Assembly: GCF_021735935.1 (NCBI RefSeq)
Contig: NZ_WMDZ01000001.1
Location: forward strand, 1,860,001 to 1,924,000
From: Sulfitobacter sp. M39
GTDB lineage: Bacteria; Pseudomonadota; Alphaproteobacteria; Rhodobacterales; Rhodobacteraceae
Reading direction: 5' to 3'
Length of the DNA: 64,000 nucleotides
Shown piece by piece: positions 1-64,000 of this stretch (position 1 is the first letter of the stretch; each line of letters begins with the position of its first letter). The translations under genes were made by a program, and so were the position numbers. The notes under the pieces are model-generated. The model ran no database searches. It was not told where the DNA came from and saw nothing but the letters and a program-made list of their open reading frames with translations.

Positions 1-507
1 GCAGAGATGTCGGGCTATGGCAGCGCAGAGCTGCACGAGGGCACCGCGATCGGTATTGCCACCACCTATGGCCAGTCGCGCAGCATGCCGACCTGGACAG
101 CGGCGGCGGTTAAGCTGGCGGTTGATCCTGAAACGGGCGAGGTCGATGTCCAGAAGATGTGGCTGGCGTTTGACTGCGGCACCGTGGTGGACCCCGACGG
201 GGCGCGCGCACAATGCGAAGGTGCAGCGCTTTGGGGGCTGTCCATGGCTCTGCATGAGGGCACACGGATCGAGAACGGCAACGTCATCGACCTGAACCTC
301 GGCGCCTATACCCCACTGCGTCTGGCCGATGTGCCCGAGCTTGAAATCGACTTTGTCGAAAGCACCGAAGTACCCGTTGGTCTGGGCGAGCCCGGCACCA
401 CCGTGATCGCACCCGCGATCGCCAACGCGATCTTCAACGCGACCGGGGCACGCGTGCGTCACCTGCCCATCACCGGCGATGCTGTGCTTGCCGCGATGAA
501 GGCCTAA
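1..507 (+). CDS. Molybdopterin-dependent oxidoreductase large subunit, C-terminal fragment
   Basis: The reading frame is open to the first base, so only the last ~168 residues are seen. They match the C-terminal domain of xanthine-oxidase-family large subunits of the isoquinoline 1-oxidoreductase beta (IorB) / aldehyde dehydrogenase type. The motif VGLGEPGTT carries the family's catalytic glutamate, and it is followed by the typical APAIANAIFNATGARVRHLP end, in which the C-terminal helix packs near the molybdenum cofactor. The family hydroxylates aldehydes or N-heterocycles together with a small 2Fe-2S subunit, which would lie upstream of the window. The substrate cannot be told. A strong hairpin follows the stop. 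Family call is firm; subfamily is less so. Confidence 0.85.
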   Translation, partial: AEMSGYGSAELHEGTAIGIATTYGQSRSMPTWTAAAVKLAVDPETGEVDVQKMWLAFDCGTVVDPDGARAQCEGAALWGLSMALHEGTRIENGNVIDLNLGAYTPLRLADVPELEIDFVESTEVPVGLGEPGTTVIAPAIANAIFNATGARVRHLPITGDAVLAAMKA

Positions 508-514
508 ACTCAAT

Positions 515-544
515 CAGGCGGGCGCATGAACCTGCGCCCGCCTG
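515..544 (+). terminator. Hairpin after the molybdoenzyme gene
   Basis: A perfect 12-bp inverted repeat (CAGGCGGGCGCA / TGCGCCCGCCTG) with a 6-base loop begins 7 bases after the stop codon. No T-tract follows, so it may act as a transcript-end stabiliser or weak terminator rather than a canonical intrinsic terminator. Confidence 0.5.
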
Positions 545-657
545 AACCGGACGTGTGCCGTTAGCGGCATTGGTCCATATCTGAATTGCGCTGTCGAAGT
601 GACGGGCCTTTACAACAGCGGATCAAGTCCGGGCAGGGCCGCTCGATGTACGGGTCG

Positions 658-1182
658 TCAAACGCCCTGCGACCGCAACGCCTGACCCAATCGTTTGGCC
701 GCTTCAATTGCCGCATCGCCGCGCAGGGGCCATGTCTGGGTCAGCCCTTCGATGATCAGCAAAAGCGCGGTGTCGGCGTGCTGCAAATCGGTTGCCGCCG
801 CCGCCTTTGACGCTACCTCTGCCTTATGGCTTTCCAGCAATGCACGCAGTGGCTTGCTGCCTGGATCGGCCGCAACGGCGGCATGAAAGAGGCACCCGTG
901 CGAGGTTTCAGTCTCCATCCAGTTGCCGACGCGCGATAGCACTGCATCAAGCGCTTTATCATGGTCCTGCGGGAGCGCGTCAAAAAGCCGGCTGAGATAG
1001 CGCTGGTGTCGGTTTTCCATTGCCGCCAGCACCATATCCGCCCGCGAGGGCGTGTACTTGTATAGCGTGCGCAAGCTGACACCTGCCGCGTCGCGCAGGT
1101 CTTCCACGCTTGGCTCTGCAAATCCACGAAGTGCGAAGGCGCGTTCCAGCCCCTCTGATATTTTATGCATCATATCCGCCAT
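658..1182 (-). CDS. TetR/AcrR family transcriptional regulator
   Basis: 174-residue protein with an N-terminal TetR helix-turn-helix at about residues 20-48 (EDLRDAAGVSLRTLYKYTPSRADM), followed by an all-helical ligand/dimer domain, the usual size and layout for the family. It is divergent from the oxidoreductase gene at 1253. The 70-bp gap holds two copies of an 18-bp palindrome (1193-1210 and 1219-1236), the likely operators, so it probably represses both itself and the oxidoreductase. The inducer is unknown. Start chosen at the ATG immediately left of the first palindrome. Confidence 0.85.
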   Translation of the reverse strand: MADMMHKISEGLERAFALRGFAEPSVEDLRDAAGVSLRTLYKYTPSRADMVLAAMENRHQRYLSRLFDALPQDHDKALDAVLSRVGNWMETETSHGCLFHAAVAADPGSKPLRALLESHKAEVASKAAAATDLQHADTALLLIIEGLTQTWPLRGDAAIEAAKRLGQALRSQGV

Positions 1183-1192
1183 ACTTGACGGG

Positions 1193-1236
1193 GTAGAGTG
1201 ATCGCTCTACCTGTGCAAGTAGAAAGATCATTCTAC
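1193..1236. promoter_or_regulatory. Twin TetR-type operators
   Basis: Two near-perfect 18-bp palindromes, GTAGAGTGATCGCTCTAC (1193-1210) and GTAGAAAGATCATTCTAC (1219-1236), share the form GTAGAR-N-GATC-N-YTCTAC. Their starts are 26 bp apart, about two and a half helical turns. They fill the intergenic space between the divergent tetR and oxidoreductase starts, which is the usual TetR autoregulation arrangement. Confidence 0.8.
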
Positions 1237-1252
1237 ACCGGAGCAAGCGATC

Positions 1253-2323
1253 ATGAACATACCTGAAAAGATGAAAGCAATCGTCCTGACCGGCCACGGC
1301 GGCTTGGACAAACTTGAATGGCGCGAGGATGTGCCGGTGCCGCGCCCCGCGGCCGGCGAGGTGTTGATCCGCGTGGGCGCATCCGCGGTGAACAATACCG
1401 ACATCAACACCCGCACGGGGTGGTATTCAAAGGCAGTGCGCGGCGACACCGGATCAGCTGCCGCCGACGGCTATGACGGGGCGTCGGATGCGGATGGTGG
1501 CTGGTCGGGCGCGTTAAGCTTTCCACGCATTCAGGGTGCCGATTGCTGCGGAGAGATCATCGCCGTCGGTGAAGGCGTCGACAGCGCCCGGATGGGCGAG
1601 CGTGTGTTGGTGCGCCCGATGTACTGCCCCTTGGGGGCAGAGCCGGATGCTCTTGTGACTTTCGGGTCAGAGCGGAACGGTGGCTTTGCTGAATACACCA
1701 CGGTTGGCGAAGAAAATGCGCTGCGGATCAACAGCCCGCTGACGGATGCAGAGCTTGCGTCGTTCCCCTGCGCGTTCTCTACCGCCGAAGGTATGATCCA
1801 GCGCGCCGGTTTGAGGGCAGAGCGGGTGCTGATCACCGGGGCGTCCGGCGGTGTCGGTTCTGCGGCGGTTCAGCTTGCGAAACGGCGCGGCGCGCATGTC
1901 ACGGCCTCTACAAGCGCGGCCAAAATGGAGGCGCTGAAAGACCTTGGCGCTGATGTGGTGCTTGATCGAGACGAAACACTGCCCACGGATGCTTTTGACG
2001 TGGTGCTTGATCTGGTCGGGGGCCCGCGCTGGCCGGAGTTGTTGGATGGTCTGGTCTGTCACGGCCGCTATGTGACCTCTGGTGCTATTGCAGGCCCGAT
2101 CGTCGAGCTTGACCTAAGGACGCTGTATCTAAAAGACCTGACCTTTGTTGGCAGCACAAGGCAGGACCCGCGCGTGTTTACTGACCTTGTCAGCTATATC
2201 GAAGCTGGGGAAATCCGGCCTGTTGTCGCGGACACCTATCCTTTGCGTGAATTGCGGACAGCGCAAACGGCGTTTCTTGAAAAGTCGCATATCGGGAAAA
2301 TTGGGGTAACGATCGCCGATTGA
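1253..2323 (+). CDS. Zinc-independent alcohol dehydrogenase / quinone oxidoreductase (MDR superfamily)
   Basis: 356-residue medium-chain dehydrogenase/reductase. An N-terminal GroES-like domain (residues ~8-150) precedes a Rossmann domain with the glycine motif GASGGVGSAA at ~196-205. The structural-zinc cysteine cluster of classical alcohol dehydrogenases is absent, which favours a quinone-oxidoreductase-like NADPH enzyme over a zinc ADH. Substrate is unknown. The gene sits opposite a TetR regulator with paired operators between them, so it is probably induced by the compound or stress that the regulator senses. ATG is placed 16 bases after the second operator. Confidence 0.85.
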   Translation: MNIPEKMKAIVLTGHGGLDKLEWREDVPVPRPAAGEVLIRVGASAVNNTDINTRTGWYSKAVRGDTGSAAADGYDGASDADGGWSGALSFPRIQGADCCGEIIAVGEGVDSARMGERVLVRPMYCPLGAEPDALVTFGSERNGGFAEYTTVGEENALRINSPLTDAELASFPCAFSTAEGMIQRAGLRAERVLITGASGGVGSAAVQLAKRRGAHVTASTSAAKMEALKDLGADVVLDRDETLPTDAFDVVLDLVGGPRWPELLDGLVCHGRYVTSGAIAGPIVELDLRTLYLKDLTFVGSTRQDPRVFTDLVSYIEAGEIRPVVADTYPLRELRTAQTAFLEKSHIGKIGVTIAD

Positions 2324-2544
2324 TCGCGTTTACGCAGATCTCTGATAGCCATCGAACGCGGACATGCGACGTTTTAGGCAGCGTATGATCTCGCTTTGAC
2401 CCTGTCTGCCCCTTGCTGTGCTTTTGGCATCGGCAAGGGGCAGGCCGCAAGCCCACAAGCCCGCGCCCCGTTTGCAGATCATCCGTTGTTATGAACATCT
2501 TTGAAAGGCGGGCGATGACGGTGCAGGTCGACGTGCCGGATCGC
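2324..2544. other. Intergenic region, no feature seen
   Basis: This 221-bp gap lies between two converging genes. I see no convincing gene, RNA or strong terminator in it. Confidence 0.5.
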
Positions 2545-2988
2545 TTATTTTGGCCGTAAGGCGGTCACGGTCTGGTGAGTGATTTCCTTGCCCGTGTTCG
2601 CGTCAACCATCACCGGCACGATGGGTTTCCCGGTCTCGCGCGAGACAAGCGTCACTGAGGATTCGTCCGGCGGTGGAACATGTGCATTCGCCCATTCTAT
2701 CATGGACACCATAACCGGATAGAGCGCTTTCCCACGTTCGGTCAGCCGGTATTCGTGGCGCAGCGGTCGCTCTTGATAGGGCTCGCGGCGCAGCACGCCT
2801 GCGGCCTCTAGCTTGCGCAGCCGGTCTGCCAAAACGTGGCGCGTGATGCCGAGCCGCTCTTGTATCTGCTCGAACCGGCGAACACCCAAGAAGCAATCGC
2901 GCAGCACCAGCATGGTCCAGCGGTCCCCGATCACGGAAAGGCCGCGGGCGACGGGACAGGCTTCGTTTTGAAGGTCGTTCCATTTCAT
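2545..2988 (-). CDS. HxlR family transcriptional regulator
   Basis: 147-residue winged-helix protein starting MKWNDLQNEACPVARGL. It has the HxlR hallmark of an early Cys-Pro (C11) and then WTMLVLRDCFLGVRRFEQIQERLGITRHVLADRLRKLEAAGVL, followed by the wing containing EYRLTERGK. An upstream in-frame ATG at 3129 would add 47 residues unlike the family, so I take the ATG at 2988. It is divergent from the MATE efflux gene and probably controls it. Some HxlR proteins sense electrophiles through the conserved Cys; whether this one does is unknown. Confidence 0.88.
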   Translation of the reverse strand: MKWNDLQNEACPVARGLSVIGDRWTMLVLRDCFLGVRRFEQIQERLGITRHVLADRLRKLEAAGVLRREPYQERPLRHEYRLTERGKALYPVMVSMIEWANAHVPPPDESSVTLVSRETGKPIVPVMVDANTGKEITHQTVTALRPK

Positions 2989-3024
2989 ACGCGCAATATA
3001 GCAGCAATTGACAGGTTCTGAAAA

Positions 3025-3054
3025 GGTACTTACCAACCAGTTCCAAAATGGAAC
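3025..3054. promoter_or_regulatory. Candidate HxlR operator(s)
   Basis: Between the divergent hxlR and MATE genes are two small inverted repeats: GGTA-CT-TACC (3025-3034) and GTTCC-AAAAT-GGAAC (3040-3054). They lie 37-66 bp upstream of the hxlR start, a plausible position for an autoregulatory operator. The assignment rests on position and symmetry only. Confidence 0.4.
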
Positions 3055-3237
3055 CGACCTGAGTGGAGCCCCGATGATTAAAACAGAAGCCCTGCCAAAG
3101 AACCGTTTTGCGCGTGCTAGCCTGCTCACGGCGGGGCACCGGCTTGAGGAACCCTCTTTCCGAGGTCCGTGTCATCAGAGGTCTTCGGCTCTACACCTGC
3201 TTCCACCGCTTGCTGAAACCCCAGAAAGGCCAAGACC

Positions 3238-4650
3238 ATGACCGTGACGCCCGTTCCCCAGACCAACCGCGCAGAGGTCGCAGAAGCGTCGCGCGCGGCA
3301 CGGACACGGCAGTTGCTGGAAGGGCCGATTGGCCCCACGCTGGCGCGGCTGGCAGCGCCCAACGTGCTGGCCATGTTTGTGCAGGCCGTGCAGAGCATTG
3401 CAGAGGCCTATTTCGCAAGCCTGCTTGGCGTGACCGCGTTGGCGGGGCTGGCGTTGGTGTTTCCGCTGGTGATGCTGACACAAATGCTGTCGGCGGGCGC
3501 GATGGGAGGGGCGATATCCGCGTCCGTGGCACGGGCGCTCGGGGCGGCGAACGTTGCGCGCGCAGCGACGCTTGCGGTGGCGGCGTGGATCATCGCGGCG
3601 ACCTTCGCCATCGTCATGGCGCTGCTGGTAGGCATCTTTGGCACACAGTTTTTCACACTGCTGGGCGGCGGACCTGATACCGTGGCGGCGGCGGCGACCT
3701 ATGCGTTGGTCTTCTTTCCCGGCTGCATCGCGATCTGGCTTTGCAATGCCTCGCTTAGCGTAATCAGGGGCACGGGCGATATGCAGATGCCCGCCATCTT
3801 GCTATTGTTAATCTCTTTGGTCTCTATCCCGCTGTCAGGCGGGTTTGCACTTGGCTGGGGGCCTTTGCCCGCACTTGGCATGGCTGGATTGGCTCTTGGT
3901 CCGATTGCGGCCTTTGCTCTCGGGGGGAGCGTGGCGATCGGCTATATCGTTCTTGGCCGGACGGGGCTTGTGTTCAGGGGCGCAATTGCGCGCCTGCAAG
4001 GTGACCTGTTCCGAGACATCCTGAGCGTCGGTGCCTTGGCATCGATCAATACCCTGCTGACGACGTTGACGATCATCATGATGACCGGCCTGGTCGGTCG
4101 CTTTGGGGCGGGCGCGTTGGCGGGGTATGGTCTAGGTGCGCGGCTTGAATTTTTGATGATCCCGGTCATTTTTGGCATCGGTGCCGCAATGACCGCCATG
4201 GTTGGTGCCAATATTGGTGCCGGCCGTACCGACCGTGCGCTGCGGGTGGCCTGGACCGGATCCGGCGCGGCGGCCGCCATCGTGGGGGGCATAGGTCTTT
4301 TGTTGGCCGTGTTTCCCGACCTTTGGCTGGGTATGTTCCTTGAGCCATCGAACACTGCTGCGCTTGATGCCGGGCGTAGTTATTTTCGGCTTGTCGCACC
4401 TTTTTACGGGTTCTTCGGGCTGGGGCTCGCGCTTTACTTTGCCTCGCAGGGGGCGGGTCGTCTGATGTGGCCCGTGATCAGCAGCATTAGCCGCATGGCT
4501 GTCGCCCTTATCGGTGCGCTGACCCTCACAGCATACACGGGGCTGGGGGTCGATGGCGTATTTGCGGCGATCGGATGCGCGATGCTGGTCTACGGGGTGG
4601 TGATCGCCTTAGCCATCTGGCGTGGTGGCTGGCAGCAGGGGAAACAGTGA
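3238..4650 (+). CDS. MATE family efflux transporter
   Basis: 470-residue polytopic membrane protein with about 12 hydrophobic segments in two similar halves, as in the MATE (multi-antimicrobial extrusion) family. The N-terminal half opens with GPIGPTLARLAAPNVLAMFVQ, and the second half begins near DILSVGALASINTLLTT. The family exports cationic drugs or metabolites in exchange for Na+ or H+ across the inner membrane. The divergent HxlR gene is the likely regulator. A 249-bp leader separates the two starts; the chosen ATG follows GCCAAGACC. Confidence 0.9.
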   Translation: MTVTPVPQTNRAEVAEASRAARTRQLLEGPIGPTLARLAAPNVLAMFVQAVQSIAEAYFASLLGVTALAGLALVFPLVMLTQMLSAGAMGGAISASVARALGAANVARAATLAVAAWIIAATFAIVMALLVGIFGTQFFTLLGGGPDTVAAAATYALVFFPGCIAIWLCNASLSVIRGTGDMQMPAILLLLISLVSIPLSGGFALGWGPLPALGMAGLALGPIAAFALGGSVAIGYIVLGRTGLVFRGAIARLQGDLFRDILSVGALASINTLLTTLTIIMMTGLVGRFGAGALAGYGLGARLEFLMIPVIFGIGAAMTAMVGANIGAGRTDRALRVAWTGSGAAAAIVGGIGLLLAVFPDLWLGMFLEPSNTAALDAGRSYFRLVAPFYGFFGLGLALYFASQGAGRLMWPVISSISRMAVALIGALTLTAYTGLGVDGVFAAIGCAMLVYGVVIALAIWRGGWQQGKQ

Positions 4651-4757
4651 CAGCGCGGCAAGGGGGGCGGCAGCGATGATCCTTGCACCGCTGCCGCGAC
4701 ATAGGGTGATCGAGACACCTATTTATTGTAGATGCCAGCTTGTGACCTGGTGTGTGA

Positions 4758-5540
4758 TCAGAAAGTAAATCCAGCGTGGTCGGCCTGCGCGACCAGTTCG
4801 GCGACCCTCTCGGCGTTGTTGGTCGCGACGCTTCCATCTGCGTTCAAGCGGTTGTTCTCGAACCCGATCCGGGTCTTGCCGCCGTGACGCATCGCCTCGA
4901 TCAGGCAGGCGGTTTCTTGTGGTCCGAAGGCGCAGGCGGCCCAGTCCACCTGCGGCAAAGCCGACTTTAGGGTTTGGGCCAGTGCGCCAACGTCTTCAGG
5001 TGTGCTGGTTTGCCCGCTGGTATAACGCCCCAGAACGATCAGGGTCTTGAGCCCGTCGCGGGGGACATCGCCTTGCGCGGCAAGCTGGGCAAGGTGGGTG
5101 ATATCCGCGGTGTCGTAGAGAATGTGTTGAACGTCGATACCCGCTTCGGCGCACATGGCAAAGAACCGTCGGGTGACGGCATTCTCTTGATCGGCCGTGA
5201 TCTCGCGCAGCGCGACCGACACGGCGCGAGGTTTCAGGGTTTCGACAAGATGGCGTTGTTCTGCGGGGGTGAAAGTCCCTGCGGCCTCGCTTGTGATCTG
5301 AACGTAGAGATCAGGTGCCCGATGCCCCAGTTCGGTCAGGAGCTCAGCATAAAGCCCGACGTCCAGAACATGCTGTTGCTGGGTATCGCGCACGTGGGCA
5401 TGCAGGCCATCCGCACCGGCAGCATGGCAGGCCACCGCGCAGGCGACCGTCTCTTCTATGGTGACGGGGAGGGCGGGGTGGTCCGCCTTGGTCAGCCGCG
5501 CCCCATTCGGCGCGACCATAAATCTGGGCAATGCGGTCAT
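4758..5540 (-). CDS. BKACE family beta-keto acid cleavage enzyme (DUF849)
   Basis: 260-residue TIM-barrel protein of the beta-keto acid cleavage family, which condenses a beta-keto acid with acetyl-CoA to give acetoacetate and a new acyl-CoA. The zinc ligands are visible as HAH at residues 47-49 (GADGLHAHVRD), and a conserved Glu lies in RIGFENNR near residue 225. Its start overlaps the stop of the upstream aminotransferase by ATGA, indicating a translationally coupled operon. A transaminase plus a BKACE fits catabolism of a beta-keto acid derived from an amine or amino acid. The actual substrate cannot be told. Confidence 0.87.
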   Translation of the reverse strand: MTALPRFMVAPNGARLTKADHPALPVTIEETVACAVACHAAGADGLHAHVRDTQQQHVLDVGLYAELLTELGHRAPDLYVQITSEAAGTFTPAEQRHLVETLKPRAVSVALREITADQENAVTRRFFAMCAEAGIDVQHILYDTADITHLAQLAAQGDVPRDGLKTLIVLGRYTSGQTSTPEDVGALAQTLKSALPQVDWAACAFGPQETACLIEAMRHGGKTRIGFENNRLNADGSVATNNAERVAELVAQADHAGFTF

Positions 5541-6866
5541 GGGACAAGCGCCTTGTCGATGGCCGTTGATAGTTTGCCCACCAGTTCATCGATCTGTGCG
5601 TCCTCGATGATAAACGGCGGCGCGAGCAGCACGTGGTCGCCATGTTGGCCATCGATTGTGCCGGACATTGGATAGCAGATCAGACCGGCGGCAAAGGCCT
5701 CCTTCTTGATCCGCGCGGCAAGGCCACGGGACGGATCGAATGGTGCTTTGGTGCTGCGGTCGGCAACCAGTTCGATCCCGCGGAACAACCCGCGCCCGCG
5801 TATATCGCCAATGTTGTCATGATCGCCGAACCGCGCCTTTAGTGCTGCGTCGAGCTTGTCGCCTTGGGTGGTGACATGGGCCAGCAGATCGCGGTCCAGA
5901 ATTTCGTTGAGCACGGCATTGGCCGCAGTGGCCGCCATTGCGTGGCCCATATAGGTGTGGCCGTGCTGGAAGAAACCGGTGCCCGCTGCAATTGCATCAT
6001 AGATGGTGCCCGAGGTCAGCAGCGCGCCGATCGGTTGATAGCCCGCGCCAAGTCCTTTGGCGATGGTGATCATATCCGGGGCGACGCCATCCTCGGTGCA
6101 GGCGAACAGTTTGCCGGTACGGCCCATGCCACACATCACCTCGTCCAGGATCAACAGCACGCCATATTGGTCGCAAATCTCGCGGATGCGCTTGAGATAC
6201 CCGGGCACGGCAGGTACCGCGCCAGAGGTGGCACCCACTACAGGCTCAGCAAGGAAGGCCATCACCGTATCAGGGCCAAGGCGCAGGATTTCGGTTTCCA
6301 GCTCATTCGCCACGCGCAAGCCGTAGGCTTCTTGCGTTTCGCCGTCCTGCCGGTCGCGGTACTCATAGCAGGGGCTGATATGGGTGGTGTCGGCAAGCAG
6401 GGGCGCGAATTGGGTGCGACGCCACGCATTTCCCCCCTGCTGCCAAAGCGCCTAATGTATTTCCGTGATAGCTTTGACGGCGCGCAATGACGCGGTGGCG
6501 CTTGGGTTGCCCGATTTCCAGAAAATACTGCCGCGCGAGCTTGATCGATGCCTCGACCGCTTCGGAGCCCCCAGAGACGAGATATACCCGATCAATGCCC
6601 GCAGGCGCGTTTTCGACCAAGCGATCGGCCAAACGCTCTGCCGGGTCGGACGTGAAAAAGCCGGTATGTGCGAAGGCAAGCTGGTCAATCTGGGCGTGCA
6701 GGGCGGTGCGGACAGCCGGGTTTGAGTGCCCCAGACAAGAAACAGCAGCACCGCCCGAACCATCAAGATATCTGCGTCCGTCCGCATCGATCAGATAGCA
6801 GCCGTCCCCCTTGGTGGCGACCGGCAGCGCGCCTTTGGTGGATCGGCCGAAGATATGACTTTTCAT
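5537..6866 (-). pseudogene. Class III aminotransferase, interrupted by a 1-base frameshift
   Basis: Two adjacent reading frames form one PLP-dependent class III (omega) aminotransferase. Residues 1-~148 run from 6866 to about 6438. The rest continues in another frame and includes DEVMCGMGRTGK and the PLP-lysine region TIAKGLGAGYQPIGA. The break is at a run of six C (6432-6437, six G on the coding strand). With five, the frame reads on through AGGNAWRRTQFAPLL, as expected for the family, giving ~442 residues. The full span is 1330 bp, 3n+1. It is either a real inactivating indel, a phase-variable homopolymer or a sequencing error. It is coupled to the BKACE gene downstream and divergent from an RpiR regulator. 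Confidence 0.85.
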
Positions 6867-7040
6867 GACTGTAGTCCTTGGTTGAATAGGCGCTTTGGGT
6901 GACGTGACATCAGCACTTGTCTGCGCGATGATGCGTTTGTATTATTTCACCAGCATATATTAGGCAAATGTATTTTTCCTGTGCATCGGGTGCAACAGCG
7001 ACGTGAACGTTGGCACACATGAACGAAGGGTAAGGCTTTG

Positions 7041-7895
7041 ATGGGCAACGATGAAACACTGAAGGAACGCTTGTCACACGTAAGTGTGGAAGGAACGCCC
7101 GCGCTGCGGACGTTTGCCCGTTGGCTTCTCGATAATCCGTCGCTGGTCGCTTTTAACTCGATTCGAGGGCTGGCAAAGCAGGCAGGGGTCAATCCGAATA
7201 CCGTCACCCGGATGGCGAAGGCGCTTGGCTACGCCAGCTTTGACGCTTTCCGGACGGATGTGCAGGAAACGCTTCAAACGCTTGCGCCGAACTACGGCGC
7301 GCGCGCGCAGACGCTACGACGTGAACACCGCGACAGCGCTTTTACCGCGCTGATGGAGGCGCACCGCGAAAACACGGCGACGCTTTTCTCGGCAGATATT
7401 TTGGACACGCTTAATGCGTGCATCGACCCGTTGCTCAGCGCGCGTAACGTCTATGTGGTCGGCGTGCGCAGCTGCTATGCGATCGCGCATTATTTCTCGT
7501 ATGTGGGCGGCATGGCCTTTGCAAATTTCGCAGATACGCCAACGCTGCCGGGGGGTATTGTTGATGTCATGTCTCAGGCCGCATCCGAAGATATTGTGGT
7601 CGGGATCACCTATGAACACTACTCAGCCGAGGTGGTTCGGGCCTGCGAAATCGCCCAATCCCGCGGCGCGCGGGTCTTAGCCCTTACCGACAGTCATGCC
7701 TCGCCAATCGCGGTTGGGGCGTGGAAAGTCGTGTGTCTGCCCATGGCCGGGCCTCATTTTCTGCCGTCGCTGAATTCGACGTTTTCCGCCGTGGAAATGC
7801 TGCTGGTCGGAATGGCGGCGCGATCGGATCATGCTGCACAGCGGGTCGCGGATTTCGAAGGCCGTATCCGACAGTTTGGCGGCTATTCTTCCTAA
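7041..7895 (+). CDS. MurR/RpiR family transcriptional regulator
   Basis: 284 residues. An N-terminal RpiR-type helix-turn-helix (NSIRGLAKQAGVNPNTVTRMAKALGYASFDAFR, about 36-75) is followed by a SIS phosphosugar-binding fold (~105-255), including VYVVGVRSCYAIAHYFSY and IVVGITYEHYSAEVVRACEIAQSRGARVLALTDS. SIS regulators usually sense phosphorylated sugars or related metabolites. Divergence from the aminotransferase-BKACE operon suggests it controls that operon. ATG at 7041 is favoured by AAGG at 7032-7035; a TTG at 7038 would add one residue. Confidence 0.88.
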   Translation: MGNDETLKERLSHVSVEGTPALRTFARWLLDNPSLVAFNSIRGLAKQAGVNPNTVTRMAKALGYASFDAFRTDVQETLQTLAPNYGARAQTLRREHRDSAFTALMEAHRENTATLFSADILDTLNACIDPLLSARNVYVVGVRSCYAIAHYFSYVGGMAFANFADTPTLPGGIVDVMSQAASEDIVVGITYEHYSAEVVRACEIAQSRGARVLALTDSHASPIAVGAWKVVCLPMAGPHFLPSLNSTFSAVEMLLVGMAARSDHAAQRVADFEGRIRQFGGYSS

Positions 7896-8078
7896 CGGGG
7901 TTTAGGCTTCTTCTACGGCGCGGGACCGTCAAAACCCGGATTGTCGCGTCGAAAAAAAGGGCGGCTAAGTATTCGGGAACGTTTTCTATTCAGAAGGCTA
8001 ATTCAGGGCGGTCACCAAGCTGAGCCCGCCAGAATTGCCCGCCAAGGCAAGGCCCTAGTCTGTTAATGATTAGGCATT

Positions 8079-8111
8079 AAAAAAGCCCTCAAGTCATAGA
8101 CCTGAGGGCTT
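8079..8111 (-). terminator. Displaced tRNA-Asn terminator
   Basis: On the minus strand the stem AAGCCCTCA/TGAGGGCTT is followed by a run of six T. It lies directly after the truncated tRNA-Asn 3' remnant, so it is most simply the original host terminator of tRNA-Asn, moved away from the functional gene when the element integrated. Confidence 0.75.
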
Positions 8112-8112
8112 A

Positions 8113-8164
8113 TTATGGCTCCGACGGTAGGGATCGAACCTACGACCAATTGATTAACAGTCAA
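8113..8164 (-). repeat. Left attachment repeat (truncated tRNA-Asn 3' part)
   Basis: 52 bp identical to 19047-19098. It covers the tRNA-Asn 3' part from the anticodon loop to the encoded CCA (8116-8164) plus 3 bases. No 5' half follows it, since the sequence diverges at 8165, so it is not a functional tRNA. It marks the left end of the integrated element. Confidence 0.92.
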
Positions 8165-8293
8165 AATATTGACCGTATCACTACCTAACGAACCATATCC
8201 TTGATAATATAAATATTCCATATTTTGCTTGATGTTATATGATTTTTTTGTATCTATATCTAACATGATCTAACGACCACTATTGGTTCAAAA

Positions 8294-8313
8294 TGTTACC
8301 CCAGTGTTACCCC
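8294..8313. repeat. Left TGTTACCCC pair (candidate integrase arm sites)
   Basis: TGTTACCCC occurs at 8294-8302 and again at 8305-8313, an 11-bp period, between the left attachment repeat and the integrase gene. The same 9-mer pair recurs near the right end (18962-18982). Paired repeats flanking the core on both sides fit arm-type binding sites for the integrase N-terminal domain. Confidence 0.55.
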
Positions 8314-8329
8314 AAAGGACCAATTGACT

Positions 8330-9583
8330 ATGGCAAAGGCACTCACGACCAAAGCTGTCGACGCGATGAAACCCAACCTGGTACGGAGACTTGAAGTGCC
8401 TGACCCGGCGCTGTCTGGGCTGTATCTGGTAATCCAGCCGAGTGGTGCAAAGTCATGGGCCCTTCGGTATCGCTGGGCGGGAAAACCTGCAAAGCTCACG
8501 CTTGGGCGTTGGCCCGTTCTTGGCGTCGCTGATGCGCGTGCAGTTGCGTCCGATGCAATTGACAAAATTGAACGTGGCCAAAATCCTGCGGCTGAGAAAA
8601 AGGCGACCAAGGCTGCACGGCTGGAAGCTCAGCTATCTGAACGCGATAAGGTGAAGACGCTGATTGAGCAATTCGACCGGCGCCATTTGTCTGGCCTGAA
8701 AAGCGGTCATACGGTCAAACGCGAATTGGATAGGCACGTTGTATCGGAGTGGGGCGGGCGCGACATCCATGATATTGCCAAGCGTGACGTCATTGACCTG
8801 CTGGACAGCATAGTCGATTCTGGGCGGATTGTGACAGCTAATAGAGTGCGGTCCTATCTGAATAAGTTTCTCAATTGGTGTGTGGAACGGGACATAATTG
8901 CGTTCAGTCCAGCAACCGGGATCAAGCCGGTAGCGAAAGAGGTCAGCCGGGACCGCGTTTTGTCTGATGATGAGGTTCGATGGTTCTGGATGGCCTGTCA
9001 GGCGATCAAGCAACCTTGGGGACCGTTGGGAGAGCTGTTGTTGTTGACCGGCCAGAGATTGAATGAAGTCGCCTGCATGACTGATAAAGAGGTCACAGGC
9101 ACCAATTGGCATTTATCGGCGGTCCGCACAAAGAATGGGCGGGCGCATGACATACCTTTGTCAGATGCCGCAATAAGTGTTCTTTGCCGTATAGATATTA
9201 TCGAAGGCGATAAGGGGTATTACCACACCACGACTGGCGGAACGCCATTAAGTGGATTCCACAAAGGCCGTCAGCACCTTGCTGACCAAATGGTTGCGAT
9301 TGCTAGCGAAGAGCGCGGCTTGGAAGTGACTATCCCACATTGGACATTCCACGACCTGCGAAGGACCGCCGCAACGGGTATGGCCCGCCTCGGGATACCT
9401 GTGCGTGTGACAGAGGCGGTTCTCAACCATGTCAGTGGAACGGGTGGCGGCATCGTGGCAGTGTATCAACGGCACGACTATGCAGACGAAAAGAGGAGAG
9501 CGTTGGAAGCATGGGCCGGACTCGTTGCGCAGATAGTATCCGGCAATTCCGACAACGTAGTGCGTATTGGGGAGGCTAAGTAG
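8330..9583 (+). CDS. int: Tyrosine-type site-specific integrase (P4 family)
   Basis: 417 residues. The DUF4102 arm-binding N-terminal domain runs over ~1-90, the SAM-like core-binding domain over ~100-190, and the catalytic domain follows. Catalytic residues seen are Arg in LLTGQRLNEVACM, HxLRR at ~341-345 (HDLRRTAATG), His in VLNHVSG and Tyr near 379 (VYQRHDY). It should recombine the element's attachment site with tRNA-Asn. It lies next to the truncated left repeat, not beside the restored tRNA, which is less usual. ATG 8330 follows AAAGGA at 8314; a TTG at 8324 is an alternative. Confidence 0.95.
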   Translation: MAKALTTKAVDAMKPNLVRRLEVPDPALSGLYLVIQPSGAKSWALRYRWAGKPAKLTLGRWPVLGVADARAVASDAIDKIERGQNPAAEKKATKAARLEAQLSERDKVKTLIEQFDRRHLSGLKSGHTVKRELDRHVVSEWGGRDIHDIAKRDVIDLLDSIVDSGRIVTANRVRSYLNKFLNWCVERDIIAFSPATGIKPVAKEVSRDRVLSDDEVRWFWMACQAIKQPWGPLGELLLLTGQRLNEVACMTDKEVTGTNWHLSAVRTKNGRAHDIPLSDAAISVLCRIDIIEGDKGYYHTTTGGTPLSGFHKGRQHLADQMVAIASEERGLEVTIPHWTFHDLRRTAATGMARLGIPVRVTEAVLNHVSGTGGGIVAVYQRHDYADEKRRALEAWAGLVAQIVSGNSDNVVRIGEAK

Positions 9584-9585
9584 TG

Positions 9586-10320
9586 ATGAATTCGAAAGGG
9601 CAGGGAATTACACACCACGAATTTCTGTTTGCCGTCGGTGGGGAGATCGTGATCGAGGCCGACTTGTGGGAGTTTATGCAGTTGAAACCTGAGGACCGAC
9701 CAAATTGGCCCGATGTGCATATTCTCGCATACCTGGATATACTCTTTCGCATTGACCAACACGCAATAGCCGGAACGCTTGACGAGTTTCGAAATGCCCT
9801 GCGCATACGAGGAGAGTTCGTGCTTACGGACGAAGAAACGCAGCGAAAAATGCGGATTGAAGGCCCTTGGATCCGCGAATGGGTAAACCTCTACCGGGTA
9901 TTAAATGGACCAGACAACGTGACGAAAAGAAAAGTGTCAGGCGTTGCCGAGCGGTTCCTTGGATTAGAGAAGCCGCACCAAAGTGGGACCATATCAATGA
10001 CTGCCTTTGGTAAACATCCACGAACAGAAATGGAATTATTGGAGACGCTTCCACGTCATAAGAAGCCGCGCGGCGGTGGCAATAAGCTGGCAGTTCCATG
10101 GGGTTCTGAAACCTGGATACAGCCAATGAACCAAATGAGATTACTTGTTCTCCGAGATGAGCTTTCCAGAAATACCGCAGCCAAGCAGGTTGCCGGGATT
10201 TCAGAAAAGGCAAGACATTCAGACTATTACAATGATATCCTGCAGCGGTTTAGAGAGAAGATGCGCATCCGAAAATGGGGGGTGAAAGCAATCGAAGATA
10301 TCCTTTCCCGCTCCTCGTAA
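9586..10320 (+). CDS. Hypothetical protein of the satellite
   Basis: I do not recognise this 244-residue protein. It has no signal peptide or membrane segment. The N-terminal part is acidic (EIVIEADLWEFMQLKPEDRPNWPD); the C-terminal ~80 residues are basic and look helical (MRLLVLRDELSRNTAAKQ...DILQRFREKMRIRKW), perhaps DNA-binding. It begins 2 bases after the integrase stop with GGGGAGG upstream, so it is co-transcribed with int. In this position satellites often carry regulators or helper-interference genes. A GTG at 9583 is an alternative start. Confidence 0.75.
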   Translation: MNSKGQGITHHEFLFAVGGEIVIEADLWEFMQLKPEDRPNWPDVHILAYLDILFRIDQHAIAGTLDEFRNALRIRGEFVLTDEETQRKMRIEGPWIREWVNLYRVLNGPDNVTKRKVSGVAERFLGLEKPHQSGTISMTAFGKHPRTEMELLETLPRHKKPRGGGNKLAVPWGSETWIQPMNQMRLLVLRDELSRNTAAKQVAGISEKARHSDYYNDILQRFREKMRIRKWGVKAIEDILSRSS

Positions 10321-10370
10321 TCCCCTTATTTTGTCAGTGATTGCCTACGTTTTTTATAGCGAGGCTTATC

Positions 10371-10559
10371 ATGGACAAGAAACTCATATCCGCTGCGACC
10401 GTGCGCGAACTGTGTGGCGGCATATCTGACATGAGCCTGTGGCGTTGGCTCCATGACACAGACCTCAATTTCCCCAAACCTATATATATTTCCCGCCGTC
10501 GTTACTGGCGGCAGGCTGATGTCTTGGCGTGGGTAGAGACGCAAGTTGAGGCGGCCTGA
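10371..10559 (+). CDS. AlpA-like excisionase/activator
   Basis: 62-residue MerR-like winged helix-turn-helix protein of the AlpA family: MSLWRWLHDTDLNFPKPIYISRRRYWRQADVLAWVET, the typical D-x-x-W/FPKPI/R...W core. AlpA proteins act as excisionase or as transcriptional switch of P4-like elements and Gram-negative PICIs. The stop overlaps the start of the next gene as TGATG, so the two are translationally coupled. Confidence 0.85.
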   Translation: MDKKLISAATVRELCGGISDMSLWRWLHDTDLNFPKPIYISRRRYWRQADVLAWVETQVEAA

Positions 10560-11188
10560 TGAGTGACTTGCCGTTTGCTAAGGTAAAGCTGCAGCATCTG
10601 CGCGACTTGGCGTCCGACCGTGAAGTGTCCGACCGTGCATTTCGCCTTGCGGCATATCTTGCACTCAATCACGCAGATCATGTGACAGGCGAGTCTCGCC
10701 CTTCTGATGCATTCGTGGCGAAGGCGATGGGGGTTTCGGAAAAAACGGTCAGCCGAGCCGCTCGTGACCTTTTGGGGTCCGGGCACTACACGGTCGAGCG
10801 AGGTGTGAACCGCGGCAGAGCCACAAGGTATTTGCCGACTGAGGCGACACTTAACCGGGCAGTGGAAGTCAAAAAAAAGGCTGACAAGGTTGTCAGCCTT
10901 TCGACGGTAAAAGCCCGACAGGACTGTCCAGAAAGCACGACAGATGTGTCCGAGAAAGCCCGACAGGTTTGGGGGGCGAACAGAGAAAAGGAACTTAGAA
11001 AAGAACACGCGCGAGCTAGGGCTTTGCCAAATGATGGGCAAGCCGACGCAGCCGCTTATTGGGCATCGCAAGTGAAGGCCGGTGCCTTCATTCCACAGAC
11101 TGCGATTAGCCCATCGCTAGCTCGTGAGATATTGAGCCGTGGCCTTTTAGAAGCCGACGAACTCAGAGCTGTCGGGGTGGCGGCATGA
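10559..11188 (+). CDS. Helix-turn-helix protein, possible replication initiator
   Basis: 209 residues. The N-terminal ~90 form an HTH_36-like winged helix (SDRAFRLAAYLALNHADHVTGESRPSDAFVAKAMGVSEKTVSRAARDLL), the fold seen in plasmid/phage replication initiators and regulators. A Lys/Ala-rich linker and a C-terminal region (AAAYWASQVKAGAFIPQTAISPSLAREIL) follow. It is coupled to the alpA-like gene upstream. No primase or helicase motif is visible anywhere in the element, so this is the best candidate for a replication-control protein. The role is inferred. Confidence 0.75.
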   Translation: MSDLPFAKVKLQHLRDLASDREVSDRAFRLAAYLALNHADHVTGESRPSDAFVAKAMGVSEKTVSRAARDLLGSGHYTVERGVNRGRATRYLPTEATLNRAVEVKKKADKVVSLSTVKARQDCPESTTDVSEKARQVWGANREKELRKEHARARALPNDGQADAAAYWASQVKAGAFIPQTAISPSLAREILSRGLLEADELRAVGVAA

Positions 11189-11268
11189 CGTTTGATCTGG
11201 TCCCAATGGCGGCTTTTGCATCCGGGCAGGGGGCCGGGGGTCTGGGTTATGCGTTCGCGCTGTGCGGA

Positions 11269-11550
11269 TTAGTTGGCTTCACTAGAGGTTCTGTCGCGCA
11301 TTGCCTCAATACCGAATGGTTGACGGCTAAGCCATTCGGCTCTCGCATCGGCCTGACGGCGCAAAAGCATATCCGTACGGCTAACTTTCTCAAAACACTG
11401 CAAACGTTCGATATCGCTTTCTATTTCGCGGCATTCGCAAAGGGAAGCTGCAAGGCGATCTGTTTCCATCCAACGGCATTGGTCACTCTGAGCGAACGCC
11501 GGAACACCGAAAAGCACGGATACGAACACACCGCCTATTTTATTCAGCAT
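11269..11550 (-). CDS. Small secreted protein encoded against the satellite operon
   Basis: 93 residues with a clear N-terminal signal peptide (MLNKIGGVFVSVLFGVPAFA, cleavage expected after AFA-QS) and a short domain with CECREIESDIERLQCFEKV, the C-x(n)-RL-x-C-F pattern common in small periplasmic proteins. An excellent ribosome site, AGGAGGT, lies 4 bases before the ATG on the minus strand. It is the only minus-strand gene within the rightward operon. A periplasmic protein here could serve superinfection exclusion or envelope modification; function is unknown. An overlapping plus-strand frame (11185-11589) looks like its shadow. Confidence 0.6.
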   Translation of the reverse strand: MLNKIGGVFVSVLFGVPAFAQSDQCRWMETDRLAASLCECREIESDIERLQCFEKVSRTDMLLRRQADARAEWLSRQPFGIEAMRDRTSSEAN

Positions 11551-11585
11551 CAATACCTCCTGTGTTGCAACAACTGGAGGCTGGC

Positions 11586-13100
11586 ATGAAAGCATCCACC
11601 AAAGCAATCCGGTTCCTTGAAACGCTGGCAATCCCCGAGGGGCCAAAGGCAGGCGAACTGGTCAAGCTTGCCCCATTCCAAAAGCGATTTGTTAAAGGCG
11701 CGTTGGCTGGCGATGTTAACGTGGCGGTTTTGTCCATCGGGCGCGGGAACGCTAAGACGGCGCTGTCGGCTGGCATCGCTCTGGGATCGTGCATGGGCAA
11801 GTGGGATGGTCAGCCTCGGCGCGAAATCTTGATTGCCGCAAGAACGCGGGACCAAGCCCGCATCGCTTTTGACTTTGTGGTCGGGTTCATGCGGTCTTTA
11901 CCTGAAGACGAACAAAAGCTGTTCACAGTCCGGCGTTCCCCGCGTCTTGAAATCGAATATGAGGGTGGCGGCGGCGGGCATTTCATCCGGGCGATTGCGG
12001 CTGATGGCAAGTCTGCGCTTGGCTCTGCCCCTACGTTGATCTTGATGGATGAACGGGGCCATTGGGCGGCTGATCAAGGTGACGCTCTGGAACATGCGCT
12101 GTTGTCCGGTATGGGCAAGCGTGGCGGGCGGGCGTTAATCATTTCAACCTCTGCACCTGATGATGCCCACCCCTTTTCAATCTGGCTCGACGAGGACGCA
12201 CCGGGCATCTATCGGCAAGAACATCGACCGTCACCGGGCTTGCCTGCGGATGATCTGGAAAGCCTCAAAGAAGCAAACCCCGGCGCTGTTGCTGGCATTG
12301 GTTCTTCTTTGGACTGGTTGCAAGGTCAGGCACGGCGGGCAATTGAGCGGGGCGGCTCAACGCTGACCACGTTCCGGCTCTATAACCGGAATGAGCGTGT
12401 AAGCGGCGAAACCCGGGATGTGCTGTTGACCGTAGATGAGTGGCTTGCCTGTGAAGTATCTGAGGTTCCGGCACGGCAAGGGCAATGCGTGATCGGTATC
12501 GACCTTGGCGGCTCTGCGTCTATGACGGCGGCGTCTTTTTACTGGCCGGAAACGGGCCGTCTTGAAAGCCTTGGCACCTTCCCAAGAAAACCGAACCTTG
12601 CTGACCGTGGCGCAAATGATGGCGTTCAAGGGCGCTATGTTGAAATGCAGGATCGGGGCGAGTTGTCCACAATTGGCGATCAAACCGTGCCGATTGCACC
12701 TTGGCTGATCGAGGTGATGAAACATATCGAGGGCGAACCCGTCGCAGCGCTAGTCGCGGATCGGTACAAGCAATCCGAACTTGGAGAAGCGATTGACCGG
12801 GCGGGCATCCGTTCGCCTGTGATCTGGCGCGGCTTTGGGTTCAAAGACGGGAACGAGGATTGCGAGCGGTTCCGGCGGGCGGCGTTTGACGGCAAGGTGC
12901 TGACAAACCCGTCCTTGTTGCTGCGTTCTGCGTTCGCTGATGCGGTTACTCTGCGCGATCCATCCAACAATCTGAAACTGGCAAAGGCGCGTTCTACGGG
13001 CCGGATTGATGCGGCGTCTGCCACGGTTATCGCCGTTGCTGAGGGCGCTCGGATCATGGGCCGGCCAATACAGAAAGGAGGGCGCATCGCATGGGGATGA
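11586..13100 (+). CDS. terL: Terminase large subunit
   Basis: 504 residues. ATPase domain: Walker-A-like GRGNAKT at ~52-58, and an acidic DEXX-type segment LILMDERGHWAADQG. Nuclease domain: VIGIDLGGSASMTAASF, with later acidic residues (AALVADRYKQSE). It is the motor that packages DNA into the HK97-type capsid encoded downstream. No small-terminase gene is recognised next to it, which is unusual. ATG 11586 has GGAGG 4 bases upstream. Its stop overlaps the HNH start. Confidence 0.92.
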   Translation: MKASTKAIRFLETLAIPEGPKAGELVKLAPFQKRFVKGALAGDVNVAVLSIGRGNAKTALSAGIALGSCMGKWDGQPRREILIAARTRDQARIAFDFVVGFMRSLPEDEQKLFTVRRSPRLEIEYEGGGGGHFIRAIAADGKSALGSAPTLILMDERGHWAADQGDALEHALLSGMGKRGGRALIISTSAPDDAHPFSIWLDEDAPGIYRQEHRPSPGLPADDLESLKEANPGAVAGIGSSLDWLQGQARRAIERGGSTLTTFRLYNRNERVSGETRDVLLTVDEWLACEVSEVPARQGQCVIGIDLGGSASMTAASFYWPETGRLESLGTFPRKPNLADRGANDGVQGRYVEMQDRGELSTIGDQTVPIAPWLIEVMKHIEGEPVAALVADRYKQSELGEAIDRAGIRSPVIWRGFGFKDGNEDCERFRRAAFDGKVLTNPSLLLRSAFADAVTLRDPSNNLKLAKARSTGRIDAASATVIAVAEGARIMGRPIQKGGRIAWG

Positions 13101-13432
13101 GGCAAGATTACAAACGCCACTCAGGTAAGGTTACACGCGGCCCCCGCTGGAAGGCCCTGCGGATGCAGGCGCTGGACCGTGACGGCTGGCAATGTGTCCA
13201 ATGTGGCGAACGGCGGCGGTTGGAATGTGACCACATTCTACCCGTCCGAACGCACCCCGAACTTTCCTATTCTCTGAGCAATTTGCAGATGCTTTGCGGC
13301 CCCTGCCATGCCCGGAAAACCCGAATTGAGGTTGGGCACAAGCCTCTGACCCCAAAGCGCCAAGAATGGCGCGACCTGCTGCGAGATTTGCAGCGCAATC
13401 CCGTTGAGCATGAAAGGAAATCAAATGCTTGA
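13091..13432 (+). CDS. HNH endonuclease
   Basis: 113 residues with CVQCGERRRLECDHILP, SNLQMLCGPCHARKT: two CxxC zinc knuckles and the HNH active site. In HK97-type phages an HNH protein next to the terminase is needed for DNA cleavage during packaging, and it is also a regular part of capsid-forming satellites. It overlaps terL by 10 bases; AAGGAGG lies ~8 bases before the ATG. Confidence 0.92.
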   Translation: MGMRQDYKRHSGKVTRGPRWKALRMQALDRDGWQCVQCGERRRLECDHILPVRTHPELSYSLSNLQMLCGPCHARKTRIEVGHKPLTPKRQEWRDLLRDLQRNPVEHERKSNA

Positions 13433-14675
13433 TTCACTAAGAATCACCCGGCGTCAGTCGGAAATCCGTCAACAGCTTGCCGACTTGGTAGGCAAACCCG
13501 AACCGTCTGAGGACGAAACGCGGTCTATGGAAACGCTGGATGCTGAGTATCGCACCAACGAAACGCGGTTCCGTGCGGCTTTGACAGCTGAGGACGATGA
13601 GCGCAAAGAAGCGGGGGCCGAACTGGAAAGCCGCTCTGAGACAGAATGGGGCGAACTTGCGGGCCGTTTTGAATTGCGCCAAGTCGCCCTAGCACTTGAT
13701 GAAGGCCGCAAGCTGGACGGTGCAACCGCTGAAATGGTGGAAGAATTGCGCAGCGCGGGCGGGTTCCAAGGTATCCCTGTTCCCCTTGAGGCGCTGGAAA
13801 CCCGTGCTGGTGAAACGCTTGCGGGCGGTGTTCCTGACCCAATCCGCACAATGCCAACGATTGAGCGCCTGTTCGCGGGTTCCTCTGCAACGGCGATGGG
13901 TTGCCGGATGATCAACGTGGGCGTGGGGGAAATCGAATACCCCGTTGCCACGGGTGGCGCACAACCGGGCTGGGCTGGCTCTGAGACTGGTGACGTGCCG
14001 GGGCCGCAAGCTTACACGACGACCGATGTGCCGATGAAGCCTGATCAGACACTGGGTGTTCAAATGAAGATCACCCGCAAGGCGTTAAAACAGGCGGGTG
14101 CAGGTCTGGAGCAAGCGGTACGGCGCGATATGTCGGCGGCAATCCAGCAAGAGACTGATCGTGCCATTTTCCTCGGCTCTGGTTCCGGTGGTGAGCCTTT
14201 GGGCGTTTTCCCCGGTGCATCCGCCTACGGCATCACAGAAACGGCCATCGATGCGGCGGCGTCCTATGCCGCGTTCCGTGCTGCGGTCGTGCGGTTTATG
14301 ACGGCGAACGCGGCAAGCGGCCCCGGTGCGGTTAACCTACTGTTGCGTCCTGAGGTCTTTGACAGCATGGACGAACTGATTAGCGGTCTGGCAATCTCTG
14401 AGTGGGACCGTTTGGTGGCAAAGATGGGCAAGACCGTCCTGACCACCAACGGCATCTTGGCCCCGGCTGGTGATCCGGCTGAAAGCATGGCGCTCCTGTC
14501 CACATCCACAAACGGGGTGGCTCCGGTGTTCTGCGGCATGTGGGGGGCGGTGGATCTGATCCGCGATCCGTTCAGTGATGCAAAGTCTGGGCAATTGCGC
14601 CTGACGGCACTGACCACAATGGATGTTACGGTTGCGCGTGGTGTGCAACTCGAAATCCTGACTGGTATTCAGTGA
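13425..14675 (+). CDS. Major capsid protein, HK97 fold
   Basis: 416 residues. The N-terminal ~110 are charged and helical (scaffolding/delta domain, removed by the protease), followed by the HK97 shell domain: YPVATGGAQPGWAGSETGDVPG, MKITRKALKQAG, DRAIFLGSGSGGEPLGVF, LLLRPEVFDSM. Several ATGs lie in frame; 13425 is preferred because AAAGGA precedes it at the right distance. It forms the shell of a satellite or phage head. It overlaps the HNH gene by 8 bases and is coupled to the protease by TGATG. Confidence 0.93.
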   Translation: MLDSLRITRRQSEIRQQLADLVGKPEPSEDETRSMETLDAEYRTNETRFRAALTAEDDERKEAGAELESRSETEWGELAGRFELRQVALALDEGRKLDGATAEMVEELRSAGGFQGIPVPLEALETRAGETLAGGVPDPIRTMPTIERLFAGSSATAMGCRMINVGVGEIEYPVATGGAQPGWAGSETGDVPGPQAYTTTDVPMKPDQTLGVQMKITRKALKQAGAGLEQAVRRDMSAAIQQETDRAIFLGSGSGGEPLGVFPGASAYGITETAIDAAASYAAFRAAVVRFMTANAASGPGAVNLLLRPEVFDSMDELISGLAISEWDRLVAKMGKTVLTTNGILAPAGDPAESMALLSTSTNGVAPVFCGMWGAVDLIRDPFSDAKSGQLRLTALTTMDVTVARGVQLEILTGIQ

Positions 14676-15325
14676 TGCTAGAAGGCTTTGCAGGCGGCGG
14701 TCTGGAACTACGCAAAAGGGCATCCGGTGCGTTGGCATTGCAAGGCTCTTTTCCCTACGGCAAACGGGCGGTCCTCAGTGATGGGGGCCGTTCCGGCAGG
14801 CCAAAGAAAGAGGCAATTGCGCCCGGTGCTTTTGCCTATCGGATCAACACCCCGTCTGAGCATGGCGGGGCAAAGGACATTCACCTGTTGTCTGGTCACG
14901 ACTTTGGCAAACCTTTGGCATCGGTTCGGTCTGGCACTTTGGACATTAAAGACAGTCCTGAGGCAGTGACGTTCACGGCAACCATTTCTGAGGAAATGCA
15001 AGAGGTCAGCTATGTTAAAGACGTTCTTGCGGCGGTGTCTGCCGGGTTGGCAATCGGCATATCGCCGGGGTTTCGCCTCCCACCAAAGCGGCGGGTTCCT
15101 AATCCTGAGACGATTGAAGATGAAGGGATGGACCCAGAAAACGGGGCGTTCAATGCGGTCATTCGCACGGTGTTGCAAGCCTTGCTTTACGAAATGTCGA
15201 TTGTGACAAGACCCGCTTATCCAGAAACCCAGATCGAAGCGCGAAATTGGACGCCTGACGGGCTATTGCAATCGGATGGGCTTGGGATTGGCCTGCATCG
15301 CACTTTGAACAGATGGAGGGCCTAA
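14675..15325 (+). CDS. HK97 family prohead protease
   Basis: 216-residue serine protease of the herpesvirus-assemblin/HK97 type. The catalytic His lies in LLSGHDFGKPLAS, the catalytic Ser region is VSAGLAIGISPGF, and the signature end is LYEMSIVTRPAYPET. It would mature the capsid by removing the delta domain. Placing the protease downstream of the capsid gene is the reverse of the usual phage HK97 order (portal, protease, capsid). ATG 14675 overlaps the capsid stop. Confidence 0.9.
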   Translation: MLEGFAGGGLELRKRASGALALQGSFPYGKRAVLSDGGRSGRPKKEAIAPGAFAYRINTPSEHGGAKDIHLLSGHDFGKPLASVRSGTLDIKDSPEAVTFTATISEEMQEVSYVKDVLAAVSAGLAIGISPGFRLPPKRRVPNPETIEDEGMDPENGAFNAVIRTVLQALLYEMSIVTRPAYPETQIEARNWTPDGLLQSDGLGIGLHRTLNRWRA

Positions 15326-15327
15326 AC

Positions 15328-15918
15328 ATGGCAGAAACGATCAAGCAAGTTGAAGCTATTCCGGCTTCATATCCAGATATTGGGCAAAGCGAACTTGGCT
15401 TTGCGCCCACAGATGATTCTTGGCAGCGGATCGAAAGCTATATCGCGCACCGGTTCACTCCGCGAGAAGTGATCTGGACCGTGGAGGGGGAAGGCGACTG
15501 GACGCCACCCTTGAAACCGGTAACGGCTATTTCTGCTGAAAAATGGGAAAACGGCTGGGTCGAGGTCACGTTGCCTGAGGGGCCATATGGATATTGCCTG
15601 CCCGGTGATGGCCCGTATCGGATCACGGCAACCGTGGGGCCTGAGGGTGTCGAAGTGGACGGCGTGACGACTTATGCCGTTCCGACTGTGGTGGCGAAGG
15701 CCGCGCACAGGCTAACGCAATACTGCCTAATTCAAGTTGATAAGGACGACTACGGCAGATTTACTCGATTGCCTGAATTTGCGGCTACGTCTGCCCGATA
15801 TTCGGGCGAGGGTGAAAATGCTGCGGAAACAGAACTAGAACGACCTTCCACATGGATTGCAAAAGCAATGCAAAATAGCGGTGCGGCTGATCTGCTGCGT
15901 CCATATCGGAGGGCTTGA
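15328..15918 (+). CDS. Probable head completion / adaptor protein
   Basis: 196 residues between the protease and portal genes, where HK97-type and satellite modules carry the connector. The N-terminal half (DSWQRIESYIAHRFTPREVIWTVEGEGDW) resembles head-tail connector proteins of the HK97 gp6/phiE125 gp8 type; the family call comes from position plus general resemblance. ATG 15328 follows GGAGGG. It would close the portal vertex and accept a (helper) tail. Confidence 0.65.
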   Translation: MAETIKQVEAIPASYPDIGQSELGFAPTDDSWQRIESYIAHRFTPREVIWTVEGEGDWTPPLKPVTAISAEKWENGWVEVTLPEGPYGYCLPGDGPYRITATVGPEGVEVDGVTTYAVPTVVAKAAHRLTQYCLIQVDKDDYGRFTRLPEFAATSARYSGEGENAAETELERPSTWIAKAMQNSGAADLLRPYRRA

Positions 15919-15919
15919 T

Positions 15920-16987
15920 ATGTGGCCATTCAAACGGAAAGAACCTGAGAACGAAACGCGGTCCACTGGCAACGGATACACAACGCAGGTGATGCAAGCG
16001 CGGACGGATTACATCGGCGGCGTTGATGGCGTTGCCGAACTCACTGGCACGGTGCAAGGCTGTGTGAGCCTCTGGGAAGGCGGTCTGAGCCTATCCGATG
16101 TGGAAGGCACCGACATGCTGACCCCGATGATGCTGGCGTTGGCTGGTCGCGCTCTGGCGTTGCGCGGGGAATGTGTGTTCGTGATCCGCGAGGACGGGTT
16201 GTTGCCGTGTTCGGATTGGGATTTGACCACACGTTATTCCAAGCCCACGGCCTACCGTGTTGGCGTCTCTGACACGGGCGGCGGCAAGTCTATGACGGTG
16301 CTGGCGGGCGAGGTGCTGCACCTGCGCGTTGGTGCTGATGTGGGTATGCCGTATGTCGGACAATCCCCGTTGCGGCGGGCGCGGCTTACGGCGAGTCTGT
16401 TGCAAACGCTGGAATTGGCCCTGTCCGAGGTCTACGCAAACGCGCCACTGGGTTCGTCTGTCATTCCGTTCCCTGAGGCACCTGACCAAGATATGAGCGA
16501 TCTGGCGCGCGGGTTCCGTGGGTTTCGCGGCAAGGTGCTAATACGTGAGTCCGTCAACGTTACGGCGGCGGGTGGTCCTGCGCCTCAGACTGATTTGAAG
16601 CCGTCCGATGTGTCGCCTGACCTATCCAAAGCTATGACAAAGGAAACGCTGGTGTCGGCACGGTCCAGCATTGAAATGGTCTATGGGGTTCTACCCGCTC
16701 TAAGCAATATCAGCACAACGGGGCCAATGGTCAGAGAGGCGCAACGCCACCTTGCCCAATGGGGTCTTATGCCTATCGCAGCGATGATCGGGCAAGAGGC
16801 GTCCGAAAAGCTGGGAAATACGGTAAAGCTGGATGTAATGCGACCATTGCAGGCGTTTGATGCCGGTGGCCGCGCGAGGGCGCTTACGGCGGTTGTGGCA
16901 GCAATGGCAGCGGCCAAGGAAACAGACATTGATCCGGCAATGGCCCTCAAACTGGTGGATTGGAAGCATGAGGCCGAAAATGAATGA
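15920..16987 (+). CDS. Phage portal protein (HK97 type)
   Basis: 355 residues, slightly short for the family. Recognisable segments are MWPFKRKE at the start, YVGQSPLRRARLTASLLQTLE in the middle, and LPALSNISTTGPMVREAQRHLAQWGLMPIAAMIGQEASEKL near the end, the stem/crown region of portal proteins. It forms the dodecameric vertex through which DNA is packaged. It begins 2 bases after the previous stop, with GGAGGG upstream, and is the last gene of the rightward operon. Confidence 0.85.
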   Translation: MWPFKRKEPENETRSTGNGYTTQVMQARTDYIGGVDGVAELTGTVQGCVSLWEGGLSLSDVEGTDMLTPMMLALAGRALALRGECVFVIREDGLLPCSDWDLTTRYSKPTAYRVGVSDTGGGKSMTVLAGEVLHLRVGADVGMPYVGQSPLRRARLTASLLQTLELALSEVYANAPLGSSVIPFPEAPDQDMSDLARGFRGFRGKVLIRESVNVTAAGGPAPQTDLKPSDVSPDLSKAMTKETLVSARSSIEMVYGVLPALSNISTTGPMVREAQRHLAQWGLMPIAAMIGQEASEKLGNTVKLDVMRPLQAFDAGGRARALTAVVAAMAAAKETDIDPAMALKLVDWKHEAENE

Positions 16988-17000
16988 GAAGACTTGGAGC

Positions 17001-17026
17001 CAGCACCCTTCTAAGAATAGGTGCTG
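17001..17026. terminator. Hairpin between the convergent capsid and cargo operons
   Basis: Inverted repeat CAGCACC (17001-17007) / GGTGCTG (17020-17026) in the 61-bp gap between the portal stop and the end of the PIN gene. The T-tract is poor on both strands, so it is a weak bidirectional terminator candidate. Confidence 0.4.
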
Positions 17027-17048
17027 ATTAAATTCAGCAGGCAGAAGC

Positions 17049-17603
17049 TCAACTCGCAGCAGTTTTCATCTTAAGTACCTTCATATTTCCCGTGACAAAC
17101 CTAATACTAGTCTTGGCAAAATCACCATCATGAGAGACAAGTACAAATTTGCCAGAAGCGCATTCGCTTACTAGCGCGGCGTCGGTCAAATCGAGTTCTC
17201 CATCGACTACCAAACTTAGATTAGTTTCCAGGCAATCTTGCTGCAGGTTTGATTGCTGATATGTGCAGTCACTTAATATCTCTAAACAAATATCCTTTAC
17301 AGTCGAAACCCTCGACTTGAAGTTGTTGTCAGTTTTTCGGAGTCGTTTATAGTCTCTCCATCTTGCTCGTCCAAATAGTGACTCAAATTCCATTTTGCAA
17401 AATCTATTAAAAAACTCGGAAATCACCTGCTCATTTACTATCACAGTATTCCCAGCCTCGAGAACGCTAGCATAAAAGTCACTATAGACCTGCTTTTCAG
17501 GCCTTGGATCATTTCCGTAGATAGCAAGCCAAACGTTTGTGTCGAACAACACGAACTCGTTTTCGAATTTGCAATCGGCATGTGCACTGATGATCTCACT
17601 CAT
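17049..17603 (-). CDS. PIN-domain nuclease of the satellite cargo cassette
   Basis: 184 residues with the four acidic PIN positions visible: FVLFDTNVW (first Asp), EQVISEFFNRF (Glu), ELDLTDAALVSEC (Asp), VSHDGDF (final Asp). PIN domains are metal-dependent ribonucleases, common as VapC toxins and as effectors in defence systems. This one is larger than a typical VapC (~130 aa). ATG 17603 overlaps the upstream STAS-like gene stop by 8 bases, so the two are coupled. Two upstream in-frame ATGs (17621, 17627) are alternatives. It is the third gene of the cassette and the probable effector; the function is inferred. Confidence 0.8.
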   Translation of the reverse strand: MSEIISAHADCKFENEFVLFDTNVWLAIYGNDPRPEKQVYSDFYASVLEAGNTVIVNEQVISEFFNRFCKMEFESLFGRARWRDYKRLRKTDNNFKSRVSTVKDICLEILSDCTYQQSNLQQDCLETNLSLVVDGELDLTDAALVSECASGKFVLVSHDGDFAKTSIRFVTGNMKVLKMKTAAS

Positions 17604-17955
17604 CGGCGTCGCCTTTCCCATCGTCAAACAGTTCTTCTACAGCGTTTGCGTCCGCGAAAAAAACCTTAGCTCTTTCCACTACCATCTTAAGTCGATCTAA
17701 GTGCCAATCTTGATAGTCAACTGGAGCCGCTAGGTGCTTTCTTATAGTATCTTCAGGTAGTTCACCATACAATTGTCCCACGGCTGCATTGAGAAACGCT
17801 GTCGTCATCCTCGTGACGCCAAAGAAAGAAAGCTCTGCACGGTTTCCGCTTGTAATTATCTTATGGATTTCGTTGTGTACCTTCTTCCCGTCTGACGCCG
17901 CGACACAGATACCTCCTCCAACTATCGACGATACTGATATCCTAATTGTTTTCAT
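17596..17955 (-). CDS. DUF4325-type STAS-like protein
   Basis: 119 residues: MKTIRISVSSIVGGGICVAASDGKKVHNEIHKII, then ELSFFGVTRMTTAFLNAAVGQLYGELPED, which fits the STAS-like DUF4325 family (the strand followed by a Ser/Thr-rich loop and helix is where STAS proteins are phosphorylated). STAS proteins usually relay signals through a partner GHKL kinase, here the gene just upstream, 4 bases away. ATG 17973 would add six residues and overlap the ATPase stop. Middle gene of the three-gene cassette. Confidence 0.7.
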   Translation of the reverse strand: MKTIRISVSSIVGGGICVAASDGKKVHNEIHKIITSGNRAELSFFGVTRMTTAFLNAAVGQLYGELPEDTIRKHLAAPVDYQDWHLDRLKMVVERAKVFFADANAVEELFDDGKGDADE

Positions 17956-17959
17956 GTGA

Positions 17960-18835
17960 TCACCAAATTTCATGCGGATTGACTGCGGATTTCATGTGAT
18001 AGGATTTAGAATCTGAAGTGTCGATCTCCAAGGAAACCACCGTTCCCGGATATTGATATGCGATGCGTTGTTTTTTCAATGTTCCGTTTCTGTACTCCCA
18101 ATAGCCGCCATGCGAGCATACAAGCAGGCAACCACCATTCAAACCGATGAATTCCTTAAGAATACCTAAACCCAGTCCCCCTGGAATATCCCCAACACGC
18201 GCACTGTTGTTCATTTCCATGGCCCAATCTATTGCATCTTCTGGCGCAGCGAAGTTCTTCCCTGCAGCTGATAGTGACCCATGAATGCCTCTACCCCCAT
18301 CAGAAATCACAAACGCCAACCTATCCAAACGTGGAAAGTACTGCCCGCCGGCAAAAACGGAGATCGGAGAATTGGCCCAGAGGGAGCTATTCGCAAACAG
18401 TTCATCGATTCCTTCAAAAAACTTCTTTACAAGGCCGTCACTCATTTTAGGCATCTCTCGCCGCATCAATCGAGCTTTGCTGAACTGAGAGAACTCTACG
18501 GCGCTGTTCGTGTCAAAACCTGTGATAGGTATTGTCGTTCCATGGACGTCGGCCGCTCCGCCGGAAAGAGTCTTATTTTTCTTCAGGATAGTTTGTATCC
18601 GAGGTGTTATATTGTAAAAAAGAATTTCATTTCCGGCTTTGCGAGCGTGATTCACAATAGTTAGCAAACATGCCCCTAGCTGAGCATCGATCCAAGTTAA
18701 TCGCTTGCAATCTATTCCGAGGCTGGCGTTCTGCTGTTTTGATAGGTTGCTATGAAGTCTCGATAGAGCTTCAAACCCAAGAGAGTTGGCACGGATTTCA
18801 TATGCCTCAAGGTCAATCATTAAGTTGTCGCTCAA
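17960..18835 (-). CDS. STAS-GHKL ATPase of the satellite cargo cassette
   Basis: 291 residues, soluble. The N-terminal ~100 look like a STAS fold (SLGIDCKRLTWIDAQLGACLLTIVNHARKAGNEILFYN). The C-terminal half is a GHKL ATPase: helix with IDELFANSSLW in the N-box place, G1 box FVISDGGRGIHGSL, G2 box IPGGLGLGILKEFI. There is no dimerisation/phospho-His domain and no membrane segment, so this is not an ordinary sensor histidine kinase. It is closer to SpoIIAB/RsbW-like protein kinases fused to a STAS module. It heads the minus-strand cassette next to the right attachment site, in AT-richer sequence than its neighbours. Confidence 0.75.
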   Translation of the reverse strand: MSDNLMIDLEAYEIRANSLGFEALSRLHSNLSKQQNASLGIDCKRLTWIDAQLGACLLTIVNHARKAGNEILFYNITPRIQTILKKNKTLSGGAADVHGTTIPITGFDTNSAVEFSQFSKARLMRREMPKMSDGLVKKFFEGIDELFANSSLWANSPISVFAGGQYFPRLDRLAFVISDGGRGIHGSLSAAGKNFAAPEDAIDWAMEMNNSARVGDIPGGLGLGILKEFIGLNGGCLLVCSHGGYWEYRNGTLKKQRIAYQYPGTVVSLEIDTSDSKSYHMKSAVNPHEIW

Positions 18836-18883
18836 ATTGACCTCACCATTCTGAACTAAGCTGCAGAATATGCACTCGACAGG

Positions 18884-18912
18884 TATCTAAGCATTTTACT
18901 TGCAACTGTCAC
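18884..18912 (-). promoter_or_regulatory. Candidate promoter of the cargo cassette
   Basis: Minus strand: GTGACA (18907-18912), 17-bp spacer, TAGATA (18884-18889), about 50 bp before the ATPase start. Five of six match at -35, three of six at -10. It is the best sigma70-like pair seen in this AT-rich leader. Confidence 0.35.
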
Positions 18913-18961
18913 TTACCTTGCGAAGTGAGATGCTAAATTTGCAGGATGCCGTCCCTTGTCT

Positions 18962-18982
18962 TGTTACCCCAACTGTTACCCC
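18962..18982. repeat. Right TGTTACCCC pair (candidate integrase arm sites)
   Basis: TGTTACCCC at 18962-18970 and 18974-18982 (12-bp period), mirroring the pair at 8294-8313. Both pairs are followed by CAAA or AAAA. They sit just inside the right attachment repeat. Confidence 0.55.
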
Positions 18983-19011
18983 AAAAGATTTACGGCAAAA
19001 GAGTAAAAATC

Positions 19012-19048
19012 AAAAAAGCCACCAAGTCACTGAACTTGGTGGCTTTTT
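19012..19048 (-). terminator. Element-supplied tRNA-Asn terminator
   Basis: On the minus strand, two bases after the tRNA CCA, a 10-bp stem GCCACCAAGT/ACTTGGTGGC is followed by six T. It differs in sequence from the displaced terminator at 8079-8111, so the satellite brought its own terminator along with the new tRNA 3' end. Confidence 0.8.
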
Positions 19049-19098
19049 ATGGCTCCGACGGTAGGGATCGAACCTACGACCAATTGATTAACAGTCAA
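19047..19098 (-). repeat. Right attachment repeat
   Basis: Perfect copy of 8113-8164; overlaps the 3' 49 bases of the functional tRNA-Asn. The identity stops after the anticodon-loop side, so recombination occurred somewhere within these 52 bp. Confidence 0.92.
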
Positions 19099-19124
19099 CT
19101 GCTCTACCGCTGAGCTACGTCGGA
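19050..19124 (-). tRNA. tRNA-Asn(GTT)
   Basis: 75-nt cloverleaf with acceptor TCCGACG/CGTCGGA, discriminator G, and encoded CCA. Anticodon GTT is at 19090-19092, and the T-arm is GTAGGTTCGATCCCTAC. It is the integration target of the satellite, whose attachment sequence rebuilds its 3' part. Confidence 0.96.
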
Positions 19125-19205
19125 ACGGTCTGCACCGTATAGCTATGGTAATTTCCGGCGTCCAGAGGGTTTTGCCACTTTTTTCCAGATTTTTTCAAAA
19201 GATTT

Positions 19206-20117
19206 TCAGACCCGCCGAAAGGTTGCTGTCGCCGACAGGGAGTCAACGGGGGCGACGCGGTTTTTGCCTGTAAGGTCAATCAGATGCGCAAGGACGTTGC
19301 GGGTCGCGGCACCCAGTAGCGCAGGCGGGGTTTCGGTGTAGATCGCGGCAGCAAGTTGGGCTGCGGTGGCAGGAGCTTGGCTGAGGGCGCGCAGGATATC
19401 AGCCTCGCGCGAGCGGCGGTGCGACACCAGCCAGTCGAGCCTCGCGGCGGGGTCGGTCACCGCCGCGCCATGACCCGGATAGAACACCCGCCAGTCGGTT
19501 TTTTGCAGCTCGGCACAGGAGGCCATGAAATCGGTGAGATCCCCATCCGGCGGCGACACCAGCGAGCTGGCCCAGCCCATGACGTGATCGGCGGTGAAGC
19601 AGGCGTCATCCCAGCCAAGGCTGATGTGGTTACCAATATGCCCGGGGGTGTGAATCACGCTCAGCGTCCAGTCGTCGCCGGCGATGGTCTCTCCGTGGCT
19701 TAGGGGCTGATCGGGGATGAACTCTGCATCAATGCCTTCGCCGCCGCCAATATCGGACACGGCTGCCAGTTGTTGCATCACCGCAGACCGGCCGGAAAAC
19801 GCGTCGCCAAAGGCCAGTATCGGCGCGCCGCAGGCACGGGCGAGGTCGCGCGCGAGGGGCGAATGGTCCAGGTGCGTATGGGTCACAATGATATGGCTGA
19901 TGTGTTGGTCGGGTCCGATGGCATCGCGTATCGCTTGCAGGTGCCGCGGCGACGCAGGGCCGGGATCGATCACGGCGATGCCGCGCGTGCCCAGCAGATA
20001 GGTATTCGTGCCACGGTAGGTCATGGGCGAGGGGTTGTCGGCCACGATGCGGCGCAGGCCCGGTTCCAAGGTCTCGGCAATACCGATGGCGGGGTCGAAG
20101 TCGTCAGGGGGCAGCAT
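19206..20117 (-). CDS. MBL-fold metallo-hydrolase (LACTB2-like)
   Basis: 303 residues. A metallo-beta-lactamase fold with the metal motif THTHLDHS (HxHxDH) at ~105-112 and later histidines in HTPGHIGNHIS and YPGHG; the C-terminal ~60 residues form the winged-helix tail typical of LACTB2-like hydrolases. The substrate is unknown (LACTB2 itself is an endoribonuclease). The minus frame stays open far upstream by chance; ATG 20117 (MLPPDDFDPAIG) is chosen because the homologous region starts there and the divergent kinase gene begins 46 bp away. Confidence 0.87.
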   Translation of the reverse strand: MLPPDDFDPAIGIAETLEPGLRRIVADNPSPMTYRGTNTYLLGTRGIAVIDPGPASPRHLQAIRDAIGPDQHISHIIVTHTHLDHSPLARDLARACGAPILAFGDAFSGRSAVMQQLAAVSDIGGGEGIDAEFIPDQPLSHGETIAGDDWTLSVIHTPGHIGNHISLGWDDACFTADHVMGWASSLVSPPDGDLTDFMASCAELQKTDWRVFYPGHGAAVTDPAARLDWLVSHRRSREADILRALSQAPATAAQLAAAIYTETPPALLGAATRNVLAHLIDLTGKNRVAPVDSLSATATFRRV

Positions 20118-20162
20118 GGTTTGGCCTTTCGCTGGGGCAGGGGGCTGGCTAAGGTCTATCCC

Positions 20163-21491
20163 ATGTTCTTTGTCTGGCTCAAACGATATATGCCCCGCGG
20201 CATCTATGGGCGCGCTGCCCTGATCCTGCTTTTGCCGGTGGTGATCTTGCAGCTTGTGATGACCGTGATCTTTGCGCAGCGGAACTATGAGGGGGTCACC
20301 AACCAGATGACCGATACCGTCTTGCGCGAGGTCGAACTGGTCATGCAGGTGGTCGATGACGCCCCGTCCGCCGCTGCCGTTCCCGCCACGGTTCAAGATC
20401 GGCTGGCCGCGCTGGACATGGGGGTAACGCCTGTGTCCGCCAGTGAGGTGCCGACGCGCAACCGGATGTCGTGGTATGATTATTCCGGTCGGGTAATGGT
20501 GGCGCGGTTCGATCAGTATCTGCCGTCCTTCCTGAGCCTTGATCTGACGCGGCCCACGGGGGTGCATCTTTATGTGCAGTCGCGCTTTGGCCCGCTTGAT
20601 CTCCAGTTCGAGAGGCGCAGGATTTCGGCGCAGAACCCGCATCAGCTGTTCGTGTATACCTTCAGCTTCGGCTTTGTCATGACGTTGATCTCCTTCGTTT
20701 ATCTGCGCAACCAGCTGCGCCCGATCAAGCGGCTTGCCCGCGCGGCCGAAGCCTTTGGCCGCGGGCGTCACGTGCCATATACCCCCACAGGCGCTGTCGA
20801 GGTGCGTGCGGCGGGGGCGGCCTTTGTCGATATGCGCGCACGGATCGAGCGGCAGATTGAACAGCGCACCTTGATGTTGTCGGGGGTCAGCCATGACCTG
20901 CGCACGCCCCTGACGCGGATGCGGCTTGGCCTGTCGATGATTGACGAAGACGACGCGGAGCCGCTGCTGCAGGATGTCGATGATATGCAGGGCATGTTGG
21001 ATGCCTTCCTTGATTTCGCCAAAGGCACCGCTGAGGGGGAGGCCGAACCCCTGGACCCGCACGCCCTGATGCAGACTGCCGTAGAGGATGCGCAACGCGC
21101 TGGTCGCAACGTGACCTTGCTGCCACCCGAGGGCGACGGCACCGGTACCGTCCGGCTGCGCCGTATGGCGATCCTGCGCGCGGTGGATAACCTGATCTCG
21201 AACGGGGTGCGCTATGGGGCGCGGGCCGAGGTATCTGTGCTGCTGACGGATAAAACCCTGCGGATCAGGGTAGAGGACGACGGCCCCGGCATCCCCGAGG
21301 ATCGCCGCATTGAGGCCGTGCGCCCGTTCTCGCGGCTTGACCCCGCGCGCAATCAGAACAGTGGCAGCGGCGGCGTGGGTCTTGGTCTTGCCATCGCGAC
21401 CGACATCGCCCGCGCGCATGGCGGCGTGCTGCGGTTGGGCAGTTCGGACACTCTGGGCGGTCTGCGCGCGGATATCGTCATCGCACGGTAA
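20163..21491 (+). CDS. EnvZ-like sensor histidine kinase
   Basis: 442 residues. A transmembrane helix (ALILLLPVVILQLVMTVIF, ~20-38) is followed by a periplasmic region of ~120 residues, a second transmembrane helix (FVYTFSFGFVMTLISFVYL), HAMP (RPIKRLARAAEAFGRGR), the HisKA box VSHDLRTPLTRMRL and HATPase (NLISNGVRYGA, EDDGPGIPED, GGVGLGLAIA). This layout is EnvZ-like, sensing osmotic or envelope conditions. No response-regulator gene is adjacent. The start is the ATG just after the divergent hydrolase start. Confidence 0.9.
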   Translation: MFFVWLKRYMPRGIYGRAALILLLPVVILQLVMTVIFAQRNYEGVTNQMTDTVLREVELVMQVVDDAPSAAAVPATVQDRLAALDMGVTPVSASEVPTRNRMSWYDYSGRVMVARFDQYLPSFLSLDLTRPTGVHLYVQSRFGPLDLQFERRRISAQNPHQLFVYTFSFGFVMTLISFVYLRNQLRPIKRLARAAEAFGRGRHVPYTPTGAVEVRAAGAAFVDMRARIERQIEQRTLMLSGVSHDLRTPLTRMRLGLSMIDEDDAEPLLQDVDDMQGMLDAFLDFAKGTAEGEAEPLDPHALMQTAVEDAQRAGRNVTLLPPEGDGTGTVRLRRMAILRAVDNLISNGVRYGARAEVSVLLTDKTLRIRVEDDGPGIPEDRRIEAVRPFSRLDPARNQNSGSGGVGLGLAIATDIARAHGGVLRLGSSDTLGGLRADIVIAR

Positions 21492-21512
21492 TGCGCCAAG
21501 GGATCGGTGGCG

Positions 21513-21935
21513 TCAGCGTGCGGTGGCGTAGTCTTGCAACTGCTCGATGCGCGATCGCGTCAGGTCAATCCGGCAGCTCAGCGTCACGTTGATCGCGGCC
21601 GTTCCCCCCAACGACAAGCGTTCGGGAAACGCGCAGTGATATTTGCGGTATTCTTCAAATGCGATCTGAGAGCTCTGAAGCAACGCGCTCGCCGAGGCAT
21701 CGGCCTTTCGCGAAAACGCCTGATCAAACGCAGCCAGCGCCGCTTGGGCATCGAGATAGGCGCGCACCATGTCGCGCTCCACCTGATCGCCCATTGCAAA
21801 CAGACATTCATGCACGGCGTTCGGATCTGTCTGTGGCGCGGTGCATTCTGACAAAAGTTCTGATGCAGGGGCTGCTTTTTCAGCGGTGGCCGTTGCCGGG
21901 ATCAACAGCAGCCAAAAGAACACGTATTTCAACAT
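21513..21935 (-). CDS. LprI-like (DUF1311) periplasmic protein
   Basis: 140 residues with signal peptide MLKYVFFWLLLIPATATAEK and a DUF1311/LprI-type domain with paired cysteines (LLSECTAPQTD..HECL, KYHCAFPERL..TLSCRIDLTRSRIEQL). Some LprI relatives inhibit lysozyme; here the role is unproven. AAGGGAT precedes the ATG at 21935. It converges with the EnvZ-like kinase gene. Confidence 0.75.
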   Translation of the reverse strand: MLKYVFFWLLLIPATATAEKAAPASELLSECTAPQTDPNAVHECLFAMGDQVERDMVRAYLDAQAALAAFDQAFSRKADASASALLQSSQIAFEEYRKYHCAFPERLSLGGTAAINVTLSCRIDLTRSRIEQLQDYATAR

Positions 21936-22102
21936 CTGGCGTATCCCTTCGGGCAACATTGCAAAGCTACGAAAGAGATACTGCCGCAAAGGACGGCGGA
22001 ATGCTACCGGTCGGGTCAAGGGCGGATTATTGACAAACGGCACTTGGCGGCGTGACATGCCGCGATCCCCGAAAAGGATTGAGATAAATTTTAGGGAAGG
22101 GC

Positions 22103-22176
22103 TGGAGCGGGTAACGAGAATCGAACTCGTAACTAAAGCTTGGGAAGCTGCCGTGATACCTTTTCACCATACCCGC
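22103..22176 (-). tRNA. tRNA-Gly(CCC)
   Basis: 74-nt cloverleaf: acceptor GCGGGTA/TACCCGC, discriminator T, encoded CCA; anticodon loop TTCCCAA gives CCC. The T-arm is ACGAGTTCGATTCTCGT. Confidence 0.92.
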
Positions 22177-22265
22177 GCGCCGTGAGGTGACTTAATCCGA
22201 TGTGGCGGGTGCGTCAAGCGGGGTTTTTGCCTGACGCGCCCTTTGCTGATGGTTGCGGGCAGACC

Positions 22266-24302
22266 TTAGCGGCGGCGGCGGCGGCGGGTGCCGCCGGAGC
22301 TGTCGCCGCCGGTGTTGAAGGTCTCGGTCGGGAGGGTGACGATGCTGTTGAGGATCGGGAAGGGCTCTACCGCGTTGGGGATGGCAGAGGCGTTGACGAA
22401 ATGCTCTTGGAAGCGGGGTTCGATGGCGGTCTCGATCTTGTGGATGTTGCGGACCGTCTCTTCGATCTCGGCACGGCTGGTGGTGTTGAGCAAAGCAATG
22501 CGCGCGCCGGTGCCTGCGGCGTTCCCGGCGGATGTCACCTTGTCGAGCGGGGCGTCGGGGATCATGCCGAGGATCATCGCGTGTTTGGGGCTGATATGGG
22601 CGCCAAAGGCACCGGCCAGCACCACGCGGTCCACGTGATCGACGCCGAATTTATCCATCAGTAACCGCGCACCGGAATAAAGCGCCGCCTTGGCCATCTG
22701 GATTTCGCGGATGTCGCGGTTGGTGACGGTGATGCGCGGGCCGCCATCGGCGGTGCCATCATAGACCAGATAGGAATTGGTGCGCCCGTCGGCAAAAACA
22801 TTGGCTGATCCGGTCTGCTCTGCCGTGCCGATCAGGCCGGGGGCGTCGACGATACCGTGGATGCGCATTTCAGCGACCATTTCAATGATGCCCGAGCCGC
22901 AGATGCCAGTCACGCCGCTGGCACCGATCTCGGCCTCGAAGGCGGGATCGTCGGACCACAGGTCGCTGCCGATCACTTTGAACCGGGCGATTTTAGTGAT
23001 GGGGTCGATCTCTACCCGTTCGATCGCGCCGGGGGCGGCGCGCTGGCCGCTGCTGATCTGCGCGCCCTCGAAGGCGGGACCGGTGGGAGAGGAACAGGCG
23101 AGCACTTTATCGCGGTTGCCCAGCAGGATTTCGGCGTTGGTGCCCACATCGACCACCAGCACCAGATCGTCGGATTTATCGGGGGCTTCCGACAAGGCGA
23201 CGGCGGCGGCATCCGCGCCCACATGGCCCGCAATGCAGGGCAGCAGATAGACGCGGGCAGAGGGGTGGATGTTCAGGTCCAGGTCCATGGCACGCAGACG
23301 CAGCGCGTTTGACGTGGCCAGCGCAAAGGGCGCTTGCCCCAGCTCGAAAGGGTCGATGCCCAGAAACAGGTGGTGCATGACCGGATTGCAGACAAACACC
23401 GCATCCACGATCATGCCCTTGTCGATGCCGCCCTCGGTGCTGATTTCGTCGAACAGTGTGTTCATACCGGCACGGACCGCGCGGGTCATCTCTGCCGCGC
23501 CGCCTTCGTTCATCATCGAATAGCTGACGCGGCTCATCAGGTCTTCGCCAAAGCGGATCTGCGGGTTCATCACGCCTGATGAGGCCACGACCTCTCCGGT
23601 TTGCAGTTCGCACAGATGCGCCGCGATGGTGGTAGAGCCGAGATCGACCGCCAGCCCGTAAAGCGACCCTTCGTAGAAGCCGGGCCAGAGATGCATGATG
23701 CGGGCCGGGTTCTCATCATCGCCCAAATGCACGGCGACGGTGACTTTCCATGCGCCCTTGCGCAGGGCAGGTTGCAGCGTTTGCAGGATTTGCAGATCGG
23801 CGGTGACATTTTCAAGCTGCCACTGATCGCGTAGGGCGTCGCAGAGCCGCTCCAGATCGCCCGAGGGGTCGTGCATGTCGGGTTCCTGCACCTCGACGTA
23901 AAAGAGCTTGGTCGACGGGTTGAGCACGATATCGCGCGCCTCGGCACGTTTGCGGACCACCTGTTTGTGCACCTGGCTTTCGGCGGGCACGTCGATCACC
24001 ACGTCGCCCATGATCTGCGCCTGACAGCCCAGACGGCGGCCATCAATCAGACCGCGCTTGTCCTTGTAGCGTTGTTCGACGCTGTTCCATTCAGACAGCG
24101 CGTCCTGTGCCACGGTGACCCCATGCTTAGAGAACTGCCCATATCCGGGCGAGACCTGACATTTCGAACAGATGCCACGCCCGCCGCAGACGGAATCCAG
24201 ATCAACGCCCAACTGCCGCGCCGCCGTGAGCACCGGCGTGCCCTTGGCAAAGTGACCGCGTTTGCCCGAAGGCGTGAATACCACAAGGGGATCGTTGCTC
24301 AT
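22266..24302 (-). CDS. ASKHA-domain corrinoid activation protein with N-terminal 2Fe-2S ferredoxin
   Basis: 678 residues. The N-terminal ferredoxin domain carries CGGRGICSKCQVSPG (cluster cysteines). The middle and C-terminal parts form the ASKHA ATPase fold typical of RACo/DUF4445 proteins: VDLGSTTIAAHL, VVDVGTNAEILLGN, GPAFEGAQISSGQRAAPGAIE, GICGSGIIE, LAGAFGAHI. These proteins reductively reactivate the Co(II) corrinoid of methyltransferases using ATP. A corrinoid methyltransferase and MetF are encoded ~29 kb away (52.8-54.9 kb). The protein ends in six arginines after a Gly/Ser linker. No partner gene adjoins it here. Confidence 0.87.
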   Translation of the reverse strand: MSNDPLVVFTPSGKRGHFAKGTPVLTAARQLGVDLDSVCGGRGICSKCQVSPGYGQFSKHGVTVAQDALSEWNSVEQRYKDKRGLIDGRRLGCQAQIMGDVVIDVPAESQVHKQVVRKRAEARDIVLNPSTKLFYVEVQEPDMHDPSGDLERLCDALRDQWQLENVTADLQILQTLQPALRKGAWKVTVAVHLGDDENPARIMHLWPGFYEGSLYGLAVDLGSTTIAAHLCELQTGEVVASSGVMNPQIRFGEDLMSRVSYSMMNEGGAAEMTRAVRAGMNTLFDEISTEGGIDKGMIVDAVFVCNPVMHHLFLGIDPFELGQAPFALATSNALRLRAMDLDLNIHPSARVYLLPCIAGHVGADAAAVALSEAPDKSDDLVLVVDVGTNAEILLGNRDKVLACSSPTGPAFEGAQISSGQRAAPGAIERVEIDPITKIARFKVIGSDLWSDDPAFEAEIGASGVTGICGSGIIEMVAEMRIHGIVDAPGLIGTAEQTGSANVFADGRTNSYLVYDGTADGGPRITVTNRDIREIQMAKAALYSGARLLMDKFGVDHVDRVVLAGAFGAHISPKHAMILGMIPDAPLDKVTSAGNAAGTGARIALLNTTSRAEIEETVRNIHKIETAIEPRFQEHFVNASAIPNAVEPFPILNSIVTLPTETFNTGGDSSGGTRRRRRR

Positions 24303-24504
24303 CTATCTTTATCCTCAACACTTTGGCGCACCATAGCGTAGCAGGCGGCAGGTGAAAGCCGCGATGCGGCATAATTCCGGCCATCTGCGCCTGTCTGTGC
24401 CCCTATACCGCGTGACAGCGGCGGCGCGGATCACGTATGCGCGTCAAGCAATGCAGTTAGCGTGCAAATGGGTCTTTCCAATCAAGGCCATCCATGAAAT
24501 ATGA

Positions 24505-25989
<1,485 letters not shown>

Positions 25990-26027
25990 CTCCCGAAAAT
26001 CAAAGGCGTAATCTACGTGACCCAAGC

Positions 26028-27188
26028 ATGACCCCCGGCGCGCGCATCTCTGCCGCCATCGAGATTTTGAACACAATGGCGGACGGTGTCCCGGCGGAGC
26101 AAGCCTTGACCCGTTGGGCCCGTGGCAGCCGCTATGCAGGGTCCAAAGACCGTGCGGCGGTGCGCGATCACGTGTTCGATGTCTTGCGGCAGCGGCGACT
26201 GGCCGCGCACCTTGGGGGTGGTGAAACGGGGCGTGCGCTGATGATTGGTGTCTTGCGGGCGCAGGGCATCGACCTTGCGCCGCTGTTCAACGGGCAAGGT
26301 CACGCGCCGCTGCCGCTGTCAGAAGCAGAGGCCACGGCCCCCGACGCACCAAGTGATATGGCGACCCTGTGGAACCTGCCCGACTGGATCATACCGCTGT
26401 TTCAAGCGTCGCTTGGGACGGAGGCCGAAACGGTCGCGCAGGCTCTGCAATCGCGAGCACCGATTTCTGTGCGGGTGAATACGGCGCAGGCAACGGTCTC
26501 GGGTGTGGCAGAGGCACTGGCCGAGGCGGGGATCGAGACCCGTGCGAATGACCTTTGCGCAACCGCCCTGACGGTGACAGGGGGTGAACGGAAACTTCGA
26601 AACTCTGACAGCTACTTACATGGTGATGTTGAACTGCAGGATGCGGCCAGCCAAGCGGTTGTGGCAGCGCTTCCCGAAGCTGAGCGGATGCTTGATTATT
26701 GCGCAGGTGGCGGCGGCAAGGCGCTGGCGATGGCCGCGCGGCGCGATGCGACGGTCTTTGCCCATGACATCGATCCGCGCCGCATGGTGGACCTGCCCGC
26801 GCGCGCAGATCGCGCGGGTGCAACCGTCAGACAGGTGACGACCGATGAACTGGACGGAGCAGGCCCCTTTGACGTGGTACTATGTGACGCGCCCTGTTCG
26901 GGTAGCGGGTCGTGGCGCCGGTCGCCCGAAGGGAAATGGACGTTTACAGCCGCTCGTCTGGAAGAATTGACACAAATACAGGATAAAATCCTGGATCACG
27001 CTGCCACATTGACCGCCAAAGACGGGACGCTGGCCTATGCGACGTGCTCGGTTCTGATCGACGAAAACGAAGATCGCGCTGCGGCATTTATATCTCGAAA
27101 TCCGGGGTGGAGCCAGGTTTTCTCCAAGCGTTTCAATGTGAATGCGCAGGGCGACGGCTTTTTTACAGCACATTTTAGACGATATTGA
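26028..27188 (+). CDS. RsmB/NOP-family 16S rRNA (cytosine-C5) methyltransferase
   Basis: 386 residues. The N-terminal NusB-like helical region covers ~1-130. The SAM-binding Rossmann domain has LDYCAGGGGKALAMAA, and the two catalytic cysteines appear in DAPCSGSGSWRRSPEGKW and YATCSVLIDENED. The family methylates C967 of 16S rRNA (RsmB) or a nearby cytosine. The N-terminal NusB-like part favours RsmB, but I leave the symbol open because alphaproteobacteria carry more than one. Confidence 0.88.
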   Translation: MTPGARISAAIEILNTMADGVPAEQALTRWARGSRYAGSKDRAAVRDHVFDVLRQRRLAAHLGGGETGRALMIGVLRAQGIDLAPLFNGQGHAPLPLSEAEATAPDAPSDMATLWNLPDWIIPLFQASLGTEAETVAQALQSRAPISVRVNTAQATVSGVAEALAEAGIETRANDLCATALTVTGGERKLRNSDSYLHGDVELQDAASQAVVAALPEAERMLDYCAGGGGKALAMAARRDATVFAHDIDPRRMVDLPARADRAGATVRQVTTDELDGAGPFDVVLCDAPCSGSGSWRRSPEGKWTFTAARLEELTQIQDKILDHAATLTAKDGTLAYATCSVLIDENEDRAAAFISRNPGWSQVFSKRFNVNAQGDGFFTAHFRRY

Positions 27189-27239
27189 CGTGAGGTTAGG
27201 TCAACCTAGAGGTGTTAATTTCTTTGACCTGATCCGAAA

Positions 27240-27254
27240 TTAACAGCACATTAA
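27240..27254 (+). promoter_or_regulatory. CtrA-type box before cckA
   Basis: TTAA-CAGCACA-TTAA, a full TTAA-N7-TTAA CtrA consensus, 46-60 bp before the cckA start. CckA phosphorylates CtrA through ChpT in alphaproteobacteria, so this would be feedback of the pathway on its own kinase. Confidence 0.6.
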
Positions 27255-27299
27255 CCCCCCTAGGTCTAAATGAACTCGGTTTCATGATTTAGGGGGAAT

Positions 27300-29588
27300 G
27301 TGTTGGCTCAAGAAAGTGCGGCTCGGCAGATAGTCTTTGCGAAACGTTGGCTGTTGCTGTCAGCCTTTGTCATCTTTGCCGCCATTCTCAGTATGATCGC
27401 CCCGGCGCGGTCTCTTGCTATTGTTTTCCAGGCTGCAAGCGGGACGGTTGCGTTGGCTGTGTTGGTCAATGTCACAGCAGCGTTTGTCCGGCGACGGTGG
27501 CAACGGAAGCATCGGAATGGGGCCATGTCCACCATGGCCGAGGATCCTAACCCCTGCATCATAACCAACGATGACGGCATGATCGTTGCCCAAAATAACG
27601 CGGCGCTGGCGACGTTTATCCGGCCCGCGCAGCCCAAGATATCAGATCTATTCGCGCCGCTTTTTGCAGACCCGATCGCGCTGATCGCCCGATTGGCCGT
27701 TCAAGCCACGCAGACGGGGGCCGCGAAAGAGGATATCACCACCCGTGACGGCACAATGCGGTTGTCGGCACACCGCGTCGGCGGCGACCTGCTATGGCGG
27801 CTAGAGACGCTTTGGGGGGCAAGCGACGGCGCGTCCGGTGCGAATGACCACGCGCTGCCGATGGTGATGGTTAGCCAAGCAAATGTGATCTTGTTTATGA
27901 ATGCGGCAGCGCGGGCCCTTGTCGGCAAACGCGTGACGGCGCTATCGCAGATTATCGGCGATATGCCCGTCGAAGCAGGTGGTATGGTTACGGTGCAAAC
28001 GGCGAAGGGGCCCATTTGCACGACGATGGCCGAAGTGGCGGCCTCTGCGAACCGCCGTGCGCTGTATTTCCTGCCGCACGCCGAAGAACGTTTCAAGGAT
28101 GCGGGGTGGGCTGCGTTGCAACAGCTCCCTATTCCGTTGATCAAGGTTGCCCCTGGCGGCGAGGTAATGTCGTTCAACGACCCCGCGTCGCGCCTGGTCG
28201 GGGCTGACCTCGCTGAAGGGGCCGCCTTGGCCGAGCTGATGGAGGGGTTGGGACGGTCGATTTCAGATTGGCTGCAAGACACGCTAGAAGGGCGTTTGCT
28301 TCAAAAGCCCGAATTTTTACGGCTAAAGCGAAGTGATCGTGAAGTTTTTGTTCAAATACGGCTAAGTCTGATATCGGAAAGCGGCACACCGGTGTTGATC
28401 GCGGTCTTGCACGACGCGACAGAGCTTAAATCGCTCGAAGCTCAGTTCACCCAAAGCCAAAAGATGCAGGCGATCGGACAACTTGCTGGCGGCGTTGCCC
28501 ATGATTTCAACAATCTGCTTACCGCTATTTCGGGCCACTGCGATCTGCTGCTGTTGCGTCATGACCCAAGTGACCGCGATTACAGCGATTTGGTGCAGAT
28601 CGACCAGAACGCCAACCGCGCTGCGGCGCTTGTGGGGCAATTGCTTGCATTTTCTCGAAAACAGACCTTGCGCCCCGAGACGGTCAATATGCGTGACACG
28701 CTCGCCGACCTGACCCATCTTCTCAACCGATTGGTGGGCGAAACAGTGACTCTGACGCTTAGCCACGATCCGATTCTACAATCCATACGTGCCGACAAAC
28801 GACAGTTGGAACAGGTGTTGATGAACCTGATCGTCAACGCCCGTGATGCCATGCCGACGGGTGGTGAAATCAAAGTCACAACCGAAAATACGCATCTTGA
28901 TGAACCGCTGACACGGGATCGCGTCACAGTCCCTGTCGGCAGATACGTTACCGTACAGGTCACCGATGCGGGCGAGGGGATTGCCCCTGACCGTATGCAG
29001 AAGGTGTTCGAGCCTTTTTACACAACGAAGCGAACGGGCGAGGGGACGGGTCTGGGCCTATCCACCGCTTATGGCATCGTGAAGCAATCGGGGGGCTATA
29101 TCTTCGTCGATAGTGTGGTTGGCGAAGGTACGACATTCACGCTTTATTTTCCGTGCCATACCCAAAAGATAGAGGCCCCTAAGTTTATGAAACCGCCGAT
29201 TTCGACTAGCGGTAGCAAGCGCGACGACGGCACCGTCCTACTGGTCGAGGATGAAGCGCCCGTACGTGCGTTTGCCAGCCGTGCGCTGCGCATGCGTGGC
29301 TACACGGTGCTGGAAGCGGATTCCGCCGAGATGGCGCTTAAGACCCTTGAAGACGAGGCGCTGACCATCGACGTGTTTGTGACCGATGTGATCATGCCGG
29401 GGATGGATGGCCCCACCTGGGTACGCGAGGCGCTGAAAGCACGACCGGGGGTGCCTGTGGTTTTTGTCTCTGGCTATGCCGAGGATAGTTTCGGCGATGC
29501 CCAGATGACGATTCCCAATTCTGTTTTCCTGCCTAAACCGTTTTCGCTGACGGAGCTGACGAACACTGTGAACAGTCAGATCCAATAG
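27300..29588 (+). CDS. cckA: Cell-cycle hybrid histidine kinase CckA
   Basis: 762 residues. Two transmembrane helices near the N-terminus ([33 protein letters not shown]) are followed by PAS-like regions, the HisKA box [17 protein letters not shown], HATPase ([30 protein letters not shown]), and a C-terminal receiver ([30 protein letters not shown] phospho-Asp). This is the CckA architecture that feeds ChpT and CtrA; in Rhodobacterales the pathway controls motility and gene-transfer-agent production. GTG 27300 is taken as start; TTG 27303 gives better spacing from AGGGGGA. Confidence 0.92.
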
Positions 29589-29600
29589 GCTGGCTGGTCG

Positions 29601-30194
29601 CTACTCGATCGAGTCGTAAAGCGCGAATTCATCTGCGAATTTGCGTTTGAAACGTTGCTCTATCTCCGGGGAAAGATGCAGGTCCATTTGGGGGGATACG
29701 TTTTCTTGTTTCAGATCAAGCGTTACGTCGAGACGCTGCTCAAGAAACCCTTTTAACCGATCCTGATTCTCGTACCGAAAATAATGGGTTATGCCCGTTC
29801 CGTTCGGTTGCGCTGCCATAAAGTTTAGCTGGCTGCCTACGTCGGCAAATCCTGGTTTTTTCCCCTTCATATAGGCAAGGATAAATTCATCAAAACTCAC
29901 GTCAAAGGTGGCATTGGGCTTGCCCTGCATAAAGGGCCGCTGGCGATAGCGATACCAACTGCCCAGCCAACTGATCGGTTCGCGCATGACGGCCATCAAT
30001 TCAAGCTCTGTGTCACAGACTTTCAGAAACATCGGGCGAATAAACCGGTTGTAGCGATAGACCGGCGCATGTTTCAGCATGGGCGGTTCGGAAATGACCA
30101 TATCCGCCCGGGGGGCCAAAGTGGTTTCATAGGCGGTGGTGCCGGTTTTTGGAACCGACAAAAACGCAAGGCGTTCCTTAAAGAAAACAAGCAC
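29601..30194 (-). CDS. Sulfotransferase-family protein
   Basis: 197 residues. The PAPS-binding P-loop-like motif FLSVPKTGTTAYE lies at ~12-24 and the second PAPS motif VMREPISWLGSWYRYR at ~69-84, typical of the sulfotransferase family 2 fold found in bacterial carbohydrate sulfotransferase-like proteins. Acceptor unknown; surface polysaccharide is a common target. It stands alone, convergent with cckA and divergent from recA. Confidence 0.8.
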   Translation of the reverse strand: MLVFFKERLAFLSVPKTGTTAYETTLAPRADMVISEPPMLKHAPVYRYNRFIRPMFLKVCDTELELMAVMREPISWLGSWYRYRQRPFMQGKPNATFDVSFDEFILAYMKGKKPGFADVGSQLNFMAAQPNGTGITHYFRYENQDRLKGFLEQRLDVTLDLKQENVSPQMDLHLSPEIEQRFKRKFADEFALYDSIE

Positions 30195-30296
30195 TTGTAA
30201 GAAAACCTTTCGACAGTCGAGTAGTAATTTTCGCGTATCAACCGAATGTTAATCAGTTCAATAAATAGATGAAAGGGCAAACAAATACATTGTAAT

Positions 30297-30333
30297 GTTC
30301 TCATTTTGATCTCATATGGAACATAGAAAGAAC
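30297..30333. promoter_or_regulatory. SOS (LexA) box before recA
   Basis: On the plus strand GAAC-ATAGAAA-GAAC at 30319-30333, which is GTTC-N7-GTTC on the other strand, the alphaproteobacterial LexA box. It lies 68 bp before the recA start. A degenerate second copy, GTTC-TCATTTT-GATC, sits just upstream (30297-30311). Confidence 0.8.
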
Positions 30334-30400
30334 ATCAAGATGGTCGGGGCATGATGATTGCGGCTTGCAGACCACTGTGACAGTAAGAGGATAACCTATC

Positions 30401-31471
30401 ATGGCAACGGCAGATCTTTTGACTATGGACAACAAGAAACAAGCTGAAAAGCAAAAGGCCCTGGACAGCGCGCTGGCACAGATTGAACGCCAGTTCGGCA
30501 AAGGGTCGATCATGAAGCTGGGGGCCGAAGGGGCCATTCAGGACATCAAGGCAAGCTCGACCGGTTCGTTGGGGCTGGATATCGCGCTTGGTATCGGCGG
30601 ACTGCCCATGGGGCGGATCATCGAGATTTACGGCCCGGAATCCTCGGGTAAGACCACATTGACCCTGCATTGTGTTGCGGAGCAGCAGAAAAACGGCGGC
30701 GTTTGTGCCTTTGTTGACGCGGAACACGCGCTTGACCCGCAATACGCGCGCAAACTGGGCGTTGATATCGACGAGCTGCTGATTTCCCAGCCTGACACCG
30801 GCGAGCAAGCGCTTGAAATTACGGATACGCTGGTCCGCTCCGGTGCTGTGAACATGGTGGTGGTTGACTCCGTCGCGGCGCTCACGCCCAAATCCGAGCT
30901 GGAAGGCGATATGGGCGATAGCTCTGTCGGGGTGCAGGCCCGTCTGATGAGCCAGGCCATGCGTAAGCTGACAGGCTCGATCTCGCGGTCGAACTGCATG
31001 GTGATTTTCATCAACCAGATCCGGATGAAAATTGGCGTTATGTTCGGGTCGCCCGAAACGACGACCGGTGGGAACGCGCTGAAATTCTATTCTTCCGTCC
31101 GTCTGGACATCCGCCGCATTGGCGCGCTCAAGGATCGTGACGAGGTGGTCGGCAATGCCACACGGGTCAAGATCGTCAAGAACAAGGTGGCCGCACCGTT
31201 CAAGCAGGTCGAATTCGACATCATGTATGGGGAAGGGATCTCCAAGATGGGCGAGCTGCTGGATCTTGGGGTCAAGGCTGGCGTGGTTGATAAATCGGGA
31301 TCGTGGTTCAGCTATGGCGATGAACGGATCGGGCAGGGGCGTGAAAACGCCAAGACCTTCCTGAAAGAAAACACCGCCATGGCAAATGAGATCGAAGACA
31401 AGATCCGCGCGGCCCATGGGCTGGACTTCGACGGCTCCGACAGCGACGACGCGGATATCCTCGAAGCGTAA
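30401..31471 (+). CDS. recA: Recombinase RecA
   Basis: 356 residues. Walker A is [13 protein letters not shown]-type and L2 regions are present ([28 protein letters not shown]), and the acidic C-terminal tail is [15 protein letters not shown]. It carries out DNA strand exchange and triggers LexA self-cleavage. The SOS box upstream shows LexA control. An intrinsic terminator follows before alaS. Confidence 0.98.
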
Positions 31472-31496
31472 AGGCTTGCACCGCAAGTGGTTAGAA

Positions 31497-31525
31497 AAGG
31501 CGTGCCCCCAGGGCGCGCCTTTTTT
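31497..31525 (+). terminator. recA terminator
   Basis: GGCGTGCCC / GGGCGCGCC stem (31499-31519) followed by six T, 26 bases after the recA stop: a canonical intrinsic terminator. Confidence 0.88.
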
Positions 31526-31605
31526 CATGGGGGCTGCCTGTGGACAGTGCTCTGTCGCGAGGGTATTCGAAGGTAATTGTTTTTGCCCCTCGAAAGGCCC
31601 CGCAT

Positions 31606-34266
31606 ATGAAGACGCTCAACGATATCCGATCAACCTTCCTTGGTTATTTTGAAAAGCAGGGTCACTCGATCCAGCCGTCCAGCCCGCTGGTGCCGCGAAA
31701 CGACCCCACGCTGATGTTCGCGAACTCTGGCATGGTGCAGTTCAAGAACCTGTTTACCGGCGTCGAAACCCGCGATTATTCGCGTGCGACAACAGCGCAG
31801 AAATGCGTGCGCGCCGGGGGCAAACATAATGACCTCGACAATGTGGGCTATACAGCGCGCCACCATACCTTCTTTGAAATGCTGGGAAATTTCAGCTTTG
31901 GCGATTACTTCAAGGCCGAGGCCATCGCCTTTTCATGGGAGCTGATTACCAAAGAACTGGGCATTGATCCCAACCGTCTTTACGTGACCGTTTACCATAC
32001 CGACGACGAGGCTGCGGACATCTGGAAGAAAGTCGCCGGGCTGCCGGACGACCGGATCATTCGCATCGCGACAGATGACAACTTCTGGATGATGGGGCCG
32101 ACCGGGCCTTGCGGCCCATGCTCCGAGATTTTTTACGACCACGGGGATCACATCTGGGGCGGCCCTCCCGGATCGCCAGAGGAAGACGGCGACCGGTTTG
32201 TCGAGATCTGGAACCTCGTTTTCATGCAATATGAACAGTTCGAGGATGGCAGCCGCACCGCACTGCCGAACCAATCGATCGACACTGGCATGGGGATTGA
32301 GCGGGTCGCGGCGCTGCTGCAGTGCACGAACGACAACTATGCCACCGACCTGATGCGCAACCTGATCGAGGCGAGCGCCCACGCGTCCAGCACCGATCCG
32401 GATGGTCCGGGCAAGACGCACCACCGCGTGATCGCCGACCACCTGCGGTCGACCTCCTTCCTGATCGCGGACGGGGTGATGCCGTCGAACGACGGGCGGG
32501 GCTATGTGCTGCGGCGGATCATGCGCCGTGCCATGCGTCACGCGCATTTGCTGGGGTTGAAGGACCCTTTGATGCACCGCCTCGTGCCCGAACTGGTGCG
32601 CCAGATGGGCGGTGCCTACCCAGAGCTGGGGCAGGCGCAGTCACTGATTACAGAGACATTGCTGCTGGAAGAAACGCGCTTCAAACAAACGTTGGACCGC
32701 GGCCTGAAACTGCTGGATGACGAACTCAAGGGCCTGCCCGCCGGTGCCGATCTGCCGGGCGAGGCTGCGTTCAAACTCTATGACACCTACGGCTTCCCTG
32801 TCGATCTGACCCAGGATGCCCTGCGCGAACAAGACCGCAACGTCGACCTAGATGGGTTTAACGCCGCGATGGACGCGCAAAAGGCCAAGGCGCGTGCCGC
32901 ATGGTCCGGTTCGGGCGAAGCGGCGGATGCGACCATTTGGTTCGATGTGGCCGAAAAATCCGGCACCACCGATTTTCTGGGCTATGACACCGAAACCGCC
33001 GAGGGGCAGATTGTTGCGCTGATCCAGGACGGTGCGCAGGTTGCCGAGGTTAAGAAGGGCGACGCTGTTCAGATCGCGCTGAACCAGACACCGTTTTACG
33101 CCGAAAGCGGCGGTCAGGTCGGGGACACCGGCACGATCAAGACCGATAGCGGCGTGGTCACGGTGACCGACACGCGCAAGACAGCAGGCGTCTTCATCCA
33201 TATCGGCGAGGTGTCAGAAGGCACGGTCAAGACCTCTCAGGCTGCGGTCTTGGATGTGGACCACGCGCGGCGGACCTCGATCCGTGCGAACCACTCGGCC
33301 ACGCACTTGCTGAACGAGGCGCTGCGCAAGACCTTGGGGGATCACGTGATGCAGCGTGGCTCTTTGAATGCGGCGGATCGTTTGCGTTTTGATTATAGCC
33401 ATAATCACCCGATGACGGTCGACCAATTGGCCGCGGTCGAGGAGGAGGTGAACCAATACATCCGCCAGAACACCGCCGTGGAAACCCGGATTATGACCCC
33501 GGATGACGCGCGCGAGATGGGGGCGCAGGCGCTCTTTGGCGAGAAGTATGGCGACGAGGTGCGGGTTGTTTCTATGGGCCGCGAGGCCGGTTCGGGCAAA
33601 GGCGCGGACAAGCAGACCTATTCGCTGGAACTCTGCGGTGGTACCCACGTGCGCCAGACCGGTGACATCGGGGCCTTTGTGTTGTTGGGCGACAGCTCCA
33701 GCAGCTCGGGCATCCGCAGGATCGAGGCGCTGACCGGCACCGAAGCCCTCAAATGGCTGCGCACGCAGGAAACCGCGCTGACCCGCGTCGCGGCAGAGCT
33801 CAAGACCTCGACCGCGGATGTGCCCGATCGCGTCCGTGCCTTGTTGGATGAACGCCGCGCCTTGGCCAACGAGGTCGCTCAGCTGCGCCGCGAGCTGGCC
33901 ATGTCGGGCGGTGGCGATGCCGGTGCCGCGGCCCCGCGCGAGGTGAACGGGATCAAGTTCATTGCGCAGGTGGTCAACGGTGTGACCGGCAAGGATCTTC
34001 CCGCGCTGATCGACGAACATAAGGCCAAGCTCGGGTCCGGTGCGGTGCTGCTGATCGCTGATGCAGACGGCAAGGCAGCGGTCGCGGCGGGTGTGACCGC
34101 TGATCTGGCCGCCACGATCTCGGCGGTTGATATCGTCAAGACCGTCGTTGCCGAACTGGGCGGTAAGGGGGGCGGTGGCCGTCCTGAAATGGCCCAGGGT
34201 GGTGCCAAAGATGTCGCAAACGCCGAGGCCGCGATTGCCGCTGCCGAAAATGTTCTGAAAGGATAA
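31606..34266 (+). CDS. alaS: Alanine--tRNA ligase
   Basis: 886 residues. The N-terminal class II catalytic core ([41 protein letters not shown]) is followed by an editing domain with the zinc-binding HSATHLL and ELCGGTHV motifs, and a C-terminal DHHA1-like C-Ala domain. ATG 31606 ([12 protein letters not shown]) is the standard start; upstream in-frame codons lie in the recA terminator region. It is co-directional with a small DUF1330 gene 3 bp downstream. Confidence 0.98.
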
Positions 34267-34269
34267 ACG

Positions 34270-34557
34270 ATGCCTGCTTTATGGATTGCCCATGTCACGG
34301 TTACTGACGAGGACGCCTACGGTAAATACGCCAAGCTCGCTGGCCCCGCCATCGCGGCGCATGGGGGCAGCTTCCTGGCCCGTGGTGGCCGCTTCGTGCA
34401 GCTTGAAGGCAAGGAACGCCCGCGCAATGTTGTAGCCCGTTTCGCCTCTGTCGAGGATGCGGTCGATTGCTACAATTCCGACGCCTACCAAGAGGCGCTG
34501 AGCCACGCCAAAGACGCGTCAGAACGCGAGCTGATGGTCGTAGAGATCGACGGCTAA
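34270..34557 (+). CDS. DUF1330 family protein
   Basis: 95 residues with the ferredoxin-like alpha/beta DUF1330 pattern: WIAHVTVTDEDAYGKYAKLAGPAIAAHGGSFLARGG, FASVEDAVDCYNSDAYQEAL, ELMVVEID. It is a small dimeric-barrel protein of unknown biochemical role. It begins three bases after alaS stops, so it is probably co-transcribed. Confidence 0.88.
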   Translation: MPALWIAHVTVTDEDAYGKYAKLAGPAIAAHGGSFLARGGRFVQLEGKERPRNVVARFASVEDAVDCYNSDAYQEALSHAKDASERELMVVEIDG

Positions 34558-34588
34558 GCACAGCTGGCCAGGCCAGCACCAAGCGCTT

Positions 34589-34614
34589 GTCAGCGGCCAA
34601 GCAAGGCCGCTGAC
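34589..34614 (+). terminator. Hairpin after alaS-DUF1330
   Basis: Perfect 10-bp stem GTCAGCGGCC / GGCCGCTGAC with a 6-base loop, 32 bases after the stop. A shorter perfect palindrome (34563-34577, GCTGGCC-A-GGCCAGC) precedes it. No long T-run follows. Confidence 0.55.
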
Positions 34615-34700
34615 CCCACTAAACCTCCCCCCCACACATCGCCAGACATAAAAAAACAGGGCAAAACCAGCCCCGCTTTCCAAATGGTATAAAATCCTGG

Positions 34701-34723
34701 GGTCCGGGGCAAAGCCCCGGTCC
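34701..34723 (-). terminator. Hairpin after typA
   Basis: CCGGGGC-AAA-GCCCCGG (34704-34720) just beyond the typA stop; on the minus strand it is followed by GGATTTTATA. GC-rich hairpins with this GGGGCTTTGCCCC core are, as I recall, frequent in Rhodobacterales intergenic regions. Confidence 0.6.
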
Positions 34724-34736
34724 AGCGTCGCTTTGT

Positions 34737-36554
34737 TTACGCCGACTTTGCCATCCGTTTCCGCTCGTGTGGGTCCAGATAGCGCTTGCGCAGACGGACT
34801 GCGTTTGGCGTCACTTCAACCAGCTCGTCGTCATCGATATAGGCGATGGCTTCTTCCAGGCTCAGGGTCATGGGTGTGGTCAGACGGACGGCCTCGTCGG
34901 TGCCCGAGGCGCGGACGTTGGTCAGCTTTTTGCCCTTCAGCGGGTTCACCTCAAGATCGTTTTCACGGCTGTGTTCGCCGATGATCATGCCGGTATAGAC
35001 GTCAGCCTGTGCACCGATCATCATCTTGCCGCGTTCTTCAAGGTTCCACAGGGCGAAAGCCACCGAGGTGCCGTTCTCCATCGAGATCAGAACGCCCGCG
35101 CGACGGCCGGGAATCGTGCCTTTGTGCGGTGCCCAGGAATGGAACACGCGGTTAATAACGCCTGTGCCGCGTGTGTCGGTCAGGAATTCACCGTGGTACC
35201 CGATCAGCCCGCGCGACGGGACATGGGCGATGATGCGGGTTTTGCCGGCACCGGCGGGTTTCATTTCGACCAATTCGCCCTTGCGGGTGCCGGTGATCTT
35301 CTCGATGACCGCGCCGGAGTATTCGTCATCCACGTCGATGGTGGCTTCTTCGATGGGCTCGTGACGCACACCGTCGATCTCCTGGAACAGAACCTGCGGG
35401 CGGGAGATCGAAAGCTCGAACCCTTCGCGGCGCATGTTCTCGATCAGAACGCCCATTTGCAATTCGCCACGACCGGCAACCTCGAAGGCGTCGCCACCGG
35501 GGGTGTCGGAGATTTTGATCGCGACGTTGGATTCGGCTTCCTTCATCAGGCGCTCGCGGATCACGCGGGACTGGACTTTCTTGCCGTCACGACCGGCCAG
35601 CGGGCTGTCGTTGATGCCGAATGTCACGGTGATGGTGGGCGGATCGATCGGCTGGGCAGGGATGGCTTCGTTCACCGATGTATCGGCCAGCGTGTCGGCC
35701 ACGGTTGCCTTGGACATACCGGCGATGGAAACGATGTCACCTGCTTCGGCCATGTCGATCGCTGTCTGCTCTAGCCCGCGGAAGGCGAGGATCTTGGTGC
35801 AGCGGAAGTTTTCAATCAGTTTGCCGTCGCGCGACATCGCCTTGATGCTTTGGCCGGCTTTCAGCGTGCCTGTTTCCACGCGGCCTGTCAGCAGACGGCC
35901 CAGGAATGGGTCGCCGCCCAATGTGGTTGCCAGCATGGTGAAGGGCTTGTCGGCGTTTTCGATCTGCTTGGGCGCAGGCACATGCTTGAGCACAAGCTCG
36001 AACAGCGCGCTAAGGTCTTTGCGTGGGCCGTCCAGCTCTGCATCAGCCCAGCCAGAGCGGCCGGAGGCGTACATATGCGGGAATTCCAGCTGCTCGTCGG
36101 TCGCGTCGAGGCTGGCGAAAAGGTCGAAACATTCGTCAAGCGCGCGGTCAGGCTCGGCGTCGGCCTTGTCGACCTTGTTCAGCACAACGATGGGACGCAG
36201 GCCCAGCTTCAGCGCTTTGGAGGTCACAAATTTGGTCTGTGGCATCGGGCCTTCAGCCGCATCGACCAGCAGGACAACACCGTCGACCATCGACAGGATA
36301 CGTTCCACTTCGCCGCCAAAGTCGGCGTGGCCGGGCGTGTCGACGATGTTGATGCGTGTGTTGTTCCAGACGACCGAGGTCGGCTTGGCAAAGATCGTGA
36401 TGCCGCGCTCGCGCTCCAGATCGTTGCTGTCCATCGCGCGTTCGGTTGTGGCCTGGTTTTCGCGGTAGGTGCCGGATTGTTTCAGAAGCTCGTCAACCAG
36501 CGTCGTTTTGCCGTGGTCAACGTGAGCGATGATTGCGATGTTACGCATGTCCAT
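34737..36554 (-). CDS. typA: Ribosome-associated GTPase TypA/BipA
   Basis: 605 residues. The translational-GTPase G domain has AHVDHGKTTL, a RGITIFAK switch, DTPGHADF and NKVDKADA; domains II, III and V and the BipA-specific C-terminal domain follow (GTRKGELVEMKP, RGLIGYHGEFLTDTRGTG). It acts in 50S assembly and stress adaptation. Start MDMRNIAIIAHVD at 36554; 36548 is a near alternative, and the longer frame to 36635 is unlike the family. Confidence 0.96.
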   Translation of the reverse strand: MDMRNIAIIAHVDHGKTTLVDELLKQSGTYRENQATTERAMDSNDLERERGITIFAKPTSVVWNNTRINIVDTPGHADFGGEVERILSMVDGVVLLVDAAEGPMPQTKFVTSKALKLGLRPIVVLNKVDKADAEPDRALDECFDLFASLDATDEQLEFPHMYASGRSGWADAELDGPRKDLSALFELVLKHVPAPKQIENADKPFTMLATTLGGDPFLGRLLTGRVETGTLKAGQSIKAMSRDGKLIENFRCTKILAFRGLEQTAIDMAEAGDIVSIAGMSKATVADTLADTSVNEAIPAQPIDPPTITVTFGINDSPLAGRDGKKVQSRVIRERLMKEAESNVAIKISDTPGGDAFEVAGRGELQMGVLIENMRREGFELSISRPQVLFQEIDGVRHEPIEEATIDVDDEYSGAVIEKITGTRKGELVEMKPAGAGKTRIIAHVPSRGLIGYHGEFLTDTRGTGVINRVFHSWAPHKGTIPGRRAGVLISMENGTSVAFALWNLEERGKMMIGAQADVYTGMIIGEHSRENDLEVNPLKGKKLTNVRASGTDEAVRLTTPMTLSLEEAIAYIDDDELVEVTPNAVRLRKRYLDPHERKRMAKSA

Positions 36555-36658
36555 TGGGGTATGCCTTTGATACGGGAGGGGGCCGCGCACGCTCTCGCAC
36601 CGCAGCATTTGCGCAGCGCTTACCGCGCCCGGCATCAGAAAGCTAGCCCTAAAGGCGA

Positions 36659-37585
36659 TTAGCCGCCGGTGCCTGTGTCTTCTTTGCTGTCGCGGCCCTC
36701 GCGGTGGTCGCGGATGGGCAGTGGTTCGTTAAAGGTCAGCGTGCGATAGGGGAAGGGGATCTCGATGCCCGCATCATCCAACGCGCGTTTGACGGCGGCC
36801 ACGACCTTGTCACGGCTGCTGCGGATGTCGATGGGGCGCGAGCCGGTCCACCATGTGACCTCGAAGTTGATCGAGCTATCTGCGAATTCTTGCGCAAAGA
36901 TTTCAACGTCTCGCACGTCGTCGCGTACCGCATCCACGCCGCGCACCGCATTGGCGATTACTTCGCGCGCAGCATCCACGTCCTCTCCGTAGGCCACGCC
37001 GCAGATGACTGTGGTCCGGCGCACATCACGGGCGGTACGGATGGTGACGGGGTTCTTGAAGAACATCGCGTTCGGGGCGACCACAAGTTGCCCGTCGGTC
37101 TGGCGCACATGGGTATCGCGGATCGTGATCTCTTCGACCTGACCCTCAAACCCTTCGCATTCGATGTAATCTTCGACCGCGAATGGCTCGCGGATCAACA
37201 GCAAGATACCCGCAAGGAAGTTTTCGAACACATCTTTAAAGGCGAAACCGATGGCCACACCGCCCACACCCAATGCGGTGAGCGCTTTGCCGGGAGTGAT
37301 CGTGGGAAAGGCGATGGTAATGGCGATGAGCACCCCGAAAAGCCACATTCCCACTACAATCAGCATCATGATGACGTCGACCAGCGACCGCCGCATATGC
37401 GCGCGGCGCAGCGTACCCGGCACCACCGCTTGAACAAGGCGCACAATGGCCCAAAGGAAACACAGGAAAACGATCGACAGAATAAGCTGCGGCAGGACGC
37501 TCCAGAACCCGATGGCGTAGCCTTCTAGCTGATTGCGCAAAGGGTCGGGGAGGGTGCCCCAAACGGAGCTTAGTGAGTCTAACAT
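36659..37585 (-). CDS. MscS-family small-conductance mechanosensitive channel
   Basis: 308 residues. Three hydrophobic segments (SVLPQLILSIVFLCFLWAIV, VDVIMMLIVVGMWLFGVLIAI, and the pore helix ALTALGVGGVAIGFAFKDVFENFLAGILLLI with its Gly/Ala spacing) precede the beta domain (GFEGQVEEITIRDTHVRQTDG) and a mixed C-terminal domain. It releases solutes on osmotic downshock. It stands between typA and the SMR gene on the same strand, with ~100 bp to typA. Confidence 0.92.
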   Translation of the reverse strand: MLDSLSSVWGTLPDPLRNQLEGYAIGFWSVLPQLILSIVFLCFLWAIVRLVQAVVPGTLRRAHMRRSLVDVIMMLIVVGMWLFGVLIAITIAFPTITPGKALTALGVGGVAIGFAFKDVFENFLAGILLLIREPFAVEDYIECEGFEGQVEEITIRDTHVRQTDGQLVVAPNAMFFKNPVTIRTARDVRRTTVICGVAYGEDVDAAREVIANAVRGVDAVRDDVRDVEIFAQEFADSSINFEVTWWTGSRPIDIRSSRDKVVAAVKRALDDAGIEIPFPYRTLTFNEPLPIRDHREGRDSKEDTGTGG

Positions 37586-37654
37586 GCGGCACTTTCGGTC
37601 GTTGCGTTACACGCTAACGCCCAAATGCGGGAACCGGTTCCCCAAAAGCGCCGT

Positions 37655-37984
37655 TTAGTGTGTTGAACTCTGCGAGAACAGGTGGATGACCAGCACGCCG
37701 CCGATGATCATCGACAGGCCCACCACGGCGGCGAGGTCGAGCTTTTGACCAAACACGATATAGCCGATGCCCGCGATGCAGACGATGCCAAGGCCCGACC
37801 AGATCGCATAGACGATCCCCACGGGCATCACCTTGAGCGTTAGTCCCAACAGGTAGAAAGAGATCGCGTAGCATATAACCACGCCGACCGAGGGCCAAAG
37901 CCGCGTGAACTGTTGCGAGGCTTGCAAAGCACTGGTGCCCAACGTCTCTGTCAGGATCGCGATCATCAACCAAAAGTAATGCAT
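37655..37984 (-). CDS. Small multidrug resistance (SMR) family transporter
   Basis: 109 residues with four transmembrane helices and the essential membrane glutamate in ILTETLGT (Glu13). GLTLKVMPVGIVYAIWSGLGIV is the helix 2-3 signature. These dimeric proton antiporters export quaternary cations or guanidinium; the subtype cannot be assigned by eye. Confidence 0.9.
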   Translation of the reverse strand: MHYFWLMIAILTETLGTSALQASQQFTRLWPSVGVVICYAISFYLLGLTLKVMPVGIVYAIWSGLGIVCIAGIGYIVFGQKLDLAAVVGLSMIIGGVLVIHLFSQSSTH

Positions 37985-38066
37985 ATCCTGACGCCCCCGT
38001 TGCTGCTTTCCGGCCCAGTCCTGCGGTGGTCACGGGGCAGTGTCAAGAGCGGTGCAGGTCTGCGGA

Positions 38067-38675
38067 TCAGGTTGCGATATAGCGGTCGCGGCGGTGGTTG
38101 AAGGTGATGATCAGATTCAGCACCAGCGCGCCAAGCAGCGAATAGCCCACGACAGAGGCTGGAAACAGGAACAACGCGACCGAGAAGATCACGGCGTCAG
38201 TAATCAGCTGGACCCATCCGGCTTTGAACCCCGTAGTGTCCTGCACCAGTAGTGCCACAACCCCAAGGCCGCCAAGCGACCCGTTGTGTCGGAACATCGC
38301 CAGCAGCCCCAGACCCACCAGCGCGCCAAAGATCACCGCCGCAAGGGCAGGGCTGAGCGACTGGATCGCGAAACCATAGGGCAGGAACTCGGTCACGACC
38401 GACAGCATGGTTACGGAAATCAGTGATTTGATCGTGAACTCGGCCCCAAGCCGTTTATACGCAAGGAAATAGAACGGCAGGTTGATGAGAAAGAAGACCG
38501 TCCCAAAGGAATAGCCCGTCAGATAGGCGATGATCACCGCCAAGCCCGCCGTCTGTCCGGTGATCAAGCCGGCAGAGGTCAGCACGAAAATTCCGATACC
38601 GCAGAGAAAGACCCCAAGGCTGAGGCCTTGAACGTCATCTAGCGAAGAATGGTGGAGGGGATCAGCATATGTCAT
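38067..38675 (-). CDS. YitT family (DUF161) membrane protein
   Basis: 202 residues with five to six hydrophobic helices and the repeated DUF161 motif (LITGQTAGLAVIIAYLTGYSFGTVFFLINLPFYFLAYKRLG). It lacks the C-terminal DUF2179 domain found in longer members. Transport substrate unknown. Confidence 0.85.
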   Translation of the reverse strand: MTYADPLHHSSLDDVQGLSLGVFLCGIGIFVLTSAGLITGQTAGLAVIIAYLTGYSFGTVFFLINLPFYFLAYKRLGAEFTIKSLISVTMLSVVTEFLPYGFAIQSLSPALAAVIFGALVGLGLLAMFRHNGSLGGLGVVALLVQDTTGFKAGWVQLITDAVIFSVALFLFPASVVGYSLLGALVLNLIITFNHRRDRYIAT

Positions 38676-38776
38676 ATCGCCCAGATAGGGCAGCTATGTT
38701 GACCTGTCTAGGGGTGCTGCAGTGCAGAATAATATTTTTCACGATGACATCACGTCACGCAGGGGATCGTGCACAG

Positions 38777-38804
38777 AAAAAGGGCCACCCGGTTCGGATG
38801 GCCC
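38777..38804 (-). terminator. icd terminator
   Basis: Minus strand: GGGCCATCCG-AAC-CGGGTGGCCC stem (ten pairs, one G-T) followed by five T, 19 bases after the icd stop. Confidence 0.88.
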
Positions 38805-38822
38805 TTATTTTAAGCATTCGGC

Positions 38823-40043
38823 TTACTGCGCGCCAAGCGCCTTGTTCAGGTTCTCGTCCACCTTTTCAAGGAAGCCCATTGTGGTCAGCCAGCCTTGGTC
38901 AGGGCCGACCAGCAGCGCGAGGTCCTTGGTCATGAAACCCGATTCCACAGTATCCACCACAGTTTTCTCGAGCGTCTCGGCAAAGCGTGTCAGCTCGGCG
39001 TTGCCATCCAGCTTGCCGCGGTGCTTCAGCCCGCCGGTCCATGCGTAGATCGACGCGATGGAGTTGGTCGAGGTTTCCTCGCCCTTCTGGTGCTGACGAT
39101 AGTGGCGGGTGACTGTGCCGTGGGCGGCCTCTGCCTCGACCGTCTGGCCGTCTGGAGTCATCAGCACAGATGTCATCAGCCCGAGCGAGCCGAACCCCTG
39201 CGCAACGGTGTCTGACTGCACGTCGCCGTCATAGTTCTTGCAGGCCCAGACATAGCCGCCGTTCCACTTCATCGCGCAGGCAACCATGTCGTCGATCAGA
39301 CGGTGTTCATAGGTAATGCCCGCAGCTTTGAATTTATCTTCGAACTCGGTCTCGTAGATATGCTGGAACAGCTCAAGGAAACGCCCGTCATACTGCTTGA
39401 GGATCGTGTTCTTGGTGCTCAGATACACCGGCCAGCCCAGGTTCAAACCGTAGTTCAGCGAGGCGCGGGCGAAGTCGATGATGGATTTATCAAGGTTGTA
39501 CATCCCCATCACGACACCGGCGTCCGGGGCGTCGAAAAGCTCGCGTTCAATCTCTGTCCCGTCCTCGCCGACGAATTTCAGGGTCAGCTTGCCCTTGCCG
39601 GGGAATTTGAAATCGGTCGCTTTATACTGGTCGCCATAGGCATGACGGCCTACGACAATCGGCTTGGTCCAACCGGGTACAAGGCGCGGCACGTTCTTGC
39701 AGATGATCGGCTGGCGGAAAATCACGCCGCCCAGAATGTTGCGGATCGTCCCGTTAGGGGAGCGCCACATCTCTTTCAGGCCGAATTCCTCGACCCGTGC
39801 CTCGTCAGGGGTGATGGTCGCGCATTTGACGCCAACGCCGTATTCCTTGATCGCATGGGCCGCGTCTATGGTGATCTGGTCGTTGGTCTCGTCGCGGACC
39901 TCCATCCCCAGATCGTAATACTTCAGATCCACATCGAGATAGGGAAGGATCAGCTTTTTCTTAATGAAATCCCACATGATGCGGGTCATCTCATCACCGT
40001 CGAGCTCAACGATCGGGTTTTCCACTTTGATCTTGGTCATCAT
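38823..40043 (-). CDS. icd: NADP-dependent isocitrate dehydrogenase
   Basis: 406 residues of the eukaryote-like homodimeric IDH type common in alphaproteobacteria: [23 protein letters not shown], the substrate loop [16 protein letters not shown], and C-terminal [11 protein letters not shown]. It oxidises isocitrate to 2-oxoglutarate and supplies NADPH in the TCA cycle. Two successive ATGs (40043 and 40040) are possible; AAGGA upstream fits 40043. Confidence 0.96.
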
Positions 40044-40212
40044 CTGCGGTCCTTTGAAATGATACTGATACCCGCATAGCCTATTCAGGCGCGCATGCCT
40101 AGTCGGTATGCAATGGTATACTGAAAAGAGTTACGCGGCTTAGCCCTAGCATCGCGCTGCGACAGGCGTGTGACAAGCGTGGTGGTGGATGATGGATAGA
40201 GGGGGCGGGCGG

Positions 40213-40794
40213 TTACCCTTGTGCGGCAAACCATGCAGAGACACGGGCGCGGGCAAACTCCCAAAGACCCGGCGCGCCGGTCTGGATTTTGCTGCCCACT
40301 TTTTCCACGAATTGCGCTTCGGTCACGTTGTATTCAACCCAGCTGCCGCCGCCCGCCGCGAGGTTCTGCATCGGGGGCTGGAACCGGTCCAGCGATTTCG
40401 CAAAGCGGGCCGTGGCGGTTTCATTGGCTTCAAACTCCTCCCATGTCGCGCGAAGATCATCGCGCAAGTCGTTGGGAAGGATGCCAAAAATACGGTCCGC
40501 GGCAAGCTGTTCCTGCGCTTCCATATCGGCGGCGTCGTAGCTGCCAAAGATCGGGTTGTCGCCTGCGTCAATCTCTACCAGATCATGCAGGATCAGCATC
40601 TTGATCACGCGGGTGATGTCGACATCTGGGCCCGCCTGATCCGCCAGCACCAGCGCATAAAGCGTCAGGTGCCAGCTATGTTCAGCCGAGTTTTCGGCCC
40701 GCGACGCATCACAAAGCAAGGTCCCGCGTGTGACCGACTTGAGCTTGTCCGCTTCATTCAGAAAGGCGATCTGCTGCTCAAGTCTGGTAGTCAT
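40213..40794 (-). CDS. HD-domain phosphohydrolase (YfbR-like)
   Basis: 193 residues with the HD metal motif: AEHSWHLTLYALVL, MLILHDLVEIDAGD, and a later Asp near LDRFQPP. This matches the YfbR/HDDC2 family, which act as 5'-deoxynucleotidases. It is the last gene of a tight three-gene minus-strand operon, starting 3 bases after the small hypothetical gene. Confidence 0.87.
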   Translation of the reverse strand: MTTRLEQQIAFLNEADKLKSVTRGTLLCDASRAENSAEHSWHLTLYALVLADQAGPDVDITRVIKMLILHDLVEIDAGDNPIFGSYDAADMEAQEQLAADRIFGILPNDLRDDLRATWEEFEANETATARFAKSLDRFQPPMQNLAAGGGSWVEYNVTEAQFVEKVGSKIQTGAPGLWEFARARVSAWFAAQG

Positions 40795-40797
40795 ACG

Positions 40798-41031
40798 TCA
40801 GCTTTCCTTTGCACGGTGCGCGGCAAGCGCCTTGGCCATAAAGTCACGCCCCTGTCCGGCGGCAAGCCGCGTGCGGATCGCCGTGACAAAGGCTTCTTCC
40901 ATCGTCTGCGATGACGCGCCCAGAACAGCAGCGACTTCCATAAAAAGCCGCTCCTGTCCTGTTTCGCGTTGGACCGCCAGACATTCTTCGGCCATTTGGT
41001 TGGCCAGTTCGACGACTGTCGGATCCGCCAT
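40798..41031 (-). CDS. Small hypothetical protein
   Basis: 77 residues, helical and soluble (ELANQMAEECLAVQRETGQERLFMEVAAVLG...). I do not recognise the family. It overlaps the upstream hydrolase by TAATG and precedes the HD gene by 3 bases, so it is certainly translated within the operon. Confidence 0.8.
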   Translation of the reverse strand: MADPTVVELANQMAEECLAVQRETGQERLFMEVAAVLGASSQTMEEAFVTAIRTRLAAGQGRDFMAKALAAHRAKES

Positions 41032-41684
41032 TAGCGGGTTGTCTCCGTCAGGCGGCGCTTCACGTAGTCTGTGGTAGAGGTGATCAGCGTATCCATATGC
41101 GGCTCTTCAAAGAAGTGGCCGGCACCCTCGATCTCTTGGTGGGTGATGGTGATGCCTTTCTGCTCGTGCAACTTGTTCACGAGGTTCACGGTATCTGCGG
41201 GTGGCGCCACACGGTCAGCGGTCCCGTTGATCACCAGACCGGAGGCCGGGCAGGGTGCGAGGAAGCTGAAGTCATACATATTCGCTGGTGGTGCGACAGA
41301 GATGAAGCCCGTGATCTCGGGGCGGCGCATCAGCAGTTGCATCCCGATCCATGCGCCAAACGAGAAACCGGCAACCCAGCAATGCTTGGAGTTGTTGTTC
41401 ATCGATTGCAGGTAATCCAGCGCCGATGCCGCATCGGAGAGCTCACCAACGCCCTGATCGTATTCACCCTGGCTGCGACCCACGCCGCGGAAATTGAAGC
41501 GCAGAACGGTGAAACCCATATTGTAGAAGGCATAGTGCATATTATACACGACCTTATGGTTCATCGTCCCGCCGAATTGTGGATGCGGGTGGAGCAGAAT
41601 GGCGATGGGTGCGTCGCGTTCTTTTTGTGGATGGTAGCGGCCTTCGAGGCGGCCTTCGGGTCCGGGAAAAATAACCTCGGGCAT
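41031..41684 (-). CDS. Alpha/beta hydrolase
   Basis: 217 residues. Nucleophile elbow GFSFGAWIG (Ser), acid in INGTADRVAPP, and His in GAGHFFEEP: a full catalytic triad. It opens MPEVIFPGPEGRLEGRYHP and carries LLHPHPQFGGTMNHKVV, typical of a conserved alphaproteobacterial hydrolase family with unassigned substrate. It is divergent from iscR, 173 bp away. Confidence 0.88.
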   Translation of the reverse strand: MPEVIFPGPEGRLEGRYHPQKERDAPIAILLHPHPQFGGTMNHKVVYNMHYAFYNMGFTVLRFNFRGVGRSQGEYDQGVGELSDAASALDYLQSMNNNSKHCWVAGFSFGAWIGMQLLMRRPEITGFISVAPPANMYDFSFLAPCPASGLVINGTADRVAPPADTVNLVNKLHEQKGITITHQEIEGAGHFFEEPHMDTLITSTTDYVKRRLTETTR

Positions 41685-41722
41685 GAGCGTCCCTGCTTGG
41701 GGTTCTAAGTGCAGCGGAATAG

Positions 41723-41759
41723 TTGACGAATTCGCTAAGGCAGTTTAGAACGGTTCTAA
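41723..41759 (+). promoter_or_regulatory. iscR-suf promoter with Irr/ICE-type operator
   Basis: TTGACG (41723-41728), 17-bp spacer, TAGAAC (41746-41751) form a good sigma70 promoter. The palindrome TTTAGAACGGTTCTAAC (perfect core TTAGAAC-G-GTTCTAA, 41745-41759) covers the -10. It matches the TTTAGAA-N3-TTCTAAA iron control element bound by Irr, the alphaproteobacterial heme/iron regulator. Irr bound here would block RNA polymerase when iron is low. Confidence 0.65.
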
Positions 41760-41857
41760 CTTGTGTGATCCCCGTTTCTGGGGGTCAGACTTTGCGTTTA
41801 GGCATTTCAGGCGTCGTCGTCAATCAAACAGGCGCTTATGGGGAAGGGAACACTGCG

Positions 41858-42328
41858 ATGAAGCTGTCAACCAAGGGCCGGTATGCGATGGTCGCTTTGG
41901 CCGATATAGCGCTGCAGCCCGCGGACCGTCTGGTGAATCTGGGCGATATCGCGGTGCGCCAGTCGATTTCCCTGCCGTACCTAGAGCAGCTATTCGTCAA
42001 GCTGCGGCGGGCCGAGCTGGTGTCGTCAGTACGTGGTCCGGGCGGCGGCTACCGTTTGGCGCGGCCTGCGTCGGACATTCGCGTTGTTGATATTCTGGCG
42101 GCGGTCGATGAAAAGGTCGATGCGATGCATGTGGGGGCCGGTGCTTCTGGCGGGTCATCGGGCAGCCGGGCGCAGTCGCTGACCAACCGTTTGTGGGAGG
42201 GGCTGAGCGCACAGGTCTATGTATTTCTGCACCAGACGCGGCTGTCGGATGTTGTTGCCAACGAGCTTGCCCCCTGTCCGGCGGTGCCGAACCTCTTTGC
42301 CATCGTGGACGAGGCGGATGCGGAATGA
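41858..42328 (+). CDS. iscR: Rrf2-family regulator IscR
   Basis: 156 residues. Rrf2 winged helix: MKLSTKGRYAMVALADIAL, DIAVRQSISLPYLEQLFVKLRRAELVSSVRGPGGGYRLAR. It heads the suf operon and is its expected regulator. The three clustered cysteines that hold the 2Fe-2S cluster in E. coli IscR are absent; the only cysteine is C140 near the C-terminus. Rhodobacter sphaeroides IscR is likewise known with a single cysteine. ATG 41858 fits the family start. Confidence 0.93.
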   Translation: MKLSTKGRYAMVALADIALQPADRLVNLGDIAVRQSISLPYLEQLFVKLRRAELVSSVRGPGGGYRLARPASDIRVVDILAAVDEKVDAMHVGAGASGGSSGSRAQSLTNRLWEGLSAQVYVFLHQTRLSDVVANELAPCPAVPNLFAIVDEADAE

Positions 42329-42379
42329 GGGACGCTGTCCCTCACACTCCCTGGGATTTAGGACCATTTGGAAGCTGAT

Positions 42380-43504
42380 GTGAGAGTATATCTTGATCAT
42401 AACGCGACCACGCCCCTGCGGGCAGAGGCGCGCGCGGTCATGCTGGCGGCGATGGATGTGGCGGGCAACCCGTCCAGCGTCCATGCCGAAGGGCGTGCGG
42501 CCAAGATGATGGTCGAGAAGGCACGCGGGCAGGTGGCGGCTTTGGTCGGCTGCGATGTGTCGGAAGTGATCTTTACCAGCGGTGCCACCGAGGCGATTGC
42601 GGGTGTGGTGCAGGACGCGGGCAATGTCGTCGGCGCAGCCGTGGAGCATGAAGCAGTGCGCATCTGGTGCCCGGAGGCCGAGCAATTGCCTGTGGATCGC
42701 AATGGTCACGTGGATTTGAACGCGCTGCCGGATGGAGCCTTGGCGGGCAAAACGCTGTTTTTGCAACGTGCCAATAGCGAGACAGGGGTGTTGCAGCCGG
42801 AAAGCCTGTTGGCCGAGCTCTCGCGTTTGGGCGCGTCGCCTGCAAGCGTGTTCCGGGACGCCGTGCAGGCGGCGGGTAAGTTGTCGGATCTGGGGCGCTG
42901 GCGCTCGGATGTCGGGCGTCATACGTCATTGGCTGTCTCGGCGCATAAGCTGGGCGGTCCCAAGGGCATCGGTGCGCTGATCGCAGGGCCGGAATATACG
43001 CCCGGATTGATGCAGCCGATGTTGCGCGGGGGCGGGCAGGAATTGGGCCGTCGTGCGGGGACAGAGAACGTCATCGGCATCGCCGGTTTCGGGGCTGCCT
43101 GCGCTGCCGCAGCGCAGGATTTGGCGGATGGCGTATGGGAACGGGTTGCAGAACTTAGAAATGTTCTAGAGAAGGCTCTTGAGGCTGCGTCAAAGAAGAC
43201 TATTTTTGTTGGGAAAGACGTGGCGCGTTTGCCGAACACCTCTTGCTTTATCACGCCCGGGTGGCGCGGTGAGACGCAGGTGATGCAGATGGACCTTGCG
43301 GGCTTTGCGATCAGCGCGGGGTCTGCGTGCTCTAGCGGTAAGGTGGCGACAAGCCGGGTGTTGACGGCGATGGGGTTTGACGACGCTGAGGCATCCTGTG
43401 CCGTGCGCGTATCGCTTGGGCCGGACACCACAGAAGAACAGGTCTTGCGTTTTGCAGACGCCTGGACCGCGAAATTGAAGAAACACGAGGCGCGGGCCGC
43501 TTGA
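42380..43504 (+). CDS. Cysteine desulfurase, IscS/NifS-like
   Basis: 374 residues, aminotransferase class V: RVYLDHNATTPLRAEAR, PLP lysine in VSAHKLGGPKG, and catalytic-cysteine loop SAGSACSSGKVATS. It takes sulfur from cysteine. The locus also has a SufS-type enzyme (49311), so two desulfurases serve one operon. GTG 42380 is chosen because GGAAG lies 5 bases upstream and the protein then begins MRVYLDHN. Confidence 0.92.
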   Translation: MRVYLDHNATTPLRAEARAVMLAAMDVAGNPSSVHAEGRAAKMMVEKARGQVAALVGCDVSEVIFTSGATEAIAGVVQDAGNVVGAAVEHEAVRIWCPEAEQLPVDRNGHVDLNALPDGALAGKTLFLQRANSETGVLQPESLLAELSRLGASPASVFRDAVQAAGKLSDLGRWRSDVGRHTSLAVSAHKLGGPKGIGALIAGPEYTPGLMQPMLRGGGQELGRRAGTENVIGIAGFGAACAAAAQDLADGVWERVAELRNVLEKALEAASKKTIFVGKDVARLPNTSCFITPGWRGETQVMQMDLAGFAISAGSACSSGKVATSRVLTAMGFDDAEASCAVRVSLGPDTTEEQVLRFADAWTAKLKKHEARAA

Positions 43505-43533
43505 TGCGCGCCGCCAGTTGAAGGATGAAAAGC

Positions 43534-45072
<1,539 letters not shown>

Positions 45073-45077
45073 TCACG

Positions 45078-45269
45078 ATGATGCGCAAGCTGACATGGGA
45101 CGTGACCATTGCCGCGCTGGTTTTCTGGGTGCTGATGGCGCTGTTTCGCGGGGGCGGGCTGACGCTCGTCGCCTTCGAAAACACGTTCTTCCAGATGCTG
45201 ATCTTTGCGATGATCTACGCTGCGATCCGAGTGGCCCTGTTGGTGCTGCGCAAGGGGGATGGCGAATGA
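45078..45269 (+). CDS. Small two-helix membrane protein
   Basis: 63 residues with two hydrophobic helices (VTIAALVFWVLMALF; TFFQMLIFAMIYAAIRVALLVL) and a charged end. I do not recognise the family. It starts 5 bases after sufB and so is part of the operon; ATG 45081 is an alternative. Confidence 0.7.
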   Translation: MMRKLTWDVTIAALVFWVLMALFRGGGLTLVAFENTFFQMLIFAMIYAAIRVALLVLRKGDGE

Positions 45270-45300
45270 TCACCGTAGGGGCCAAAGGCGCAGCGCTCTG

Positions 45301-46107
45301 ATGCAGGCATCGGCGGACACCACTCCCTTGCGCCTGCACTGGTGGAAGGCGGTCCCGAATTTCGGGGACGCCCTCAGTCCTATTGTGCTCGCCCATGTCG
45401 CGGGCCGGCCTGTGGAGCATGCCGGTGTGCGAAAGGCAGAGGTCTGGGCCATCGGGTCGCTTTTGCAGGTGGTCAAGCGCAACTTTAGCGACGCGCAGGA
45501 TCATCGCCCGGTGATCTGGGGGTCAGGCCTGTTGCATCCGGTGCAGGGGACGGGGTTTGTCGATCACGTCGATATCGCCCTGGTCCGTGGGCCGATCACT
45601 GCCGCGCTGCTGGGGTTGGAACTGTCGGAGTTCGGTGATCCCGGTCTGTTGATCAACGCCGTGTGGCCGCAGGATCGCGCGCCCAATGGCAAGATCGGCA
45701 TCGTGCCGCATCATTCGCTGGTGGAGGACCCTGTGTTGCAGGCTCTGGTCGCCAGTGACGCGCAATATCAGCTGATTGATCCGCGCGGGCAGGCGCAGGA
45801 TGTTTGCGCGGCGATTGCTGCGTGTGATCACGTGTTTGCGTCTTCCCTGCACGGGTTGATCGTGGCCGATGCCTACGGCGTGCCTAACAGCTGGCTGGCC
45901 CCGATGGGGCAGTCGCGCTTGAAATACCTGGATTACGCGGCCTCGGTCGGTCGGCCCCTGCGGGCCCCGATCAACGTCGAGGATATCCCGACGGTGGTTC
46001 TGCCCGACCCGCTGTCACCGCTTTCCTATCAGGCGGGCATAGATGCCTGCCGCACCGCTCTTTATGCCCGTTTTCCCAAAGCCTTACAGGCGGGGAGGGC
46101 GGCATGA
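45301..46107 (+). CDS. Polysaccharide pyruvyl transferase-family protein
   Basis: 268 residues: LHWWKAVPNFGDALSPIVLAHVAG, WGSGLLHP, ALVRGPITAALLG, GDPGLLIN, ASSLHGLIVADAYGVPN, the sequence pattern of the PS_pyruv_trans domain, which adds pyruvate ketals to sugars. A surface-sugar enzyme has no known part in Fe-S assembly, so its place between sufB and sufC is odd. The start is uncertain: ATG 45259 would overlap the previous gene and add 14 residues. A small terminator-like hairpin follows. Confidence 0.82.
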   Translation: MQASADTTPLRLHWWKAVPNFGDALSPIVLAHVAGRPVEHAGVRKAEVWAIGSLLQVVKRNFSDAQDHRPVIWGSGLLHPVQGTGFVDHVDIALVRGPITAALLGLELSEFGDPGLLINAVWPQDRAPNGKIGIVPHHSLVEDPVLQALVASDAQYQLIDPRGQAQDVCAAIAACDHVFASSLHGLIVADAYGVPNSWLAPMGQSRLKYLDYAASVGRPLRAPINVEDIPTVVLPDPLSPLSYQAGIDACRTALYARFPKALQAGRAA

Positions 46108-46126
46108 AATCTTACACCGATGACGG

Positions 46127-46143
46127 CCCCGCGACGGGGTTTT
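46127..46143 (+). terminator. Small hairpin before sufC
   Basis: CCCCG-CGA-CGGGG followed by TTTTC, between the pyruvyl-transferase-like gene and sufC. The short stem makes it at most a partial terminator or attenuator. Confidence 0.4.
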
Positions 46144-46198
46144 CATTCACTCAATTCACTGTCATTGCAGCGCCAAAGCGCAAGAAAAGGAACCCATC

Positions 46199-46954
46199 AT
46201 GCTGAGCATCAAAGGCCTGAAGGTCAAACTGGAAGAAGAAGACAAGCAAATCCTGAAGGGTGTCGATCTGGAAGTCGAAGCCGGTAAGGTCCACGCGATC
46301 ATGGGGCCGAACGGGTCCGGTAAATCCACGCTGTCCTATGTGCTGTCGGGCAAAGACGGCTACGAGGTCACCGAAGGCTCCGCCCATCTGGGTGACATCG
46401 ACCTGCTGGACCTTGAGCCAGAAGAGCGCGCGGCCGCTGGCCTGTTCCTCGCCTTTCAGTATCCCGTTGAAATCCCCGGCGTTGGCAACATGACTTTCCT
46501 GCGCACCGCTGTGAATGCGCAGCGCAAGGCCCGTGGCGAAGAAGAGATGTCTGCCGCGGAATTCCTCAAGGTTGTGCGCGCCCGCGCCAAAGAGCTGAAG
46601 ATCGACGCCGACATGCTGAAGCGCCCCGTGAACATGGGCTTTTCCGGTGGTGAGAAGAAGCGTAACGAGATCTTGCAGATGGCGATGCTTGAGCCAAAAA
46701 TGTGCATCCTCGACGAAACGGACTCCGGTCTGGATGTTGACGCGATGAAACTGGTTGCTGACGGTGTGAACGCGCTGCGCACCGAAGGCCGAGGTTTCCT
46801 TGTGATCACCCACTACCAGCGTCTGCTGGACCACATCAAACCCGATGTGGTGCACATCATGGCCGATGGCCGCATCATCAAGACCGGCGGCCCCGAGCTG
46901 GCGCTGGAAGTCGAGAATAACGGGTATGCCGACATCCTGTCCGAGGTGGCGTAA
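46199..46954 (+). CDS. sufC: Fe-S cluster assembly ATPase SufC
   Basis: 251-residue ABC ATPase: Walker A GPNGSGKSTL, signature FSGGEKKRNEILQMA, Walker B MCILDETDSGLDVDA, H-loop VITHYQR. It powers the SufBC2D scaffold. It overlaps sufD by TAATG. Confidence 0.97.
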   Translation: MLSIKGLKVKLEEEDKQILKGVDLEVEAGKVHAIMGPNGSGKSTLSYVLSGKDGYEVTEGSAHLGDIDLLDLEPEERAAAGLFLAFQYPVEIPGVGNMTFLRTAVNAQRKARGEEEMSAAEFLKVVRARAKELKIDADMLKRPVNMGFSGGEKKRNEILQMAMLEPKMCILDETDSGLDVDAMKLVADGVNALRTEGRGFLVITHYQRLLDHIKPDVVHIMADGRIIKTGGPELALEVENNGYADILSEVA

Positions 46955-48237
46955 TGGCCGAAGCAGCGACACAACAAACCCCGACCGAGGCGTTGATCGC
47001 CACGTTGGACCTGCCCCAAGGGGGCTGGTCCAATGCGGCACGCAAGGATGCGTTGGCCCGTCTGCAACAGGCAGGTCTGCCCGAGCGTCGTGACGAATAC
47101 TGGAAATACACCCGCCCCGACACGCTGACCCAGCCGCAGGCAGTCTCTGCCGCGGTGCGCGCGTCGGAAGATGTGGCCCTGTTTGATCAGATCGACCGGC
47201 TGAAGCTGGTGTTCGTCGACGGTGTGTTCGATGCGGATGCGTCGGACGATCTGGCGCTTGAGGGCATCACCATCGAACGGCTGGCCCAAGCGGACGCCGA
47301 TCTGCATTGGGCGCGTGATCTTTATGGCACGCTGGAAAAGAACGGCCAGACGCCTGTGGCACGGCCCTTGGCGGCGCTGAACACAGCTTTTGCCGCGGAT
47401 GGCGTTCTGATCCATGTGACGGACAAAACCTCCAAGCCGGTGAACATCGTCTATCGCCGGACCTCCGAGACAGCGGATGTCATGCTGCACCACGTCGTCA
47501 AGCTGGACGCCGGCGCTGAATTCACGCTGCTGGAGAACGGCCCCGTCGCCGCGCGCTTTAACGGTGTGCTTGAGGTTGAAGTCGCGGATAACGCGTCTTT
47601 CCACCACGTGCGCGCCCAAGGCCGCGATCACGAACAACGTGCCGCGACGCATATCTTTACCCGTTTGGGGACCGAATCCGCGTTCAAATCCTTTACCCTG
47701 ACCGCCAATGGCGTGATGACGCGCAACGATTGCGTGATCGAGCTGACGGGTGACGATGCTGCGGCCCATGTGGCGGGGGCCTGTGTGGGCGACGGGGGGG
47801 ATTTCCACCACGACGACACGGTGTTCATCACCCATGACGCGGTGAACTGCGAAAGCCGTCAGGTTTTCAAGAAGGTACTGCGCAACGGGGCGACCGGTGT
47901 GTTCCAAGGGAAGATCCTGGTCAAGGCCGACGCGCAAAGGACCGATGGCTACCAGATCAGCCAGTCGTTGCTGCTGGACGAAGACAGCCAGTTCCTTGCC
48001 AAGCCAGAGCTTGAGATCTACGCCGATGACGTGGCCTGTTCGCACGGCTCCACTTCGGGGGCGATCGATGAGGACGCGCTGTTCTATCTACGCTCGCGCG
48101 GCGTGCCGCATAATGTCGCGACGGATCTGCTGACCTTGTCCTTCCTGGCCGAGGCCGTGGAAGAGATCGAGGACGAGACCCTGCGCGAAGAGATCACCGC
48201 ACGGCTTGCCGCGTGGCTTGAGCGGCACGCAGCCTGA
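46954..48237 (+). CDS. sufD: Fe-S cluster assembly protein SufD
   Basis: 427 residues, SufB paralogue: RRDEYWKYTRPDTL, LLENGPVAARFNGVLEVEVADNASFHHVRAQ, HDAVNCESRQVFKKVLRNGATGVFQGKI, ACSHGSTSGAIDEDALFYLRSRGV with the conserved C and H. Coupled to sufC before it and to the YIP1-like gene after it by one-base overlaps. Confidence 0.96.
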   Translation: MAEAATQQTPTEALIATLDLPQGGWSNAARKDALARLQQAGLPERRDEYWKYTRPDTLTQPQAVSAAVRASEDVALFDQIDRLKLVFVDGVFDADASDDLALEGITIERLAQADADLHWARDLYGTLEKNGQTPVARPLAALNTAFAADGVLIHVTDKTSKPVNIVYRRTSETADVMLHHVVKLDAGAEFTLLENGPVAARFNGVLEVEVADNASFHHVRAQGRDHEQRAATHIFTRLGTESAFKSFTLTANGVMTRNDCVIELTGDDAAAHVAGACVGDGGDFHHDDTVFITHDAVNCESRQVFKKVLRNGATGVFQGKILVKADAQRTDGYQISQSLLLDEDSQFLAKPELEIYADDVACSHGSTSGAIDEDALFYLRSRGVPHNVATDLLTLSFLAEAVEEIEDETLREEITARLAAWLERHAA

Positions 48238-48722
48238 TGGCGGCGACACGCGATATCGTGGCCAGCTACCGCAACCCCGCCGCCGTTGTGCGGCGGTTGT
48301 TGGGGCAGGGCCCACGGGAGGATCGCAACCTGGTCTATCTGATGGTCGCGTGTCTCATCTTTTTCGTGGCCCAGACCCCGCGTCTGGCCCGCGAAGCCCA
48401 TGTCAACGGCACAGAGCTTGACATGCTGCTGGGGGCGACCCTGCTGGCATGGCTGTTCATCGCGCCGTTGATTTTCTACATGCTGGCGGCGGGGACGCAG
48501 ATCATCCTCAAGGTGATGCGCGGCCGCCCCAGCGGCTATAGCACACGTCTGGCGCTGTTCTGGGCCTTGCTGGCGTCCAGCCCGCTTGTGCTGTTGCACG
48601 GTCTGACGGCGGGGTTCGTCGGCGAAGGGATCGAATTGCGCATCGTCGGGCTGATCTGGCTTTGCGTGTTTTTATGGTTCTGGATCAGCGGGTTGCTGGT
48701 CGCATATCGGACACGCTCATGA
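48237..48722 (+). CDS. YIP1-family membrane protein
   Basis: 161 residues with four hydrophobic helices (LVYLMVACLIFFVAQT; LLGATLLAWLFIAPLIFYML; LALFWALLASSPLVLLHGL; LIWLCVFLWFWISGLLV), resembling the YIP1/DUF1282 family. Function unknown. It overlaps sufD at its start and the next YIP1 gene by ATGA at its end. Confidence 0.75.
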   Translation: MAATRDIVASYRNPAAVVRRLLGQGPREDRNLVYLMVACLIFFVAQTPRLAREAHVNGTELDMLLGATLLAWLFIAPLIFYMLAAGTQIILKVMRGRPSGYSTRLALFWALLASSPLVLLHGLTAGFVGEGIELRIVGLIWLCVFLWFWISGLLVAYRTRS

Positions 48723-49318
48723 ATGCCCCTGATACAAGATCGGTTCTGACCGAGCTGGTCGTGCTCAGCCTGCGCGACCCGCGTGCTGCCGCGAACCAGA
48801 TCATGGGATGGCAACTAGGGCGGGACGTGCTGTGGACCGCGCTGGCGCTGGCGGCGGCGATCAACACGTTGATCTTCTCGGTCAGTCTGGTGCTGCAACC
48901 GACGCCCGCGATGCCTGCGTTCTTTACCAGCCCGCTGGCGATGTTTGTCCTGCTCTCGGGCGTCCTGGTGATCACGACCCACGGGCTTTACTGGGCCGGT
49001 CGTGCGCTTGGGGGCGAAGGCGACCTTGGCGATGTGCTGGCACTGGTGGTGTTCTTGCAGGTCCTGCGCATTATCGCGCAGGTGGCGATTTTCCTGCTGA
49101 TGTTCATCTCTCCGGGGGGGTCGGTGCTGGCATCTTTGGCGACGGGCCTTATCGGGCTTTGGATATTGGTCAACTTCATCGCAGCCGCCTTTAACTTTAC
49201 CGGACTGGGCAAGGCTGTCGGCGTTTTGCTGATTTCTATGGCGGCCATCGTTCTGGGGCTCAGCCTGCTTCTCTCTATCGTGGGCGTTGCCGCCCAAGGA
49301 GTGCTTCTTGATGTATGA
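48719..49318 (+). CDS. YIP1-family membrane protein
   Basis: 199 residues, five hydrophobic helices. The N-terminal cytosolic segment DPRAAANQIMGWQLGRDVLWTALALAAAINTL is typical of bacterial YIP1-domain proteins. With the preceding gene it forms a pair of small membrane proteins lying between sufD and sufS; the role is unknown. Its end overlaps the sufS start by 8 bases. Confidence 0.8.
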   Translation: MNAPDTRSVLTELVVLSLRDPRAAANQIMGWQLGRDVLWTALALAAAINTLIFSVSLVLQPTPAMPAFFTSPLAMFVLLSGVLVITTHGLYWAGRALGGEGDLGDVLALVVFLQVLRIIAQVAIFLLMFISPGGSVLASLATGLIGLWILVNFIAAAFNFTGLGKAVGVLLISMAAIVLGLSLLLSIVGVAAQGVLLDV

Positions 49319-50531
49319 CGTAAACACCATCCGCAGCGACTTTCCGATCCTGTCGCGCGAGGTGAACGGCAAGCCGCTGGTCTATCTCGACAATGGGGCC
49401 TCGGCTCAAAAGCCGCAGGTCGTGATCGACGCGATCAGCCGCTCGTACAGCCATGAATATTCCAATGTTCACCGCGGCTTACACTATCTTTCCAATCTCG
49501 CAACCGATCAGTATGAATCCGTGCGTGGCACTGTGGCGCGGTTCCTGAATGCCGGAAACGAGGATCACATCGTCTTCACCTCTGGCACGACAGAGGGGAT
49601 CAACCTGGTCGCTTACGGTTGGGCCATGCCTAACCTGCAGGCGGGGGACGAGATCATCCTGTCGGTGATGGAGCATCACGCCAATATCGTGCCGTGGCAT
49701 TTCCTGCGCGAGCGTCAGGGCGTTGTGATCAAATGGGTCGATGTGGACGCCTCTGGCGCGCTTGATCCGCAAGCCGTGATCGACGCCATCACCCCCAAGA
49801 CCAAGCTCATTGCCGTGACGCAGGTGTCGAATGTCCTGGGCACGGTGGTGGACGTCAAGGCGATCACCGCAGGGGCCCATGCCAAAGGCGTGCCCGTCTT
49901 GGTTGACGGGTCGCAGGCGGCCGTACACATGCCTGTGGACGTTCAGGATATCGGCTGCGATTTCTACGCGATCACGGGTCACAAGCTTTATGGTCCCTCG
50001 GGGTCCGGCGCGATCTATATCAACCCCGATCGCATGGCCGAGATGCGCCCGTTTCTGGGCGGCGGCGATATGATCCGCGAGGTCACCAAAGACGGCATCA
50101 CCTATAACGACGCCCCCATGAAGTTCGAGGCGGGCACCCCCGGCATCGTGCAGACCATCGGCATGGGCGTGGCGCTGGATTATATGATGAACATCGGGAT
50201 GCAGAATATCGCCGCCCATGAGGCATCCTTGCGCGATTATGCCGTGTCGCGCCTGTCGGGGCTGAACTGGGTGCAGGTGCAGGGTACCACGCCGGATAAG
50301 GCCGCGATCTTCAGCTTTACGCTGGACGGGGCGGCGCATGCGCATGATATCTCTACCATCCTTGATAAAAAGGGCGTGGCGGTACGTGCGGGTCAGCATT
50401 GCTGCGGGCCGCTGATGCAGCATCTGGGCCAGACCGCCACCTGCCGCGCGTCCTTCGGGATGTACAACACCAATGCCGAGATCGACACGCTGATCGAGGC
50501 GCTTGAACTGGCGCATGATTTGTTTGCGTGA
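49311..50531 (+). CDS. sufS: Cysteine desulfurase SufS
   Basis: 406 residues, SufS-type class V aminotransferase: FPILSREVNGKPLVYLDNGASAQKPQ, SGTTEGINLVAYGW, HHANIVPW, PLP lysine in AITGHKLYGPSGSG, and active-site cysteine in TATCRASFGMYNT. It provides sulfur to SufBC2D, usually through SufE or SufU; neither is seen in the window. AAGGAG lies 9 bases before ATG 49311. Confidence 0.96.
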   Translation: MYDVNTIRSDFPILSREVNGKPLVYLDNGASAQKPQVVIDAISRSYSHEYSNVHRGLHYLSNLATDQYESVRGTVARFLNAGNEDHIVFTSGTTEGINLVAYGWAMPNLQAGDEIILSVMEHHANIVPWHFLRERQGVVIKWVDVDASGALDPQAVIDAITPKTKLIAVTQVSNVLGTVVDVKAITAGAHAKGVPVLVDGSQAAVHMPVDVQDIGCDFYAITGHKLYGPSGSGAIYINPDRMAEMRPFLGGGDMIREVTKDGITYNDAPMKFEAGTPGIVQTIGMGVALDYMMNIGMQNIAAHEASLRDYAVSRLSGLNWVQVQGTTPDKAAIFSFTLDGAAHAHDISTILDKKGVAVRAGQHCCGPLMQHLGQTATCRASFGMYNTNAEIDTLIEALELAHDLFA

Positions 50532-50589
50532 CCCAAGGCTGATTTTGTAATTGCAGGGGGCGGGTAGTCTGGCTATACCGCCCCTAGAT

Positions 50590-50666
<77 letters not shown>

Positions 50667-50706
50667 TCTTCCCTTGATCCAGATATGTTTATGTTGGGCT
50701 TCGCCC

Positions 50707-52533
50707 TCAGGCCTGCACGGCTTCTGGCGTGTCGCCTGTGCTGGCGGGGGTAGGGGTGTCGTCCGTGTTGTCAGCGGCTGATAGGATCACGGCGGGCTGC
50801 TGTGCGGCGACGGTGGCAAATTCCATGTGGAAGGTCGTGCCTTCGCCCACAACGCTGTCGTAGAACAATTTACCCGACATCTGCTGGGCCAGCTGTTGCG
50901 AGATATGGAGCCCCAGACCGGACCCTTGTGTCGCATATTGCCCGCCGTTTTTGACCTGTTCAAAGCGGCCAAAGACCTGCCCCTCCATCCCGACGGGGAT
51001 ACCGCGGCCGCTGTCCTTGATCGACAGGCGCACATGGCCGTTGCTGATGGACAGGCTGCCTTCAACGGTGCTGCCTTGTTCGGAGAATTTGATGGCGTTG
51101 GACACGAGGTTGTCGATGATCTGGCGGATGGCAAAGGCGTCGCCGGTGATCGTCGCGGTTTGATCACCCCTGGGCAGCACGAGGTCGACCTTCTGCTCGG
51201 CGGCGAACATCTTGTTCTCTTCCAGGCTTTCTTTCAGTAGCGCCCCCAGATCGACTGGCAGCGCGTCAAGCGACAGCGCGTCTACGTCGATCTTTTGCGC
51301 CAGCAGGATGTTGTCGACCAGACGGGACAGGCGCATCCCGTTGCGCTGCGCGATTTCGAGGGGGGAGCGGATGCGCGCGTCGATCTCGCCCAAACGCCCG
51401 CTAAGCGCCAGCGCCAACCCGCCCTTGAGCGAGGTAAGCGGTGTGCGCAGCTCGTGGTTGACGACAGAGATAAATTCATCCTTGGCGCGGTTGGCCTCGT
51501 CGGCGCGCAGCAGCGCGTCTTCAAGGGCACGGGTTATGACGATACGGTCGGTGATATCGACCAGGGTGATGCTCCACCCCAGAATGGCACCGTTCGGGTC
51601 CAGCGGGCTTTCGATTTCCTGAATACGGGGGTCATAGACGCGCTGTTCGATGGTCAAGGATGCGTCCGTCGTGCGGGGGCTGCGGGTATCGATCTTGGCC
51701 AACAGGGCGTCGGCTTCGGCTTTGGACAGGTTGCACAACCCGCTGCGTTTCGCGGCAGAGTTCATCAGCGCGACACGGCGGTTGTTGTCGATCAGGATCA
51801 CCGGTTCGCTGGTCGTATTGAACAGGATCGACTGCCCAATCGACGCCATGTCCATCGTCTTGTTGGTCAGCAACATGAAGGTAAAGGCCAGGATACCGAC
51901 GGTGAACATAAAGGCCGTCGGGTCCAGCCCGAACACGGTAAAGCCGAACAGCACATAAGACGCATTGGCGGTCAACGGGGTGATCGTGACCACCGCCAGC
52001 ATCGTCAGCAGCGGCCAGGCAGAGCGGCGCGAACGGGCGAAGGCCTTGATCAGCGCATAGAAGGTCGCGGAGACGAAAGTATACAGCAGGGCCGTGATCG
52101 CAAAGAACCCCGGCCCGTGGATATAGGTGATCTGCCGGTCACCGGGCAGGATGGCAGTCTCGGCGGTATAGACCAGCTGGTGCATCCCGTTTGTTGCGGC
52201 AAAGGCAAAGCACCCGATGGGCACTAGCACCAGCGCAGCCACCACACGCTTTTTCGACAGCCATTCGGCCTGATGCACATAGGCGAAGACAAAGAAGCAC
52301 CACGCCACAGGTACCAGCGCATTGCCAAGCCACGCGACGACCGCCATGTCAAACTGGCAGGCAAAGGACGGGGTGGACGCTTCGGCACCGACGGTGATCA
52401 AGGTCCAGATCATCGCGACAAAGGTCAGGGCGTAATATCGCTTTCCGTGGAAGTGCTGGTATTTCAGCATACACACCATCACGACCGCGGCGACGGCGCT
52501 CACGCTGGCGGCGGCCCAGAACACGGGCTGCAT
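50707..52533 (-). CDS. Sensor histidine kinase with N-terminal 7TM domain
   Basis: 608 residues. Seven hydrophobic helices form the N-terminal sensor (~1-225, HisKA_7TM-like). A PAS domain follows (ILFNTTSEPVILIDNNRRVALMNSAAKRSGL), then HisKA (ISVVNHELRTPLTSLKGGLAL) and HATPase (IIDNLVSNAIKF, KDSGRGIP, GSGLGLHISQQLA), with a low-complexity Thr/Asp/Pro tail. ATG 52533 has AAGGAG at ideal distance; the frame upstream to 52647 is not supported. No response regulator is adjacent. Confidence 0.92.
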   Translation of the reverse strand: MQPVFWAAASVSAVAAVVMVCMLKYQHFHGKRYYALTFVAMIWTLITVGAEASTPSFACQFDMAVVAWLGNALVPVAWCFFVFAYVHQAEWLSKKRVVAALVLVPIGCFAFAATNGMHQLVYTAETAILPGDRQITYIHGPGFFAITALLYTFVSATFYALIKAFARSRRSAWPLLTMLAVVTITPLTANASYVLFGFTVFGLDPTAFMFTVGILAFTFMLLTNKTMDMASIGQSILFNTTSEPVILIDNNRRVALMNSAAKRSGLCNLSKAEADALLAKIDTRSPRTTDASLTIEQRVYDPRIQEIESPLDPNGAILGWSITLVDITDRIVITRALEDALLRADEANRAKDEFISVVNHELRTPLTSLKGGLALALSGRLGEIDARIRSPLEIAQRNGMRLSRLVDNILLAQKIDVDALSLDALPVDLGALLKESLEENKMFAAEQKVDLVLPRGDQTATITGDAFAIRQIIDNLVSNAIKFSEQGSTVEGSLSISNGHVRLSIKDSGRGIPVGMEGQVFGRFEQVKNGGQYATQGSGLGLHISQQLAQQMSGKLFYDSVVGEGTTFHMEFATVAAQQPAVILSAADNTDDTPTPASTGDTPEAVQA

Positions 52534-52770
52534 TGCTACTCCTTCAAAGCACGTCATCATAGATCCACCTACGGGCTGCGTCTTCGCAAAGCAGTCTAGG
52601 CATACGGTTGTGTTGAAACTTTGACCGAAGTTTGACAGCAGCCCCAAGAGTTCGGCGGCAGTCTTTCAGCGTCAATGACAATACAAGGCATAGTATAGCT
52701 TTGCGCCGTGATCATGCGTGTGTGGGATGTGGGGTCAAGCGCTGGACGGGTTAAACACTGGCATGAACAC

Positions 52771-52808
52771 AAAAGAAATCCCCGAAAAACCGTGGTTTGC
52801 GGGGATTT
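52771..52808 (-). terminator. Terminator of the folate C1 operon
   Basis: Minus strand: AATCCCCG / CGGGGATT stem (52800-52807 / 52777-52784) with a 15-base loop, followed by TCTTTT, 28 bases beyond the methyltransferase stop. Confidence 0.75.
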
Positions 52809-52835
52809 TGAACTTGGCGGTAGGGAGAATCCCCA

Positions 52836-53912
52836 TTAGCGGCGGCGGCCACCCTTGCGGCCAGCGCGGCCACGCCCTTCTTGACCGGCCTTGGGCGCGA
52901 CCTTGTTGAACTTGATCCATTCGGTGCCGTGAGGGTCGCGGTCGAACAGGAAGTTGGCGGCGCGGATCGCCTCCATCTCTTTGCCGGGGGTGGGCTTGGT
53001 TGATCCCATCCCGAAGAGCGTCACAAAGGTCTCGTCGTCGATCTCGTTAGGCAGGATAATGCCCGCCGTCGCCAGTTCGGCCTTCTTCTCGGCAATCTTG
53101 GTCTGGTTCACGGGCAGGGTGATCGGGTTCATGATCGCCGAGGTCATGCCAGCGCCCATTGCCATCGGCAGGAAAGCATTGTTGATGCCGTGACGGTTGG
53201 GCAGGCCAAAACTGATGTTGGAGGCACCGCAGGTCGTGTTCACGCCCAGTTCCTCGCGCAGACGGCGCACAAGGGTAAAGACCTGATGCCCCGCCGTCGC
53301 CATCGCGCCGATGGGCATGACCAGCGGGTCGACCACGATATCATGGGCTGGAATACCGAAGTCGGCTGCGCGTTCTACGATCTTCTTGGCAACGTCGAAA
53401 CGCACGTCGGGATCTTCGGAAATGCCCGTATCGTCGTTCGAGATCGCAACCACCGGCACGTTGTATTTCTTGACCAGCGGCAGCACGAGCTCCAGCCGCT
53501 CTTCCTCTCCTGTGACCGAGTTTAGCAGCGGGCGACCCTCGCAGGCCTCAAGACCGGCCTCAAGCGCGCCAGGGACAGAGCTGTCGATGCAGATCGGGAT
53601 ATCGACGACGTTTTGCACGACGCGGATCAGTTCGGGCATCAGCATCGGTTCGACAAAGTTATTATCCGCATAGCGGGGGTCTTCGGCCATCTTGTTCGAG
53701 AAAACGGCACCGGAGTTCACGTCCAGAATATTCGCGCCCGCCGCGGCTTGCGCAATGGCGTCCGCCTCGACGCGACTGAAATCGCCACGCTCCAGCTCTT
53801 CGGCGAGGATCTTGCGGCCGGTGGGGTTGATACGTTCCCCGATCACGCAGAAGGGCTCGTCAAAGCCGATGATCGCTGTTTTGGTTTTGGATTCGACGAC
53901 GGTTCTGGTCAT
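52836..53912 (-). CDS. Methyltetrahydrofolate:corrinoid methyltransferase-type protein
   Basis: 358 residues with the pterin-binding TIM barrel: FCVIGERINPTGRK, ANILDVNSGAVFSN, PICIDSSVPGALEAGL, LLNSVTGEEERLELVLPLVKKYNVPVVAISNDDTG, CGASNISFGLPNRHGINNAFL. This is the MetH/AcsE-like fold that moves a methyl group between a corrinoid protein and tetrahydrofolate. The C-terminal ~20 residues are Gly/Arg-rich and end in RKGGRRR. It is the last gene of an operon with a MetF-like gene (16 bases apart) and a small gene upstream. Confidence 0.88.
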   Translation of the reverse strand: MTRTVVESKTKTAIIGFDEPFCVIGERINPTGRKILAEELERGDFSRVEADAIAQAAAGANILDVNSGAVFSNKMAEDPRYADNNFVEPMLMPELIRVVQNVVDIPICIDSSVPGALEAGLEACEGRPLLNSVTGEEERLELVLPLVKKYNVPVVAISNDDTGISEDPDVRFDVAKKIVERAADFGIPAHDIVVDPLVMPIGAMATAGHQVFTLVRRLREELGVNTTCGASNISFGLPNRHGINNAFLPMAMGAGMTSAIMNPITLPVNQTKIAEKKAELATAGIILPNEIDDETFVTLFGMGSTKPTPGKEMEAIRAANFLFDRDPHGTEWIKFNKVAPKAGQEGRGRAGRKGGRRR

Positions 53913-53928
53913 GGTGTTCAGTCTTTCC

Positions 53929-54873
53929 TTAGACGGAGTTGGCTGGCTGAGCAGCGGGTCCGCCATTTTCAATGGCCCAATTGGCATTCGTCTTGATCCC
54001 ACCCAGCGGGAAGAAATGCACATGGGTAATGTTGAAATCTGGGTTGGCGGCTTTGTGGGCGGCCAGTTCGGTGATCACATCTGTCGGCTCGTAGGGCAAC
54101 AGCAGTTTGGTGACATCCATCGCGCGCTTTTGCAGCACCTTAAGCGAAGGGCCGACCCCGCAGGCGATGGCGAATTTGATCAGGGTTTGCAGCTTGGCGG
54201 GGCCCGCAATGCCGATGTGGATAGGCAGGTCGATGCCCGCGTGTTTCAGGCTATCGGCCCATTCGATGATCGGCTGTGCTTCGAAGGCGAATTGTGTGGC
54301 GATGGCCATCTTCGCGTCCGTCCGTTCGGAAAAGCCCTGCTTCCAGCGCAGCGCATCATCTACTCGCAGACGTGTCCCATCGGTGTCGATGTCGCGGTTG
54401 CCTTCGGGGTGGCCTGCGATGTGCAGCCGTTCAAACCCGTGTTTGTCGAACAATCCCGTGTCCATCAGCTGCATGGAGTCGCTGAAATCGCCGTGGGGCG
54501 TAGCGACGCCACCGGCCAGCAGCAAGCCCTGCTTTACGTCAGCCTCGCCCTGATACATGGCGATCCAGTTTTCCAGCGTGGCACGATCCTTGATGATGCG
54601 GGCAGGGAAGTGCGGCATGACCTTGTAGCCGTCGGCATTGAGCCGCGCGGCGGTGGCGACCATGTCTTCGATCGGGGTGCCATCGATATGCGCGATATAG
54701 ACCCGTGTACCCTCGGGCAGCAGATCGCGGAAGTCTTCGACCTTTTCCGCCGTGCGGGGCATCACCTCGATCGAGTAGTCGCGCAAAAAGGAAGCGACCT
54801 CGGGGGTAGGCAGATCAGACACGGGGGCTTCTTTGCGCCGGAAGTTCAAAAGGGACATGAGCATTTCTTTCAT
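53929..54873 (-). CDS. Methylenetetrahydrofolate reductase (MetF-like)
   Basis: 314 residues, TIM barrel: EVMPRTAEKVEDFRDLLPEGTRVYIAHIDG, PHFPARIIKDRATLENWIA, LLLAGGVATPHGDFSDSMQLMDTGLFDKHGF, AGHPEGN, IATQFAFEAQPIIEWADSL, IHIGIAGPA. It is an atypical MetF group used in C1 catabolism. With the methyltransferase it would move methyl groups from a corrinoid through folate. Start 54873; ATGs at 54864 and 54858 are possible. Confidence 0.88.
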   Translation of the reverse strand: MKEMLMSLLNFRRKEAPVSDLPTPEVASFLRDYSIEVMPRTAEKVEDFRDLLPEGTRVYIAHIDGTPIEDMVATAARLNADGYKVMPHFPARIIKDRATLENWIAMYQGEADVKQGLLLAGGVATPHGDFSDSMQLMDTGLFDKHGFERLHIAGHPEGNRDIDTDGTRLRVDDALRWKQGFSERTDAKMAIATQFAFEAQPIIEWADSLKHAGIDLPIHIGIAGPAKLQTLIKFAIACGVGPSLKVLQKRAMDVTKLLLPYEPTDVITELAAHKAANPDFNITHVHFFPLGGIKTNANWAIENGGPAAQPANSV

Positions 54874-54906
54874 GAGGGGATCAACTTTTGCACCGGCAAC
54901 GGGCGG

Positions 54907-55203
54907 TCAGGCCCAGCCGTCATTGGCAATCAGCGTCTTGATGCGGTCACGGTCGAACTCTGCGTCGATGCGCGCGACCTCTGCATCGGCCACGGCGTCG
55001 GGTTCGCCCTCTACCGTATAGGGATCGGCCTTGCGCCATTCGGCCAGATAGGCATCGCTGTCATCCGCGCCGATTTTCATCGCGGCGCGGTCGATGGCCT
55101 GTTCAAACCGTTCGGGCAGCGGACGCTTGGACCCGCGACGGCCTTTGCCGACGATGACCTGCGCAGGAATATCACGCCAATAGACGATGGTAACTTCGGG
55201 CAT
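54907..55203 (-). CDS. 'Virulence factor' family small protein
   Basis: 98 residues: MPEVTIVYWRDIPAQVIVGKGRRGSKRPLPERFEQAIDRAAMKIG, ending DRDRIKTLIANDGWA. It belongs to the conserved family labelled virulence factor (PF13769), whose real biochemical role is unclear; the name is inherited and not a sign of pathogenicity. It is the first gene of the folate C1 operon, 33 bases before MetF, so a C1-linked role is likely. Confidence 0.8.
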   Translation of the reverse strand: MPEVTIVYWRDIPAQVIVGKGRRGSKRPLPERFEQAIDRAAMKIGADDSDAYLAEWRKADPYTVEGEPDAVADAEVARIDAEFDRDRIKTLIANDGWA

Positions 55204-55449
55204 GATTGATTCCTCTGCTGTGCTTGTTTTTCTTAGCGGCTGTTGATCTGTCCCCGTCGCCGTTTTTCGACATTAAGAACGGCGTCTGCGACGTGGTCAC
55301 ATTACAGCGCGCAACCGCGACAGGCGAGGGGGGCGGGGCGTCATAATTCTCAAGATGGTTGTGAGGGCGACGATAAGCTTACGGTGCCGGATCTCTGGTT
55401 TCCCGCTTGCCCCTTGTCCGCAGAAACACTACCTTGGGGGCAACTCAAT

Positions 55450-56580
55450 ATGAAAGGCGCAATCATGGCGCCACAGCGTCCCAAAGGTGCGGGCGCGCTC
55501 GATGTACCGCCGGCTCTGAGCCCCGCGCCAGTTCCGCCCAGATCGACCGAACTTTATGCGGCCCTTGATCTGGGCACAAATAGTTGTCGCATGCTGATCG
55601 CACAGCCAAAAGGCAGCGGTTTCCATGTCGTCGATAGCTTCTCGAAGTCTGTCCAGCTTGGGGCAGGGCTTGAGAAAACCGGGCGATTGTCGCGCGGATC
55701 GATGACGCGTACCATTCAGGCATTGCGCATCTGCCAGCAAAAGCTGCGCCGTAACAAGGTGCGGCGGATGCGGCTTGTCGCGACCGAGGCATGCCGTCGT
55801 GCCGCCAACGGTGCCGAATTCATGCAGCGTATCCAGCGCGAGACGGGGTTAAAGCTTGATATCATCAAGCCCGAGGAAGAAGCGCAGCTTGCCGTGATTT
55901 CCTGCGCGCCGCTGGTGAACCGCAAGACCCACAACCTGCTGGTGGTGGACATTGGCGGCGGTTCGACCGAATTGGTCTGGATCGACATCTCTAAGGTGCC
56001 CAAAGCCGACCGTGCGCAATCCATCATGCGGCTGCATGGGGGCTTTCATCAGGCGAAAACAGATGTGCCCGCCGCGCGTGTGGTCGACTGGATCAGCGTG
56101 CCACTGGGCGTGGCGACCCTGCGCGATCAATTCTCTGACGTGGAAGACGACGCCGCACGCTTTGCCTTGATGAGCTGGTTCTTCGAGGAGAACCTGACCG
56201 ACTTCACCCCCTATCAGTCGATCCAGTCGCAGGACCATTTCCAGATTGTCGGCACCTCGGGCACGGTCACCACTGTTGCTGCCAGCCATTTGGGGCTAAA
56301 GCGCTACGACCGGACCAAAGTGGACGGGCTTCGCATGACCTCGGCGCAGATCGACAAGGTGATCCATTCCTATCTGGCGATGGGGCCGGGTGGGCGGCGT
56401 GCCGATCCGCGTATCGGGTTGGATCGTCAGGCGTTGATCATGTCGGGGGCCGCGATTTTGCAGGCGTTGATGCGGTGCTGGCCGACGGATAGATTAAGTG
56501 TTGCAGACCGTGGTCTGCGCGAGGGGCTGCTATATGCCCAGATGAGCGCGGATGGCGTTTTGGAAGAAGGATTAGGCTGA
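55450..56580 (+). CDS. Ppx/GppA family phosphatase
   Basis: 376 residues, ASKHA fold: [89 protein letters not shown]. It acts on polyphosphate or pppGpp; which one cannot be told. ATG 55450 begins a short proline-rich leader before the domain; ~200 bp of open frame upstream is not family-like. The stop overlaps the rlmE start (TGATGG). Confidence 0.9.
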
Positions 56581-57368
56581 TGGCGAAAACTCCGACAGGC
56601 AAGACGCCCACGGGCGGTGCGTCGGGCGGGAAGACCCCCACTGGCAAGAATACATCAGGGCGCGGCCAGCGTGACCTCAAGGTCAAGGTCAAGTCGGCCC
56701 GCGGGCGCAAGCTCAGCTCGACCCGTTGGTTGCAGCGCCAGTTGAACGATCCTTATGTCAAACGCGCCAATGCCGAAGGGTATCGCGGGCGCGCGGCATA
56801 CAAGATCATGGAGCTGGACGACAAGTACCGCTTTCTGGTGCCCGGTGCGCGGGTGGTCGACCTTGGCGCGGCCCCCGGTGGCTGGTGTCAGGTCGCGGTC
56901 AAACGTTGCAATGTTCTGGGCGAGAAAAAGGGCAAGAATGTCGGGACCATTCTGGGGATCGATCTGCAAGAGATGGAGCCGATTGCAGGCTGCGAATTGC
57001 ACCAGCTTGATTTCATGGAAGACGACGCGGACGAGATTGTTAAAGGCTGGCTGGGGGGCAAGGCCGATGTGGTGATGTCCGACATGGCGGCGTCAAGCTC
57101 GGGCCACAAACAGACCGACCACAACCGGATCATCGCGCTGTGCGAAGCCGCGGCCTATTTTGCTTTTGACGTACTTGAGGATGGCGGCACGTTTGTCGCG
57201 AAAGTGCTGGCCGGCGGGGCGGAGGGCGACTTGCAACAGCTGCTCAAGCGTCGGTTTGCCAAGGTCGCCAATATCAAACCTCCCGCCAGCCGGTCAGACA
57301 GTTCCGAGAAATTCGTGGTCGCCACCGGTTTCAAAGGTGCGCTACCCGAAGACCAAGAGAATCTGTAG
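56580..57368 (+). CDS. rlmE: 23S rRNA (uridine-2552-2'-O) methyltransferase RlmE
   Basis: 262 residues. FtsJ Rossmann domain: SAYKIME-type segment [20 protein letters not shown] motif [33 protein letters not shown], and the K-D-K-E tetrad residues. The first ~25 residues are a low-complexity Lys/Thr/Pro/Gly repeat with three KTPTG units, probably an RNA-contacting tail. It is coupled to the Ppx/GppA gene. Confidence 0.93.
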
Positions 57369-57408
57369 GCCCCGCACCGCCCCGCAGCACGCGGAATTAT
57401 CAAATGTG

Positions 57409-57440
57409 ATGCGGCCGTTAGACGACTGCCGCATTTTTTT
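57409..57440 (+). terminator. rlmE terminator
   Basis: ATGCGGC (57409-57415) / GCCGCAT (57428-57434) stem followed by seven T, 40 bases after the rlmE stop. A further copy of ATGCGGC follows at once (57441). Confidence 0.85.
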
Positions 57441-57617
57441 ATGCGGCGGATGCGGTTGCTCTCTTACATATTCGCGAAACGGACCTAAATTGGATCATCG
57501 CGCCGCGGCAAAGTTCAATTGCTGCGACAAGAAGCGCTCATAAATCGGTATTTTTCCATCGCAATTTGCGAAAAGAGGGCTGGTCGTTTTGGCGTGGCTC
57601 ATGACATAGTTGCGGCC

Positions 57618-60479
57618 ATGTCTTTGTTCCTGATTATAGCCCTCCCGTTTCTTGGCGCCTTGCTGCCCGGCCTGATGTATCAGGCAGGCCGTCAAAGCTG
57701 CTTTTTGGTGACCTTTCTGGTGACGGCCTGCGCCGCGATCGGCCTTGCGACACATGCACCGGCCGTTCTTGCGGGCGAGGTCGTGACCGCCAGCCTCTCG
57801 TGGCTGCCGCAGCTGGGGTTGAACGTGAACCTGTTCCTTGACCCGCTTGGGTTGATGTTCGCGGGTCTGATCCTTGGGATCGGGATGCTGATCATCCTAT
57901 ATGCGCGGTTCTATCTGTCGCGTGACGACAATATGGGCGCGTTCTTTACCTATCTGCTGCTGTTTCAAGGCGCGATGGTCGGGATTGTTCTGTCGGATAA
58001 CATCCTGATGTTGCTCATTTTCTGGGAGCTGACGTCGCTGTCTTCCTTCTTGCTGATCGGGTTCTGGAAGCATCTGCCCGAAGGGCGGCAAGGCGCGCGG
58101 ATGGCGTTGACCGTGACAGGTATGGGCGGTCTGGCGATGATCGTTGGCATGCTGCTGCTGGGGCAGATCGTGGGCAGCTATGACCTGACCGTGATCCTCG
58201 AGAACCGCGAGCTTATCCAGGCGTCGCCGCTGTATCTGCCTGCGTTGATCCTGATCCTGCTGGGCTGTTTCACCAAATCCGCCCAATTCCCTTTCCACTT
58301 CTGGCTGCCCCACGCGATGGCGGCCCCGACGCCGGTGTCGGCCTATCTGCACTCTGCCACGATGGTGAAGGCGGGGCTGTTCCTGATGGCGCGCATGTGG
58401 CCGGTGCTGTCGGGCACTGAAATCTGGATCGTGCTGGTCTGCTCTGCCGGGTTGATCACGATGGTCCTTGGCGCGCTGATCGCGATTTTCAAAAACGACC
58501 TCAAGGCGCTGCTGGCGTTTTCCACTGTGTCGCATCTGGGGCTGATCACCTTCCTGCTGGGCACGGGCACCTCCTTTGGGGCGATGGCGGCGGTGTTCCA
58601 CATTCTGAACCACGCGAGCTTTAAGGCCGCGTTGTTCATGAGCGCCGGCATTGTCGATCACGCGGTCCATACCCGCGATATGACCCGACTGGGGGGCTTG
58701 CGCCGTCTGATGCCGATCACCTTTGCGATTGCCACGTTGGCCGCATTGTCGATGGCGGGTATCCCGTTGCTGAACGGGTTCCTGTCCAAAGAGATGATGC
58801 TGGAAGAGGCGCTGCACACCACGCTGTTCGGCTCGCCCTATCTGGTGGCGGCAGTGGCAACGCTCGGCGCGCTTTTCTCGGCCGCGTATAGCTTCCGGTT
58901 TATTGCGCATACGTTCCTGGGCAAAGAGCGGAACGATTACCCAGCCAAGCCCCACGACCCCGAGTTTGGCCTGTGGATTTCCCCGGCCTTGCTGATCATT
59001 CCCGTGATCGTCATCGGTGTGGCACCGTTCCTGGCGGAACCCTTTGTGCGCACCGTGACCCAAGCGGTCATCGGCACTGCCGCCGAGATGCCAAGCGCGC
59101 ATATCAAGCTGTGGCACGGCTTCGTGCCCGCGCTCGGCATGTCGGCGATTGCTGTGGTGGGTGGTTTGCTGCTGCTCGCCGCCTTTGGCCCGTTGTCGCG
59201 TCTTTGGGCCGCCACACCGCGCCCCGAGGCCAAGGACATCTTTGACCGTATCATCGCCGCGGCCGTGGGTCTTGCCGGTCTGGTATCCGAGCGTTTGCAC
59301 AACGGGTCCTTTACCCGCTACGCTGCCGTCTTCGTGACCGCCGTCGTCGCCATCGGGGCGCATGCGTGGTTTACCGGCACCGATGGTTCCCCCGCGCGCG
59401 AGATGCTGCCCATCACGCCCGTCGGCTTTGCCGGTTGGCTGATGCTGATGATCGCGACAGGATTCCTTGTGACGGTACACCGCAACCGTCTGGCGGTTCT
59501 GATCCTGATGGGGATCATCGGCCTGATGGTATCGGTCGGGTTCAACTATTTCTCGGCCCCCGATCTGGCGCTCACGCAGATCTCGGTCGAGGTGGTGACG
59601 ATTGTGCTGTTGCTGCTGGCGCTGAACTTCATGCCCAACAGCACGCCTAAGGAAAGCACCGTTCTGCACCGCAGCCGCGATATCGTGGTATCGGTTGTGG
59701 CAGGGCTGGCGGCAGCGGGCTTGATCTATTCGATCCTGATGTCGGATTTCCCGATTGCCTCTATTGCGGACTACCACCTTGCCAATTCCTACAAAGGCGG
59801 CGGCGGCACCAATGTGGTCAACGTGATCCTCGTGGATTTCCGTGGCTTCGACACCTTTGGCGAGATCATCGTTCTGGGGATCGCCGCGCTGGTCATCTAT
59901 GCCCTGACAGAGGCGCTGATGTCCGGCCCTGTGCGCGCGCGTCTGCTGAACCGTGGCTATGAGGAAGAGCGCGCAGGCGATGCGCATCCGCTGATGATGG
60001 TGGTGCTGACACGCGTCCTGATGCCGGTGGTTCTGCTGGTCGGTGTCTATATCTTCCTGCGGGGTCACAACGAACCGGGCGGCGGGTTTGTTGCCGGTCT
60101 GGTGGTCGCGATTGCGGTCGTGATGCAATATATGGCCAGCGGCTTTGCCTGGGCGGACAAGCGCCAGCGCTATCATTACCACGGGATCATCGGGGCAGGG
60201 GTGCTTTGCGCTGGTCTGACCGGTATCGGTGCGTGGTTTGCCGGTGCGCCGTTCCTGTCCTCTGCCTTTGGCTATTTCCGGATCCCCCCGATGGAGAAAT
60301 TCGAGCTCGCCACCGCTATGGGCTTTGACCTTGGGGTCTTTCTCGCCGTCGTCGGCGCGGTGATGCTGTCGCTCGAAAGTTTCTCGCGGTTGGGCCGTCG
60401 CGCCGGCATCGAGGAAAGTGAACACGCTATGGATATCGACCCGTCACGGGATGAACCGAAAACCGAGACGGAGACCTGA
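57618..60479 (+). CDS. Mrp Na+/H+ antiporter subunit A (fused A/B)
   Basis: 953 residues, about 20 transmembrane helices. The proton-channel core resembles NuoL/MrpA (FWELTSLSSFLLIGFW, SAQFPFHFWLPHAMAAPTPVSAYLHSATMVKAGLFL). The last ~170 residues are an MrpB/MnhB domain (RVLMPVVLLVGVYIFLRGHNEPGGGFVAGLVVAIAVVMQYMASG), so A and B are fused as in rhizobial PhaA'. It is the first gene of a six-gene operon. ATG 57618 (MSLFLIIALPFLGALLPG) is chosen over the earlier 57519 frame. Confidence 0.94.
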   Translation: MSLFLIIALPFLGALLPGLMYQAGRQSCFLVTFLVTACAAIGLATHAPAVLAGEVVTASLSWLPQLGLNVNLFLDPLGLMFAGLILGIGMLIILYARFYLSRDDNMGAFFTYLLLFQGAMVGIVLSDNILMLLIFWELTSLSSFLLIGFWKHLPEGRQGARMALTVTGMGGLAMIVGMLLLGQIVGSYDLTVILENRELIQASPLYLPALILILLGCFTKSAQFPFHFWLPHAMAAPTPVSAYLHSATMVKAGLFLMARMWPVLSGTEIWIVLVCSAGLITMVLGALIAIFKNDLKALLAFSTVSHLGLITFLLGTGTSFGAMAAVFHILNHASFKAALFMSAGIVDHAVHTRDMTRLGGLRRLMPITFAIATLAALSMAGIPLLNGFLSKEMMLEEALHTTLFGSPYLVAAVATLGALFSAAYSFRFIAHTFLGKERNDYPAKPHDPEFGLWISPALLIIPVIVIGVAPFLAEPFVRTVTQAVIGTAAEMPSAHIKLWHGFVPALGMSAIAVVGGLLLLAAFGPLSRLWAATPRPEAKDIFDRIIAAAVGLAGLVSERLHNGSFTRYAAVFVTAVVAIGAHAWFTGTDGSPAREMLPITPVGFAGWLMLMIATGFLVTVHRNRLAVLILMGIIGLMVSVGFNYFSAPDLALTQISVEVVTIVLLLLALNFMPNSTPKESTVLHRSRDIVVSVVAGLAAAGLIYSILMSDFPIASIADYHLANSYKGGGGTNVVNVILVDFRGFDTFGEIIVLGIAALVIYALTEALMSGPVRARLLNRGYEEERAGDAHPLMMVVLTRVLMPVVLLVGVYIFLRGHNEPGGGFVAGLVVAIAVVMQYMASGFAWADKRQRYHYHGIIGAGVLCAGLTGIGAWFAGAPFLSSAFGYFRIPPMEKFELATAMGFDLGVFLAVVGAVMLSLESFSRLGRRAGIEESEHAMDIDPSRDEPKTETET

Positions 60480-60480
60480 T

Positions 60481-60858
60481 ATGGAGCTTTTAGTCGCTTC
60501 CGCCATTGGCGTTCTCACTGCTGCCGGGATCTATTTGATCCTGCGTCTGCGTACCTTTCCCGTGATCATCGGCACCTCGCTGATCAGCTATGCGGTCAAT
60601 GTGTTCCTGTTCGCCTCTGGGCGGCTGGCGTTGAACGCCCCGCCGATCCTGCGCGACGGGGTCGAGGTCTATACCGATCCGCTGCCACAAGCGCTGGTGC
60701 TGACGGCGATCGTGATCTCCTTTGGGATGACAGCCGTGGTCGTGATGATCGCGGTCGGGTCCTACCTCAGCGCGGGCGATGATCTGGTCAACGAACCCGA
60801 CACGTTGGCCAAGGCAGACACCGCAGAACCCTCCCCACGCGGAGGAGGCCCGGCATGA
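60481..60858 (+). CDS. Mrp Na+/H+ antiporter subunit C
   Basis: 125 residues, NuoK-like, three helices: ELLVASAIGVLTAAGIYLILRLR, VIIGTSLISYAVNVFLFASGRL, DPLPQALVLTAIVISFGMTAVVVMIAV, the signature of MrpC/MnhC. It begins one base after the A/B subunit and overlaps subunit D by ATGA. Confidence 0.94.
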   Translation: MELLVASAIGVLTAAGIYLILRLRTFPVIIGTSLISYAVNVFLFASGRLALNAPPILRDGVEVYTDPLPQALVLTAIVISFGMTAVVVMIAVGSYLSAGDDLVNEPDTLAKADTAEPSPRGGGPA

Positions 60859-62501
60859 CCCATTGGCTTATTCTTCCGATCGTTCTGCCAGCGATGCTGG
60901 CGGCTTTCATGGTGCTGGCCGCGCGCTATCACCTGCTGATCCAACGGGTGCTGTCCGTTACGGGCACGCTGGGACTGCTGGCACTGGCGCTTGGGCTGTT
61001 CTGGCAGGCCTCCGACGGGACGGTCAGCCTGTACCAGCTTGGCAACTGGGCGGCACCTTTCGGTATCGTGCTGGTCGCGGATCGTCTGTCGACGCTGATG
61101 GTCCTGCTGACCTGTGTGCTGGCGCTGCCGGTGCTGCTTTATGCGATCGGGTCGGGCTGGGATAACCGCGGACGGCATTTCCATCCGCTGTTCCAATTCC
61201 AGCTTATGGGCATTCTCGGGGCCTTCCTGACCGGCGACGCCTTCAACCTGTTTGTCTTTTTCGAAGTGTTGCTGATCGCCTCTTATGGCTTGATGATCCA
61301 CGCGGGCGGGCAACGGCGTCTGCGCGCGGGGACGCAGTATGTGCTCTATAACCTGCTGGGCTCGACCCTGTTCCTCTTTGCTCTTGGCACGATCTATGCC
61401 GAGACAGGCACGCTGAACATGGCCGATCTGGCGATGCGTGTGGCGACGCTGGATGGGGGCGATGGTGCGGGTATTCGCGTCGCGGCGGTGCTGTTGTTGC
61501 TGGTCTTTGCGGTCAAGGCCGCGATCCTGCCGCTGCATTTCTGGCTGCCTGCCAGCTATAGCGAGGCACCGGCCCCCGTGGCTGCGCTGTTCGCGATCAT
61601 GACCAAGGTCGGGGCCTATTGTATCATCCGTTTCTACACGCTGGTTTTCCCCCCCGATCTTGAGATCACGCAGGGGCTGTTTGATGTCTGGCTGATGCCT
61701 GCCGCGCTGCTGACCGTCGCACTGGGTATGGCGGGCGTGTTGGGGGCCAAACGGGCCGACCGCATGGTCGCGTTCTCGGTGATCGGGTCGATGGGCATGC
61801 TGCTGGCTGCTGTGTCGGTCTTTACCCCCGCCGGAATTTCCGCCGCCCTTTACTATGCGATCCATTCCACTTTTGCCGCCGCAGCGCTGTTCTTGCTGAT
61901 CGACGTGATCCGCAGCCGTCGCGGCGCGGCCGAGGTGTCCTTTGTCGATGCGCCGCCGCTGGCAGGTGGGGCGCTTGTCGCGGGCATGTTCTTTGTCGCG
62001 GCGATTGCGATGGCCGGTCTGCCGCCGCTCTCGGGCTTTCTGGGCAAACTGCTGATCCTTGATGCGGCCCGCAGCGCTGACCTGATGTGGTGGGTCTGGG
62101 GTGTGATCCTTGTCGGGTCGTTGATCGCGGTTGTCGGTTTCTCGCGCGCGGGGAGCCAGATTTTCTGGAAAGCGCACCAGTCCGCCCCAGAGCCAGCCGA
62201 GGGTGATGAGGCACCGGTTGTTGCCGAGGGGCAGGGCGTCTTGCCGATGGTGGCCATTGGCGGGCTGCTCGCCCTGCTTGTCGCACTGACCGTTGCGGCG
62301 GGGCCCATGACCCGCGTGCTGAATGCGACCGCTGCCCAGCTGTTTAACCCCGAACGCTATCTTGCGGTGGTCCTGACCACGCCGGGTAAAGAGATCACGG
62401 ACCATCACGCAGAGGATGACCACGGCGACGCCACGGGATCAGCCTATGCGACAGAGGACCACGGCGCAGAGGATGCCGCCGCACCTAAGAAGGATCACTG
62501 A
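60855..62501 (+). CDS. Mrp Na+/H+ antiporter subunit D
   Basis: 548 residues, NuoM/N-like, ~14 helices: FNLFVFFEVLLIASYGLMIHAGG, AVKAAILPLHFWLPASYSEAPAPVAALFAIMTKVGAYCIIRFY, AGLPPLSGFLGKLLIL. The C-terminal tail is His/Asp/Glu-rich (DHHAEDDHGDATG...), cytosolic and low-complexity. Confidence 0.94.
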   Translation: MTHWLILPIVLPAMLAAFMVLAARYHLLIQRVLSVTGTLGLLALALGLFWQASDGTVSLYQLGNWAAPFGIVLVADRLSTLMVLLTCVLALPVLLYAIGSGWDNRGRHFHPLFQFQLMGILGAFLTGDAFNLFVFFEVLLIASYGLMIHAGGQRRLRAGTQYVLYNLLGSTLFLFALGTIYAETGTLNMADLAMRVATLDGGDGAGIRVAAVLLLLVFAVKAAILPLHFWLPASYSEAPAPVAALFAIMTKVGAYCIIRFYTLVFPPDLEITQGLFDVWLMPAALLTVALGMAGVLGAKRADRMVAFSVIGSMGMLLAAVSVFTPAGISAALYYAIHSTFAAAALFLLIDVIRSRRGAAEVSFVDAPPLAGGALVAGMFFVAAIAMAGLPPLSGFLGKLLILDAARSADLMWWVWGVILVGSLIAVVGFSRAGSQIFWKAHQSAPEPAEGDEAPVVAEGQGVLPMVAIGGLLALLVALTVAAGPMTRVLNATAAQLFNPERYLAVVLTTPGKEITDHHAEDDHGDATGSAYATEDHGAEDAAAPKKDH

Positions 62502-62502
62502 T

Positions 62503-62994
62503 ATGTTGTCCCGACTGCTTCCGCACCCGATGCTGACGGCGATCCTCGCGATTGCATGGTGTCTACTGGTCAATGAAATCAAGCTTGGCACCGTGGTCTT
62601 TGGTGTCATTCTGGGGCTGCTGATCCCGATTGCCACCGCGGCCTATTGGCCTGACCGCCCGCCGGTCGCGAAACCGGTCAAGCTTCTGGGCTATCTGATC
62701 ATGGTCATGTGGGATATTCTGGTCGCCAACGTCGTGGTCGCGATGATCGTCCTGTTCAAGTCCAACAAGAAAATGCGCCCCGCCTGGGTCGTTATCCCGC
62801 TAGAGCTGCGTACCCCCGAGGCGATCACCCTGCTGGCGGGAACAATCACCCTGACGCCCGGTACGGTGTCGGCGGATGTGTCCGAAGACGGGAAAGCCCT
62901 GCTGGTCCATGCGCTGGATGCAGAAAACCCTGACGAGGTGCGTGACGATATCAAACAGCGCTACGAGCGTCGCCTGAAGGAGATTTTCGAATGA
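62503..62994 (+). CDS. Mrp Na+/H+ antiporter subunit E
   Basis: 163 residues, MrpE: two helices, then PAWVVIPLELRTPEAITLLAGTITLTPGTVSADVSEDGKALLVHALD, the family's hallmark. ATG 62503 follows the subunit D stop by one base; it overlaps subunit F by ATGA. Confidence 0.94.
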   Translation: MLSRLLPHPMLTAILAIAWCLLVNEIKLGTVVFGVILGLLIPIATAAYWPDRPPVAKPVKLLGYLIMVMWDILVANVVVAMIVLFKSNKKMRPAWVVIPLELRTPEAITLLAGTITLTPGTVSADVSEDGKALLVHALDAENPDEVRDDIKQRYERRLKEIFE

Positions 62995-63260
62995 TTCTGA
63001 TTGCATTGAATATCGCCTTTGTCGCTGTTGCGGTCTCGCAGCTACTGGCGATGCTGCGGTTGTTGAAAGGCCCTAATACCGGCGACCGTATCCTGTCGCT
63101 GGATACGATGGTCGTGAACGCGATTGCCCTGATCATCCTGCTGGGAATGCGTTTGGGCACCGACATCTATTTTGAAAGTGCGATGATCTTTGCCATGCTT
63201 GGCTTTGTGTCGACCGTGGCCATCGCGCGCTTTGTGCTGCGAGGTGATATCATTGAGTGA
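62991..63260 (+). CDS. Mrp Na+/H+ antiporter subunit F
   Basis: 89 residues, MrpF: three helices with RLLKGPNTGDRILSLDTMVVNAIALIILLGM and FESAMIFAMLGFVSTVAIARFVLRG. It overlaps the G subunit start. Confidence 0.94.
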   Translation: MILIALNIAFVAVAVSQLLAMLRLLKGPNTGDRILSLDTMVVNAIALIILLGMRLGTDIYFESAMIFAMLGFVSTVAIARFVLRGDIIE

Positions 63261-63612
63261 TCTACCCCTAATCCCCGAAATCATCATCTCGGCCCTGCTG
63301 ATCGTGGGCGGGTTCTTTACCCTTGTCGGTTCCATCGGCCTGATAAAGCTGGACAACTGCATGTCCCGTCTGCACGCGCCGACCAAAGCATCGACACTGG
63401 GTGTGGGGTCGCTGCTGATGGCGGCGATGATCTATTCCTTCGCCTCTGGCACAGGGTCCCTGCACGAGATTCTAGTAATGGCGTTCTTGTTTGTCACAGC
63501 CCCCATCACCGGCAATTTCATCGCCAAGGTGAATTTGCACCGGCTGCATCAGACCAAGGATATGCCGCCAGCGCCCAGTGATCACGTCTGGGGCACATAC
63601 TCCGATAAATAA
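63253..63612 (+). CDS. Mrp Na+/H+ antiporter subunit G
   Basis: 119 residues, MrpG: LIVGGFFTLVGSIGLIKLDNCMSRLHAPTKASTLGVGSLLMAAMI, FLFVTAPITGNFIAKVNLHR. No ATG fits. TTG 63253 gives MSDLPLIPEIIISALL, the family start, with AGGTGAT just upstream and an 8-base overlap with subunit F; GTG 63244 is the alternative. A rare start codon plus overlap suggests coupling-dependent translation. Confidence 0.9.
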   Translation: MSDLPLIPEIIISALLIVGGFFTLVGSIGLIKLDNCMSRLHAPTKASTLGVGSLLMAAMIYSFASGTGSLHEILVMAFLFVTAPITGNFIAKVNLHRLHQTKDMPPAPSDHVWGTYSDK

Positions 63613-63617
63613 GCCAA

Positions 63618-63645
63618 GCCCGCGCCCCACAGCGCGGGTTTTTTC
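63618..63645 (+). terminator. mrp operon terminator
   Basis: CCCGCGC / GCGCGGG stem followed by six T, 6 bases after the last mrp gene. Confidence 0.88.
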
Positions 63646-63798
63646 TTGGGCGCAGGGCAGGTCGGGCAGGGCGTCTGAGGGCGGATCCAAGAAAATTTCA
63701 ATTTTCCTGCCAATCCATGCAAAACCCCGCTTGACGCCATCGCGAGCAAACCCTATCACCACCAAACGCTTCGACGGCAACGACGAAGTACGCAGTGG

Positions 63799-63875
63799 GC
63801 GGTTGTAGCTCAGATGGTTAGAGTACCGGCCTGTCACGCCGGGGGTCGCGGGTTCGAGCCCCGTCAACCGCGCCA
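63799..63875 (+). tRNA. tRNA-Asp(GTC)
   Basis: 77-nt cloverleaf: acceptor GCGGTTG/CAACCGC, discriminator G, encoded CCA; anticodon loop CTGTCAC gives GTC; T-arm GCGGGTTCGAGCCCCGT. Confidence 0.96.
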
Positions 63876-63910
63876 CCGCTGCATTTTATCAAACATTTTG
63901 ATAACAAGCA

Positions 63911-63932
63911 CACGCCCTTCGGGGCGTGGTTT
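63911..63932 (+). terminator. Hairpin after tRNA-Asp
   Basis: CACGCCC-TTCG-GGGCGTG, a stable tetraloop hairpin, followed by GTTTGCTTG; likely ends the tRNA transcript. Confidence 0.55.
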
Positions 63933-64000
63933 GCTTGTGCGTTCAGACCCCTGATTTCCGCCACGGGTAGGGGATTTCCGGTGCTGATTCATGCGCAAAA

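Follow-up and report, generated by a model that had tools for sequence, protein, structure and literature searches.

A probable tailless satellite family with its own capsid and packaging genes, mainly alphaproteobacterial and very likely of separate origin from the E. coli capsid-forming PICIs

The window analyzed here, a 64,000-nucleotide stretch of Sulfitobacter sp. M39 DNA, contains an integrated tailless element that encodes its own head and packaging proteins (Table 1). The element is very likely a separately evolved, mainly alphaproteobacterial capsid-forming satellite that would fill small heads, perhaps T=3, with its own genome and use borrowed tails. No published account of this satellite family was found in the literature searched.

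Table 1. Features of the satellite element and its integration site, in window coordinates
Feature	Position	Strand	Evidence and remarks
attL: 52-bp direct repeat	8113..8164		
Tyrosine integrase	8330..9583	+	PF13356, PF00589, phrog_1 1e-60; ORF opens 8324 (TTG), likely ATG 8330
orf245, no assigned function	9583..10320	+	cluster in 4/55 elements
AlpA-like small HTH protein (weak)	10341..10559	+	phrog_66 4.6e-5; HTH_17 below cut-off; homologue in 15/55 elements
Helix-turn-helix protein with weak similarity to phage replication initiators	10559..11188	+	phrog_270 0.0011, HTH_36 0.0015; cluster in 9/55 elements
Conserved non-coding site TGGTCCCAATGGC...G-rich...TTATGCGTTCGCGC	11198..11267	+	candidate cos/packaging site; core 11199-11208
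Possible 93-aa exported protein between candidate cos and TerL	11269..11550	-	translation only; signal-peptide-like N terminus judged by eye
Terminase large subunit (TerL)	11586..13100	+	phrog_9 4e-61, both Pfam TerL domains, PDB 6z6d 3e-35; ORF opens 11562, likely ATG 11586
HNH endonuclease	13091..13432	+	PF01844, phrog_144
HK97-type major capsid protein (MCP)	13425..14675	+	PF05065 5e-15, TIGR01554 2e-16; ORF opens 13404, likely ATG 13425
S78 prohead protease	14672..15325	+	PF04586 8e-14
Head-tail adaptor	15328..15918	+	predicted structure; ORF opens 15313
Portal protein	15920..16987	+	PF04860 1e-9, just under Pfam cut-off; phrog_12; ORF opens 15857, likely ATG 15920
Cargo: PIN-domain protein	17049..17627	-	PF01850 2e-6
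Cargo: DUF4325 STAS-like protein	17596..17973	-	PF14213 7e-12
Cargo: 291-aa protein	17960..18835	-	phrog_3364 9e-30 (function unknown), PADLOC DrmA 2.5e-10
attR: 52-bp direct repeat inside tRNA-Asn	19047..19098		
tRNA-Asn(GTT), integration site	19050..19124	-	

The element is bounded by two exact copies of a 52-bp direct repeat, whose spacing of 10,934 bp is the element length. The right copy forms the 3' part of a tRNA gene, since tRNA-Asn(GTT) occupies this position, in agreement with the first-pass annotation, which had described a 10.9-kb element between 52-bp repeats at tRNA-Asn. The annotation had also considered that the repeats might be explained otherwise. A 26-bp piece of the repeat, with up to three mismatches allowed, matches the window at the two copies alone, and shuffled sequences lead to an expectation of 0. 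In a close relative (G020), the tRNA-Asn gene is present without the satellite. This case is clearer than the empty-site search across 62 genomes of the genus, which is difficult to interpret because the left flank of the element resembles the sequence beside the tRNA. With its own integrase and att repeats, the element shows the site-specific integration characteristic of capsid-forming PICIs (cf-PICIs).

As in cf-PICIs, an MCP, a protease, a portal, and a head-tail connector are all encoded by the element itself. Of the packaging genes expected of a cf-PICI (TerL, HNH, and TerS), TerL and HNH were found. The integrase, TerL, HNH, major capsid, protease, and portal named in the first-pass annotation are each backed by profile matches (the portal just below the Pfam cut-off), and its statement that nothing is present for tails or lysis agrees with profile searches, in which no such family was recognized. 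The portal, a 355-aa protein identical to P0006, has no sequence match among solved structures. The adaptor lacks a family match in profile searches and owes its assignment to a predicted structure that resembles neck adaptors of gene transfer agents (GTAs) and phages. By fold it is most like the GTA neck adaptor, a new observation; this weak Foldseek match (best E 0.009) is the sole link between the two, as no profile match was found between the GTA and satellite adaptors. For the proposed AlpA-like and winged-helix proteins, only weak matches were obtained (phrog_66 5e-5; phrog_270 1e-3, replication-initiator-like); some relatives contain primases or initiators. A TerS was recognized neither in the window nor, by Pfam, among 184 representatives of the other ORFs of relatives. 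The first-pass annotation does not list the three cargo genes encoded on the minus strand between 17049 and 18835 (PIN, DUF4325, and GHKL-like). The 291-aa cargo protein presumably consists of a STAS-like N-terminal and a GHKL ATPase-like C-terminal part, as suggested by motifs and without a profile match. PADLOC searches with the 184 representatives gave single-member matches only, the strongest being PDC-S64 (5e-39).

A second family member is located in the same genome (G000:C1:1094419-1104485; 10,018 bp; tRNA-Phe), with a TerL 81% and an MCP 64% identical. Altogether, 55 distinct repeat-bounded elements were identified, which range from 9.05 to 12.1 kb (median 10.5) and occupy 18 tRNA isoacceptors. 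All 55 contain MCP and protease genes, 54 contain each of TerL, HNH, portal, and integrase (L064 has no homologues of these four, and two of the 54 integrases lack a full-length frame), and homologues of the adaptor and AlpA are found in 39 and 15, respectively. The first-pass annotation had suggested looking for conserved tailless copies at tRNA-Asn; the relatives share the head set and have no recognized tail gene, and integration is not confined to tRNA-Asn, where nine of the 55 reside. The alphaproteobacterial lineage that had been proposed is supported by a close TerL in 39 of 394 genomes of the host family (its own included), nearly all of different genera, and by the loci in named genomes, 29 of 30 of which are, from their record titles, alphaproteobacterial and one betaproteobacterial. 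TerL identity among the relatives is 51-94%. Capsid genes have been swapped between satellite lineages (MCP range in the swap, 61-67), a new observation.

Repeats of at least 25 nt underlie 37 of the 55 elements (9.05-12.1 kb), and repeats of 14-16 nt, in or beside a tRNA gene, underlie seven. Among 239 mixed-locus pairs examined as a control, 17 shared at least 14 nt; ten of these shared at least 25 nt, and they therefore probably represent shared att sites, not chance. The list is restricted to spacings of 9.0-12.5 kb. The long-repeat search covered 8-16 kb, and within it the only repeat of at least 25 nt that was lost is that of L072, removed by hand as a terminal overlap of the contig. Eleven loci were excluded as duplicates of another locus, and L046 and L062 (14-15-nt repeats, 8.1-8.5 kb) and L065 (14 nt, 10.0 kb) were removed by hand. 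Nine loci of at least 15 kb yielded no repeat; elements much larger than those listed could not be bounded, because most loci are at most 20 kb long and the repeat search was limited in span. Two of 189 viral loci are possible circular or head-to-tail contigs, L309 (exact 127-bp ends, unit of 10,231 bp) and L072 (121-bp ends with one mismatch, unit of 10,640 bp); tandem copies or assembly could also produce such ends. L071 was rejected as a circular genome: its ends are just 86% alike and are therefore probably two diverged copies.

Tail proteins of HK97 and the GTA and the HK97 endolysin, used as tblastn queries, had no match in 260 loci (151 + 109, duplicates included). The other ORFs of the 55 elements (492 called, scanned as the 184 representatives) contain connectors and replication, regulatory, and other proteins; tail tube, tape measure, sheath, fibre, and lysis families are all missing from the complete Pfam output (25 and 22 families). 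In the PHROG scans (25 of 68 and 25 of 84 families listed), three families named 'tail completion or Neck1 protein' match one ORF set, with at most two members each, and we read these as connectors. Tail proteins that resemble no profile would escape these searches.

A conserved DNA site upstream of TerL is likely the packaging (cos) site and represents a new finding. Its motif, GGTCCCAATG, occurs exactly in 91 of 119 loci, at most 700 bp upstream of TerL, and elsewhere twice in 3.34 Mb. When each distinct TerL stretch is represented by a single locus, this set comprises 117 loci, of which 89 are exact and 19 have one mismatch. Among held-out loci, 38 of 56 carry it exactly and 12 with one mismatch, and elsewhere it is found 0 times in 1.04 Mb. 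The first count excluded 17 names (11 of them duplicates) and the second 19 loci, in both cases together with loci having less than 150 bp upstream. The core motif is absent from HK97, the EDL933 stretch, the GTA region, and the partial prophage of the same genome. No claim is made for an inverted repeat at the site: GGGACC was counted 24-42 nt downstream in 16 of 41 cases against an expectation of 8.0, a weak signal. ORF 11185-11589 was considered as a small terminase and rejected: the conserved feature is the DNA site, whose distance from TerL varies, and no relative of the stretch beyond it (11266-11560) was found in the rest of the 151 loci. The ORF is probably no gene, because it overlaps the conserved site at 11199.

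The first-pass annotation had allowed for a lone remnant, whose homologues would always sit in full tailed prophages; the 55 bounded relatives instead share one head and packaging set and lack a recognized tail gene, and neither the element nor its relatives show a tail module next to the head module. That these are decayed prophages, whether through a single loss of tail and lysis genes or through several independent losses, is very improbable. The head and packaging genes are all phage-type genes, and a partial prophage is present in the same genome, but the 55 elements, which differ in integrases, replication genes, and tRNA sites, keep the same head set within a narrow size range, and one genome contains two of them. 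Moreover, 50,697 phage records gave 408 TerL and 29 MCP matches, none of at least 60% identity (TerL at most 29% among the matches listed), and none for the adaptor. The conservation of the head genes across the 55 elements led us to reject decay. A small virus or transfer particle that is autonomous and does without a helper tail would fit the presence of the head set and TerL and the lack of a detected helper; it is extremely unlikely, as 39 of the 55 elements retain a head-tail adaptor, further connector families occur among the other ORFs, and no entry or lysis genes were recognized in them.

The E. coli O157:H7 EDL933 cf-PICI (NZ_CP008957.1 1680329-1694760), which we take to be EcCIEDL933, likewise contains an integrase, a small HTH regulator, its own MCP, protease, portal, connectors, HNH, and TerL, and no tail genes. 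Both have the order MCP-protease-portal, and their integrases, proteases, and TerLs are detectably related by profile. Nonetheless, we regard true membership of the lineage typified by EcCIEDL933 as quite unlikely. TerL and HNH precede the head genes here and follow them in the E. coli element, the MCPs have no detectable sequence similarity, the TerLs are 20% identical, and a single clade of both TerL groups was rejected (p-AU 0.00017, with long branches present), so that common descent of the packaging and capsid genes is not apparent. The satellite also lacks a recognized TerS and a large DUF927-type replication gene, an AlpA homologue is found in 15 of 55 elements, and its hosts are mainly alphaproteobacterial. 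Since gene order and TerL ancestry differ, the element would be cf-PICI-like in its working but belong to another lineage. The separate TerL lineage is new. The main cf-PICI paper reportedly describes at least three independent origins of cf-PICIs. According to PMC10690885, cf-PICIs rely on a helper for tails only; their average size is given as 14 kb (PMC10803314), compared with 10.9 kb here. The Streptomyces phage satellites MulchRoom and MiniFlayer likewise bring capsid and packaging genes of their own and have small heads, and MulchRoom contains an integrase and appears to wear a helper tail; they differ in their direct terminal repeats of ~1 kb, isolation as particles, and virulent helpers (PMC10690885).

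HK97-like siphophages share the head fold family, and the satellite TerL is 26.4% identical to those of HK-type phages, but HK97 (39.7 kb) has full tail and lysis modules and its TerL falls outside the satellite group. The Rhodobacter capsulatus GTA has tail genes. In the present genome, the GTA forms a separate locus (about 1742826-1756677) with an apparently complete cluster, and the single GTA_TIM match (1754077-1754970) lies outside the element. GTAs are described as packaging host DNA (PMC12946183). In Rhodobacterales, the satellite heads might receive the tails of the host's own GTA, a domesticated, cell-encoded particle acting as a standing helper, which we consider unlikely. The idea draws on the adaptor's fold match, on the GTA cluster of this genome, and on the spread of the GTA among satellite hosts. 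A GTA marker is present in 14 of 20 satellite-bearing genomes tested (in one by a fragment at a contig end) and absent from six, including the betaproteobacterium Pusillimonas; GTA tails are therefore not the sole route.

The satellite family probably spreads by borrowing tails from real viruses. In the proposed cycle, a tailed phage would infect or be induced, upon which the element would excise and replicate as a circle or concatemer. TerL and HNH would cut its DNA at the conserved site upstream of TerL, and the DNA would be packaged into a small head, perhaps T=3, which would receive a helper tail through the adaptor. The particle would exit during lysis by the helper, and the element would integrate in the next cell. 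In a published model, the mean capacity of T=3 tailed-phage heads is 11.78 kbp, with a range of 8.1-17.1, and their predicted size is about 43 nm (PMC7762592). Four portals were found in the genome with PF04860, belonging to the two satellites, the GTA, and the partial prophage, which has a tape-measure-like gene; a complete resident helper with a portal of this type was not seen.

If this reading is right, head-building satellites are not chiefly confined to enteric bacteria and Firmicutes: marine alphaproteobacteria commonly harbour a separate lineage, which is also widespread in metagenomes. Its head would be among the smallest of the HK97 type. The candidate packaging site of the family is defined and testable. 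The capsid-gene swaps and apparent jumps between orders would then show satellites moving genes, including possible defence cargo, between hosts.

The satellite is bounded by an exact 52-bp direct repeat, the two copies of which are spaced by 10,934 bp, and its right-hand copy lies inside the 3′ part of a tRNA-Asn gene. The left-hand genes between the repeats encode an integrase, an unknown 245-aa protein and a weakly AlpA-like protein. They are followed by a helix–turn–helix protein with weak likeness to phage initiators, the packaging genes for the terminase large subunit (TerL) and HNH, and the head genes for an HK97-type major capsid protein (MCP), an S78 protease, a 201-aa protein (here named adaptor) and a portal; three further genes lie on the opposite strand. 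The GC content of the element is 53.7%, compared with 60.0% for the remaining window, and profile searches matched no tail or lysis families in it. A close relative of the host (genome G020) carries the same tRNA-Asn with the satellite absent. In this relative, the tRNA is some 250 bp away from a match to window positions 1–542, and the intervening 7.6-kb stretch of the window, with an aminotransferase ORF and an RpiR-SIS regulator among its genes, is absent from that place; this stretch may therefore be a second island, or G020 may have suffered a deletion.

Coordinates of the satellite features and of related places in the host genome (G000) and in a fetched locus (L004).
Feature	Coordinates	Strand	Details
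Stretch absent from G020	window 543–8112		
Left direct repeat	window 8113–8164		
Core motif	window 11199		within ORF 11185–11589
Adaptor	window 15328–15918		
Cargo trio	window 17049–18835	minus	PIN domain; DUF4325 (STAS-like); STAS/GHKL-like 291-aa protein
Right direct repeat	window 19047–19098		
tRNA-Asn	window 19050–19124		
tRNA-Phe element	G000:C1:1094419–1104485		49-bp repeat, spacing 10,018 bp
Partial prophage	G000:C1:1659372–1669654		
tRNA-like gene	L004:15301–15388		

A search of the host genome with the window TerL gave three matches. The second place, 81% identical, is part of an element bounded by a repeat at tRNA-Phe, whose head block resembles that of the window (HNH 73%, MCP 64%, protease 60%, adaptor 39%, portal 64%); the remaining window genes have no match in this element at E 1e-3. 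The third, 28% identical, falls in a partial prophage in which a tape-measure-like gene was recognised by eye. This prophage encodes a portal, connector-like proteins, TerL, a 793-aa tape-measure-like protein and a 520-aa protein that fits both protease and MCP profiles, and no full tail set was seen in it.

From 151 loci (duplicates counted), 55 distinct elements bounded by direct repeats were obtained. They measure 9.05–12.1 kb (median 10.46 kb), within a spacing filter and fetched-locus length that would keep much larger elements from showing up; the 37 elements with repeats of at least 25 nt span the same range, with a median of 10.6 kb. Their sites comprise 18 tRNA isoacceptors, with no tRNA recognised for eight elements. 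MCP and protease are present in all 55, TerL, HNH, portal and integrase in 54 each, an adaptor homologue in 39 and an AlpA homologue in 15. The order TerL–HNH–MCP–protease–(adaptor)–portal is near constant, and the integrase can occupy either end. The exception, L064 from Methylocystaceae, is a 9.05-kb bounded element with a 55% identical MCP and no homologues of the family TerL, HNH, portal or integrase. Genes resembling tRNAs, 87–88 nt long, lie inside L004, L082 and L197, all among the 55; two are called Leu-tag and one Phe-gaa. The second element in the same genome and the 55 bounded relatives support the first-pass view of the window element as a satellite in its own right, and not a lone deleted remnant.

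Tail genes, which the first-pass annotation proposed to count in homologous loci, were sought among the 492 other ORFs called in the bounded elements, using 184 representatives (clusters of at least two with at least 55 aa, or any ORF of at least 100 aa). Their complete Pfam lists contain initiators, primases, HTH proteins, connectors (Phage_HCP, Phage_connect_1), a transposase, a portal and others; families of tail tubes, tape measures, fibres or lysis proteins are absent from them. PHROG matches to "tail completion or Neck1" and "head closure" have one to two members each. Tail proteins of HK97 and of gene transfer agents, and the HK97 endolysin, found no match in the 151 and a further 109 loci.

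A search of 50,697 phage records gave 408 matches to TerL and 29 to MCP, all below 60% identity; for the adaptor, none was obtained at E 0.01. The matches listed reach 27.6% over nearly the whole length or 29.3% over half of it for TerL, and up to 29.1% for MCP. In a tree of 31 TerL sequences, 20 satellites lie on one side of a branch with a long stem (support 97/97; 100/100 against rows of capsid-forming PICIs, cf-PICIs, alone), and TerL of the E. coli O157:H7 EDL933 cf-PICI falls, along with two relatives, into a group with phi105 and Marinobacter phage AS1; finer placement is unsure, given a warning from the program that long branches meet. Constraining satellites and cf-PICIs together was rejected (p-AU 0.00017). 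Three phage-labelled records of 10.7–16.5 kb (LR881103, OR544138, OR544139) have a TerL 68–81% like the one in the EDL933 cf-PICI and appear to be cf-PICIs deposited under a phage label.

Upstream of TerL is the sequence TGGTCCCAATGCCCC, followed by about 50 nt that are mostly G-rich and close with TTTC-C-CTCCC. Within the 700 bp preceding TerL, 91 of 119 loci have the exact core GGTCCCAATG, once each (110 with one mismatch allowed). The other 3.34 Mb, both strands counted, contain two copies; these, in L090 and L099, are again upstream of TerL, some 706 and 780 bp away. In a separate, later-fetched set of 56 loci, 38 have the exact core, 12 have it with one mismatch and six lack it, with no copy in the remaining 1.04 Mb. 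Other genes can intervene, so that the core sits anywhere from 67 to 780 bp away from the TerL match. G-runs likewise occur at the HK97 genome end and in the gap before the small terminase subunit gene of the EDL933 cf-PICI, but the core motif is absent from both. Given its place, its conservation and the TerL–HNH pair, we infer that this is the cos site.

The first-pass annotation had proposed an alphaproteobacterial lineage, which agrees with the distribution: 29 of 30 loci in named genomes are alphaproteobacterial, the other being from the betaproteobacterium Pusillimonas noertemannii. At E 1e-60, TerL is found in 39 of 394 family, 2 of 385 class and 5 of 398 phylum genomes (overlapping sets, own genome counted every time). 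MCP matches at E 1e-3 or better occur in 14 of 62 genus genomes, own counted, nine of which hold copies of at least 55% identity. MCPs of an Erythrobacter MAG and an Algimonas genome are 75–76% identical to that of the window, closer than those of most other same-genus satellites (55–65%, one at 86%), which points to transfer across orders. Scans of viral contigs yielded 82 TerL, 314 adaptor and 561 MCP relatives, with no contig longer than 25.9 kb among the best 80 listed per gene. In the portal search, capped at 7,997 scored candidates, at least 2,468 protein clusters reached E 1e-10, not each necessarily a satellite; the best 120 are all at least 71% identical.

TerL and MCP were compared in 224 loci with both measured (duplicates counted). 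The 21 loci with TerL at least 90% like that of the window have MCPs of 61–67%, and the 28 with MCP at least 80% like it have TerLs of 56–63%; both reach 75% in one locus (L317) and 80% in none. The query genes behind these sets differed, but an unswapped lineage would still give both high together. Since the two identities are not high together, the capsid gene has been swapped between satellite lineages.

The cargo trio is a possible unrecognised defence trio, its STAS/GHKL-like protein having a distant DrmA match; that it protects host or helper is a guess.

Published accounts describe cf-PICIs and Streptomyces satellites as carrying head genes of their own and using borrowed tails (PMC10690885, PMC10803314, PMC11389934). 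In the present family, helper entry would lead to excision and replication of the satellite. A circular or head-to-tail form is suggested by terminal overlaps in 2 of 189 viral loci, with units of 10,231 and 10,640 bp. Two viral contigs (L071, L308) have ends 86–92% alike, as if two diverged satellites stood in tandem. TerL and HNH would then start packaging from the conserved site, and the DNA would enter a head of about T=3, for which a published average of 11.78 kbp (95% range 8.1–17.1) is given (PMC7762592); T=4 is also possible because P4, at 11.6 kb, has a T=4 head (PMC7762592). A helper tail would be joined through the adaptor, and helper lysis would free the satellite particles. The literature searched gave no account of this family, and overlap with a described cf-PICI lineage is possible. 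Within the reach of the searches, the novelty lies in a mainly alphaproteobacterial lineage that has a TerL and capsid of separate ancestry, together with a gene order, a size and a packaging-site candidate of its own.
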